The position numbers were made by a program, and so were the translations under genes. From a virus, in IMG/VR virus record IMGVR_UViG_3300045120_000635, positions 1 through 41,111 of that record: DNA of 41,111 bases; one strand, 5' to 3'. Numbering within the stretch: the first letter of the stretch is position 1; each line of letters begins with the position of its first letter. The notes beneath the pieces were generated by a model. That model did not search any database. It was not told the DNA's origin and saw nothing but the letters and a program-made list of their open reading frames with translations. This document shows positions 1-41,111 of the stretch, one piece after another.

Positions 1-32
1 GCTAGCCCGGTCCGGGCTAGCGACGACGAAGG
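1..32. repeat. Left copy of 32-bp terminal overlap, with palindrome
   Basis: These 32 bases recur in the same orientation at 41080-41111 with two G/C mismatches (positions 14 and 27). The first 21 bases are a perfect palindrome, with 10-base arms around a central T and a GCTAGC hexamer at each edge. Both copies lie in the methyltransferase gene in the same reading frame, so collapsing them restores one continuous coding sequence. The simplest reading is assembly overlap of a circular or terminally redundant genome. Confidence 0.85.
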
Positions 33-889
33 TTTCGGATTCCATATCCATGCGATAGCCGCTCGCCCGCGCGACCAGCGGGCGAGCGGCTCCCTCGTCG
101 ATCTGTGAGCCGACCACGATCATCTGTCCATCTGACTGGGTCTTGACCGGCTTGAGGACGTCTGGGTCTTCGTCATAGCCGAACGTGCCCTTGCCAGCCA
201 GACTGCTCTGCTGGAACGATCCAGCGACGAGTTGGCTCGTCCACGCCTGGTCGGCCCTTACGTTGCCGTGGTGCCCGCCGAGAGTTCCCGTAACGCCGCC
301 ATCAGCCTCGGCGGCAACTCCTTCCCCCGTTTCGCGGCGCGTCTGAGGATGCCCGCCGCAGCTTTCGCAGACAGCCAGTACTTGCGCGGCACGGGCCGCG
401 TCTCCAAGACAGCCGACAATGAAGACGCGGCGCCTTCGCTGGGGGACTCCGAACCAGCGCGCATCGACAGTTCGCCACGCGACACCGTACCCGAGGTCAT
501 CCAGGTCCATGAGTACCCGGAGGAAATCGCGGCCTCGATTGACGCTAAGTAATCCGGGAACATTCTCGCCGACGAACCATCGTGGCCGCAGGATGGACAA
601 CACCCGTCGGACCTCATGCCACAGACCGCTGCGCTCATCGGAAAGACCGTTCCGTTTTACCGGCCACCGAGTTTCCCTGACAGGGCCAGCCTCCGTAGAC
701 GAGGTCGATACCGTCGAAACCTCGGCCGACTTTGCGAACGTCGTCAATGCGCTGCACCTCCGGCCAGTGCCGCGCGAGCACCGACAGACACCAGGGATCG
801 TTTTCTACCTGCAGCACCGTCTCGATGCCAGCCCGCTGCAGCCCTTGCTCGAAGCCGCCCACGCCCGAAAACAGCGACACGGCCCTCAC
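1..889 (-). CDS. dcm: DNA cytosine-5 methyltransferase, N-terminal part, with an internal frameshift
   Basis: This is the N-terminal two thirds of a C5-cytosine methyltransferase. It starts at GTG 889, which overlaps the stop of the primase-helicase as GTGA. Motif I (SLFSGVGGFEQG) and the catalytic motif IV (GGWPCQGNS) are clear, and are followed by AGK, DERSGLWHEV and a GENVPG motif. The frame breaks at an A4 run (TTTT on the plus strand, 655-658): as written the protein stops at 635. Removing one A restores AGKRNGLSDERSGLWHEV and an open frame to base 1. The gene then continues in frame from 41079 to 40627 across the contig junction, giving about 446 aa, a normal size for phage Dcm-like enzymes. 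The break may be a sequencing error, a true mutation or slippage. Its likely role is methylating phage DNA against host restriction. Confidence 0.9.
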
Positions 890-3165
890 GTCTGGCCGCC
901 GTCCGGCTCCTGCCACTGGCAACTGATCGGGTCGCGAGCACCGTGCAAATCCCAGCCGCGACCACAACCCCGACAGCGAGGATCCTCGCGCGCGCGCGTG
1001 AGAGACGACGAAGAATCTTTGAAGCCTTTGAACCCTTTGAAGCCTTCGTTCTCAGCATGGGTGGACCCAGGGGGGGTGTCCATTGAAGCCTTTGAAGCCT
1101 TAGTGGCCTCCAAAGGGTTCAAAGGGTTCAAAGATACTAAGGTTTCAATAGAGGGAATGTTCGAGAGCCTTCGTGGTAACTCCCACCACCACGTCCCGCT
1201 GTTGGCAAAGCCCTCTTTTGTGGTTCGCACCCCCATTTCCTTTTTTGCGCGGGTAATCGTCGACGCGCTCGTCGAGCAGCCGGCCTCCTTGAGCTGCCGC
1301 TCGCATTCCCTGGCCGTCACTCGCCCATCGGCCAGAATCTGCGCCAGCGCGCTCTTCACCTCCGCGCACGCGCCCAGTTCCTGAACCGTCCCGTTCCGAT
1401 CCATCGCGGCCGTCGCGTCGACCAGCACCGGGTCGAGGTCCCACACCAGGATGGGCGGCTGGTCGGCCTCGATCGCCGTCGGCAGTACCTGCGTGTGCGG
1501 CGCGGTCTCGATCCGGTAGCCGATGCCCACGCCACCTTTGCCGATGTTCATCTTGACCGGCAGCAACAGCCGCCGATGGCCCGTCTCGTCGTTGGGATCG
1601 GGCGCCACGCCCAGCACTACCCTGGCCACAGCCGGGAAAGCGATCGACCCCGTCGCGCGGTACAGCGCGCTCACCCCGGTGCCCTTGTTCAAATGCATGA
1701 GCATGATCAGCACCACCCCGGTGCGCTCGGCCAGCATCTGCAAAGGCCCGAGCACCGCGCGCACGTCGGCTTCCTTGTGGCTGTTGATGTCCGGGCCGAG
1801 ATAGGCCGTGATGGGATCCATCACCACCACCAGGGCATGTGTCTCGAGGATCAATGCCTCGAGCAACGCCAGGTGCTGGGTGAGCGCGAACATCCGGTCG
1901 ATCTGGGTCGTCGTGTCGCGTTCGTCGACCACGCCGCGCACCGCGATCACCCGCTCCATACGCGCGTTCGCTGCATGCAACCGCGGCGACACCGTGTCCG
2001 ACAACCCATCCTCGATGGTGAACAGAATCGTCGTGCCCGCTTCACACGTCCCGCCATCCGGCCACTCGCCGCCAATGGAACAGTGCGCGGCCAGCCAGTG
2101 GGTGATCAGCGACTTTCCCAGACCCGGATCACCCATCAGCAGCGTCGGTTTTCCTCGCGCGAAGCGACCCCGCCACAACCACTCGATCGGCTCAGGCTGC
2201 ACGTCAGACATGCGCACGACGTCCAGCCGTAATCCACCTGTTGCCGCCGCCGGGAATGATTCCACGTGTCCGTTCGATCGTTCTCCGGCGACGACGTTTT
2301 GATCGGCCGGACTCCACGGTACGCGCAGCCCGTCCTCGAAGCCGCTGCGCAGCGTCGCCTCGACACTGCGCTGCCCGTCCTCCGCCACCAGCCCGTTGCG
2401 CTCGCACGCCGCGTACAGCGCGCTGGCCACCCACTCGTGCTCGAGCGCGTGCACCGGGTCGGCCGCCAATCCTGCCAGCAGATACGCCGTGCGATTGGCC
2501 GCCGCATTCCGCTGACCCTGGCCCATCCGCCCCAGTTCGTCCGCCTTGCCCTCGACAAACCGCGTCGCCCAGTCCTGCAGGTACGTGGCGTGCTGCACGC
2601 GCCGCCGCGGCATGACCGGTGGTGGGTCGTACCGCGCGATCTCGGGCAGACTGGCCGGGTCAAGGAACTCCCCGTGTTGTTGCCGCGCCTCGTGCGGCGC
2701 ACCCGGCAGACAACTGGGCAGATAAAAGATGCGCGAGCTGTCCTTTGTCTGCGGGTCGATGCACCCTCCGAAATGCGCGTTGGCCCGCAGCCAGAACTCC
2801 GGCCAGTCGGCGCCGCTCACCGGCGCGGCCAGGGGCAGCACCACCCGCCAGCGGGGCGCGTCGGGGGTATGCGAAAACGTGGTGTGGCCGAACCATTCCA
2901 GCCCGCTCAGCAGATCCAGCGGCAGGTCGCCGTGGTCGATGTCCAGCACCAGCATGTGGACCCAGTCCACGTTCGCCTTGCCGCGCGTGGTCCCCGGCCG
3001 ATAGGTCACCGGGGACCACAGGCGCCCATCCTTCGATTGCCGCTCGTCGAAGCGCGCCAGACGCTTTTCCAGGTCGACGAGCGGCAGCGAGTAGGGCGTG
3101 GGCTTGTTGTCGTCCTTGCCTTCAAAGACGACGATCGGCACCAGGTGCCCGTTCTGGTCGGTCAA
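886..3165 (-). CDS. Primase-polymerase / RepA-type helicase fusion (replication protein)
   Basis: This 759-aa protein probably primes and unwinds phage DNA. The N-terminal part resembles an archaeo-eukaryotic-type primase: the acidic pair LVLDIDHGD (D75, D77), then PRWRVVLPL near 104-112 and KDSSRIFYLP near 141-150. The C-terminal part is a RecA-fold RepA/AAA_25-like ATPase with Walker A GDPGLGKS (345-352), Walker B VVVMD (446-450) and a HLNKGTG...ATGS segment typical of that family. A winged-helix-like region follows. The last ~70 residues are a repetitive linker (NPLNPLE, KASKAS, GFKGFKGFKD) ending in a CxxC...H...C cluster. It starts at ATG 3165, overlapping the previous stop as ATGA. The primase assignment is less certain than the ATPase. 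Confidence 0.87.
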   Translation of the reverse strand: MTDQNGHLVPIVVFEGKDDNKPTPYSLPLVDLEKRLARFDERQSKDGRLWSPVTYRPGTTRGKANVDWVHMLVLDIDHGDLPLDLLSGLEWFGHTTFSHTPDAPRWRVVLPLAAPVSGADWPEFWLRANAHFGGCIDPQTKDSSRIFYLPSCLPGAPHEARQQHGEFLDPASLPEIARYDPPPVMPRRRVQHATYLQDWATRFVEGKADELGRMGQGQRNAAANRTAYLLAGLAADPVHALEHEWVASALYAACERNGLVAEDGQRSVEATLRSGFEDGLRVPWSPADQNVVAGERSNGHVESFPAAATGGLRLDVVRMSDVQPEPIEWLWRGRFARGKPTLLMGDPGLGKSLITHWLAAHCSIGGEWPDGGTCEAGTTILFTIEDGLSDTVSPRLHAANARMERVIAVRGVVDERDTTTQIDRMFALTQHLALLEALILETHALVVVMDPITAYLGPDINSHKEADVRAVLGPLQMLAERTGVVLIMLMHLNKGTGVSALYRATGSIAFPAVARVVLGVAPDPNDETGHRRLLLPVKMNIGKGGVGIGYRIETAPHTQVLPTAIEADQPPILVWDLDPVLVDATAAMDRNGTVQELGACAEVKSALAQILADGRVTARECERQLKEAGCSTSASTITRAKKEMGVRTTKEGFANSGTWWWELPRRLSNIPSIETLVSLNPLNPLEATKASKASMDTPPGSTHAENEGFKGFKGFKDSSSSLTRAREDPRCRGCGRGWDLHGARDPISCQWQEPDGGQT
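1018..1133. repeat. Iteron-like 9-bp repeats with a 16-bp inverted repeat
   Basis: Three head-to-tail 9-mers (TTTGAAGCC, TTTGAACCC, TTTGAAGCC) occupy 1018-1044, two more (ATTGAAGCC, TTTGAAGCC) lie at 1082-1099, and inverted copies (AAAGGGTTC twice) at 1112-1129. Bases 1026-1041 are an exact inverted repeat of 1118-1133 with a 76-nt loop. The repeats are in phase with the primase-helicase reading frame and encode its repetitive linker. They may be replication-protein binding sites (an origin inside the rep gene), an RNA stem, or only a low-complexity linker. Confidence 0.7.
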
Positions 3166-3893
3166 AACGGCAGCTCGTCGTCCTCCACCACTCGCTGTCC
3201 CGTCTGGGTGTAGCGCTCCGCCGGCGGGCGTACGCCCGCGCCAACCGGTACCCGCTGGGAGGGTGGTGACGGACGTTCGGGCTCGTCGTCGACCTCGGCC
3301 AGCATGGCGCGCAGTTTGCCGCGCCCGTGGGCCTGGTACTCGTCATCCCGCTGACCGGGCAGCGAGCCGACGGCCATCGGTCCCGCGAAGTCGGACCAGA
3401 TCGTGCCGTCCTTGCCCGCGCGGTGGCTGATGGTCCCGTACACCTCGAGGCCTTCCCACCACTTGATCCATTCCCCGATGAGCCCGATCTCGGCTTTGTC
3501 GTCGTCGAGGTCTGCCGGCCGCGGCGGCCCACCCCCCTGTTCGATCCACTTGCGGAACGTCTTCGCGTTGGCCTGGCCAAAGCACGCGGCGAGAAAATCG
3601 ATCAGTTTGGTGGAGCGGTACATGCCGGTCTTGTCCGTCCAGCCCAGCGACAGTCCTGGGCGGTAGTTCGTCCTCCAGGACTGCGACTGTCCCTCGGGCG
3701 GATCACCGTGCTCGGCTTTCAAACGCGCCTGTTCGGTGGGTGTCAGCAACAGGACGAACCGCGCCTCGTACTTGCCGAAATACTCGTTCATCTTGATCTC
3801 GGGCGGCGCCGCGATCTGAAACCGCCAGAGTCCCTCTGGCAGGGCTTGCCATTCCGATTGTTGCGATTCGTCCGCTCGTCTCAGTACAGACAT
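3162..3893 (-). CDS. Single-stranded DNA-binding-like protein with SSB-type acidic tip
   Basis: This 243-aa protein ends in VVEDDELPF, which matches the conserved acidic C-terminal tip of bacterial SSB proteins (DDDIPF-like) that recruits partners. The N-terminal ~150 residues (FQIAAPPEIKMNEYFGKYEARFVLLL... FLAACFGQANAKTFRKW) look like a beta-rich globular domain found in phage DNA-metabolism proteins, but I do not recognise a canonical OB-fold signature. ATG 3893 is chosen because a GGAGAG element sits 6 nt upstream; a TTG lies one codon earlier. The gene lies between the VRR-NUC nuclease and the primase-helicase, which supports a role in replication or recombination. SSB-like function rests on the tip and the context. 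Confidence 0.72.
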   Translation of the reverse strand: MSVLRRADESQQSEWQALPEGLWRFQIAAPPEIKMNEYFGKYEARFVLLLTPTEQARLKAEHGDPPEGQSQSWRTNYRPGLSLGWTDKTGMYRSTKLIDFLAACFGQANAKTFRKWIEQGGGPPRPADLDDDKAEIGLIGEWIKWWEGLEVYGTISHRAGKDGTIWSDFAGPMAVGSLPGQRDDEYQAHGRGKLRAMLAEVDDEPERPSPPSQRVPVGAGVRPPAERYTQTGQRVVEDDELPF

Positions 3894-3932
3894 CAATGTC
3901 TCTCCGCTCGCCGTTTGGCTGGTGAGCCGCCG

Positions 3933-4355
3933 CTAGGTTGCGTTCATCACTCGTTGTTCGGGGTGAGCGATCAGATCCAGTAGAGCCGCACGATCCCGCG
4001 GCCGGGCTTCCACGAACGTTTGCCCGCACGCCTGTAGCATGTCGCCCACCTCGCGCTGCTCCGTTTCCAGACGGCCGTGCTCCGTTTTGAGCTCGAGCCA
4101 CAGGATGTAGGGCGGCTTGATCGCCAGGATGTCCGGGATCCCTTTGCGAATCCCGCGGTAGACCTTCGTTTTGCAGCGCGGACACATGACCACGTTCGCT
4201 GGCACGTGGGCAAACCACCACCCGAACGCATCCAGTGCCGACTCGACCACCTTCTGCCAGTCGCGCTCGAGCATCTTGCCGTCGATCAGACGACGAATGT
4301 CCGTGCCGTTGAGCGGGGCCTGGGCAAGCCCCGGCTTAGCTCGCCTTGCGACCAT
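3933..4355 (-). CDS. VRR-NUC domain nuclease
   Basis: A 140-aa protein of the VRR-NUC branch of PD-(D/E)XK nucleases, which often act on branched DNA or restriction-like substrates. The catalytic region is clear: RGIRKGIPDILAI (D75 is the PD aspartate), then LWLELKTEHGRL (E88-L-K90) and TEQ further on, followed by a CGQTFVEARP strand. A CPRC pair near 58-61 replaces the loop often seen before the active site. The length is typical of stand-alone phage VRR-NUC proteins. It overlaps the upstream 67-aa gene by 20 nt, and 39 nt separate it from the SSB-like gene. Likely jobs are replication-fork or recombination-intermediate processing. Confidence 0.85.
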   Translation of the reverse strand: MVARRAKPGLAQAPLNGTDIRRLIDGKMLERDWQKVVESALDAFGWWFAHVPANVVMCPRCKTKVYRGIRKGIPDILAIKPPYILWLELKTEHGRLETEQREVGDMLQACGQTFVEARPRDRAALLDLIAHPEQRVMNAT

Positions 4356-4539
4356 GCCGCTTCTTCACTGGCGCGGGCTCCGCGGGTAGAAGCCACCGGT
4401 CGAGCGTCTCGCGCGTAATCGCCTGCAGGTCAGTCACGCGCACGACGCCCGGGTACTGCTGGAAGGCGCAGAACAACCCCACCTGCCGATACGCGGGCAG
4501 CTCCTCTTCGATCTCCACCAGCACCCAGCGCGATGTCAT
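4336..4539 (-). CDS. Hypothetical small protein
   Basis: A 67-aa protein (MTSRWVLVEIEEELP...) that I do not recognise. ATG 4539 overlaps the previous stop as ATGA, which fits translational coupling. It has an acidic N-terminus, a compact middle (VGLFCAFQQYPGVVRVTDL) and a basic tail (PVKKRHGRKAS). It has no membrane segment. Its position beside the nuclease suggests a small accessory to DNA metabolism, but this is only context. Confidence 0.65.
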   Translation of the reverse strand: MTSRWVLVEIEEELPAYRQVGLFCAFQQYPGVVRVTDLQAITRETLDRWLLPAEPAPVKKRHGRKAS

Positions 4540-4787
4540 CGCTGGCCGCTCTCGTCGCCGCATTCCTCGCACACGCCCATCTCGTGACAGTGGCACCCGC
4601 ACTTTTCGTCGTCGTCATCCCCCGACGCGTGCTCACGGCACTGCACCGTCTCGTTCTTCCCTCTACGGATGACCCGTGCCGGGTAGTCCCGCCTTCGCAG
4701 CAGTTGGCACCTGGAGCACCGCCAGTCGGTGTAGTACTCGGTCTCGAATTCCACCACCGCATAGCTCGGCAATTCGGTCAGTGTCAT
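4536..4787 (-). CDS. Small cysteine-rich, probable zinc-binding protein
   Basis: This 83-aa protein has CSRCQ near 24-28, then C50 and a dense C-terminal cluster CGCHCHEMGVCEEC. These are enough ligands for one or two zinc sites. An acidic DDDDE stretch precedes the cluster. ATG 4787 overlaps the previous stop as ATGA and its own stop overlaps the next ATG. No family is recognised; a zinc-ribbon nucleic-acid-binding or adaptor protein is a reasonable guess. Confidence 0.7.
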   Translation of the reverse strand: MTLTELPSYAVVEFETEYYTDWRCSRCQLLRRRDYPARVIRRGKNETVQCREHASGDDDDEKCGCHCHEMGVCEECGDESGQR

Positions 4788-4975
4788 GACCAGAACCTCC
4801 GCACCACCGCGACTATGAGAAAGACCGACCCTACCAGGATCAGCACGCTGACCCCGAGGATCACGCCCCAGATCGTCGCGACGACAATGATCTCGGTCAG
4901 ACTGCGGCGCCGACGGCCAGCGTTGTCCAGCGCGTAGATCTCGTCCAGATATTTCTGGCGGGCCGCTCTATTCAT
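4784..4975 (-). CDS. Small membrane protein, possible holin-like partner of the adjacent transglycosylase
   Basis: A 63-aa protein with a charged N-terminal third (MNRAARQKYLDEIYALDNAGRRRR) and then one long or two short hydrophobic segments (about residues 27-58, TEIIVVATIWGVILGVSVLI onward), ending VVRRFWS. ATG 4975 overlaps the stop of the secreted transglycosylase-like gene as ATGA. Coupling to a secreted wall enzyme suggests a lysis or wall-passage role, but holins have no sequence signature that could prove it. Confidence 0.65.
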   Translation of the reverse strand: MNRAARQKYLDEIYALDNAGRRRRSLTEIIVVATIWGVILGVSVLILVGSVFLIVAVVRRFWS

Positions 4976-5364
4976 GGGCAACCGGTGACCACCCACTGCC
5001 GCCGTCTCCCCATTGACAGGTCGTAGGCCGCCACACGCCGCACGTCAGCCAGGCTGTGGATGTTCAGCCACGGTTCCCCCATCTCCAGCGTGTGCGCCCG
5101 CCACGTGGACGGCATGTACTGGCCCGGCCCGGTGGCGCCGCTGCCCTGACGGTTCGGCACGTCCCGCCACCCCGACTCCTTGCCGATGATGCATTCGACG
5201 CGCGGGTTGAGCACCGGCTCGACGACGGCTTCGACTGCTTGAGCCTGGTCCTGGGTGTCGTCGGTGGCCTCGGCGACCGGCACGGGATCGTCGGACGCGT
5301 CGCGCGCACTGGCCGTGTGTGCGGTCAGCACCAGCAGCGTCGCCGACAGGAGCGCCACCCTCAT
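4972..5364 (-). CDS. Secreted lytic-transglycosylase/Rpf-like protein
   Basis: A 130-aa protein with an N-terminal signal peptide (short basic start, hydrophobic run to about residue 18, ASA cleavage-like site), an acidic linker rich in D, A and V, and an SLT/Rpf-like domain. The segment CIIGKESGWRDVPN carries the expected catalytic glutamate, followed by GATGPGQYMPSTW, the usual G-x-x-Q-x-x-x-S-T-W pattern of this fold, and a C-terminal RQWVVTGC. It would cleave peptidoglycan outside the membrane. It is unusual in lying in the early/replication operon rather than with the late genes. Confidence 0.8.
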   Translation of the reverse strand: MRVALLSATLLVLTAHTASARDASDDPVPVAEATDDTQDQAQAVEAVVEPVLNPRVECIIGKESGWRDVPNRQGSGATGPGQYMPSTWRAHTLEMGEPWLNIHSLADVRRVAAYDLSMGRRRQWVVTGCP

Positions 5365-5558
5365 TCGCCCTGCTCGAGCCAGGCGATCAATTCGCGCAGC
5401 GTCGGCACGAGCTCAGCGAGCCGCGCGGTACTGCGCAGCACGTCGGCGCCGCCCGCGCGCCAGCCGGCCAGAAACGCCTCGCGCAGGTCGAGCGACGGTA
5501 AGGGCACCTCGTACTCCCGCTCGAACCGTGCCCAGCCTCGCGAGACGCGTTCGTCCAT
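5361..5558 (-). CDS. Small hypothetical protein, first gene of the early minus operon
   Basis: A 65-aa helical protein (MDERVSRGWARFEREYE...), rich in L, R, E and A with no membrane segment. The start is ATG 5558 because a perfect AAGGAGG lies 6 nt upstream (5565-5571); an in-frame ATG at 5639 would bury that site. Its stop overlaps the start of the secreted transglycosylase-like gene as ATGA. No family is recognised. Confidence 0.7.
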   Translation of the reverse strand: MDERVSRGWARFEREYEVPLPSLDLREAFLAGWRAGGADVLRSTARLAELVPTLRELIAWLEQGE

Positions 5559-5690
5559 CGTCAACCTCCTTGGTTCGGGGATGGGCAGCGCTGAATCCAA
5601 AAACATCGGCGACGGTGGGCGCATAGAGGTACTCCCCATTTCAGCCCCGCGCTGGGCAAGCTAACGCCACAGGGTGAGGCGGGCATGTGA

Positions 5691-5870
5691 CTAGGCGGCG
5701 ACGGAGTCGGCTACGGGTTCAGCAGTTTCGAGATCGAGGCGATCGGCCTCTTCGCGGATCTTCAGGGCCAGGAGATAGCCGGCCTCGTCGCGCACGGAGC
5801 GACGGCTATCGGTCGCCAGGCGCCGCAGCGGGGCCTCGTCTTCGGGACGGATCTCCACCTGAAATCGCAT
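5691..5870 (-). CDS. Arc-like ribbon-helix-helix regulator
   Basis: A 59-aa protein, MRFQVEIRPEDEAPLRRLATDSRRSVRDEAGYLLALKI..., with the layout of Arc/MetJ-type RHH repressors: a short N-terminal strand with alternating residues (FQVEIR) for groove contact, then helix A (DEAPLRRLATDS) and helix B (SVRDEAGYLLALKIREEAD). Such proteins bind DNA as dimers at tandem short half-sites. ATG 5870 fits the family start. The inverted GACAG/CTGTC half-sites immediately upstream (5896-5935) are plausible autoregulatory operators. It may set early or lysogeny promoters. Confidence 0.72.
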   Translation of the reverse strand: MRFQVEIRPEDEAPLRRLATDSRRSVRDEAGYLLALKIREEADRLDLETAEPVADSVAA

Positions 5871-5893
5871 GCCCCCAGAGTGGCCGTGCTGGG

Positions 5894-5937
5894 GGCTGTC
5901 CGTGGCGACAGCCGGTCGGACAGAACCGCTCTGTCCG
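5894..5937. promoter_or_regulatory. Four helically spaced GACAG/CTGTC half-sites in two hairpins
   Basis: CTGTC at 5896, GACAG at 5907, GACAG at 5919 and CTGTC at 5931 start 11, 12 and 12 bases apart. They form two dyads: 5894-5900/5907-5913 (GGCTGTC/GACAGCC) and 5917-5924/5930-5937 (CGGACAGA/TCTGTCCG). The set lies between the stop of the upstream gene and the start of the RHH gene. Near-helical phasing fits RHH operators. Neither dyad has a T-tract, so a terminator is less likely. Confidence 0.55.
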
Positions 5938-6507
5938 TCAGCTCTTCTTAGGCGGATCCGCGGGCCAGGTCGAGGGCGGCCACTGGTCGGAGAGCAGCCC
6001 GTACGTGTCCAGCATGATGCGCCTGAGCGTCCTCGGGTTCGGGCCGCCAAGCCGATAGATCTGCTCCCGAGTGACCTCGGCGTCCGGCCCCAACTGCAGG
6101 TCGACGCGGACGTCGTGCTCGAATTTGATCATCGCCGCGCGGAATTTCGACCACACGCGAAAGTCCTTCTCCTGCGGCTGGTGCGGCCTGGGAGGACGCA
6201 CTGACACGGGTGACGGAGTCGGCACGCTGTTGGTGTGGCGCGCTGTTTCGAGGAGCGCCAGCGCCTGGAGTTGGTTGACCTCGAGCAGTTTTCGGATCAA
6301 CTCGTCGGGCGAAAACATGGGGACCTGACGTTCATCGTCAGCCACGCTCGTGCGCCTCGGCAGGACAAGGGCACACACGTTGGAAATCTGTCCGTCCACC
6401 GGCACCGGTACGACTTGCCACCCACGTAGCACCCCTTCCCCCATCTCGTTATTAGAACACACGTTCTGGAGCAGAAGCCAGTTGTGGGTCGGGCGGGTGA
6501 GTGCCAC
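5938..6507 (-). CDS. Unknown protein, first gene after the divergent switch
   Basis: A 189-aa protein with a probable GTG start at 6507; a GGGG element lies a few bases upstream and a good sigma70-type promoter at 6547-6576. It has a hydrophilic N-terminal domain, a PTPSPVSVRPPRP linker near 95-108, and a C-terminal helical part (KDFRVWSKFRAAMIKFEHDVRVDLQ... TREQIYRLGGPNPRTLRRIM) that could be a DNA-binding fold. No family is recognised. Its place opposite the XRE repressor suggests a regulator, such as an antirepressor or a second immunity protein, by context only. Confidence 0.68.
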   Translation of the reverse strand: MALTRPTHNWLLLQNVCSNNEMGEGVLRGWQVVPVPVDGQISNVCALVLPRRTSVADDERQVPMFSPDELIRKLLEVNQLQALALLETARHTNSVPTPSPVSVRPPRPHQPQEKDFRVWSKFRAAMIKFEHDVRVDLQLGPDAEVTREQIYRLGGPNPRTLRRIMLDTYGLLSDQWPPSTWPADPPKKS

Positions 6508-6623
6508 TGGTCCCCGTACCAGGTACGTTACATCAAAGAAACCACTACATTAGCGACACATATGTAACACTGTCAAGAAAGTGTTGGGATGCCGGCATAA
6601 TCTGAGTTCAACCCACCACACAG
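6508..6623. promoter_or_regulatory. Divergent promoter/operator region (lysogeny-switch-like)
   Basis: Read on the minus strand, TTGACA (6571-6576), an 18-nt spacer and TAATGT (6547-6552) make a good promoter for the 189-aa gene. On the plus strand, CATAAT (6596-6601) could be the -10 for the repressor gene. Palindromes crowd the region: GTACC-A-GGTAC (6516-6526), GTTACAT/ATGTAAC (6527-6533/6562-6568), ACATATGT (6558-6565) and AACACT/AGTGTT (6566-6571/6580-6585). The last two overlap the minus-strand promoter, as repressor operators would. Confidence 0.6.
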
Positions 6624-6875
6624 GTGTACCCTGGGCACTACGTGAACGCGACTGGTTCTATCGTGCTGCGCCCGCCATCATCTTCCGACGTGTTCGTACC
6701 GCGCCTGCGAGAACAGCGCCTCAGACGCGCGCTCTCCCAGCAGGAGCTCGCCGACCTGGCGAAAGTCTCGCGTACGACGATCATCCAGCTCGAGGCTGGC
6801 CGCAGCGCGTGGCCTCAGACGGTCAGAAAACTGGCCAAAGCCCTCAAGGTCGATCCGAGCCTGCTGCAGGGCTGA
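6624..6875 (+). CDS. XRE/Cro-CI-type helix-turn-helix regulator
   Basis: A protein of up to 83 aa whose C-terminal 56 residues are a textbook HTH_3 domain: LREQRLRRALSQQELADLAKVSRTTIIQLEAGRSAWPQTVRKLAKAL. Helices 2-3 read QQELADLAKVSRTTIIQLEAG. The start is uncertain: GTG 6624 is used, but further GTG codons lie downstream (6642, 6663, 6690). It lies beside palindromes in the divergent region and just upstream of the integrase, as expected for a phage repressor or Cro. There is no C-terminal oligomerisation or peptidase domain, so it would not be RecA-cleavable. Confidence 0.85.
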   Translation: MYPGHYVNATGSIVLRPPSSSDVFVPRLREQRLRRALSQQELADLAKVSRTTIIQLEAGRSAWPQTVRKLAKALKVDPSLLQG

Positions 6876-6939
6876 CAGATTCCGGGTTTGTCCCGCCCCT
6901 GCCGTCCACCGCGGACGTCCGCGGCGCAGACTGCCGGCC

Positions 6940-7101
6940 ATGCCCAGAAAAAACGCGGTGGCGCCTGTCATCGAAGAGGTCATCCCTGACCCTGATCCCG
7001 AGGCCGGCGAAGAGGCACTCGTGGCCGTCTACACGCTGCTGATCGACTACATCCTCGAGGACCGCGCCCAGGAAATAGTGGACACCAGTGCCGTAGCGTA
7101 G
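6940..7101 (+). CDS. Small acidic hypothetical protein
   Basis: A 53-aa protein (MPRKNAVAPVIEEVIPDPDP... YTLLIDYILEDRAQEI), acidic and helical in its second half. It lies 12 nt upstream of the serine integrase start, in the same direction, and could be an excisionase-like or regulatory companion. Its charge is opposite to that of most basic excisionases and no motif supports that role. There is no strong ribosome site. Confidence 0.5.
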   Translation: MPRKNAVAPVIEEVIPDPDPEAGEEALVAVYTLLIDYILEDRAQEIVDTSAVA

Positions 7102-7113
7102 TACAACTACAAC

Positions 7114-9003
7114 ATGGCACCCAAACTTACAGCTCTTGCCGCGCAGCGCGCTCGTCTCGTTCCACTGGTCATCCTCGGTATCGCCGAACGCTCCGTCGCG
7201 TACGGTCGCGTCAGTAGCGAGTCTCAGAAAGAAGACGAGACGATCAACGGGCAGAAGACGGTCCTGCTCAAGGACATCACCATCCGCGATGACCCCAGCC
7301 TGCCGATTGCTCAGCAACGCAAGCTCGTCGGCCAGTTCTGGGATGACGGCGTCTCCGGCACCGTCCCGCTCGAGCAACGCCCCGAGGGACGCAAGCTCGT
7401 CGCCATGATCTGCGAACGCGGCAACATTCGCTGCAAAGGCGAGTGCAATACCCCCCAGCGGATCGACGTGGTATGGGCCACCAAGCTTGACCGACTGGCG
7501 CGCACGCTGCAGATCCTGATCGAGGTCGAAGCGTTCCTGCGCAACCACGGCGTCAAGCTGCGCGTGCTCGAGCACAACATCGACACGACCACGCCGATGG
7601 GCATCATGATCTTCACGATCCTTGGCGCAATCGCCCAGTGGGAACGCGAAGTCATCCTCGAACGCACGGCCAGCGGCAGAAAGCAGAAAGCATCGGAGGG
7701 CAAGTTCGTGGGTGGGCGCCGCACATTCGGATTACAGACCGACAAGAACGGCTACCTGATCGTGGACGACACGCTGGTCGACGGCACCAACGAAATGGCC
7801 TACAAGATCGTCCAGCAGATCTTCGACAACGTGGTGAACCACGGCTCGTCCGCGTTCCGCGAGGCGCAGCGGTGGGGCATGACCGACCGTCGCGTCCAGT
7901 CGATCCTCCACAACCCACGCTACAAGGGTGAGGGCGGCATGGTCAGCGGGGGCACGGAGTGGATCGCCGCGGAGAAGAACCCGCCGCCGACGATCGTTGC
8001 CCCCGAGACGTGGGAGCTCGCCCAGGGCATCCTGCTCGAGAACCGGAAAAACTCCAGCCGCAATCGTCATTACGATTACCTGTTGACACGCCTGCTGGTG
8101 TGCTGTGAGCCCCACGACCATACCCCCGTGGTCGACGACAACGGCGTGACGTGGGGGCGCCCGGTCAAGATCTCGGGACTGTGCGGCCGCACCTTCTCCG
8201 GCCGTGTCGAGAAACGCCACCAGTACCGGTCGATCTATGTTTACTACTGCTGCTCGCGTGGAGCCGACTGCACGGCCAGAATGCTCCGCGGCAACGAGAC
8301 GGAAAATGCCGTGTGGGAGGTCGTCGACCAGACGCTGCGCAATCCGAAGAAGGCGCTCGCCACGGCACTTGATCGCCGCAACCAGGAAGAGACGCTGCGC
8401 CAGGTCCGCACCGAGATGGGTGTCGTCGTCGAAGCCCTCACCAGACTGGATGCCGAGCGCGAGCGCGTCATCCGCAATGGCGAAAAGGGGCACAGGTCAG
8501 AAGCCGACGTCGATCAGCGCATAGCTGAAATCGAGGCCGAGGCCGCCCCGCTGCACGAGCAGAAGAAAGCCCTCGAGGTCCAGTTCCGCTCGGCCATGCA
8601 GACCAGCACCAACATCGACGTGGCCGCGCTGAACGCCACGGCCACCAGCGCGCAGCTCGATCAGATCAACGCCCTGTGCGCCTCGAGCAATCCCGAGGAG
8701 GTTCGCAAGGGACGGCAGCGCAAAGCCGCAATCCTGCACACGGTGATCAACCGTATCGAAGTGCGGAACAGCGCGGAGGAGCGCCCCACGCTGCGGCTGT
8801 TCCTGCGTATTGGCGGATCTGTTGGAATTGACCTGTCGCGATTTCAAGAAACGTCGGACAATCCACAACTCCAATCTCAGGATCCGTCGAAAACCGCCCG
8901 TGTTGGAGCGACCTACTCGGAGGACAACCCACAAGCCGAGCAGGAGGAATTCGTCATCGTTCGCGAAATCAGCCTGCCGCCTCGAAAGGGCTCCGCAGCG
9001 TGA
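7114..9003 (+). CDS. int: Large serine recombinase (phage integrase)
   Basis: A 629-aa large serine integrase that would recombine attP with a host attB. The resolvase-type catalytic domain has AYGRVSSES with nucleophile S34 near the N-terminus and TKLDRLAR (R127, R130) further on, then IFTILGAIAQWEREVILERTASG, the family's helix-E region. The recombinase domain has RRTFGLQTDKNGYL and RRVQSILHNPRYKGEG. A zinc-ribbon follows (CCEPHDHTP... GLCGRTFSG... CCSRGADC), then a coiled coil near 430-500 and a variable tail. A Cys-containing insertion (MICERGNIRCKGECN) interrupts the catalytic domain. Its presence makes the phage temperate. attP is usually next to int, but I could not prove its position. 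Confidence 0.93.
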   Translation: MAPKLTALAAQRARLVPLVILGIAERSVAYGRVSSESQKEDETINGQKTVLLKDITIRDDPSLPIAQQRKLVGQFWDDGVSGTVPLEQRPEGRKLVAMICERGNIRCKGECNTPQRIDVVWATKLDRLARTLQILIEVEAFLRNHGVKLRVLEHNIDTTTPMGIMIFTILGAIAQWEREVILERTASGRKQKASEGKFVGGRRTFGLQTDKNGYLIVDDTLVDGTNEMAYKIVQQIFDNVVNHGSSAFREAQRWGMTDRRVQSILHNPRYKGEGGMVSGGTEWIAAEKNPPPTIVAPETWELAQGILLENRKNSSRNRHYDYLLTRLLVCCEPHDHTPVVDDNGVTWGRPVKISGLCGRTFSGRVEKRHQYRSIYVYYCCSRGADCTARMLRGNETENAVWEVVDQTLRNPKKALATALDRRNQEETLRQVRTEMGVVVEALTRLDAERERVIRNGEKGHRSEADVDQRIAEIEAEAAPLHEQKKALEVQFRSAMQTSTNIDVAALNATATSAQLDQINALCASSNPEEVRKGRQRKAAILHTVINRIEVRNSAEERPTLRLFLRIGGSVGIDLSRFQETSDNPQLQSQDPSKTARVGATYSEDNPQAEQEEFVIVREISLPPRKGSAA

Positions 9004-9914
9004 CCACACAGTACGCGTTGGCTCTGGAGAAACAAGTCGAGCTGATAGGGTGGACGCACACTGCCGGAGCTGACAAGTTCAGCTATGACCTCTTTGGCAA
9101 CACTACCTGGCTGAGAGTCCTTCGAGCAGCGCTGCCGATCGCCAGTACGCTGTTTGTCAGCAAGGACATTTGCGATCTGGTCGCTCTCAGTGGCCGGAAG
9201 TTGCCCGCGTTCCGCCCAACGGTCGATGTGGTGCCAGATACTCTGGGTGGCTTCGTGTGGTTGGAAGAACCGATTGCACGTGCGCCGTTGCTTGGCAAGG
9301 AACGGGCTGTTCGTGCGCTGCTGTGGCTGTTCTGTCGTCTACCTGGATCGACGTATGCCCAGGATGGCGTGGGGATCATTGCGACCACGGAAAATACGGA
9401 GTTGGCGATAGTGCCATTCTGTGAGATTTCAGGTCACTTGTTTCCTTGGTTCTTTTTCGAGTGGCCCTGGACCGAAACCCAACTCGAAGCGATCACCCGT
9501 GAACAGATGTATTCGGACGAAAACCACACCGACTACGACGCTACCCTCGCGTCCGCGTGTTACGGGTTTCTGTCTTCGTTGTGGTTGTTTATGAAACAGC
9601 GCGTCCTAGTGGGGTCGCACCAGTCCGTTGAGCGGCACGTGCGGAAGCGGCTCGAAAGACAGGGCTGGACCGAGCGATCACTGGTTACTGTAGTCCAGTT
9701 GCGGCGGCGCGAGTCGGTCGTCCGTCGCGACCCAATCAACGAGACAGATGTCATTGAATGGTCATGCAAGTGGATCGTACGCGGTCACTGGCGGCAGCAG
9801 TTCTATCCCAGCAAGCATATGAATATCCCGATCTGGATCACGCCCTACGTCAAGGGGCCGGACGACAAGCCCCTGAAGCCACCGCGCGCCACCATCTTCG
9901 CGGTCGTTAGGTAG
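9000..9914 (+). CDS. Conserved unknown cargo protein coupled to the integrase
   Basis: A 304-aa protein starting at GTG 9000, overlapping the integrase stop as GTGA. The N-terminal two thirds is mixed alpha/beta (LVALSGRKLP, GHLFPWFFFEWPWTETQ). The C-terminal segment EWSCKWIVRGHWRQQFYPS...WITPYVKGPDDKPL resembles a motif I recall from uncharacterised actinobacterial proteins; no function is known to me. Base composition looks a little less GC-rich than its neighbours. Because it is coupled to int and precedes a terminator, it could be expressed from the prophage as a conversion or immunity gene. That is inference. Confidence 0.75.
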   Translation: MTTQYALALEKQVELIGWTHTAGADKFSYDLFGNTTWLRVLRAALPIASTLFVSKDICDLVALSGRKLPAFRPTVDVVPDTLGGFVWLEEPIARAPLLGKERAVRALLWLFCRLPGSTYAQDGVGIIATTENTELAIVPFCEISGHLFPWFFFEWPWTETQLEAITREQMYSDENHTDYDATLASACYGFLSSLWLFMKQRVLVGSHQSVERHVRKRLERQGWTERSLVTVVQLRRRESVVRRDPINETDVIEWSCKWIVRGHWRQQFYPSKHMNIPIWITPYVKGPDDKPLKPPRATIFAVVR

Positions 9915-9996
9915 ATGAAAAAGGGCTGGAAAGAATCCGTCGCGTGATCCATACTCAGCAGCGCAGTGTGTTTGGGTGCCAATCCTCGCGCTGCTA

Positions 9997-10028
9997 CCCC
10001 TCAGTCGCAAGACTGAGGGGTTTTTCTT
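9997..10028 (+). terminator. Rho-independent terminator with GCAA tetraloop
   Basis: A perfect 10-bp stem (CCCCTCAGTC 9997-10006 and GACTGAGGGG 10011-10020) with a GCAA loop is followed by TTTTTCTTT. It lies 80 nt after the cargo gene and before the next plus-strand gene, so it probably ends the integrase-cargo transcript. The 80-nt gap before it (9915-9996) has no gene and is a candidate place for attP. Confidence 0.9.
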
Positions 10029-10085
10029 TCCTCTCGCTGCAGGCAGGACATGGGCGGTACACTGACGAGACACTCTGGGGAAGGA

Positions 10086-10385
10086 ATGATGAGCATGCCT
10101 TGCGTCATCAAGCTGGAAGGCCTCGTGCGCGGCGAGGACACCCCGCACGACGGTCGCTACCTGCGCGAGTACGATCCCCAGCGGGGTGGGATAGACCCTG
10201 ACGGGGTGCGCTGGATGCACCTGGTGACCACCGACACACTCGAGGAGGCACGCCGTTTCCCGGACCTGACCGACGCGCTGCAGTACGTCCGTCAGGTTGA
10301 CCCGCACCAGCCCCGCCGTCCTGAAGATGGGCAGCCCAACCGTCCGCTCTGCGCGTTCAGTGTTTCCATCGAGCCCGTCTCGTGA
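10086..10385 (+). CDS. Hypothetical protein
   Basis: A 99-aa protein (MMSMPCVIKLEGLVRGEDTPHDGRYLREYDP...) with a good GGGGAAGGA ribosome site just before tandem ATGs at 10086 and 10089. It resembles small phage proteins that start with a beta strand and carry a YLREYDP-like motif, but no function is known to me. It is the first gene after the terminator and is coupled to the next gene by a GTGA overlap. Confidence 0.72.
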   Translation: MMSMPCVIKLEGLVRGEDTPHDGRYLREYDPQRGGIDPDGVRWMHLVTTDTLEEARRFPDLTDALQYVRQVDPHQPRRPEDGQPNRPLCAFSVSIEPVS

Positions 10386-10588
10386 CCATCCCTGAGCGGT
10401 GCGATCGGGCAGGTTGCACGGCGCCCGTCGAGACGATCTGCCCTCTGTGCATGCGCTGCTTTTGCGTCGAACACGACCTGCTCCCTGATGGCCACATCTG
10501 CCTGGCAACGTTTCCCTTCAACGGCCTGCGCCGCCTCGACGACGACGAGGTCGAAGCCGCCCTCGAGCACTTCCAACCGCTGCCATGA
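10382..10588 (+). CDS. Small zinc-finger protein
   Basis: A 68-aa protein with a GTG start overlapping the previous stop. Its ligand pattern C-x4-C-x7-C-x2-C-x2-C-x-C-x2-H-x8-C (from CDRAGCTAPVETICPLCMRCFCVEH to GHIC) looks like a two-zinc B-box or AN1-like finger. It could mediate protein or nucleic-acid contacts. It is coupled to the next gene by an ATGA overlap. Confidence 0.72.
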   Translation: MTIPERCDRAGCTAPVETICPLCMRCFCVEHDLLPDGHICLATFPFNGLRRLDDDEVEAALEHFQPLP

Positions 10589-10995
10589 GCACTGACCCAG
10601 GAAAGACCCACTACGTCGGCGACGGGTGTCAGCCAGCCCACGATCCCGCGATCGACCAGGCGCCGCCTGAGGTCACGTTCGACGAGCTGCACGCCGAGTA
10701 TCTGCGCGAGATCGCGTCAAAACTTCGCGCCGAAAAGGAGGTCGCTCGGCTGCAACGCGAGAACGGCTCACTCGCCCGCATGTATGCGCTCTGCGAAGAC
10801 ACGTTGCGCGAGCGCCAGGAGAAGGTCAACCATGCTGAAGCCTTTGTCGATTGGCATCTGAAAGGCCAGCCGCGTACGCCAGGAACGCTCTATCCGATGA
10901 CGTACGCCACCCAGGATCAGTGGCATGAGGAATGGGACCGGCGCCTCGCTGCTCTCATCGCGGCGCTTACCAGAGAGAAGGCCAATAATTTCTGA
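10585..10995 (+). CDS. Coiled-coil hypothetical protein
   Basis: A 136-aa protein. After a polar N-terminus, residues about 33-85 (FDELHAEYLREIASKLRAEK... ARLQRENGSLARMYALCEDTL) form a strong coiled coil. The C-terminus is globular and rich in W and Y (YATQDQWHEEWDRRL). It overlaps the zinc-finger gene as ATGA and precedes another coiled-coil gene. No family is recognised. Confidence 0.65.
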   Translation: MSTDPGKTHYVGDGCQPAHDPAIDQAPPEVTFDELHAEYLREIASKLRAEKEVARLQRENGSLARMYALCEDTLRERQEKVNHAEAFVDWHLKGQPRTPGTLYPMTYATQDQWHEEWDRRLAALIAALTREKANNF

Positions 10996-11407
10996 CAAAG
11001 ACGCGGCGGCGTGGGTTCACAGGCAGGCGGAACTTCAAGCACAGATCACACGCCAGGAGCAACGGTTCCGAGAGGTTGAGGCGGAATGGGTCGAGCGGTA
11101 CGAAAAGCTTGAGGCCGAGGTCGGCCGGCTCACGGTTGAACTCACCCACCGCGTTGGCTGGGAGGAACGCTGCCTGGACGCAGAGGCAGCACTCGCCACG
11201 CTGCGCGCGGAGAACGCTCGGCTGCGGGCGGCCGAGGCCGAGTGTCGCAACAGCCGTGGCTTCGTGGCGGCTGAGAACGAGCGGCTACGTACGGCGCTGA
11301 CGGAGATCGCTGAGACATGCAGCGTCAAGAAGATCGACAGTCAGATGACGTGCAAGTGCGCCGGCGGCATGGCGCGGCGAGCGCTTGTTCGCGCTAAAGC
11401 GAGTTAG
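10925..11407 (+). CDS. Coiled-coil protein, start uncertain (possibly ATT)
   Basis: Most of this protein of up to 160 aa is coiled coil (LQAQITRQEQRFREVEAEW... LEAEVGRLTVELTHRVGWEER... LRAENARLRAAEAECRNS...AENERLRTALTEIAE), with a short Cys-containing tail (MTCKCAGG). The only ATG, 10925, would overlap the previous gene by 71 nt in another frame. An AAGG lies 6 nt before an in-frame ATT at 10988, giving ISDKDAAAWVHRQ... as an alternative start that overlaps the previous stop by a few bases. Confidence 0.6.
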   Translation: MRNGTGASLLSSRRLPERRPIISDKDAAAWVHRQAELQAQITRQEQRFREVEAEWVERYEKLEAEVGRLTVELTHRVGWEERCLDAEAALATLRAENARLRAAEAECRNSRGFVAAENERLRTALTEIAETCSVKKIDSQMTCKCAGGMARRALVRAKAS

Positions 11408-11409
11408 CG

Positions 11410-11676
11410 ATGGCAAGACCAACCCGTCCAGCTACTGCGGATGAGGCTCTGGATGCCCGCGACAAGGTGATGGCGCGCATTGAGGCGCTGGCTCCAGAGG
11501 TAGCGCGGCTGCGCGCTGAACAACGCGAATTGAACAAGCGGTACAAGGCGGCTCATCACGCCTGGGCAACGGCAGACATTGAGTTGAAGCACCACCGCTT
11601 GTATCTGTATTCACTAGCGGCGGGCGCTGCCAGCGGCACGCTGGTCATGCCGCTTGATGACGCTAAATCCCGTTAG
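11410..11676 (+). CDS. Small helical hypothetical protein
   Basis: An 88-aa protein (MARPTRPATADEALDARDKVMARIEALAPEVARLRAEQREL...), mostly helical with a coiled-coil centre and a small Ala/Gly-rich C-terminal part. It starts 2 nt after the previous stop. Its end lies 19 nt before the MT-A70-type methyltransferase. No function is recognised. Confidence 0.62.
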   Translation: MARPTRPATADEALDARDKVMARIEALAPEVARLRAEQRELNKRYKAAHHAWATADIELKHHRLYLYSLAAGAASGTLVMPLDDAKSR

Positions 11677-11695
11677 GTCGAGACGAGTGGAGTAC

Positions 11696-12262
11696 ATGAC
11701 TATCGTTGCTGACCCGCCCTGGCAGCAGCCGTTAGGCGGGCAGCGGAAGCGTGTTGCCTGCGCTAAACGTGGCGCGGACCACGGACTTGCCAGAGCCTTG
11801 CCATACGAGACAATGACCGTTGCTCAACTGGTCGCGCTGCCGGTGGCGGACATCGCCGCAGTTGGGGCACACCTGTGGCTGTGGACAACAAACGCCTTTC
11901 TGCGGCAGGGCTTCGAAGTCATGGAGGCATGGGGCTTCAAGTACCTGGCCCCAATCACATGGGTAAAGCCCAGCGGGGTGGGTAACTACTTCGTGCATCG
12001 GACGCAAACCGTCCTGTTTGGCTATCGCCAGAAGTGTCTGTTTCCGGCCGCCCGCTACAGGCCCACGGTGTTCACGACGACCGCTGCGCGACCTGGCAAG
12101 CACTCCGAGAAACCCGGCGAGGCGTTCGATCTGATCGAGTCGATCTCGCCTGGCCCACGACTAGAGATGTTCGCCCGCTCGCATCGTCTCGGCTGGGATG
12201 TTTGGGGCAACGAAAGCGGTGACAACACGCCGCTTGCTAGAGATAAGAGCACTTCTATCTGA
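11696..12262 (+). CDS. MT-A70-like adenine-N6 DNA methyltransferase
   Basis: A 188-aa protein with the MT-A70/M.MunI-type catalytic motif DPPW six residues from the chosen start (MTIVADPPWQQP). Conserved structural segments follow: VALPVADIAAVGAHLWLWTTNAFL, AWGFKYLAPITWVKPSGVGNYFVHRTQTVLFGYRQK, and KHSEKPGEAFDLIESISPGPRLEMFARSHRLGWDVWGNE. It would methylate adenine in DNA using S-adenosylmethionine. ATG 11696 is used; GTG 11687 (VEYMTIVADPPW) is an alternative that matches the family N-terminus well. No restriction endonuclease is nearby, so it is an orphan enzyme. Confidence 0.9.
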   Translation: MTIVADPPWQQPLGGQRKRVACAKRGADHGLARALPYETMTVAQLVALPVADIAAVGAHLWLWTTNAFLRQGFEVMEAWGFKYLAPITWVKPSGVGNYFVHRTQTVLFGYRQKCLFPAARYRPTVFTTTAARPGKHSEKPGEAFDLIESISPGPRLEMFARSHRLGWDVWGNESGDNTPLARDKSTSI

Positions 12263-12712
12263 ATGATGGGCACTCGCACGTATGGCGGCACCGGACTCTC
12301 CCTCGAGGACCTCGACGCCCTGCCGCGGCACGAGCGCGAAGCCATCCTCGCCGGCACCATCAGCATGCTGCGCGGGCAGCTCGCCGAGCTTCGCACCCAG
12401 CTCCTCGAGTCGGAAGGCATGCTCAGACAGGCGATGCTCGAACGTGGCGCCACCGTCGCTGACGCCGGCGCGTGGACGGTGACCCTCGCCACCCGACATG
12501 CCTACGTCTACGACGAAGAAACGCTGGCCGGCCTGCAGGCGTACGTCGATCCCGAGGTCTACGACGAGACGGTACGCACCCATCGCACTGTCGAGGTCAG
12601 CAAGCTTAAACTGAACCAGTTGGTCAAACGCGGCGGCGACATCGCCAGGATCATCGAAGCCGCTACCACCGACGTCGTCGACGGCTATACGCTGAAGGTC
12701 AGCCGTGCCTGA
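12263..12712 (+). CDS. Phage hypothetical protein with coiled-coil N-terminus
   Basis: A 149-aa protein that begins right after the methyltransferase stop. Residues about 20-60 are helical (AILAGTISMLRGQLAELRTQLLESEGMLRQAM). The second half, VYDEETLAGLQAYVDPEVYDETVRTHRTVEVSKLKLNQLVKRGGDIARIIEAA, looks like a globular domain of small phage proteins of unknown role. The arrangement resembles some host-nuclease-inhibitor-like proteins, but I cannot support that. Confidence 0.65.
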   Translation: MMGTRTYGGTGLSLEDLDALPRHEREAILAGTISMLRGQLAELRTQLLESEGMLRQAMLERGATVADAGAWTVTLATRHAYVYDEETLAGLQAYVDPEVYDETVRTHRTVEVSKLKLNQLVKRGGDIARIIEAATTDVVDGYTLKVSRA

Positions 12713-13076
12713 TCTAACGACTGAAGAAGAACTCCGTGCGCAGTTGATGGCCGAAGAACTCAAGAGGCTCAGGCGACGCGGCCCGATCCCCGTCGAGATC
12801 GACCAGTTCGCCGCGTTCCAGTTGATCGGCGCGCTGCAACTCGCGCTGGCACCACGAATTCGACCGCTGATGCTGACCGAAGACGGGTTCCTGACGATCG
12901 TCGACAGCATCCAGCGGGCGATGATGGTCGAGCCGTTCAGCCCGAAAGTGGACGACGTGGTCGCCTTGATCGGGCAGTGCCGTGTGCTGCAGCGTCGCGT
13001 GGCAAGGCTGGAGCTAGAGAACGATCAACTGCGCGAGCGCGTCATCACACAAACAGACCCGCTGCCGCCACGATAA
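12705..13076 (+). CDS. Hypothetical protein with C-terminal coiled coil
   Basis: A 123-aa protein starting at GTG 12705, overlapping the previous gene by 8 nt. The N-terminal part is charged (TTEEELRAQLMAEELKRLRRRG), the middle is hydrophobic-helical (FAAFQLIGALQLAL) and the end is a short leucine-zipper-like helix (CRVLQRRVARLELENDQLRERV). It is the last plus-strand gene here and overlaps the end of the late minus operon by 32 nt. Confidence 0.6.
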   Translation: MPDLTTEEELRAQLMAEELKRLRRRGPIPVEIDQFAAFQLIGALQLALAPRIRPLMLTEDGFLTIVDSIQRAMMVEPFSPKVDDVVALIGQCRVLQRRVARLELENDQLRERVITQTDPLPPR

Positions 13077-13200
13077 AGCCGCCGCCGACGACCCCGTGCT
13101 CTGGCGGCAGCACGCCAACGAAGACCAGCATCCCGATAAGGAACAGGACGACGCCCACCACCTGGCGCAGAACTGGAGGACCGGATGCCTGGTCGCGCAC
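13045..13200 (-). CDS. Tiny membrane protein, last gene of the late operon
   Basis: A 51-aa protein: a GTG start at 13200 preceded by GAGGGG, a short polar N-terminus (MRDQASGPPVLRQ) and two hydrophobic segments (VVGVVLFLIGMLVFVGVL and GVVGGGFIVAAAGLFV) joined by PPEH. Two short membrane spans beside a larger membrane protein and a peptidase-like gene fit a holin or accessory lysis protein, but nothing proves the role. Confidence 0.6.
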   Translation of the reverse strand: MRDQASGPPVLRQVVGVVLFLIGMLVFVGVLPPEHGVVGGGFIVAAAGLFV

Positions 13201-13242
13201 GCCCCTCAGGCTAAGGCACCTGGCATGCCAGTGCCGCGTCGT

Positions 13243-13443
13243 TCAGGGAGCGACGACCCGGCGACCCCACCAGTAATGGCTCAAGACGGCCAGTGCCGCC
13301 ACGCACGAGAGCAGGAAGATGATGATCAGCGGCCACGTCAAACCACCCAGGGCCAGCAACCAAGGCAGCCCGAACCAGACGATGGCGAACGCGAGCGCGG
13401 CCAGAACGATCCTGAACACCCACGAGAGAATCGGGTCGGACAT
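13243..13443 (-). CDS. Two-span membrane protein, holin candidate
   Basis: A 66-aa protein with two or three hydrophobic segments (ILSWVFRIVLAALAFAIVWF, LPWLLALGGLTWPLIIIFLL and CVAALAVL) and a basic end (HYWWGRRVVAP). A strong GGGAGG ribosome site precedes ATG 13443. It lies 12 nt after the cysteine-peptidase-like gene at the end of the late operon, the usual location and size for a phage holin. Confidence 0.7.
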   Translation of the reverse strand: MSDPILSWVFRIVLAALAFAIVWFGLPWLLALGGLTWPLIIIFLLSCVAALAVLSHYWWGRRVVAP

Positions 13444-13455
13444 CGGCGCCTCCCT

Positions 13456-13896
13456 TCATACCACCCAGAGGTGGTTCCAGCCGCCCAGACGGTCATAGTC
13501 GTAGCGGCTCAACTGGTCGTAGATTCCCCGATAGCCGGGGGCCGAGTTGCTGATCCACAGGTTCGCGCCGGCCACGCCGCGGAACGCCACCCAGTGGTAG
13601 TACTCCGTGCCTGACCCCATGCCCAGGCCACGGCTGTAGCGCTCATAGGCCTCGTCGAACGACAGCCAGCCCTGCTGGGTCTCGATGTCGCTGTCGGCAA
13701 GCACCCGCTGGAGCTGGGCGCCGCTGCCATCGTGCAGCCCGTACATGGAGCTGATGTTCGTCGGGTAGCCGATCTCATGCACCACCTCTTCACGGTTGGC
13801 GTAGATGTCGTTGCCGCGCGAGAGGTACAGCGCGCGTTCGACCCACTCGGTAGCGCAGGCCGAGCACGTCCAGTCGTAGACCTGGGCTGGCTGCAT
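13456..13896 (-). CDS. Papain/C39-like cysteine peptidase-like protein, endolysin candidate
   Basis: A 146-aa protein. YDWTCSACATEW places a cysteine (C11, with C14 nearby) at the start of a helix; YYHWVAFRGV provides H101; LWISNSAP follows with a polar residue. This is the order of papain-fold/C39-like enzymes. Many phage enzymes of this fold cut peptide bonds in cell wall, and the next gene encodes a holin-like protein. ATG 13896 is used; an upstream TTG at 13923 is possible, and the ribosome site is weak in both cases. An alternative is a virion-associated peptidase. Confidence 0.6.
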   Translation of the reverse strand: MQPAQVYDWTCSACATEWVERALYLSRGNDIYANREEVVHEIGYPTNISSMYGLHDGSGAQLQRVLADSDIETQQGWLSFDEAYERYSRGLGMGSGTEYYHWVAFRGVAGANLWISNSAPGYRGIYDQLSRYDYDRLGGWNHLWVV

Positions 13897-13942
13897 GGTC
13901 CACGGGTCCCAGTCGGGCAAACTGGGGGGCGGGACGGTTGCT

Positions 13943-14125
13943 TCAAAAGGGGGACGTCCTGACGAGATTGTCCCTCTCGATCCAGTAGTAGATGCGGTCG
14001 CGGCCGAAGGTCTGGCTGATCTTGTCGCCCTCGGCCAGGATGATGAACTGCTCGTCGCTCCTGGCCTCGTCACCCGCGTCGGCCATCGCCTGGGCTACCC
14101 CTGGGCCGATGCTGTACTCAGCCAT
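13943..14125 (-). CDS. Small hypothetical protein
   Basis: A 60-aa protein (MAEYSIGPGVAQAMADAGDEARSDEQFIILAEGDKISQTFGRDRIYYWIERDN), starting at ATG 14125 with an 8-nt overlap onto the upstream gene. Its layout resembles small phage proteins found beside endolysins, which often read AEGDxxSxxFGxxxxYYW, but no function is known to me. Confidence 0.65.
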   Translation of the reverse strand: MAEYSIGPGVAQAMADAGDEARSDEQFIILAEGDKISQTFGRDRIYYWIERDNLVRTSPF

Positions 14126-14510
14126 GCACACTCGCCTCCATGAGCGCCAGCGCCGCGTCATCGAGTACCCAGCGCTCCTCACCGTCAGTAGCGATCACCC
14201 TGGCCTTGACCTCGGCGGCGGCTTCCTCGGCGGTCTTACCCTCGCGGCCCAGGCCGGGGCGCATGGCCAGACTGACGTGCAGCGACTGGCCCAGCAGCGC
14301 ATCGGCACCACCACCGGGCGGCCAGTACGACACCGCGTCACCTTCCGGGCACGGCACCACCACCATGTTCAGGTTGTCGGAGCCGTCCGGGTTGGCCCCG
14401 TAGGTCACCGTGGCAGGGTCCAGCGTGCCGCCGTGGCTGCCACCGGCGGCGTCATCGTGAACGTATCCCCAGGCGCCAGGATCGTCGAAAGAAGTGACCC
14501 TGACGCTCAC
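14118..14510 (-). CDS. Hypothetical late protein
   Basis: A 130-aa protein starting at GTG 14510, overlapping the stop of the fibre gene as GTGA. It is beta-rich at the N-terminus (SVRVTSFDDPGAWGYVHDD), has a central GDAVSYWPPGGGADALLG segment, and ends in a helical part (EEAAAEVKARVIATDGEERWVLDD). It could be a fibre accessory or chaperone by position. No family is recognised. Confidence 0.62.
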   Translation of the reverse strand: MSVRVTSFDDPGAWGYVHDDAAGGSHGGTLDPATVTYGANPDGSDNLNMVVVPCPEGDAVSYWPPGGGADALLGQSLHVSLAMRPGLGREGKTAEEAAAEVKARVIATDGEERWVLDDAALALMEASVHG

Positions 14511-15583
14511 GGGTTTGCCTCAATTGTCACAAACGAGGTGGTGGGGTTCTGCCCAGACACCGCAGCCACCTGTCCCACCGTCAATCCTGTGGCCCCGGAG
14601 ATCGCGGCATTGGCGTTATCGACACTTGCACTCCCGAGTCCGAGACTGCCGGCCGTAAAGGCTCCGGCACCGTACTGGACTCGCCACGATCCATTGATGG
14701 TCATCGTCGGAGACACCGCTTTGCGCACTTTCCAGCGCAACGGGAACGCTCCGCCCGAAGCGGCGTAGCACCACAGCAGTCCGATGTTCTCATCGGCAAA
14801 GGTTCCGCCCATCGTCTCGTAGTACCTGAAACACCGCGCCAGGTCATCCGCCGGGTGCAGCGGTGCGTAGTCGGCTGGCTGCGAGCCGACCACCAGCATG
14901 GCGTTGTCGAGGTAGTACGTCCCCGGCGCGCCAGCATCAATGGTTACGCCCACGATCAGCCCTGTGGCTCCAGGCGGGACTGTCCGAGTGATCGTGAGTG
15001 TTTGCCAGGTGCCACCACCAGTGTGATAGCTACTCCATGCCTCAACCGTGTCAACGTAATACGCTCGAATTTTATTGGCGACGGTTGACGACACCCGGAT
15101 GCTGAAAGAAACGGTCTTCCCACGCAGTTGCGATACGTCCTCTGTAAGCTGCGCAAAATACTGGATTGGGTTAGAGCCAGCCACTGCAACTGATGCCGCG
15201 TACCGACCCAGCGTGTCTACCGGACTAGCCACGCGGCTAACCGTCATGGAAGTCCCGGACAGATACCAGCGGTCAGCGCTATACCCGCCATCGTTTGTGA
15301 ACGGCCCGTTACCCCGCTGCCAGATTTCAAAACCCCCGTTGGTCAGCAGGTTGGCACGCGCGACGTCCGGGCCAAGCTGGGCATTGGTGATCGAGCCACC
15401 AGGGATGGCGGCTGGGGCGACGGCTGCCCCCTGGTGCGCCCCGCCGTGGTTGTGGCCGGTCAGATTGTTGAAGAGCGCATCGACCGTGCGCAGGCTGTTG
15501 GCCAGGCTCAGCGTCAGGTAGTCGGCGTTGTCATCCGAGTCAACCGCCGTAGCCAGATTCAGTTCTGTGGTTGCCCCAGGCAT
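14507..15583 (-). CDS. Tail fibre/spike protein with carbohydrate-binding-like domain
   Basis: A 358-aa protein with a perfect AAGGAGG before ATG 15583. The N-terminal ~90 residues look like a virion-anchoring region (LSLANSLRTVDALFNNLTGHNHGGAHQGA... ITNAQLG). From NLLTNGGFEIWQRGNGPFTNDGGYSADRWYL onward it matches the jelly-roll, carbohydrate-binding-like domain common in phage fibres, ending YYLDNAMLVVG. A C-terminal domain (CFRYYETMGG... GLTVGQVAAVSG) is also typical of phage tail fibres. It probably binds host surface glycans. Confidence 0.85.
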   Translation of the reverse strand: MPGATTELNLATAVDSDDNADYLTLSLANSLRTVDALFNNLTGHNHGGAHQGAAVAPAAIPGGSITNAQLGPDVARANLLTNGGFEIWQRGNGPFTNDGGYSADRWYLSGTSMTVSRVASPVDTLGRYAASVAVAGSNPIQYFAQLTEDVSQLRGKTVSFSIRVSSTVANKIRAYYVDTVEAWSSYHTGGGTWQTLTITRTVPPGATGLIVGVTIDAGAPGTYYLDNAMLVVGSQPADYAPLHPADDLARCFRYYETMGGTFADENIGLLWCYAASGGAFPLRWKVRKAVSPTMTINGSWRVQYGAGAFTAGSLGLGSASVDNANAAISGATGLTVGQVAAVSGQNPTTSFVTIEANP

Positions 15584-15596
15584 GCAGTGCTCCTCC

Positions 15597-17738
15597 TTAC
15601 AGGACGCGTGTACGCATGATCGAAAAGCCGCGCAGGTCGCCGATACGGATGCCGCGCGTGCGGCTGATGAGTCCGAGGATTTCGATCACCCCGAACTCGG
15701 TCGCCGAGATGTCGAGCGTCCAGCCCTGGCCGCCCTGGGCGTTCTGCCCGATCCTGGGCACCATGTGCTCGGTGTAGTCGAACAGCCCGACGTTCAGGAC
15801 TGTCTCGTCGGGAAACTCGAGGGCGATCGTTGCCGGCGCGGCCGCGGCCTGCATGACCAGGTCCCGCAGAAACCGTCCGTTCTGGCGGATGCTGGCCCCG
15901 TCGTAGCGCGCCACGTAGTCGCGCGCGTTGACCCGAAACGTGTAGTCCCGCTTGAAGGCTGGCACTAATCTCTCGTGCAAGCCGACTCCCTCGAGGATGG
16001 GCGAGGTGGTCGAGTCGAACGAGTCCAGGGCGATCATGAGCTCCACCGCTGTCCCGGCGACGGACTGGCCCAGGTCCCAGCGTTGGCCATTGAAGGTAAA
16101 GGGGGTGTCCCAGGGGACGAAGTCGCCCACGCTCGTCGCCGGAGGGCGCCCGGCCGAACCCCGCAAGCGGTAACTCAGTTTGACGGTGTCGCCGGTCGGG
16201 AATGATGGGCCGAAGACGCTGCCCCCGATGAGTTGCTTGTTGTCGGCCTGGAACATCATGTGGTTGAGCGGCGTGACGATGTAGCTCGGCGTCATCGTGT
16301 ACTCGGCGCCCGAGCCAGGGGTGAGCGGAAACGCCACCAGTTTGACCCAGTCATAGCCGCCGTCGGCGAAGCCCACGTACAGCCTGGCGTCGCTCGGGAT
16401 GTTCGACACCCAGAGCGCGGTGGCCTTGCGGCCGACCCAGTGCGCGATGCACCCATCCCACTGGTCGGCAAAACTGTAGTTGGTGCCCGTGTCGCCCTGA
16501 GCCGGCTCCCAGTTGCCGTAGGTCATCAGGTAACTGTTGCCGAGCGGAGCGTTGTAGAGCACCCCGAACGCCATCTGGCTGTTCCAGCCAGCGAAGGCTT
16601 GCACCGGGCCGCGGACCTCGCTCAGGTTGCTCAGCGCGCGGCCTGGCCCCTGGGGCGTCAAGACCGCGCCGCCCTGCATGTCCAGGCGCCAGAAGGCGTG
16701 GTCGGTCCGGAACCACAGGCTGCCCTGCCAGGCAGCGGCAGTGCGGGCGTTGTCGGGGTCGACGGTGCTCTGCAGGCCAGGGAACAGGTCGTTGTCCGAA
16801 CCGTCGCCGTTGATGGTGAACACGTCCCCGTCGGCCTTGAAAATACACAGCCTGTTGGTGGTCTGGCGGATGGCCGTAATCGGGATCGACGGGTTGCCGA
16901 CCAGGATCGGCCCCGACCACGAGCCAGCGACCTTGGGGTCGTTGGTGCATTTGCGGACGATGCAGTTGGCCGAGTCGGCCGCCCAGAGCTCGTCGCCGAT
17001 GATCTCGAGCAGGTTGGCTGAAAAACCCGCGGGCAGGGCGCACACCGCGGCGCCCGACGGCGTGTACTCCTTCAGCAGCCCGTCGTTCCATGCCACGTAC
17101 AGCGCATCCACGGCTCCCGAATAGGCGCCTTTGAAGCGCTGGGCATCGGTGGCAACCTGTCCCGCGCGGCTGTCCACCACCACCTGTCCCGCGTTGGTGT
17201 CGTCGCTTCTCCGCAGCAGGTACTGCCCGGCCAGGAAGTGCAGCGCCAGCCCGCTGGGGCCGAGCGCCTCGACGAACAGACGGATGGAGCCCGTACTCGG
17301 CGGCACGACCTGGTGGGTGAGCGGTCCCTTGCCAAACAGGCCGCCGGTCACCCAGCAGTCGATGGCGTAGTGGTAGCGCTTGTCGGTAGCCGAGCTCTGG
17401 ACGCTCTCGCCCATGCCGCCGCTGGGGCGGAACATGAAGGTCCGCTCGTGGTACAGCGGCGACGAGTCGTAGTCCTGGGCCGGCGGGAAGTACGGGTTCA
17501 AGGGGGTTTGCTTCTTGCCGACGAGCAGGTCGCCACCCTCGGACACCAGCATCAACCCCTGACGGAAGATTTTCTGCGGGGCGGGCTGACGCGTGTGGCC
17601 GATCAGTTGCGGGCGCAGATCGGAGATGAGCTTGGGGCGCAGGTCGCCAATGGTGTGCGGCAGCTCGACGGGGAGGTCCTGCAGCGAAAGCCGCATGTCC
17701 CATGGCCAGGGGCGACGCCTACTGCTCAATGTGACCAT
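15597..17738 (-). CDS. Large tail structural protein, beta-propeller-like
   Basis: A 713-aa protein that overlaps the collagen-like gene stop by 1 nt (TGATG). The central part has repeated short beta segments with aromatic or aliphatic patterns (DALYVAWNDGLLKEY, DELWAADSANCIVRK, NRLCIFKADGDVFTIN, GSLWFRTDHAFWRLD, TALWVSNIPSDARLYVGFADGG), about 40-50 residues apart, as in beta-propellers of podoviral tail nozzle/hub proteins. The C-terminal part (VELMIALDSF... GLHERLVPAFKRDYTFRVNARD) is also seen in phage tail proteins. It is assigned as a tail tube/nozzle component by fold impression and context. Confidence 0.7.
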   Translation of the reverse strand: MVTLSSRRRPWPWDMRLSLQDLPVELPHTIGDLRPKLISDLRPQLIGHTRQPAPQKIFRQGLMLVSEGGDLLVGKKQTPLNPYFPPAQDYDSSPLYHERTFMFRPSGGMGESVQSSATDKRYHYAIDCWVTGGLFGKGPLTHQVVPPSTGSIRLFVEALGPSGLALHFLAGQYLLRRSDDTNAGQVVVDSRAGQVATDAQRFKGAYSGAVDALYVAWNDGLLKEYTPSGAAVCALPAGFSANLLEIIGDELWAADSANCIVRKCTNDPKVAGSWSGPILVGNPSIPITAIRQTTNRLCIFKADGDVFTINGDGSDNDLFPGLQSTVDPDNARTAAAWQGSLWFRTDHAFWRLDMQGGAVLTPQGPGRALSNLSEVRGPVQAFAGWNSQMAFGVLYNAPLGNSYLMTYGNWEPAQGDTGTNYSFADQWDGCIAHWVGRKATALWVSNIPSDARLYVGFADGGYDWVKLVAFPLTPGSGAEYTMTPSYIVTPLNHMMFQADNKQLIGGSVFGPSFPTGDTVKLSYRLRGSAGRPPATSVGDFVPWDTPFTFNGQRWDLGQSVAGTAVELMIALDSFDSTTSPILEGVGLHERLVPAFKRDYTFRVNARDYVARYDGASIRQNGRFLRDLVMQAAAAPATIALEFPDETVLNVGLFDYTEHMVPRIGQNAQGGQGWTLDISATEFGVIEILGLISRTRGIRIGDLRGFSIMRTRVL

Positions 17739-18562
17739 CAGGGGGTGGTGCTGTTGGTGATGATGCCGTTGGTGGCCAGGGCAGTGAGCACCTGATCGAG
17801 CACGTACGGCAGGTCGCGGATGTGGTGGCGCGAGCCGGTGACGGTCGCCTTCGTCGGCACCCAGGCTGGACCCTGTGGACCGGTCGATCCGGTCGGGCCG
17901 GTCGACCCGGTCAACCCCTGGGGGCCTTGCGGGCCAGTTGCCCCCACCGTGCCCTGTGCGCCTGTCGCCCCCTGAGCGCCCGTGGCGCCCTGTGGACCGG
18001 TCAGACCAACAGGCCCCTGTGGACCGGTCGATCCCGTCAGCCCCGTGGCCCCCTGCGGCCCGATCGGCCCCTGGGCGCCTGGCTGACCGGTGGGACCCAC
18101 GGGACCCTGAACACCCTGCGGGCCAGGGTCACCTTTGACGCCCTGGGGGCCGGCGGGACCGGTCATCCCCTGGATTCCCGTAGGACCGATCGGACCTGGC
18201 GGACCCTGCGGGCCGGCTGGCCCAGGACTGCCCTTGATGTTGCCCTGGTAGTGCCACTGGTAGTTGTTGGTGGTGTTGTCGGTCAACGTCCAGAAGTCGA
18301 GCGTCCAGGCATTCAGCCAGGCCGTACCGACCAGCATGCCCGTGGACTCATTCGCCTGAGGGTCGCGCGTCATCACCACCCAGCCGGGGCCGAGCAAGCC
18401 CTGCAGACCATTCAGACCCTGTGGGCCTACAGGACCGACAGCGCCCTGGGGACCCTGCGCGCCAGTGGGGCCGGGCGGACCGGGCGGCCCCTGGCTCCAG
18501 CTCGGCGGGCCGGGTGTGCCGGCCAGCAGGTTGACGTTGACGCGCGGGTCGGCCGCGCTCAC
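17738..18562 (-). CDS. Collagen-like fibre protein
   Basis: A 274-aa protein made of two Gly-X-Y collagen blocks. The first is about residues 19-54 and the second, longer block about 107-235 (units such as [15 protein letters not shown]). A non-repetitive ~50-aa segment ([17 protein letters not shown]... [20 protein letters not shown]) separates them. A C-terminal helix-rich tip ([22 protein letters not shown]) may trimerise it. GTG 18562 overlaps the previous stop as GTGA. Phage collagen-like proteins form trimeric stalks of fibres. The repetitive DNA makes length variation likely. Confidence 0.88.
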
Positions 18563-19470
18563 CACGGCCCGTTGACCCAGCCGCCGCCGGCGACGCCGAT
18601 ACGCACCACGTTGCCGAAGCCGATGACTCGAGAGCGCCGCGGGCCGAAGATGCCAGCCTGGCGCGAGAACTCTGCCGCGGCCTGGTCGCGGGTGGCCTGC
18701 AGGTTGCCCGCTGCCGCGGCCTGCATGCGAGCCGGGAAGTGGTGCCAGGCTTCGATGTGCGCCGCGCTCGCGGCGTAGTCCAGATCGACCTCGAGCACGT
18801 CGTCGTCGGCGACGGGGCCAGTCGTCGACTCGGCGCCGTTGACCCACGACCAGGCCGGCCGCCAGGTGTCGATCCACATGGCCATGGGCAGCGCGCGGCC
18901 GTAGGTGCCGGTCAGGATCAGGTGGCCGCCGCTCTGGTAGGTATCCCACGGCGCGTCGGCGTAGGGGTCGACCCAGCCGTAGCGCACCCGCTCGATCTGC
19001 CACGCGGCGGTCAGCCAGGGGAACTGGACGGTCAGGTCGAGGCCGCCCCACTGTTGTGTCGGCTGGGCCTGGACGGTATCGGGGAGGACGCACCGTCGCA
19101 GACCAGCCATCACGGACGACCGCAACTCCTGGGCGGGGTCGAGGTGATGAAATTCCACCAGCTCTCCAGGCGCAGGGATCGTCCCCCAGGGACGGTCGGG
19201 GAAGACCCGCCCCTGCTCTGGATCGTAGCTGGAGACTAACCGCTGCCGATCGACGATGTCCATCGGCACCGGCGTACCGTCGAGCAGCACGCCGCGGCGG
19301 AGCAGCCACAGGTTGGTGACCGAGTCGAGGTCGATAACGCTGCGCAGGGCGGGGAAGTTGGCGAAGGTGAAGTTGGCCGTATTGGGCACCTGGCGGTCAG
19401 TGAAAGCGGAGGCGTACGGGCCGACACGCTGGGCTGCCTCCTGCTCCAGTTGCGCCAGGGTGACGCTCAC
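18559..19470 (-). CDS. Virion structural protein, probable head-tail connector
   Basis: A 303-aa protein starting at GTG 19470, overlapping the previous stop. The N-terminal helix ([16 protein letters not shown]) and the segments [39 protein letters not shown] and [30 protein letters not shown] resemble podoviral proteins that sit between capsid and tail genes. The position after the capsid and before the fibre genes supports a connector or adaptor role. No specific family is recognised. Confidence 0.65.
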
Positions 19471-19745
19471 CTGCCTCGATGCCTCTCGTCGGACTCCCTG
19501 TCGGGCTTGTCAGGACCTTTATCGGCAGACCTGCGCCGCGTGGCGTCTTCTTCTGGAGGTGGCGCGCCACCCGGCGGGGTAAGCCCGGTGGCGTCGAGGA
19601 TCTCGACCTTGCCACTGTTCCACAGGCTCATGACGTACTCGACGTCCTCGTCTCCGAAGTCCGTCTCGTGCAGGGGGCCGTAGACGATGCCCTCCTGGCC
19701 GGGGCGCGGGTCACTCGCCGGCGCCAGAAACCTCACTCTGGCCAT
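19467..19745 (-). CDS. Small late protein, paralogue of the upstream gene
   Basis: A 92-aa protein: MARVRFLAPASDPRPGQEGIVYGPLHETDF... WNSGKVEILD, then a disordered Pro/Asp/Arg-rich tail. ATG 19745 overlaps the previous stop as TGATG. It shares the plan of the gene just upstream (VR[LF]LAP at the start, SGKV plus a beta strand about 45 residues later, then a charged tail), so the two look like a tandem duplication. It may be a capsid-associated protein. Confidence 0.68.
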   Translation of the reverse strand: MARVRFLAPASDPRPGQEGIVYGPLHETDFGDEDVEYVMSLWNSGKVEILDATGLTPPGGAPPPEEDATRRRSADKGPDKPDRESDERHRGR

Positions 19746-20026
19746 CACTTCTTTCCTTTGGGCTTGTCTTCTTCGTCGGCCTCATCCTCGGCCTGGGGGC
19801 CGGGCGTCGAGCCGCCGGGTGTGAGCGGCGCCACATCCTCTCGGGTGGTCACGTCGGTGTAGTGGCCGCCCTGCTCGGTCTGCTTCTGCTCGTCGCTGAC
19901 CAGCGACACCTTGCCGCTCGCCTGCAGAGCTCTGGCCGTCTCTTCGTCGACGTCGAGGACCTCGCCAGCGGCGTGCTCCTTGCCGTCGTCGTCGGTGACC
20001 GGCGCCAACAGTCGTACTTCGGGCAT
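19745..20026 (-). CDS. Small late protein (capsid-associated candidate)
   Basis: A 93-aa protein, MPEVRLLAPVTDDDGKEHAAGEVLDVDEETARALQASGKVSLV, followed by an acidic then basic disordered tail ending DKPKGKK. The first 45 residues match the pattern of short phage proteins encoded just after the major capsid protein (xVRLLxPVxxxGxxxxAGExVDVDxxTAxxLxxxGxA). The function is unknown; decoration or tail-completion roles are possible. Confidence 0.7.
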   Translation of the reverse strand: MPEVRLLAPVTDDDGKEHAAGEVLDVDEETARALQASGKVSLVSDEQKQTEQGGHYTDVTTREDVAPLTPGGSTPGPQAEDEADEEDKPKGKK

Positions 20027-20194
20027 TTACTTTTTCCCCTTCGATTTTGCGGGCAGCTTCTTCTCGTTGGTGCCTTTGAGTTTCTGCTGCGCTTCCTTCG
20101 GGTCGAAGCCGGGGACCTGGCCCCCGGCTGCTGCTCCGAAAAATCTGGCCTGTGCCTTGCTTACAGGTGGCGTGTACTTTTTGCCGCCCGGCAC
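20027..20194 (-). CDS. Small basic late protein
   Basis: A 55-aa protein (MPGGKKYTPPVSKAQARFFG... DPKEAQQKLKGTNEKKLPAKSKGKK), very basic, with a GTG start at 20194, 2 nt after the capsid stop; the next gene starts directly after its own stop. Similar short MPGGKKYTPPxSxAQARxFG proteins occur in phage structural regions. It may bind nucleic acid or the inner capsid face. The assignment is from context. Confidence 0.7.
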   Translation of the reverse strand: MPGGKKYTPPVSKAQARFFGAAAGGQVPGFDPKEAQQKLKGTNEKKLPAKSKGKK

Positions 20195-20196
20195 GG

Positions 20197-21204
20197 CTAG
20201 CCTTCGCCGCCGGTCGTGGCCTTCTGCTGCAAAGCGAAGAATGGGTAGCGCGCGGCCACGGTCGACTGTTGGCGGTTGACCGGGTTGGGGACAGCCCAGG
20301 CGAACCGGGCTATCACACGCAAGGCCACCATGTCCTGCTGGAGCAGGTTGAAGATGATGGCCGAGGTGTTGTCGGTGATGACGCCCGTGTCGAACATCTC
20401 CATGCTGATGTCCTCACGGATGGCCAACATTGATTGGTCCCACTCGCCGCCGATCATCGAGTAGCCGGTGGCGCCGGTGCCGAACTCGACCATGCCCGCG
20501 TTGGAGAAAATGATCGGCTCCCCGTACAGGGTGCCCGTGTTCACCGCTGCCTGCGGGCCGTTGTCGTCGCCCAGCAGGACGAACCCGCCGGTGGTGGTGC
20601 GCATGCCGCGCATCTTGGCCTTGACTTGCTTGCGCGCCCAGAAGCCGCTGACGTCGTAGCCGTCAGCCTCGACCAGGCCCATCGCGGCACTCACGTCGCC
20701 CAGGAAATCCTGGCCAGCCGTGGCGCCGGTCACGAGCACGTTGCCCGCGGCGGCCGCGGCGGTGACGATCGCCGGCGGGAAGGTCGACGGGGCGCCATTG
20801 CCAAAAAATATGGCTTCATCTAACGCCACGCCAAAGGCTTCCGTGATTTTCGGTTTGACCTGGCTCCAGAAGTCGTAGTCGATGTCGTCGAGCAGCGTTT
20901 TGGCGATCGGGACGATGACGGCCATCTCCTCGGCGTTGAGGTAAACGTTATCCCATGCCAGTGACGTGGTCTGCTTCAGGCCACGGTCGCGGGCGTCGAG
21001 CGACGCGCCGGTCAGCCAGTAGGCGATGGGGAGCTGCGTCATCACCGGGATGCGCTGCTGCGCCCTTTTCATTGTCACGTGCGGCATCAGGGTCAACGCG
21101 GCCGACTTGACCTCGATCGACTGGACGATTTCCTTCTGAACGTCCTCAGGAATTAAAGGCCCGGTGCCTGGGGTGACACGGCCGGCGACGGAGTTGTAAG
21201 GCGT
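20197..21204 (-). CDS. Major capsid protein (HK97 fold), non-standard start
   Basis: About 335 aa. HK97-type features include LIPEDVQKEIVQSIEVKSAALTLMPHVTM (N-arm), a P-domain/E-loop region (WDNVYLNAEEMAVIVPIAKTLLDD), AFGVALDEAIFFGNG, a spine-helix region and the late FALQQKATTGG. The conserved N-arm is encoded upstream of the first usable start codon (TTG 21096), and the frame is open back to a TGA at 21220-21222, yet it contains no ATG, GTG or TTG. A GAGGG at 21212-21216 sits 7 nt before an in-frame ACG (21204), giving fMet-PYNSVAGRV. Either ACG starts translation or a one-base error hides an ATG. A short ATG frame at 21221 stops after four codons. Confidence 0.88.
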   Translation of the reverse strand, partial: TPYNSVAGRVTPGTGPLIPEDVQKEIVQSIEVKSAALTLMPHVTMKRAQQRIPVMTQLPIAYWLTGASLDARDRGLKQTTSLAWDNVYLNAEEMAVIVPIAKTLLDDIDYDFWSQVKPKITEAFGVALDEAIFFGNGAPSTFPPAIVTAAAAAGNVLVTGATAGQDFLGDVSAAMGLVEADGYDVSGFWARKQVKAKMRGMRTTTGGFVLLGDDNGPQAAVNTGTLYGEPIIFSNAGMVEFGTGATGYSMIGGEWDQSMLAIREDISMEMFDTGVITDNTSAIIFNLLQQDMVALRVIARFAWAVPNPVNRQQSTVAARYPFFALQQKATTGGEG

Positions 21205-21240
21205 AAATCTACCCTCGTTTCATGTAGGCCACGAGGACGG

Positions 21241-21966
21241 CTAGTGGCGGGCCTGTACCTGACCTCGCAGGATGTTTGAGACGTCCCGGTCGGCCGCTGA
21301 GGGAGCGCCTGAGCCGATGAACTCGGGCTCCGCGACACCTCGGCGAAACTCGCCCAGGACCTGTTTGCGGAAGGCAGGATTTTTGCGAAGCTTCTGCTCC
21401 GCGTCTTTCGCGCCTTCGGACTTCCAGTGTTTCTCGAGAGCCTTGAGGCTCTCCTGCACGACGAGCCTGCGCCCCTCGAGCCCGATCCCCGCTCCCTCGA
21501 GGGCCATGATGCGTTTCTGTTCTGCCTCGGGCAGCGACAGGATCACGGGGTCGACGGTGAAGCGATCGTGTGTGGCGCCGACATTGCCCAGCCACTGGGT
21601 GGTCTGGGTGTCCATCTCGGCGGCCTGCTCGGCCTTGCGTTCTTCCGCGGCGAATTGCCACGGGTCCTCGTCACGCAGCCTGCGCCGTTCCGCAGCCCGC
21701 GCGGCTTCCGACCGCTTGGCCTCGCGCCGATCCGTCTCGGCCTGGACCTTTCTGTCCAACTCCTCCTGCGTCAGCGTGATCGCCGGACGCTCGGCTGGCG
21801 CAGGGGCCTGGTCCTCGGCCTCAGACTCCGGGCTCCCCCTCCCGCGAAACAATCGCTGGAGAAAATTACGGGAAGCGGGTGCCTGAGACTCTGAACCCGC
21901 CGCCTCGACAGGCTGGGCATCCGTGGATGGCTCAACGCTCGAAGGCTCGGGTGATTGTGGCTGCAT
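21241..21966 (-). CDS. Probable capsid scaffolding protein
   Basis: A 241-aa protein with a GAGAGG ribosome site before ATG 21966. It has a disordered acidic/Pro-rich N-terminus, a charged helical middle (ELDRKVQAETDRREAKRSEAARAAERRRL) and a C-terminal helical part (ALEKHWKSEGAKDAEQKLRKNPAFRKQVLGEFRRG). This composition and its position just before the major capsid gene are typical of scaffolding proteins. There is no protease signature, so a maturation protease is not evident in this genome. Confidence 0.75.
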   Translation of the reverse strand: MQPQSPEPSSVEPSTDAQPVEAAGSESQAPASRNFLQRLFRGRGSPESEAEDQAPAPAERPAITLTQEELDRKVQAETDRREAKRSEAARAAERRRLRDEDPWQFAAEERKAEQAAEMDTQTTQWLGNVGATHDRFTVDPVILSLPEAEQKRIMALEGAGIGLEGRRLVVQESLKALEKHWKSEGAKDAEQKLRKNPAFRKQVLGEFRRGVAEPEFIGSGAPSAADRDVSNILRGQVQARH

Positions 21967-21984
21967 CGTAAACCTCTCGGAGAG

Positions 21985-24417
21985 TTAGGACAACGGGGCC
22001 GTCCCCATCGCGGGAGACAGCGGGCTGTACGGCAGCAGCCCGTAGGGGCCGGTGCCCTGGGCAAGGCCGGGGAATGTCTGTTGCGCCGCGACCGGCGGCG
22101 GAGGAGGTGCCGCTGCCGGTGGCGGGGTGCCGTGGTTCACCGTGACCGTGCCGTCCGGAGCGACGGTCGTCGTCGCGCCCGGCAACTGGTAGCGATTGCG
22201 CTGCAAGGCCTGGGTGTAGTCGTAGTTGGGCGCCTGCGTCGGCAGTCCGGGCTGCGCCTGCACGCCGGCGGCCTGGCTCATGCCCGCGGCCGCCGTCGGC
22301 GACAGGTGCGCCAGCGCCTGGTTGGTGACCTGCTGCGACAACTGTGTCAGGTCGGGCATCTGGTACGTCAATGCACTCGACCAGTCGATACCCGTGGCCG
22401 GCTTGCCCGTCGTCCACGCGTCGGCCAGTTGACCGAACGCTTTCCCAAAACCCGGCCCCACCATGTTCGGCAACTGGGCCTTGTAGGCCTCGACGGCATT
22501 GCTCCCAGCCGCCTGCGCCGTGGCGTAGTTGGCGCGCTGCTGCTCGTCCTGGGCGCGCTGCTCAGCGCTGAGCTTGAGTTGGGTGTCGATCTGCTTCTGC
22601 TGCTGGGCCTGCTGGATTTCGGCCTTGGCCGGCTCCATGGTGGAGTCCCACCACTGGTCGTAGTCTCGCTGGGCCTGGTCCTGGGTGTAGCCGCCGGTGC
22701 CGATTTTGGCCTGCAGCTCGGTGATCTTGCTGCTGGCCATCTGCGCGAGCTGCGCGGACCGCTGGGCCGGATCGATCGCCGTGTAGTTCTGATTCTCGAC
22801 CCACTGCACCGAGCCGTCGGGCATACGCTGGGCGATCTTGGGCTGGTCGGTGGAGGTGGCGATCGACGTCGGCTCGCTGGCGCCGGGCATCGGCGTCGCG
22901 GGCTGGGTGGTGTCGACGTCGTACGCGTCGTCGCTGCCGCCGCGATAGGTGACGTGATAGATCTTGCCGTTGATGACCTTGGTGCCGGGTTCGCCAGCCT
23001 GGTGGATGGCGCCGACATTGGCGTGGGCCTGTTTGGCCGCGTCGGTGAACGGGATCGGGGTGAAGGTCGAGTCGGGATCGAAGGTACCGTCGCCGCGCGA
23101 GATCTGCTGATACAGGTAGCCGTCGGGAGCCAGGATGAGCTGCTTCTCACCCTTGGGCAGATTCGCGTCGGGCACGCCCGCGGCCGGGGCGTAGGTGCCG
23201 TCCGCTTTCTGGACGTAGACGGTGCCTTTCTGGGTGATCGAGCCCGGCCCTTTCGGCGCCGCGGGGATGGGCGCCATGCCAGGCATCGGCTTGAAGACGT
23301 GGTCGGTGGGATCGGTGCCGTAATAGACCGTCGAGCCGTCGGGCTGCGGGATTGGCTTCGGGTCGCCCCACCCTTTATTGGCCGCCGGGATGGTCGGCAG
23401 CCCGGGGACCGGTTTGAAGCCGCCGCCCGGATCTTTTGGGTCGATCCCGACCCAGGACGTCGACCCGTCCTTATTGTCGACCTGGCGAACTTCCGTCCAG
23501 TTCTGGGGCACCGTTGGCGCGCCGGGCACGGGCTCGAAGACGCCCGAGCCGGTATTGGTGCCCCAGATCACCCCGCCAATCGTCATCAGTCCGGTGTGAC
23601 CGAGCTGGTCTTTCGTCTGGACGTCCTTGATGCCGGTCGGGGTGTAGCTGAACTGGGCGCCCGGCCCAGGGTCGTCCTGGGTAGTACTGCCGTCCGCGCC
23701 CTGCCACGTCTTGCTGAGCGTGAACTGCTTGATCTCGTTGGTCTGCGGGTTGCGGGCGTTGACGATGTACTCGTTCTTAGGCGTGGTCAGTGTCGCCGAA
23801 ACGGTGGGGTCCGGATTGGTCGGGTCGTACAGCGGGTTGACCTTGGTGTCCTGCACCTGGATCGGCTGGACCCCGACCATCTGCCAGCCCTCGTAACCGC
23901 CGCTGCGCAGCATGTCGTTGACGACCCACTGCTCGTAGCCGGGCGTACCCGGCGCTGGCCGCGCGGGTCCAAGCACCGGCCCCCCGGTTGTCGTCCCGGT
24001 TGCCGGTCCGGTTGCCGGCGCTCCGCCGCCAGTGTTGGTGACGCCCTTCGGGTAGACCGTCCCGCCCGTCGCGGGAGCAGGCTGTCCACCTGGTGTGTAC
24101 GGGGTGGTGGGCTGATACACCCCTGGCGGACTTGGCCGCGGCGCCGGGTTGGTCACGCCTGGCGGGTATTGCGCCGGGCCATTCGCCGCCGGTGCGGGCG
24201 TGGGCGTGGGCTGGTAGATCGACGACGGGGTCGGTTGCGGGCCGGGGTTGGTGACACCGGGCGGGTACTGGGTTTTCGGCACCTCGCGCACGATGATCCC
24301 GGTGGCCGGGTCGGTCACCGCGATCATGCCCGTGTCGTTGTTGACCATCACCTGACGGCCATCGGGCAACGTCTCGACGTGGTAGCGCGCCGCGCCCTGT
24401 TGCTTGACGTCGACCAT
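21985..24417 (-). CDS. Large repeat-containing internal virion protein candidate
   Basis: An 810-aa protein with AGGAGGC before ATG 24417. It opens with a beta-rich domain and Pro/Gly-rich YPPGVTNP repeats (three or four copies). Its centre is an array of about 45-aa units with the consensus xDGSTxxxGxDPxDxxFKPxPGxxxIP (about residues 300-450), like short beta blades. The C-terminal third is helical and Gln/Ala-rich (AKAEIQQAQQQKQIDTQLKLSAEQRAQDEQQRANYATAQAAGSN). Lying between the 2010-aa polyvalent protein and the scaffold, it is probably an ejection or internal protein. No family is recognised. Confidence 0.7.
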   Translation of the reverse strand: MVDVKQQGAARYHVETLPDGRQVMVNNDTGMIAVTDPATGIIVREVPKTQYPPGVTNPGPQPTPSSIYQPTPTPAPAANGPAQYPPGVTNPAPRPSPPGVYQPTTPYTPGGQPAPATGGTVYPKGVTNTGGGAPATGPATGTTTGGPVLGPARPAPGTPGYEQWVVNDMLRSGGYEGWQMVGVQPIQVQDTKVNPLYDPTNPDPTVSATLTTPKNEYIVNARNPQTNEIKQFTLSKTWQGADGSTTQDDPGPGAQFSYTPTGIKDVQTKDQLGHTGLMTIGGVIWGTNTGSGVFEPVPGAPTVPQNWTEVRQVDNKDGSTSWVGIDPKDPGGGFKPVPGLPTIPAANKGWGDPKPIPQPDGSTVYYGTDPTDHVFKPMPGMAPIPAAPKGPGSITQKGTVYVQKADGTYAPAAGVPDANLPKGEKQLILAPDGYLYQQISRGDGTFDPDSTFTPIPFTDAAKQAHANVGAIHQAGEPGTKVINGKIYHVTYRGGSDDAYDVDTTQPATPMPGASEPTSIATSTDQPKIAQRMPDGSVQWVENQNYTAIDPAQRSAQLAQMASSKITELQAKIGTGGYTQDQAQRDYDQWWDSTMEPAKAEIQQAQQQKQIDTQLKLSAEQRAQDEQQRANYATAQAAGSNAVEAYKAQLPNMVGPGFGKAFGQLADAWTTGKPATGIDWSSALTYQMPDLTQLSQQVTNQALAHLSPTAAAGMSQAAGVQAQPGLPTQAPNYDYTQALQRNRYQLPGATTTVAPDGTVTVNHGTPPPAAAPPPPPVAAQQTFPGLAQGTGPYGLLPYSPLSPAMGTAPLS

Positions 24418-24426
24418 AACTGCCTC

Positions 24427-27400
24427 CTATGCCATCTTTGCGGCGACTTGCTGGCGCGCGGTTTGCGCTCGAGCGATACGGTCGCTGGCGGGAATCGACC
24501 GCAAGACTTCCTGCTGAGCTCGCTGCCGCGCGATGCCCGTGGTGTACGTGAGCAGCCGCTGCTTGGTTCCGGAGTTGCCGTTCTGCCACGTAGGGGTGCG
24601 CACCGACCGCTGGATAGCATCGTCGATATAGCGGTTTGTCAACTCCTGCAGGTGGGCCTGCTCGGCCTGCAACAACGGCAGTTTGCCGATCGTGCCCGAC
24701 ACCTGGGAGGGCTGCCACTCGATGCCAGCATCCCGCAGCGCACGCGCCGCGGACGAGGTGAGGATCTCGGCGCGGGCGTTCTCGAGCTCCTGGCCGCCGG
24801 TGCCGCGCACGAAGCGACTGGCCAGCGACCCCACCAGCGGTAGCTCAGACGCGGTGCCGGGGACGCGCGCCTCGCGGCGGGTAGCCGCATCCACGATGTT
24901 GAGGCCTGTCTGGCCCAGCCCGCCCAGCATGTCTTTGATCGCCCAATCGACCTGAGACGGGTGGATCCGGTCCAACTGGTGGCCAGGCAAACTGGTGATG
25001 GCGTTCTCGAGGATCGGGGCAACGGCGTGTCCCAGGTTCGACGCGTTCGTGTCGCTGTACTGGTTGGCGATCGTGCTGCCGCGGAACAGGTCCCGGTTCA
25101 TCCCCAACTGGATCGCGGTGCCAACACCCGGTTGCGCGGCCCCGCCGAGCTGGTTGATGTCGTTGATCGGACTCAATTCCGTGGCGAGGCTCTTGATCAG
25201 GTCGCCCGCGCTCTGTGGCGTTCCGTGTCCAGAGAGACGCTTGAAACTCTCGCGGCCGGCTTCGACGAAGGGCATGAACTCGTTCGGGATCGGCAGGAAA
25301 TACTTCTGCGGCACGCGGTTCCCCTGTGCATCCCGCGGGGCCTCGCGTGGATCCATGAGCACGATGCCGAGCCGTTTCAGGTAGTCGGGCACGTCCTCGT
25401 AGTCTTTCGCGCGCTGCGGGTCCGAGTAGTTGTACGCCTCGGATGCCGCGGCCGGCGCGCCGAGCAACGTCGTCCCGGCGAGGAGTGCGCTACCGGGGTG
25501 CTGCTTGATGAGACGGCCGAGTTGCGCCGGCGCCTGCGTGCCGACGTTGAAGAACGGGATGTAGCGGTTCAACTCTTTACTGAACTGGCCGCCACGGCTG
25601 AAGTCGGTCGTGACCTCGCGCGCCTGCCGCATGGCTTCCTGCGTCGTCGCCCCGCGCTTGAGGGCCATGCGGTACGTGGCCACGCGCGGCACCTGTTCCA
25701 GTCGATTGCCGATGCCTTTGACCCAGCCGAAGGCAGCGTCGCTCGCGAGCTGCCTCAAATCGCCAGCATTGCGCACCGTGAACACGTGCTGGCGCGTGAG
25801 TTTGCGCAACGCTTCCTCAGCCTGAGCGGGAGTCATGCCGCCGCCGACACCACCCCCACCGTGCATGGCGCCGCCCGCCGCCTCGAGCTCGCGCAAGCCC
25901 TCGCTGGTGTTCCGTCCGCTGAACAGGCCCCCCATGTTTTCGGCCAGAGAGCGCGCGAACTCGCTGGTAGCGGCTGGCCCTAACCCCAGGTTGTGGCCGA
26001 TAGCCACGCGGCCGCCCATGCCCAGCGCCAGTGCCGCGGCGATCTTCTGGCCACGGTTCGGGTCGTCAGGATCCGTCAGCGCGGCCGTCAATGCTGCCGG
26101 CCCGAAGTGGATCCCGGTGCTCGCCAGGCCTTGCCTGACGCCACCCTCGGACATCATGCGCATGGCGTAGCCAAGCGTGTCGCGCGCCAGGTTGACCGGG
26201 ACGAACCCGGGGTTACGCTGCACCGCAGTTTCGCGCACCACCTTCGCGGGCGCCATGGCCAGCGTCTGCAGCCAGTGGTGGTCGCCGCTGGCCGGGGTGA
26301 TCTGGTCGAGGGCCGACTTCAGCACCTTGTTGCTGGTGACCCAGTCCTGACGCTCGCCGTCGACCATGGCACTGATTTTCGACTCGTTGCCGCGCAGCGT
26401 GTAGTCGGGCTCGAGGAGTTTGCCGTCCTTGCCGCCCGCATCGACGTACTCACGGACGTTGTTGGAGATCCTGCGCATGATCGTGCTGTCGTCGCCGAGC
26501 CCCTTGATCAACGCCGAGCCAAGGTCGTTCTTCTTGATGCCCGCCTTGTGGCTGTACACCTCGCGCACCATCGCCGCGACGTGGTTCTCCTTGACGGCAC
26601 TGGTGCCCTCGGGCGTGTAGGTGTGCAGTCCGGGAGTGCCCGCGTCGAGACGGCCCCCGCGCGGCAGACCGACACCGGGACGGTCGTCGCTCTGGAACTC
26701 GCTCACGTTCGTCGGGGTCCAGTGGTCGTACCTTTTGAGCAGACCGTCCATGGCGGCCTGGTCGATCTGGCCGTGATCGACTTTCTCCTGCAGCATCTGC
26801 TTGCGCAGGTTCTGCAGGCTGTCGCTCGCGGCACTGAATTTCTGCATCACCTCGGGCGATTGCCTTGCCTCGAGGTCGGACAGTTCTTTCAGCACGTCCT
26901 CGTGGTGCTGGACTTCGCCGTTCAGTCCCGACGAAAGACGCCCGTTGAGCTGCGCAAAGTACTGGGCTCTGGCCGCCGCCGGGAGATCCTCCTGGGCTTG
27001 CGTTACGTCGGCCTGCGCCTTCTTGACGCGTTCGCCCGCGGCCGCCACCGCGTCGGCCAGCCCTTGCTGGCCGCGCGCCCGAGCATTCTGGAGTCGCTCG
27101 AGGTTCTGCTGCTCGTAGCGCAGTTTGACGCTGGCGCCGGAGTAGGCCGGGGTGGGGTTGTAACGCGGCTGTTGCGCCGCGGCTCGGTCGGCCGCGGTCT
27201 GCGCCCGCTGCTCGATGGTGGCGCCCCTGGCTCCCGACCGTTCGCCGATCGCGGCGCGCAGAGATGCCGCACGGTCCTCGGCACGCCCCACCTGACGTCC
27301 AAGCACGCCCAGGTACGGGTTGTCGGGGTTGGCGTCGTACAGCTTCGCGTACTTCTGGTTCAGCAGCCGGGCGTTGTTCTCGGCAATCGTCAGGTCGCGC

Positions 27401-30400
27401 AGTTCAGGGTGCGTCACCGTGGTTGCCGTCGGCGAGCTCACCACCCGTTCGCGGGCCGCGTCCGCGTTCGCCTGGCTGGCGGCTTCAGTGGCCGCCTCGA
27501 GTTGCGCCCGCGACTCGTCGACACGCCGTTGCGCGGCACTCAAACTGATCGAGTCACGCGTCCGTGGATTGGCCGCGGCGGCCAGCGCCTCGTCGTGGGC
27601 CTGGTTGGCCGCGTTCCAGTCGTCGAGCGCGCTGCTCAGCCGCTGCTCAGTGCTGGGGGCGATGCCCGCCTCGAGCATCTGCTGCTCGGCCTGCCTGGCC
27701 ATCCCCTCGTTGATCGACCGGGTGGTGAGCAACGCCTCCCGTCGGTGGAAGTCGGCCATGTTTTCGTTGGGGATGGCGCGCACCGGCTCGAAGGCAGGGT
27801 CGAGCATGGCATGCGCCTGTCCCGCGGGATCCACGCGAGCGAGCAGGCTGACGCGCTCGGAATCCGTCAGCGGCGAGCCCTTGCGCGCGGCCATCTCCTT
27901 TTCGATGGTGCCCATGTCGACGCCGCTATCGGTGAACTGGCGGGTCAACGAATCGAGCGCTTCCTGGCCGCGCGTACGACTCAGTCCGCTGGCGAGGCTG
28001 GTGTCGCCGTCGGCGAGGATCTGCTGCAGGATGCCGTTGTCCTCGGCCGTCGGCACGTTCGAGGGCAGGAACCCGCGCTCGCGGAACCCGTCTTCGATGG
28101 CTTGCGCCACGGGGTGAAGCGCTTCCGGAATGTCCTGGCGCGGGTCGATGCCGAAGCGGGCCAGGCCACTGGGGCTGAGATTTGAACGCAGCGTTTCGTC
28201 CGTCCTGGACAGCAGAGGATTGACATCCTCGGCGGCCTCGCCAGCACCGCCCAGTATTTTTGGCACGCTCGAGAGAATGGCTTCGAGGACGCTGCCCTCG
28301 GGACCTTTCGAGAACGGGTTCAGTTCGCGCAGGCTGCGGCCTGGCTGCAGGAACGCCAGTTGCCCGCCCAGGCCAGGCAGCGGAATGCCGCGCCGCTGGA
28401 TATCGGCGAGGGCACGGTCGGCGGCTTCCTGCGGACTCTGGGGCGGACGGTTGTACAGGCCCGTCACCTGGCCCAGCGTGTCCTGCTGCCCGGTGATCGG
28501 GTTGCTCGTCAGTTTCTGGATCATGTCCGCGGCGCGCTGCTGCACCGACGGCTGCGCGTTCTGATCCTGCTGGCCCTGGTCGCTGCCGTCACCTTTCGGC
28601 CCGCCCGGCGGCACGAGGCCGGCCGCGCCCAGAGCGCTGGAGATGGCGTTGCCGATCAGGTTGCCGAGATTCTCGAGGCCGCCCGAACGAGCAACCACGC
28701 CGGGCTGCTGCGGCTGGGCGATGCCGACAGTAGCGGACGTGGTGTCCGTCAGGTCGGACAAGGGCGGCGACTGCGTCGGCAGGTGGGCGATCTCCACCGC
28801 TCGGTCCAACTGCTGCACCTGCGGGTCGTTGCTCTGTGGACGGGACGGCGTGGTCGGCGTGCGGAACCCGCTGAAGACGCTGGTGGCGGCCTGCTTGATC
28901 GAGTCGAGCGCGTCGAGCGGGTTCTGGCTGGTGCTCGGGTTGTCGATCGTCGGATGGTTGGCGAACAGCGCCCCCTGCACCGCGCCCATCTCGTTCTGCA
29001 TCTGCGACAGCGTCATCCACTCGCTGCCGTTCTTCAGGTCGAGGCCACTCCGTCCAACGTGGAACTGCTGGGTCTGCGGGTTGTAGCCGTCGGCGTAGAA
29101 GTAATGACCCGCCGTGCTAATCGTGACCGGGTTACCCGTCTGGGCTTCGCGGGCAATCGCCGCGGGGTCGTTGCCGACGAGTTTGGTGGGAATGCCCATC
29201 TTCTCGAGGAGCTGCTGCTCGCTCGAGATACCGGCCATGCCCTGCTGCGACGTCCAGCCCACGGTTTTTGCCAGGTCGGTGGCTTCCCTGAGGGTGGGGT
29301 TGCGGCCGTAGGCCTGTGCAAAACGCACGGCTGCCGCGGGACCACAGGCTGAATACGCCTCGTCGGTGGTGAGCTGCGGGTCGTTGAACTGGCTCTGATC
29401 CATAGCGGTCTGCCGCGGCGCACCGAGTGACACCTGTTGTTGCGGAGTCGGCTGGGACCCGGTCTGATTGGGACGGCTGTTACCCAGGATCTGGCTGACG
29501 TAGGTCTGCGACTCCTGGTACGGCTTGCCGCTGTCCCAGGCCTGCACCGCGCCGCCGCCACCGTTGTAGGCGATGAGGGCTTTCGACCAGTCGCCGCCGT
29601 ACTGCTTGAGCAGGCTCGCCATCAGGTTGGCCGCGTAGTCGAGGCTGGCTTTCGGGTCCCACGTGTTCACGCCGGGGTGGTACTGCGGCACGATCTGGGC
29701 GATGCCCTGCGCCCCCGCGCTCGAGCCCGCGTTCGGGTTGTAGCCGGACTCCTGCTGGATCTGCGCGGCGAAGATGTCCGGGCTGATGCCCGCGGCGCTG
29801 GCCGCCTGTCGGGCGTAGTTCTGCAGGTCGCCGGGAGGCGCCTGGTTGACGGCTACGACGGCGGGCGCGGTCGGGTCGAACGCCACGCTGGTGGTGCTGG
29901 AGGTCGTTGTCGGCGAGGGCGTCGTCGACGGAGCCCACACCGGCGCGGGCGGGGTGATTGGCTGGATGGACGGCACGCCCATGACCCCGGGCGGCGGACC
30001 CGGTGGCCCCGACGGGCCGGGGGGTGGGCCGGAGATTGGCGGGATGGGTTGCGGCCCCGTGAGATCCGGCGGCGCGATCGGTGGCGCGGGCGTAATCGTC
30101 GGCTGCTCCGGCGCCGACGGCAAGCCGATAGGCGGCGCCATCGGTGGTGCTGGGGCCGGGGTGGGCGCCGGCACCGGAGGTGAGATCGGCGCCGGCTGCC
30201 CGAGCGGCAATTGTGGCAGAGCCGGGATCTGCGGCATCGCCGGCAATTGCGGCAGCGTCGGCGTGGGCAACTGGCCGAGGATGCTCGAGGAGGCGATTTC
30301 GGACACCTCGAAACCGGGCATTCCTAAGCCCTGGATCCGCGACATGTTGTTCTGGGCGAACGAGAACTGGTCGACGCGCGCCTGGTTCTGCTGCGCGAAC

Positions 30401-30459
30401 TGGTTCGACTGGTACTGGCGGTACTCGTCCGATGGAACGTCTGGCAGCGCGTCGGGCAT
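24427..30459 (-). CDS. 2010-aa polyvalent virion protein: transglycosylase + cysteine peptidase + LPD-like domains
   Basis: The largest protein of the phage, probably carried in the virion and ejected into the host. A Pro-rich linker (about 60-200) precedes an SLT lytic transglycosylase domain (about 212-325; AAQIQQESGYNPNA with catalytic E237, then AGAQGIAQIVP and ALIAYNGGGGAV). A C39/papain-like peptidase domain follows (about 350-500; C372 in YSACGPAAAVRF, H452 in TAGHYFYADGY). Long coiled-coil segments span about 900-1250. Near 1420, NPGFVPVNLARDTLGYAM and the following region resemble large polyvalent protein-associated (LPD38-like) domains. The gene begins directly after the previous stop. 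Similar giant proteins occur in Bcep22-like podoviruses. The LPD assignment is from memory of motifs. Confidence 0.85.
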   Translation of the reverse strand: MPDALPDVPSDEYRQYQSNQFAQQNQARVDQFSFAQNNMSRIQGLGMPGFEVSEIASSSILGQLPTPTLPQLPAMPQIPALPQLPLGQPAPISPPVPAPTPAPAPPMAPPIGLPSAPEQPTITPAPPIAPPDLTGPQPIPPISGPPPGPSGPPGPPPGVMGVPSIQPITPPAPVWAPSTTPSPTTTSSTTSVAFDPTAPAVVAVNQAPPGDLQNYARQAASAAGISPDIFAAQIQQESGYNPNAGSSAGAQGIAQIVPQYHPGVNTWDPKASLDYAANLMASLLKQYGGDWSKALIAYNGGGGAVQAWDSGKPYQESQTYVSQILGNSRPNQTGSQPTPQQQVSLGAPRQTAMDQSQFNDPQLTTDEAYSACGPAAAVRFAQAYGRNPTLREATDLAKTVGWTSQQGMAGISSEQQLLEKMGIPTKLVGNDPAAIAREAQTGNPVTISTAGHYFYADGYNPQTQQFHVGRSGLDLKNGSEWMTLSQMQNEMGAVQGALFANHPTIDNPSTSQNPLDALDSIKQAATSVFSGFRTPTTPSRPQSNDPQVQQLDRAVEIAHLPTQSPPLSDLTDTTSATVGIAQPQQPGVVARSGGLENLGNLIGNAISSALGAAGLVPPGGPKGDGSDQGQQDQNAQPSVQQRAADMIQKLTSNPITGQQDTLGQVTGLYNRPPQSPQEAADRALADIQRRGIPLPGLGGQLAFLQPGRSLRELNPFSKGPEGSVLEAILSSVPKILGGAGEAAEDVNPLLSRTDETLRSNLSPSGLARFGIDPRQDIPEALHPVAQAIEDGFRERGFLPSNVPTAEDNGILQQILADGDTSLASGLSRTRGQEALDSLTRQFTDSGVDMGTIEKEMAARKGSPLTDSERVSLLARVDPAGQAHAMLDPAFEPVRAIPNENMADFHRREALLTTRSINEGMARQAEQQMLEAGIAPSTEQRLSSALDDWNAANQAHDEALAAAANPRTRDSISLSAAQRRVDESRAQLEAATEAASQANADAARERVVSSPTATTVTHPELRDLTIAENNARLLNQKYAKLYDANPDNPYLGVLGRQVGRAEDRAASLRAAIGERSGARGATIEQRAQTAADRAAAQQPRYNPTPAYSGASVKLRYEQQNLERLQNARARGQQGLADAVAAAGERVKKAQADVTQAQEDLPAAARAQYFAQLNGRLSSGLNGEVQHHEDVLKELSDLEARQSPEVMQKFSAASDSLQNLRKQMLQEKVDHGQIDQAAMDGLLKRYDHWTPTNVSEFQSDDRPGVGLPRGGRLDAGTPGLHTYTPEGTSAVKENHVAAMVREVYSHKAGIKKNDLGSALIKGLGDDSTIMRRISNNVREYVDAGGKDGKLLEPDYTLRGNESKISAMVDGERQDWVTSNKVLKSALDQITPASGDHHWLQTLAMAPAKVVRETAVQRNPGFVPVNLARDTLGYAMRMMSEGGVRQGLASTGIHFGPAALTAALTDPDDPNRGQKIAAALALGMGGRVAIGHNLGLGPAATSEFARSLAENMGGLFSGRNTSEGLRELEAAGGAMHGGGGVGGGMTPAQAEEALRKLTRQHVFTVRNAGDLRQLASDAAFGWVKGIGNRLEQVPRVATYRMALKRGATTQEAMRQAREVTTDFSRGGQFSKELNRYIPFFNVGTQAPAQLGRLIKQHPGSALLAGTTLLGAPAAASEAYNYSDPQRAKDYEDVPDYLKRLGIVLMDPREAPRDAQGNRVPQKYFLPIPNEFMPFVEAGRESFKRLSGHGTPQSAGDLIKSLATELSPINDINQLGGAAQPGVGTAIQLGMNRDLFRGSTIANQYSDTNASNLGHAVAPILENAITSLPGHQLDRIHPSQVDWAIKDMLGGLGQTGLNIVDAATRREARVPGTASELPLVGSLASRFVRGTGGQELENARAEILTSSAARALRDAGIEWQPSQVSGTIGKLPLLQAEQAHLQELTNRYIDDAIQRSVRTPTWQNGNSGTKQRLLTYTTGIARQRAQQEVLRSIPASDRIARAQTARQQVAAKMA

Positions 30460-32091
30460 TTACTGCAACTTGAAGGAACCGCTCGACGGTGAATTGGTGG
30501 CGTACTTGGGCAGGCTCTGGTTGAAGAGCGCCTGCGCGTCGTCCTTGTTGTAACCCTGCGCTTCCCACGTGCCGAGCAGCATCTGCTGCTGACTCGGGGT
30601 GAGGGCGTTCCAGGTTTGCGGTGCCATCTGATTGGGCGCCACCAGACTGTTCATGGCTGCCTGCGAGGACGGGTCCTGGGTCCCGGTGGCCGAGCCGACG
30701 AACGAGTTCAGATCGACCGGTGTGGGTGCGACGCCCGTGGTGGCCCCGCCGCCGGGGATGTACTGGCCAGCCGCCGCGGCGACGAGGTCCTTCATCCCGC
30801 CTGGCGTGGCACCGAGGACCTGCTGGTACTTGGCGTAATCCGCCGGTCCGCGCAGGTTGGTCATCATGGACAGGTAGTTCTGGGCCGCGGTCTGCTGCGC
30901 CTGCCACTGAGCCAGCGCCTGTTTCTGGGCATCGATCTGTTGCTGGAACGCCTGCTGGTTGCCGGCCAGGGTCTGGATCGGCTGGCCGTTCTCGTAGCCG
31001 GGAGGCGCCCCCGTCGGGGTGCCGGCCACCGTGGACGGCTGGGTGCCCACGGTAGCCGGGTTCACGGGGCTGGCGGCCTGGGCGAACGCCGCGTCGGGCA
31101 CGGTCATGATGCCCTGGCCAGCCTGGATAGCCTGGTAGATCGCCGGGTTGCTGGCATCGCCCGGGGTGACGGTGCCGTTGGGTCCGACAACCCCGAACTG
31201 ATTGCCAGCGGTGCGTACCACCGTGCCGGGCGGGTACTGCTGAAGCATGGGGTTTCCGCCGGCGGCGCTCGGCGCCGGCGCGACCTGAACCTTTGAGGGG
31301 TCGAAGGTATTGTTGGCCGCGTTCCAGCCGGCGGCGGCCTGCTGAAGCGTACTGGGGCTCTCGCCGGGGGCAAACACCCAGCCGCGCGACTGCATCAGCA
31401 CCTGCTGGTAAGCCGGATTGGCCAGCGACGGGTTGCGCGCCAGCAGCGCCATCTGGTCCGCGGTCAAACCACCGGCCGAGCTCGGCGACGTGGCACCGGG
31501 CATCGAGCCGCCAGTCGGCGGGGTATAGCTGTACGGGGTGTACCAGCCCGTGAGTTGAGCTGCGGTGTTGGCCTCGTCGAAGCCCTGTTTCTGGCCGGCC
31601 AGCGTTTGCTGGCCCTGTTGCGGCGTGCCCCACACCCCGAACTGCTGCGCATAACTGACCATCGTCGACGCCTGCTGAGCGGCGATGTCGGCCAACTGCT
31701 TGATGGCTTGCTGCGTCGGCTGGCCCTGGTAGGTGCCGGTGACGCCGGCCTGGGCGAGCTCGCTGGCGATCGCCTGGGCGGCTTTCTGGTACGCCTCGGT
31801 GTCACTGTCCAGGGCGAGCTTGGCGTTGTAGTACGTCTGCAGCGCGTTCGCCTGCAGGTTGCTCAGAATCATCTGATCGACCTGCGGATTGGTGCCGACC
31901 GGGCCAGTCGGGTTCGCGGGCGTGCTCGGACTCGAGGGAGAACTGGGCGTGCTGGGACTACTACCGCCAGTGGATGGCGGCGGACCGCTGTACCCCGGCG
32001 CGGAGTAATAGCCGTACGACCCGCCAGACGGATTCGGATTCGAATCGGCCTGAATCGGGGCGCCACCATTGGGATTGGGGAAGTACGGCAT
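30460..32091 (-). CDS. Gln/Ala-rich internal virion protein candidate
   Basis: A 543-aa protein starting at ATG 32091, 2 nt after the previous stop. It has a disordered Gly/Pro/Ser N-terminus (~60 aa), helical Gln/Ala-rich segments (ANALQTYYNAKLALDSDTEAYQKAAQAIASELAQAG, FQQQIDAQKQALAQWQAQQTAAQN), a beta insert (GTVVRTAGNQFGVVGPNGTVT) and a C-terminal helical part. This is the composition of podoviral ejection proteins. It sits between the muramidase-like gene and the 2010-aa protein. No family is recognised. Confidence 0.7.
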   Translation of the reverse strand: MPYFPNPNGGAPIQADSNPNPSGGSYGYYSAPGYSGPPPSTGGSSPSTPSSPSSPSTPANPTGPVGTNPQVDQMILSNLQANALQTYYNAKLALDSDTEAYQKAAQAIASELAQAGVTGTYQGQPTQQAIKQLADIAAQQASTMVSYAQQFGVWGTPQQGQQTLAGQKQGFDEANTAAQLTGWYTPYSYTPPTGGSMPGATSPSSAGGLTADQMALLARNPSLANPAYQQVLMQSRGWVFAPGESPSTLQQAAAGWNAANNTFDPSKVQVAPAPSAAGGNPMLQQYPPGTVVRTAGNQFGVVGPNGTVTPGDASNPAIYQAIQAGQGIMTVPDAAFAQAASPVNPATVGTQPSTVAGTPTGAPPGYENGQPIQTLAGNQQAFQQQIDAQKQALAQWQAQQTAAQNYLSMMTNLRGPADYAKYQQVLGATPGGMKDLVAAAAGQYIPGGGATTGVAPTPVDLNSFVGSATGTQDPSSQAAMNSLVAPNQMAPQTWNALTPSQQQMLLGTWEAQGYNKDDAQALFNQSLPKYATNSPSSGSFKLQ

Positions 32092-32093
32092 AG

Positions 32094-33065
32094 CTAGGCG
32101 GTCCTCCGTGGTAGTCCCTGTCGCGCGGCGACTCTGGCTGGAATCGAGCCGTACCACTGCGCCCAGCCCTGGGGGTTCGCTACGGCTTGATCCAGGGCAT
32201 AGTCGGTGGCGTCCTTCCACGCGCGCGGGTCGCCGGGCTGCCAGCCCGTTTTCTGCGTGAAGTCGTTGCCCATGCCCGCGACGCTGCCGTACTGCTCGTA
32301 CGGCGTGCCCGCCCCGCCGTAGTGCAACTGGAACGGCCACCACGACTGCCCGGTGGGGAACGTGCCCTGCTGAGCCGGCGAGTCGAAGCGCCCGGTGGCG
32401 GGGTTGGTGCCCTCGTGGAGCGCGACGGCTACGGCCGTGTTGGGATCGATACCGCGCTGCTGAGCGGCATCCCGAATGTAGGCGACGATGTCGTCGTGGG
32501 ACGGCTGAGCGTTGCCAAGGTGCGTCTGCAGGTCGGCATCGGGCGGCTGGTAATTGGGCAGCGGCACGACCGCTTCAGGCCCGGCCTCGCCGATGAGGGC
32601 GAGGGTGGGTTTGGTCACGATACCGCCCTGGGCCATCGCGGGGATAATCGGGGTGATGCGCGGCACATTCGGGGTGATCATGCCGCGCGGGATGAGCGGC
32701 GCAGGCACGGGCGAGGCGGCTTCGGGCGGGGTGGCCTGGGTAGCGACCTCCACCGCGCCTGGCGGGGTCGGCAACCTGAGGCTCGGGTAGGCCTTGATGA
32801 CGGCTTTGTACACCTGGGTGAAGCTCTGCGGTCCCAGTCGCTGGATCTGCTGCTGGCGGCCCTGCAGATTGGGCGTGCCGTCGGGATTAAAGAGCTGGTC
32901 GCGGTAATACTGGAGCTTCTGCTCCTCGCTCAGGTCGGCCGAAAACGGGGCGACGCCCTGGGGGGCCATGGCGGCCGCGATTCTGGTCGACTCCTGGTCG
33001 AGCCACAACGCCAGGTCGGTGGCCACCGAGTCGAGCACAGTCTGGGATTTCGGCAACGTGGGCAT
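32094..33065 (-). CDS. Virion muramidase-like protein with tape-measure-type motif
   Basis: A 323-aa protein. The middle contains AQGGIVTKPTLALIGEAGPEAVVPL, the GG-V-x-P-T-x-x-x-x-GE-AGPEAV-PL signature usually found near the end of tail tape-measure proteins. A lysozyme/transglycosylase-like domain follows (about 205-320): IRDAAQQRGIDPNTAVAVALHEGTNPATG with a likely catalytic Glu, then WWPFQLHYGG, GMGNDFT and TDYALDQAVANPQGWAQWYG. The N-terminal ~150 residues are helical and Pro-rich. It overlaps the portal stop by 1 nt. It probably opens the wall during DNA entry. Confidence 0.75.
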   Translation of the reverse strand: MPTLPKSQTVLDSVATDLALWLDQESTRIAAAMAPQGVAPFSADLSEEQKLQYYRDQLFNPDGTPNLQGRQQQIQRLGPQSFTQVYKAVIKAYPSLRLPTPPGAVEVATQATPPEAASPVPAPLIPRGMITPNVPRITPIIPAMAQGGIVTKPTLALIGEAGPEAVVPLPNYQPPDADLQTHLGNAQPSHDDIVAYIRDAAQQRGIDPNTAVAVALHEGTNPATGRFDSPAQQGTFPTGQSWWPFQLHYGGAGTPYEQYGSVAGMGNDFTQKTGWQPGDPRAWKDATDYALDQAVANPQGWAQWYGSIPARVAARQGLPRRTA

Positions 33066-35185
33066 CAGCGCCCCGGCCCCGGCGGCAGCATGTTCGGCGG
33101 GGGCATCGGCACGACCGGGGCGCCGGGGATCCCACCGGGAGGCATGGCGCCGCCCACGCCGGGGGGCGGCGGCGGAGCGATGGGAAGACCCTGGCCGGGG
33201 GTGGGCACGGGGTTGCCGGGCATGCCGCCCATCGGTCCGGTCGGGGGCGTGCCAGGGGTGCCGGGGACGCCGCTCGGCGGCCCCATCGCCGGACCGCCGG
33301 CCATTTCCTGCAGGTCGGGCGTACCGGGCGCGTTCATCTTCTGGGCCTGGATGGTGCCCAGTTTTTGGAACACGGCCGTCTTCAACTGCTGCTGGATCTC
33401 GGGGCTCTGCTTCAGGTCGTGCAACAGCCAACTCTGCTCGACCTCGTCGGGGTTGGCGCCCGCTTCGGTGACGGCGTCCTCGTAGGTGATCAACTTCAAC
33501 TGCATCTTCTCGCCGATGGCGCGGATCTCGATGATCTCGTTGGACGGCGTGCTGGGGCTGAGCTTGACGCGGTAGTGGTGGACCCCGTCGAGGTCGTCCG
33601 GCCCGATGTGCAGCCAGGTGCCCTTGGTCTGTCCGGCGCCGCGGCCGCCCTGTTTGCCGGGCTGTTCGCCCCAGGCATACACCGTCTCGGAGATCCGCGA
33701 CTCGATCAGCCAGGACTCGAAGCCGGTGCGTTCGGCGAGGGCGATCTCGGCGTTGCTGACGATCGGGTTGAACGCCAGCCCGGCGAGATAGGCGGCCTGG
33801 TTCAGGGCGTAGCCCGACTGGTCGGCGCCCACCGCGCCGCTGAAGGCGGCGGGCATGGCGCGTTCGATCAACTGCTGGATGTTGGTCAGCAGTTTGCTCA
33901 GGTCGGGACCGCCCGACGGCTGATTGACCGGGGCGATGTCGAACGGATACAGCTTGCCCGGCTCGATACGCGAGGCCGTCGCCGCTTCCTTGCCGTCGAT
34001 GCCGTACGGCAGGCCCGGAATCGCGTTGGGGTTCTGCGTCTCTTTCCAGGCCGGGAAACCGGTCATGTACGCGCTGTTGCCCTGGATCGTCAGCAGACTG
34101 TCGAGCAGCCGGAACAACTGCAGGTAGCCGTACAGCACGCTCAAGCCAGCGTGCTCGGGCAGACGGCTCGCCGTGGTGATGCCGAGGGCGTGGAAGTACG
34201 GACCTCTGAGGGTGTGCAGGTACGGGTCGCCGTAACTGTGCGGAGTGACCTTGCACAGGGTGCCCTGGTCGCGTCCCTTTGCTGCCTGGTTAGGGCCGGC
34301 CAGGCACACCACCTGCACGTGCTCGTCCCAGGCCTCGATACACCGCAGGTTGGTGGAGCCGGCGGTCTTCATGATGTGCGCCCACTCCGGCCGCGCCAAC
34401 TGCGCCGCGCGCGGATCGATGCCGCTCCACGTCTTCGGCGACACCACGTTCCCACTGCTGTCGAGCGCCGCACCGAACCGCTCCAGCGCCTCGAGATACG
34501 GCACGTCCTTGATCTCGACCGAGCTCGTAAACCCGTTCTCGTTCTTGGTGTAGTAGAAGGTTTCGGGCGGCACGTCGGTGGTCGCGATCGGATACGGCAA
34601 CTGCAGTTTCAGATTTTCGGTGTGTTTGTCGTACGCCATGTCCTGGGCGTGCTGATCGAGCCCGTCATCCTCGAGCGACTTCTGGTACTCCTCGGCAGAG
34701 TCGGAGTACGTGCTCCACACCGCGGCGCTCCGCTCGAGCGTCTTGAGGATGCCCTCACCCTTGACGGCCAGAGACCACATGAACAATCGTGCCAACTGCC
34801 TGCGGGCCTCGTGCTCCTGCCGCTGCCACGACGCCTCGAAGAAGCGCTCCCTGCGGGTCGAGTTCTCCTGGTAGACGTCGCCGAAACCCACCGGCCGAAA
34901 CTGGATGGTGGGCGGATTGACGCTCAGTGCCGCGGCCACGTTCTGGGCGATGTGCAGCGCCAGGTTGCTCCTGACCTCGATCGCCGTCTTCCGGTACGCC
35001 TCCGGGATTTCGACCGGGAAATTCTGGAACAACGTCTTGTCGATGTCGGCGTACAGGGTGTTGCGATCGTGAAAATCGCGTTCGAGTTGCTCGGCGAGAT
35101 CCATCGTCTGTCGATGCATGACCTCGTCGCCGTCCGCGCTTTTGCCCCAGTTGGACGGCGGCGTGGGCCGATCGAGGACTGCCAT
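33065..35185 (-). CDS. Portal protein
   Basis: A 706-aa protein downstream of the terminase. Portal-like features include an N-terminal helical region (MDLAEQLERDFHDRNTLYADIDKTLF, RSNLALHIAQNVAAALSVNPP), a central domain (KGEGILKTLERSAAVW... PPETFYYTKNENGFTSSVEIKDVPY), and a long helix region (LSVLYGYLQLFRLLDSLLTIQGNSAY... PDLSKLLTNIQQLIERAMPAAFSG). The last ~90 residues are Gly/Pro-rich and unlike a portal core. The large size suits podoviral portals that lack separate small connectors. ATG 35185 overlaps the previous stop as TGATG. Confidence 0.83.
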   Translation of the reverse strand: MAVLDRPTPPSNWGKSADGDEVMHRQTMDLAEQLERDFHDRNTLYADIDKTLFQNFPVEIPEAYRKTAIEVRSNLALHIAQNVAAALSVNPPTIQFRPVGFGDVYQENSTRRERFFEASWQRQEHEARRQLARLFMWSLAVKGEGILKTLERSAAVWSTYSDSAEEYQKSLEDDGLDQHAQDMAYDKHTENLKLQLPYPIATTDVPPETFYYTKNENGFTSSVEIKDVPYLEALERFGAALDSSGNVVSPKTWSGIDPRAAQLARPEWAHIMKTAGSTNLRCIEAWDEHVQVVCLAGPNQAAKGRDQGTLCKVTPHSYGDPYLHTLRGPYFHALGITTASRLPEHAGLSVLYGYLQLFRLLDSLLTIQGNSAYMTGFPAWKETQNPNAIPGLPYGIDGKEAATASRIEPGKLYPFDIAPVNQPSGGPDLSKLLTNIQQLIERAMPAAFSGAVGADQSGYALNQAAYLAGLAFNPIVSNAEIALAERTGFESWLIESRISETVYAWGEQPGKQGGRGAGQTKGTWLHIGPDDLDGVHHYRVKLSPSTPSNEIIEIRAIGEKMQLKLITYEDAVTEAGANPDEVEQSWLLHDLKQSPEIQQQLKTAVFQKLGTIQAQKMNAPGTPDLQEMAGGPAMGPPSGVPGTPGTPPTGPMGGMPGNPVPTPGQGLPIAPPPPPGVGGAMPPGGIPGAPVVPMPPPNMLPPGPGR

Positions 35186-35520
35186 CAGTCCTCATTCTCC
35201 GTCCGTGGATCTTGCATCAACTCGGAAGCAATCTCGTGGATGAAGTCCTCATACGGCTTGGCTCGCTGGCCCTCGCCAGTCAAGGCGTGCCGAGCCAACA
35301 GCACGGCGAGCGCTTCAAGACGCGCCAGGCGTTGCTTGTCGGTGAGCGGAGATCCCGCCATCAGACGTGACGCCAGGTCATGTTGTGCGACCAGTTGGGA
35401 CATCCATGAAAGCCCTGGCTTTCGAAGCGTCGCCGCCAGCGGATCGGCCAGCCCCACTGGCGTCCGAAGAGACGCGGCCTCATCAGACGACGTTCCATTC
35501 AGCGGGAGGAGATCCTTCAC
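35185..35520 (-). CDS. Hypothetical protein between terminase and portal
   Basis: Up to 111 aa. GTG 35520 would overlap the upstream small gene by 38 nt; an internal ATG at 35403 gives 72 aa (MSQLVAQHDLASRLMAGSPLTDKQRLARLEALAVLLARHALTG... FIHEIASELMQ). The protein is mainly helical. Neither start has a good ribosome site. It is coupled to the portal gene by a 1-nt overlap, so it is probably translated, but the role is unknown. Confidence 0.58.
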   Translation of the reverse strand: MKDLLPLNGTSSDEAASLRTPVGLADPLAATLRKPGLSWMSQLVAQHDLASRLMAGSPLTDKQRLARLEALAVLLARHALTGEGQRAKPYEDFIHEIASELMQDPRTENED

Positions 35521-35677
35521 GAAGATTCCGCACGGCAGCCACTTCGGCACGGAGGAGTGCGTCCGTCTGCCAGCGCGTGACAGCAGTCTCGGGATCCAGG
35601 TCTGGATACAACTCGGCGTACACCACCGCATCCTCGTATGACATGAGGTGGATGGGCATCCGTACCTGCGGCCTCAT
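35483..35677 (-). CDS. Small hypothetical protein downstream of large terminase
   Basis: A 64-aa protein (MRPQVRMPIHLMSYEDAVVYAELYPDLDPETAVTRWQTDALLRAEVAAVRNLREG...), starting 2 nt after the terminase stop. It is helical with a YAELYPDLDPETA turn. No family is recognised. Its position between terminase and portal suggests a packaging accessory, but only by context. Confidence 0.65.
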   Translation of the reverse strand: MRPQVRMPIHLMSYEDAVVYAELYPDLDPETAVTRWQTDALLRAEVAAVRNLREGSPPAEWNVV

Positions 35678-35679
35678 CC

Positions 35680-37026
35680 CTAGCCGAACCTCAAGGGCGT
35701 CGCCTCGCGCGGCTTCGGCGGCTGGGCCTCAGCCGCCAGCCCGTAGCGCAGCGCGTCCGGCGCGTGGTCTTCGGTCTTCTGGCTGCCAATCTTGTCGGCC
35801 ACGTCCTCGGGATCGAGCGGATCCACCACCATGCTGGGCAACGTGCGCTGCAAATTCGGCGCGGCCCCCTGCAGCAGGTGCAGCCTCGGCGACCCCTGGT
35901 CAGTCGCCAGCGCACGCCGACAGATCGCCCACCCCTGCTTTCGGCTATTCATGCCCGGATATACCGGGTTGACCCCGTGCGCCCAGTACACCGCGGCAAT
36001 GCTCGGCCGCTGCTGCTCTGTCCTGAGATTGAACATGCTCGGATCCAGAATTTTGAGCAGCAGCTTCTCGTCGCCGCTCGCCTCGACAATGCGCTGCGCC
36101 TGCTGCTCGTCCCTGAGCCCCGCGGCGTACAACTCGCGGTACACGAAAATGTGCTTCGTCTCCGGCTCCCTGGCGAACCACAAACAGCAGAACGGCACCG
36201 CGAAGCCGTAGTCGACCGCCAGCCACCTCGGCCACTCGTCGGGGATCTCGAAACGCGGCACCACATGCACCGACGGGTCCCACTCCGTGAAATACATCCC
36301 CTCGGCCGCTACCCACTCCCCTAGCCTGAGCCGCTGCTTCAGATACCCCCGCAACGAGTCGAGCCCGGCAATGTACGTCTCCCCGAACGCCGTCCACTGC
36401 CCACCCTGCCACAACAACGGGTTGTCCTCATGCCGACTCTCGACCAGCTCGCACTCACCCGCATTACACCGCTGCTTCAACCAGTGGTCCGGCGGCCCCG
36501 GGTTACAGTCGGCGATCAACTGCTGATAACTGAGCACCCCGTTCCGTAAGCCGCGCAGCAGCATCGCCCAGTCGTCTTCCTCGAGCTCGGTGGCTTCCTG
36601 GACGTACACGCAGTCGAATTCCGTCGAGCCGATCTTCTCCGGATCGTCCAGGCCCGCCACCATGATCCTGGCCCCGCTCGGATAGCGGTATTCCTGGTCC
36701 CCCTCGTGAAACCTGACCTGATTCGGCCGCGGCAATACCTTGTTCTCGAACGTCGCCATCGCACTCTGCGTCAGGCTCTTCCGTGTCTTCCGCACGATCG
36801 CCGCCCGTATCGGCTTCTGCATCGCGATCAGATTCAATTTCTCCAGACAGGCCCGACTCTTCCCCGTCCCGGCCGGTCCCGCCAGCAACACTTCCCTGGC
36901 CCTCGACTTGAACAACTGCAGCGCTGCCCCGTGCGGCTGGTACGGCGCCTCCTCCGGCTTCGTCTCCGTCCCTTGCTCGACCGTCGCCGGTACCCCACCC
37001 TGCCCGAGCTTCAGACTGGCCGGCAT
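35680..37026 (-). CDS. terL: Terminase large subunit
   Basis: A 448-aa DNA-packaging motor. The ATPase domain has Walker A GPAGTGKS (50-57), the IRAAIVRKTRKSL segment and Walker B VYVQE (140-144) with the catalytic Glu, then a coupling-like region. The nuclease domain begins with RWLAVDYGFAVPFCCLWF (RNase H-like first Asp), has a central Asp in LKILDPSM and ends with HAPDALRYGL, the usual third acidic site. The length is normal. The C-terminal ALRYGLAAE and a Pro-rich end fit phage TerL. ATG 37026 has only a weak GCAGAG upstream; about 300 nt of non-coding DNA separate it from the small subunit. Confidence 0.92.
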   Translation of the reverse strand: MPASLKLGQGGVPATVEQGTETKPEEAPYQPHGAALQLFKSRAREVLLAGPAGTGKSRACLEKLNLIAMQKPIRAAIVRKTRKSLTQSAMATFENKVLPRPNQVRFHEGDQEYRYPSGARIMVAGLDDPEKIGSTEFDCVYVQEATELEEDDWAMLLRGLRNGVLSYQQLIADCNPGPPDHWLKQRCNAGECELVESRHEDNPLLWQGGQWTAFGETYIAGLDSLRGYLKQRLRLGEWVAAEGMYFTEWDPSVHVVPRFEIPDEWPRWLAVDYGFAVPFCCLWFAREPETKHIFVYRELYAAGLRDEQQAQRIVEASGDEKLLLKILDPSMFNLRTEQQRPSIAAVYWAHGVNPVYPGMNSRKQGWAICRRALATDQGSPRLHLLQGAAPNLQRTLPSMVVDPLDPEDVADKIGSQKTEDHAPDALRYGLAAEAQPPKPREATPLRFG

Positions 37027-37331
37027 CTCTGCCCGATCATACGCTCCTCGTCAAAGTGTGATGCCGGTACGACAGACTACCTGTCACAATCCGAACACTC
37101 GTTCCAGGTTTTGGTTTTCCTCACACCGAGATGTACCAAATTGCGTTCATAGGTATCCGGCGAGCCGGGGCCGCGGGGGCACCTGGTGGAGTACCCCTCG
37201 AGCTCACGGCCCCGCGGTAGGTCAGGCCCAGGTTGACATAACGTTATGGACCTATAGGCTTACTTAACCCTCTCTAGAGAGACGTACTACGCTTGTGCTG
37301 GTAAACGTAGGTGCCACCAACAACTGGGCAC
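37027..37331. promoter_or_regulatory. 305-nt non-coding region between terminase genes (pac/cos or control candidate)
   Basis: No gene is seen here. It holds several palindromes: CATAACGTTATG (37237-37248), CCTATAGG (37251-37258), CTCTCTAGAGAG (37270-37281) and a GC-rich inverted pair CCGCGGGG/CCCCGCGG (37171-37178/37210-37217). TTGACA at 37233-37238 with TAGGCT at 37255-37260 is a possible plus-strand promoter that would read antisense to the small terminase gene. The clustered dyads between the two terminase genes fit a terminase recognition site or a late-operon control element. Confidence 0.45.
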
Positions 37332-37335
37332 CTAC
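37307..37335 (-). terminator. Hairpin at the end of the small terminase gene
   Basis: GTAGGTGCC (37307-37315) and GGCACCTAC (37327-37335) form a perfect 9-bp stem with an 11-nt loop; the stop codon of the small terminase gene lies in one arm. The following minus-strand bases (GTTTACC) are a poor T-tract, so termination would be weak. It may stabilise mRNA or attenuate late transcription instead. Confidence 0.45.
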
Positions 37336-37811
37336 AGCACACTCGCCGGATCGATCCCAGCAATGGTCTTGACGACCTGAGCGACCGTCACGTCCAGCTT
37401 CTCGCGGTACGTATCCGGTTTCCGGGCTCGCAGGAGAAGCATGAGAAGTTGGTCGGAGTATTCAATCTTCGCATCGGTACCGACCGGTTCCCCATGCCAG
37501 TAAGAGGTGCGTGTATAGGGTGAGCCTTCTACTCCGCGTCGCCAGGCTTCTTTTTCGAGGCGTTCGGTAGCCGCTTCGCCGGCGAGACGGAACGCGGCGA
37601 GAAACTCCGGATCGTGTTCTTGCCATCCATAGACAGTTGTTCTGCCGATGTTGGCTTGTTCGCATGCGTAACTGATATTTGCCCATTGACGGTATGACTC
37701 TAGAAACGCGTGCTTGGCGTGTTCACTCTGTACGTGAGTCTTCCGGGGTTGGCCGCGCACGTAACGTTGGCGGGGCTGAGCGAGGGACAGTTCATCTGAC
37801 ATTGACGCCAT
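37332..37811 (-). CDS. Terminase small subunit-like DNA-binding protein
   Basis: A protein of up to 159 aa. HAKHAFLESYRQWANISYACEQANIGRTTVYGWQEHDPEFLAAF is the helix-turn-helix of small terminases (N-I-S-x-A-C-x-x-x-N-I-x-R-T-T-V-Y-x-W). The second half has an EKEAWRRGVEGSPYTRTSYWHGEPVGTDAKIEYSDQLLMLLLRARKPDTYREKLDV segment, very typical of phage TerS-like proteins. It would recognise the packaging site. Tandem starts at 37811 and 37802 are both possible, and neither has a clear ribosome site. It heads the late operon. Confidence 0.87.
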   Translation of the reverse strand: MASMSDELSLAQPRQRYVRGQPRKTHVQSEHAKHAFLESYRQWANISYACEQANIGRTTVYGWQEHDPEFLAAFRLAGEAATERLEKEAWRRGVEGSPYTRTSYWHGEPVGTDAKIEYSDQLLMLLLRARKPDTYREKLDVTVAQVVKTIAGIDPASVL

Positions 37812-37915
37812 TGTGAACGCGTGAGCGCGACCTGTCGATTGTCCAGGTGTCTGTAATCCGAGCGTAATCCGGAAACCCTTGCGGCTAAAACTATCATTCC
37901 GCTATATTTCCCGTC
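37812..37915. promoter_or_regulatory. Divergent intergenic region with 11-bp-spaced repeats
   Basis: This gap separates the start of the minus-strand late operon from the plus-strand operon at 37916. GTAATCCG is repeated at 37853-37860 and 37864-37871, exactly one helical turn apart, a likely binding site for an activator or repressor. An A/T-rich stretch (CTAAAACTATCATTCCGCTATATT) lies beside it and could supply -10 elements in both directions. No perfect -35/-10 pair is clear. Confidence 0.5.
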
Positions 37916-38089
37916 ATGGCACCCGAACGCATCTACTCCGTGAGTCTGTCGGATCCCAACGATCCAGACTCGGATCGCACCATTGAGATGACGGAATCCG
38001 AAGTCATCGACACGTACCCGCACTGGGGCGGCAAGGCCGACATCGTCTCGATTGACGGCGTCAACGTTCACATTGAGGCCCGGTCATGA
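37916..38089 (+). CDS. Small hypothetical protein
   Basis: A 57-aa protein (MAPERIYSVSLSDPNDPDSDRTIEMTESEVIDTYPHWGGKADIVSIDGVNVHIEARS), acidic and probably a small beta fold. Its TGA overlaps the ATG of the next gene. No strong ribosome site is seen and leaderless translation is possible. It is the first gene of the short plus-strand operon. Confidence 0.62.
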   Translation: MAPERIYSVSLSDPNDPDSDRTIEMTESEVIDTYPHWGGKADIVSIDGVNVHIEARS

Positions 38090-39018
38090 ACGCTCAATTG
38101 CTGAGCGCCACGGGCGCAATTGTGGTGCTGCCTTCTCGCGCGGTAACGGCGCGAGGCGAGCTGTCGCCGGCTGAGATGGGCATCGTCAATGCTCGCGAGA
38201 TCCTGTCTGGCAAGGCCGGCTACCGGCAGTTTGGTTTCCTCTCGTTACTCACGCCGGAGGGCTACTCCCCGAAGACAGACAAGGGCCGGGCGAGAGGCTA
38301 CGCCACGGCGATCATGTACTTTGCGCCAGCGAACCTGAGCGGCTATGACGTCTGCCAGTACCGGTCTGAGGGTTGCACGAACAGCTGTCTCAACACGGCC
38401 GGGCATGGTGGCGTGGCGTTAGACGAGAGTGGGTTGAACGCGGTTCAGCGCGCACGGATTGCTCGCACGCGGTTCTATTTTCTGAACCGGTTCCTCTTCA
38501 ACGTCATGCTGGTGCGCGAGATTACGGCGCACGTACGCCGGGCAAAAGCTCGGGGCATGATCCCCTGCGTTCGCCTCAACGGGACGTCCGATCTCCCATG
38601 GGAGACGCTGCGGCTCAACGATGGCCGAACCGTGCTGGAAACCTTCCCGGACGTGATCTTTTACGACTACACCAAGCACCCTGGGCGAGCGCTGCGGCAT
38701 GCGAACGGCGCGATGCCGGCCAACTATTCGCTGACGTTCTCGCGATCCGAGACGAATTCGGCGGAGTGTGAGTCCGTGCTAGCCGCGGGTGGGAATGTCG
38801 CAGCTGTCCTGAAGTTCTGTCCGTGCAAGCGGACGTGCAAGCATGAGACGCCGGACGGGCTCGAGTACTTCGGCCGCCCGGTCGTGTCCGGGGACCACGA
38901 TGACTTGCGCTTTTTGGATCCCACCGGTGTCGTCATCGGCCTCAAGGCGAAGGGCCGGGCACGGACGGATGCGTCCGGGTTCGTCGTCGATCTCGTTTCA
39001 TCTGCCCGGGCCGCGTAA
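38086..39018 (+). CDS. Conserved Cys-rich phage protein (DUF7227/Gp88-like)
   Basis: A 310-aa protein of a family widespread in phages and without a proven role. Recognisable segments are NLSGYDVCQYRSEGCTNSCLNTAGHGG (Cys cluster), RARIARTRFYFLNRFLFNVMLVREI, VRLNGTSDLPWE, DVIFYDYTKHPGRAL, YSLTFSRSETN, AAGGNVAAVLKFCPCKRTCK and SGDHDDLRFLDPTGVVIGLKAKGRA. The Cys/His/Asp pattern suggests a metal site and an enzyme fold. ATG 38086 has GAGG upstream. The link to a named DUF is from memory and may be imprecise. An extra CPCKRTCK cysteine pair seems unusual. Confidence 0.8.
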   Translation: MNAQLLSATGAIVVLPSRAVTARGELSPAEMGIVNAREILSGKAGYRQFGFLSLLTPEGYSPKTDKGRARGYATAIMYFAPANLSGYDVCQYRSEGCTNSCLNTAGHGGVALDESGLNAVQRARIARTRFYFLNRFLFNVMLVREITAHVRRAKARGMIPCVRLNGTSDLPWETLRLNDGRTVLETFPDVIFYDYTKHPGRALRHANGAMPANYSLTFSRSETNSAECESVLAAGGNVAAVLKFCPCKRTCKHETPDGLEYFGRPVVSGDHDDLRFLDPTGVVIGLKAKGRARTDASGFVVDLVSSARAA

Positions 39019-39053
39019 GGCCCGGAGCGTTCACTTTTCAAGGATTGGCACCC

Positions 39054-39287
39054 ATGGAAACTTTTACCCGCTGTTCGTTTAGCGCGACCTGTCCAAACCC
39101 GGTCGCGTGGGTTGTCGGTTACGAGATCGACGAGATCTTCGCCGACTCGTACGAAACCTGTACCGAGCATCTCGCACCAGCCGCGCTGCGGCTCAATGCG
39201 CTCAACCCTCCGGAGGCCGACTACCCGCAGCGACGGCTTGAGCTACAGCCGGTCCCGATCTACCTGCCGGCCGGAGCCGTGGCATGA
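39054..39287 (+). CDS. Small zinc-binding-like protein
   Basis: A 77-aa protein. CSFSATCPNPVAW near the N-terminus and YETCTEHLAPA in the middle give a C-x5-C...C-x2-H set, consistent with one zinc ion. ATG 39054 is used. The stop overlaps the next ATG as ATGA. The role is unknown; it resembles small phage proteins found next to the DUF7227-like gene. Confidence 0.68.
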   Translation: METFTRCSFSATCPNPVAWVVGYEIDEIFADSYETCTEHLAPAALRLNALNPPEADYPQRRLELQPVPIYLPAGAVA

Positions 39288-39490
39288 CCACGATCGAGAT
39301 TCCCGCCTACGTCGACCCGGCCGTGCTTGTGCCGGGCGCGACGGTCCAGTGCGTCCTGGACGACGCCGAAACCATTCTCACGGTCGTGCGCATGGAACCG
39401 GCCATCATCTGCTCGCGGCCGGACGGTTCCGGCGTGATCCTGCTGGCGCACACGGTCGTACCCGTCTCTACTCCGGGCAAACACCTGTGA
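39284..39490 (+). CDS. Small hypothetical protein
   Basis: A 68-aa protein (MTTIEIPAYVDPAVLVPGATVQCVLDDAETILTVVRMEPAIICSRPDGSGVILLAHTVVPV...), nearly all beta strand, perhaps a small barrel. It overlaps both neighbours by 4 nt (ATGA and GTGA), so it is part of the coupled plus operon. No family is recognised. Confidence 0.63.
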   Translation: MTTIEIPAYVDPAVLVPGATVQCVLDDAETILTVVRMEPAIICSRPDGSGVILLAHTVVPVSTPGKHL

Positions 39491-39618
39491 ACTGGGACGA
39501 TCTCGTTTACCGGGTGACCATGCTGGCCGTGATCCTCGCGCTGGTGTGGCTGTTCGTCGCACCCATGCCCGGCCACGCGCCGCTCGTGCAGTTCACCCAT
39601 CAGGTTCTCGCCGCATGA
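39487..39618 (+). CDS. Tiny single-span membrane protein
   Basis: A 43-aa protein (MNWDDLVYRVTMLAVILALVWLFVAPMPGHAPLVQFTHQVLAA) with one membrane span near residues 11-26. GTG 39487 overlaps the previous stop and its own stop overlaps the next ATG. The function is unknown. Confidence 0.6.
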   Translation: MNWDDLVYRVTMLAVILALVWLFVAPMPGHAPLVQFTHQVLAA

Positions 39619-39977
39619 CTTCTACACCGGGCAAGTGCGTCCAGAATTTCTACGTTGCGCGGCGATCTGCCGACGGCTGGCAGCTCGTCGATTCGCGCGA
39701 CGGCCAGGTCGTCGAACGGTTCCCACCGGGGGCCACCGGAGCCGAGCAGGCCGACGCGGCGGCTTCGGCCGCCAACCGGCCGCGGCCCACCTTCGACCTG
39801 CGTGCCTGGCGGCGACGCCAGGATCTCACCCAAAAAGAGCTCGGCGCACTGCTCGGCGTGTTCTGGATCACCGTACAGCGCTGGGAAACCGGCTTCGCCA
39901 GCATGCCGCCCTACCTGCACCTCGCGCTCGAGCGCCTCGAGCAGCTGCAACAGTTGGAGAAAGACCCTCAGCCATGA
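39615..39977 (+). CDS. XRE-type regulator with N-terminal extension
   Basis: A 120-aa protein. The N-terminal half (FYVARRSADGWQLVDSRDGQVVERFPPGATGAEQADAAASAAN) looks like a small beta domain of the kind that aligns a query with its host context. The C-terminal half is an HTH: FDLRAWRRRQDLTQKELGALLGVFWITVQRWETGFASMPPYLHLALERLEQL. The W-x-x-T-V-Q-R-W-E-T-G recognition region is typical of phage XRE proteins. It could repress the plus operon or modulate late expression. ATG 39615 overlaps the previous stop as ATGA. Confidence 0.82.
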   Translation: MTSTPGKCVQNFYVARRSADGWQLVDSRDGQVVERFPPGATGAEQADAAASAANRPRPTFDLRAWRRRQDLTQKELGALLGVFWITVQRWETGFASMPPYLHLALERLEQLQQLEKDPQP

Positions 39978-40255
39978 TCACCTTCCTCGTCTATGCCGCC
40001 ATGGCCCTCGGCGCCATTCTCGTCATCGGCGCCCTCGCCGTCTTTGCCTGGCGCATCATCTCCGGTTTCGCTAACTGGGATCGTGATCGGCGCTAGCGCC
40101 CACGACTTCTCCGCCAGCAGGCGCAAGCCGCGCCAGTCGTCCAGCAGGTGGATGCCCCAGTAGTGCATCACCCGATCCTGCGACCCCACCAGTCCCTGGG
40201 CTGCCTCGTACAACTGCGCCAGCAGTTCACGGGGCAGCCTGCTCAGCGGCGCCAT
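39968..40255 (-). CDS. Hypothetical protein, last gene of the early operon, antisense tail
   Basis: A 95-aa protein (MAPLSRLPRELLAQLYEAAQGLVGSQDRVMHYWGIHLLDDWRGLRLLAEKSWALAP...). The first ~55 residues look genuine. The C-terminal ~40 residues (GDDAPGKDGEGADDENGAEGHGG) are a low-complexity reading of the opposite strand of the membrane-protein gene at 39974-40096. ATG 40255 overlaps the upstream gene by 13 nt. Whether the full length is made is unclear. Confidence 0.52.
   Translation of the reverse strand: MAPLSRLPRELLAQLYEAAQGLVGSQDRVMHYWGIHLLDDWRGLRLLAEKSWALAPITIPVSETGDDAPGKDGEGADDENGAEGHGGIDEEGDHG
39974..40096 (+). CDS. Tiny membrane protein ending the plus operon
   Basis: A 40-aa protein (MITFLVYAAMALGAILVIGALAVFAWRIISGFANWDRDRR) with one long membrane span and a basic C-terminus. 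ATG 39974 overlaps the XRE stop. It lies antisense to the last ~125 nt of the opposing minus-strand gene. Confidence 0.62.
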   Translation: MITFLVYAAMALGAILVIGALAVFAWRIISGFANWDRDRR

Positions 40256-40431
40256 AACTCGCGCAATAGCCGCGAGCGCTGATCGCACGCCAGTTCGCGC
40301 CGCTGCTCGAGCTCGGCGACCTGGTCCAGTCGTCCGCGGCGGATCGCCCGCCGCGTGAAACGGTCGAAGCGCACGATGTCCCGCGCCAGCAGCCGGCAGC
40401 GCAACCGCAGGTCGATCTCGACAGCGTCCAT
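40243..40431 (-). CDS. Small helical protein, tandem paralogue B
   Basis: A 62-aa basic helical protein (MDAVEIDLRLRCRLLARDIVRFDRFTRRAIRRGRLDQVAELEQRRELACDQRSRLLRELWRR). ATG 40431 overlaps the previous stop by 1 nt (TGATG). It lines up over its full length with the gene just upstream: both are 62 aa, with LAR[RD][MI][IV]R[LF] then a [RA]AI[ER]RG core and a final [LY]WR. It is probably a two-helix hairpin. The function is unknown. Confidence 0.65.
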   Translation of the reverse strand: MDAVEIDLRLRCRLLARDIVRFDRFTRRAIRRGRLDQVAELEQRRELACDQRSRLLRELWRR

Positions 40432-40619
40432 CAGGCAGTCCGGTGGCGCCAGTACGTGCGCAGTTTCGCCGACCGCTCGCTCGAGATCTGTACCCGCTCG
40501 AACCACAACTGCCGCGCCTCGCCCACGTCGCCGCGTTCGATGGCGAGCCTCGCGGCCGCCTCGAGACGGATCATCCTGCGCGCCAGCTCGCGCAGTTCGA
40601 CCCGCGCATACTCGGTCAT
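40431..40619 (-). CDS. Small helical protein, tandem paralogue A
   Basis: A 62-aa helical protein (MTEYARVELRELARRMIRLEAAARLAIERGDVGEARQLWFERVQISSERSAKLRTYWRHRTA). ATG 40619 lies 7 nt after the methyltransferase stop. It aligns end to end with the following gene, indicating a tandem duplication with moderate divergence. The central IERGDVGEARQLW resembles short helical repeats. The role is unknown. Confidence 0.67.
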   Translation of the reverse strand: MTEYARVELRELARRMIRLEAAARLAIERGDVGEARQLWFERVQISSERSAKLRTYWRHRTA

Positions 40620-40626
40620 GCGGCCA

Positions 40627-41111
40627 TCACGGCCACGCGTCAGCTTCCACCAGCCGGTAGCCGATCCATTCCGCGACCGGCGCCACGACCCCGTTCCCGA
40701 TCATGCGGTACCGATGACTGTCGGGGATCTCCTTGCCGTCGGCCGTGTAGCGCGTCCAATCTTCTGCCCAGCCCTGGAGTCTTTCGCACTCCCTGGGGGT
40801 GAGGCGGCGCACGCCCATGCTGCCGCTGATGGCCGGCGCAGACGGTAAGCCGATACCCGAACCGACCTTGATCGATGGCGAGCTGTCCGCATCGTAGGAC
40901 TGCCCCTGGCTTCCACCGGTTGGATAGAACGCGACCTCGATCACGTTGTCGGTACGGAAGTTGTTCTTGCCCTCGTGGGTGTACGTCTTGCCCTCGTTGG
41001 CACTGATCGGATCGGCGACCTGGGCGATCAGGTTGTCGGCGCCGTCGCCGCGACCGCTCGAGTAGCCGTGGTGCCCGTCGCTAGCCCGGTCCCGGCTAGC
41101 GACGACCAAGG
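40627..41111 (-). CDS. dcm: DNA cytosine-5 methyltransferase, C-terminal part
   Basis: This is the C-terminal part of the gene at 1-889, joined in frame across the contig ends. It contains the variable, probably target-recognition, region (NLIAQVADPISANEGKTYTHEGKN... DNVIEVAFYPTGG) and the late conserved motifs GVRRLTPRECERLQGWAEDWTRY and RYRMIGNGVVAPVAEWIGYRL (motifs IX-X). The stop is at 40627. No endonuclease is adjacent, so it is an orphan, self-protecting enzyme by inference. Confidence 0.9.
   Translation of the reverse strand, partial: LVVASRDRASDGHHGYSSGRGDGADNLIAQVADPISANEGKTYTHEGKNNFRTDNVIEVAFYPTGGSQGQSYDADSSPSIKVGSGIGLPSAPAISGSMGVRRLTPRECERLQGWAEDWTRYTADGKEIPDSHRYRMIGNGVVAPVAEWIGYRLVEADAWP
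41080..41111. repeat. Right copy of the 32-bp terminal overlap
   Basis: This matches bases 1-32 except for G-to-C changes at offsets 14 and 27. The first change breaks the perfect palindrome seen in the left copy. Both copies carry the same coding frame of the methyltransferase gene. Confidence 0.85.

Follow-up and report, generated by a model that had tools for sequence, protein, structure and literature searches.

Among the closest described counterparts of the protein examined here is gp16 of phage T7, in which an N-terminal SLT domain is followed by a very long body; to our knowledge, gp16 has no peptidase beside its SLT domain. In phage phi29, the virion lysin gp13 combines a lysozyme domain with an M23-type peptidase and acts as a tail-associated D,D-endopeptidase (PMC9662197). 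Mycobacteriophage endolysins, which serve exit from the host, contain interchangeable N-terminal peptidase domains, including M23, RipA-type, and the C39-like N5, beside glycosidases or amidases (PMC3314691). The LPD38 polyvalent proteins described by Iyer et al. (2017) are giant multidomain proteins encoded in the head gene cluster, with a wall-cutting domain and a C-terminal LPD38 domain; the peptidases named in the 2017 catalogue of polyvalent proteins belong to four superfamilies (zincin, assemblin-like, DD, and LonC), with no papain-like or C39 type among them (PMC5512222).

The window, i.e., the whole stretch of 41,111 nucleotides analyzed, is a 41 kb linear virus record from an uncultured, soil-type phage. 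It encodes a 2010-aa protein (referred to below as the giant protein) that shares features with each of these systems. Like gp16, it has an SLT domain near the N-terminus and then a very long body, but the body is of the LPD38 type and matched the gp16 families in none of our searches, and the gene lies between the portal and scaffold genes. Like phi29 gp13, it joins a glycan cutter to a peptide cutter, although the latter is a C39-like cysteine peptidase instead of an M23 domain and is fused to a 1500-aa body; M23 domains are the direct alternative to C39 in the same slot of related giant proteins. As in the N5 endolysins, likened here by their description, a C39-like peptidase occupies an exchangeable slot, whereas the giant protein would function in entry. 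With the LPD38 polyvalent proteins it has in common its size, multidomain architecture, location in the head gene cluster, C-terminal LPD38 domain, and wall-cutting domain. We consider it probable that the giant protein is an ejection-type virion protein in which an N-terminal two-enzyme wall cutter precedes an LPD38 body.

The gene is located at 24427..30459. The initial annotation had noted an open reading frame here, which does exist and encodes 2010 aa, but it belongs to the minus strand, as the plus strand of 24427-30459 is interrupted by stops; all features of the giant protein given below are likewise on the minus strand. The ATG at 30459 is taken as the true start because close relatives share the start MPxLPDV. 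A proline-rich low-complexity linker (residues 60-200, 29860..30282, recognized by its composition of 36% Pro) is followed by an SLT lytic transglycosylase domain (residues 215-316, 29512..29817), identified by PF01464 (E = 8.8e-20, 70.9 bits vs. a cut-off of 21.3), by an ES motif (Glu237, within QQESGYNP, kept among SLT-type relatives), and by AYNGG. This domain is a predicted lytic transglycosylase that would cut glycan. Next is the C39-like cysteine peptidase domain (about residues 355-506, 28942..29397), where Peptidase_C39_2 (PF13529) matches residues 366-468 with E = 3.8e-5 (24.7 bits) in the full-length protein and 7e-6 (27.1 bits) in the N-terminal piece, against a cut-off of 24; 42 of 47 relatives match PF13529 at E 0.01. 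The earlier reading of two different cutting domains near the N-terminus is therefore confirmed by Pfam.

The remainder of the protein includes an Ala/Arg/Leu/Gln-rich stretch delimited by composition and alignment (residues about 820-1215, 26815..28002), probably helical as judged from its composition and sequence, and a C-terminal body (residues 1211-2010, 24430..26829) that is mostly helical in a low-confidence model (pLDDT 56). Within this body lies the LPD38 domain (residues 1685-1876, 24832..25407; PF18857, E = 9.5e-10, 39.3 bits vs. a cut-off of 27), such that the SLT, Peptidase_C39_2, and LPD38 matches all exceed the curated Pfam cut-offs. The initial annotation was right about the presence of LPD-type sequence, but not about its plural, as a single LPD38 domain was found. 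In the PHROGs collection, the SLT part matches a T7 gp16-type internal virion protein (PHROG 342), and the C-terminal part matches two unnamed giant phage families. The domains found in the giant protein are wall-directed enzymes and LPD38 only. The middle part of four large relatives yielded no further effector domain, and an ART-PolyVal match in one relative (L029) was weak and below the cut-off.

An AlphaFold2 model of residues 200-515, built from 36 aligned sequences, had a mean pLDDT of 76.9, with mostly 80-95 in blocks of the peptidase domain. Its best Foldseek matches in the PDB were C39 peptidase domains, namely ComA (5xe8, TM 0.73 by target length) and PCAT1; other matches were papain-like CdiA-type toxin domains (8ssk, 9l5u), phytochelatin synthase, and 3zua, which is listed as a C39-like domain, while the SLT part matched T7 gp16 (9jyy/7eyb) and Slt. 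These scores are modest because the query contains two domains, and a sequence search of the PDB with the C39 profile gave no confident relative. The peptidase domain is thus modeled with a papain/C39 fold, with the same order of Cys-helix and His-strand as in the Peptidase_C39_2 and C39 domains of ComA and PCAT1; it differs from these in that the canonical Asp position is not conserved and there is no fusion to a transporter.

The predicted nucleophile, Cys372 (29344..29346), is invariant in 86/86 filled rows of the alignment, and the predicted catalytic base, His452 (29104..29106), in 87/87. Among the 87 distinct C39 domains, Asp457, Asn443, Gln357, and Ser471 likewise show no variation in the rows that extend to them. 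At residue 470, which corresponds to the usual C39 Asp position according to an inferred register, the domains have R (59), Q (23), S (3), K (1), or A (1); the invariant D457 and S471 and the nearly invariant H467 and D474 are alternative candidates for the third residue. The Cys-His-Asp triad that had been anticipated within residues 350-520 is accordingly upheld in part: the domain has the expected fold, with Cys and His invariant, but Arg or Gln stands where Asp would be expected. A classical triad is not shown by the alignment, and Cys and His are the predicted catalytic residues.

The substitution of the expected Asp by Arg, Gln, Ser, Lys, or Ala, and the match to 3zua, could suggest that the C39-like fold is kept without catalysis, for binding the wall or assembly partners. 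We regard this as very improbable, since Cys and His are invariant throughout the 87 distinct domains, Cys-His dyad enzymes are documented among papain-like proteins (PMC10318531), and the domain is replaced by catalytic peptidase families in relatives. Two relatives contain intein sequences in this part of the protein. L007:2-616 (+) contains the C-terminal portion of a LAGLIDADG intein (LAGLIDADG_3, E = 6.5e-10), whose end, ...ITWCGN, directly adjoins CGPAAAV, so that the insertion point apparently lies immediately ahead of the predicted catalytic Cys; in the N-terminal part of the L024 ORF 3-4775 (+), a sequence resembling an intein C-terminus (...GVWCPTTRNQTWVARRAGMVTITGN, followed by T) interrupts the SLT domain, recognized by eye and not by a profile.

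Few sequences are closely related to the giant protein over its full length. A search by conserved positions yielded 49 loci, and a C39-only profile yielded 161, 80 of them retained. Conservation of the reading frame and of the C39 domain extends to 87 distinct relatives, with identities of 61-99% among the first 46 aligned. At least two phage lineages carry the giant protein: portal identity between the second lineage and the window is 21-24%, and no terminase or capsid similarity was detected, vs. 67-77% (about 73%) identity of the C39 domain. Fourfold-degenerate sites agree between the lineages at a frequency of 0.485, compared to 0.394 expected from composition, and are therefore near saturation. 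Together with the conservation in 87 distinct relatives, this argues that the ORF and its C39 domain are not due to chance, and that the high C39 identity reflects constraint; recent horizontal transfer was rejected as its cause on the same ground. The C39 domain is under strong purifying selection, and is far more conserved than the adjoining glycosidases.

Such very strong conservation between phage lineages that are otherwise unrelated suggests that the target is fixed, and the fold matches include CdiA-type toxin domains, as might be expected if the peptidase were an injected effector that cuts a specific host protein in the periplasm or cytoplasm, similarly to papain-like contact-dependent toxins. 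This possibility seems quite unlikely to us, because a wall glycosidase accompanies the C39-like domain in every case and a second wall peptidase in none, and because an effector would not be expected to be swapped for generic wall peptidases.

Such swaps were seen when the portals of both lineages were used as the search anchor and the giant gene downstream was inspected, which removes the bias of a C39 query. Among 95 giant proteins with a visible N-terminal part, the peptidase was C39 in 77, M23 in 17, and NlpC/P60 in one. Every one of them has one wall glycosidase and exactly one peptidase, and two peptidases occur in 0/95; this tally would leave out peptidase-free giant proteins, but the lists of C39-negative loci showed none among readable N-termini. 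As some loci are close to each other, the 95 are not independent cases, and the changes of peptidase type on the portal trees, at least six on one and at least seven on the other (at least 13 in total), are the better measure. Pfam confirms M23 in L139, L145, L174, and L212, and NlpC/P60 in L171. Regardless of peptidase type, the giant proteins are homologous outside the slot; for example, L212 (M23) and L008 (C39) are 64% identical over 1364 aa. An idea considered during the analysis, that C39 is never swapped and hence has a special target, was rejected when the portal-anchored search revealed the M23 and NlpC/P60 replacements.

The glycosidase also changes, at least 16 times on each of the two portal trees, with types labeled roughly by best seed match. 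L002 (SLT) and L003 (glucosaminidase), for instance, are 97-99% identical after the wall domain. The glycosidases adjoining C39 are SLT, glucosaminidase, or other lysozyme-like domains (some of the latter assigned by sequence resemblance only), located mostly before C39 and in a few cases after it; the order of glycosidase and peptidase can flip for both C39 and M23. Apparent relatives without a wall domain were rejected as such, as the domain was found after C39, was detected by Pfam where the seed search had missed it, or was cut off by the contig end or an intein.

Because the peptidase type repeatedly changes among C39, M23, and NlpC/P60, C39 appears to occupy a wall-peptidase slot. This favors cleavage of wall peptides together with the transglycosylase, one of two roles offered by the initial annotation, as a glycosidase always adjoins the peptidase and M23 or NlpC/P60 takes its place in homologous proteins. 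The other role, processing of the polyprotein after ejection, is less favored. In this alternative, the C39-like domain would resemble the metallopeptidases found in other polyvalent proteins, releasing the wall cutter or the body by cleavage of the giant protein, either prior to packaging or once ejection has taken place. Embedded peptidases are frequent in polyvalent proteins and are thought to process them (PMC5512222), members of the C39 family cut leader sequences (PMC10318531), and the catalytic residues of the C39-like domain are conserved; nonetheless, we consider self-processing unlikely, given that M23 and NlpC/P60 fill the slot in relatives, that the flanks show no conserved cleavage motif and the region after C39 diverges, and that peptidase and glycosidase may occur in either order. 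Both self-processing and an injected effector explain the exchange of peptidases less well than cleavage of wall peptides does. In established systems, M23 and NlpC/P60 domains that adjoin glycosidases cut the peptides of peptidoglycan. Given the precedents of phi29 gp13 and the mycobacteriophage endolysins, C39 as a wall-peptide cutter is also the simplest reading.

Three observations are counterpoints to a wall-peptide cutter: a wall hydrolase is not usually so much more conserved than the adjoining glycosidases, the residue at the third catalytic position differs from the usual Asp, and the nearest solved C39 peptidases cleave proteins, not wall peptides. We tentatively propose, as a possibility well short of an even chance, that the C39-like domain acts as a wall peptidase whose active site is non-classical (Cys-His plus a polar residue that is not Asp) and whose linkage specificity lies outside the range of M23 and NlpC/P60. 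If true, this would explain both its exchangeability and its higher conservation relative to the glycosidases.

The genes around the giant protein are in the order TerS-TerL-portal-like-323-aa-543-aa-giant-810-aa-putative scaffold-capsid on the minus strand. The terminase small subunit (37332..37811; PHROG 4044, E = 4.5e-25) and large subunit (35680..37026; Pfam Terminase_3, PHROG 2) are followed by a portal-like gene (33065..35185), which is without a family match and was assigned by its position and the gene order in relatives. The 323-aa gene (32094..33065) matches tape measure PHROGs, and encodes a tape-measure-like GGIVTKPTLALIGEAGPEAVVPL motif and, at about residues 185-323, another putative wall-cutting domain, which shares 52-56% identity with the wall domain at the N-terminus of the giant proteins L043, L036, and L048; by this similarity, wall-cutting domains are predicted to move between neighboring genes. 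The 543-aa gene before the giant gene (30460..32091) and the 810-aa gene after it (21985..24417) are conserved in the cluster. Further downstream are a putative scaffold gene (21241..21966), without a family match and assigned by position and conservation, and the major capsid protein gene (20197..21096; PHROG 10, E = 2e-33), whose true start may lie upstream. As the same gene order recurs in relatives, it is this order that makes the giant protein a likely virion protein.

In the mechanism that we infer, the SLT domain would cut glycan strands at the entry site, the C39-like cysteine peptidase would cut wall peptides at the same site, and the long, mostly helical LPD38 body would line or accompany the DNA path, as the T7 gp16 body does. 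Both the ejection of the protein and the function of its LPD38 body are suggested by analogy with T7 gp16 (PMC8954989) and by the proposal made for polyvalent proteins (PMC5512222).

Elsewhere in the window, a large serine integrase (7114-9003, +) indicates that the phage is probably temperate, and a C-terminal-like piece of a cytosine DNA methyltransferase at the contig end (40627-41109, -) suggests that the virus record is incomplete. Collagen-like Gly-X-Y repeats at 17738-19309 (-) probably belong to a tail fibre. In the tail-fibre/lysis region, a small protein (13456-14073, -) contains TCSACAT and YYHWVAFRG...NLWISNS, which recall the Cys-His-Asn arrangement of papain-like proteins, and gave no Pfam, phage, or C39-profile match. 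The best terminase match is 39% identical and from a Thermobifida phage. Searches with the C39 domain gave no match in cultured phages and plasmids, the portal and tail genes had no cultured relative at the limits set, and in a scan of genome contigs the sole match was to an unrelated SLT sequence from Lentibacillus.

Our literature search, of incomplete coverage, found no C39-like domain in a virion or polyvalent protein, although C39-like domains are reported in phage endolysins. The C39-like type extends the list of peptidases in the published polyvalent-protein catalogue. For this large, apparently uncultured phage group, the results describe an assembly rule in which one glycan cutter and exactly one peptide cutter, each exchanged many times, front a giant entry protein. 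This rule makes the function of an uncharacterized cysteine peptidase testable, and offers many natural domain pairs for the study of how phages breach the wall.
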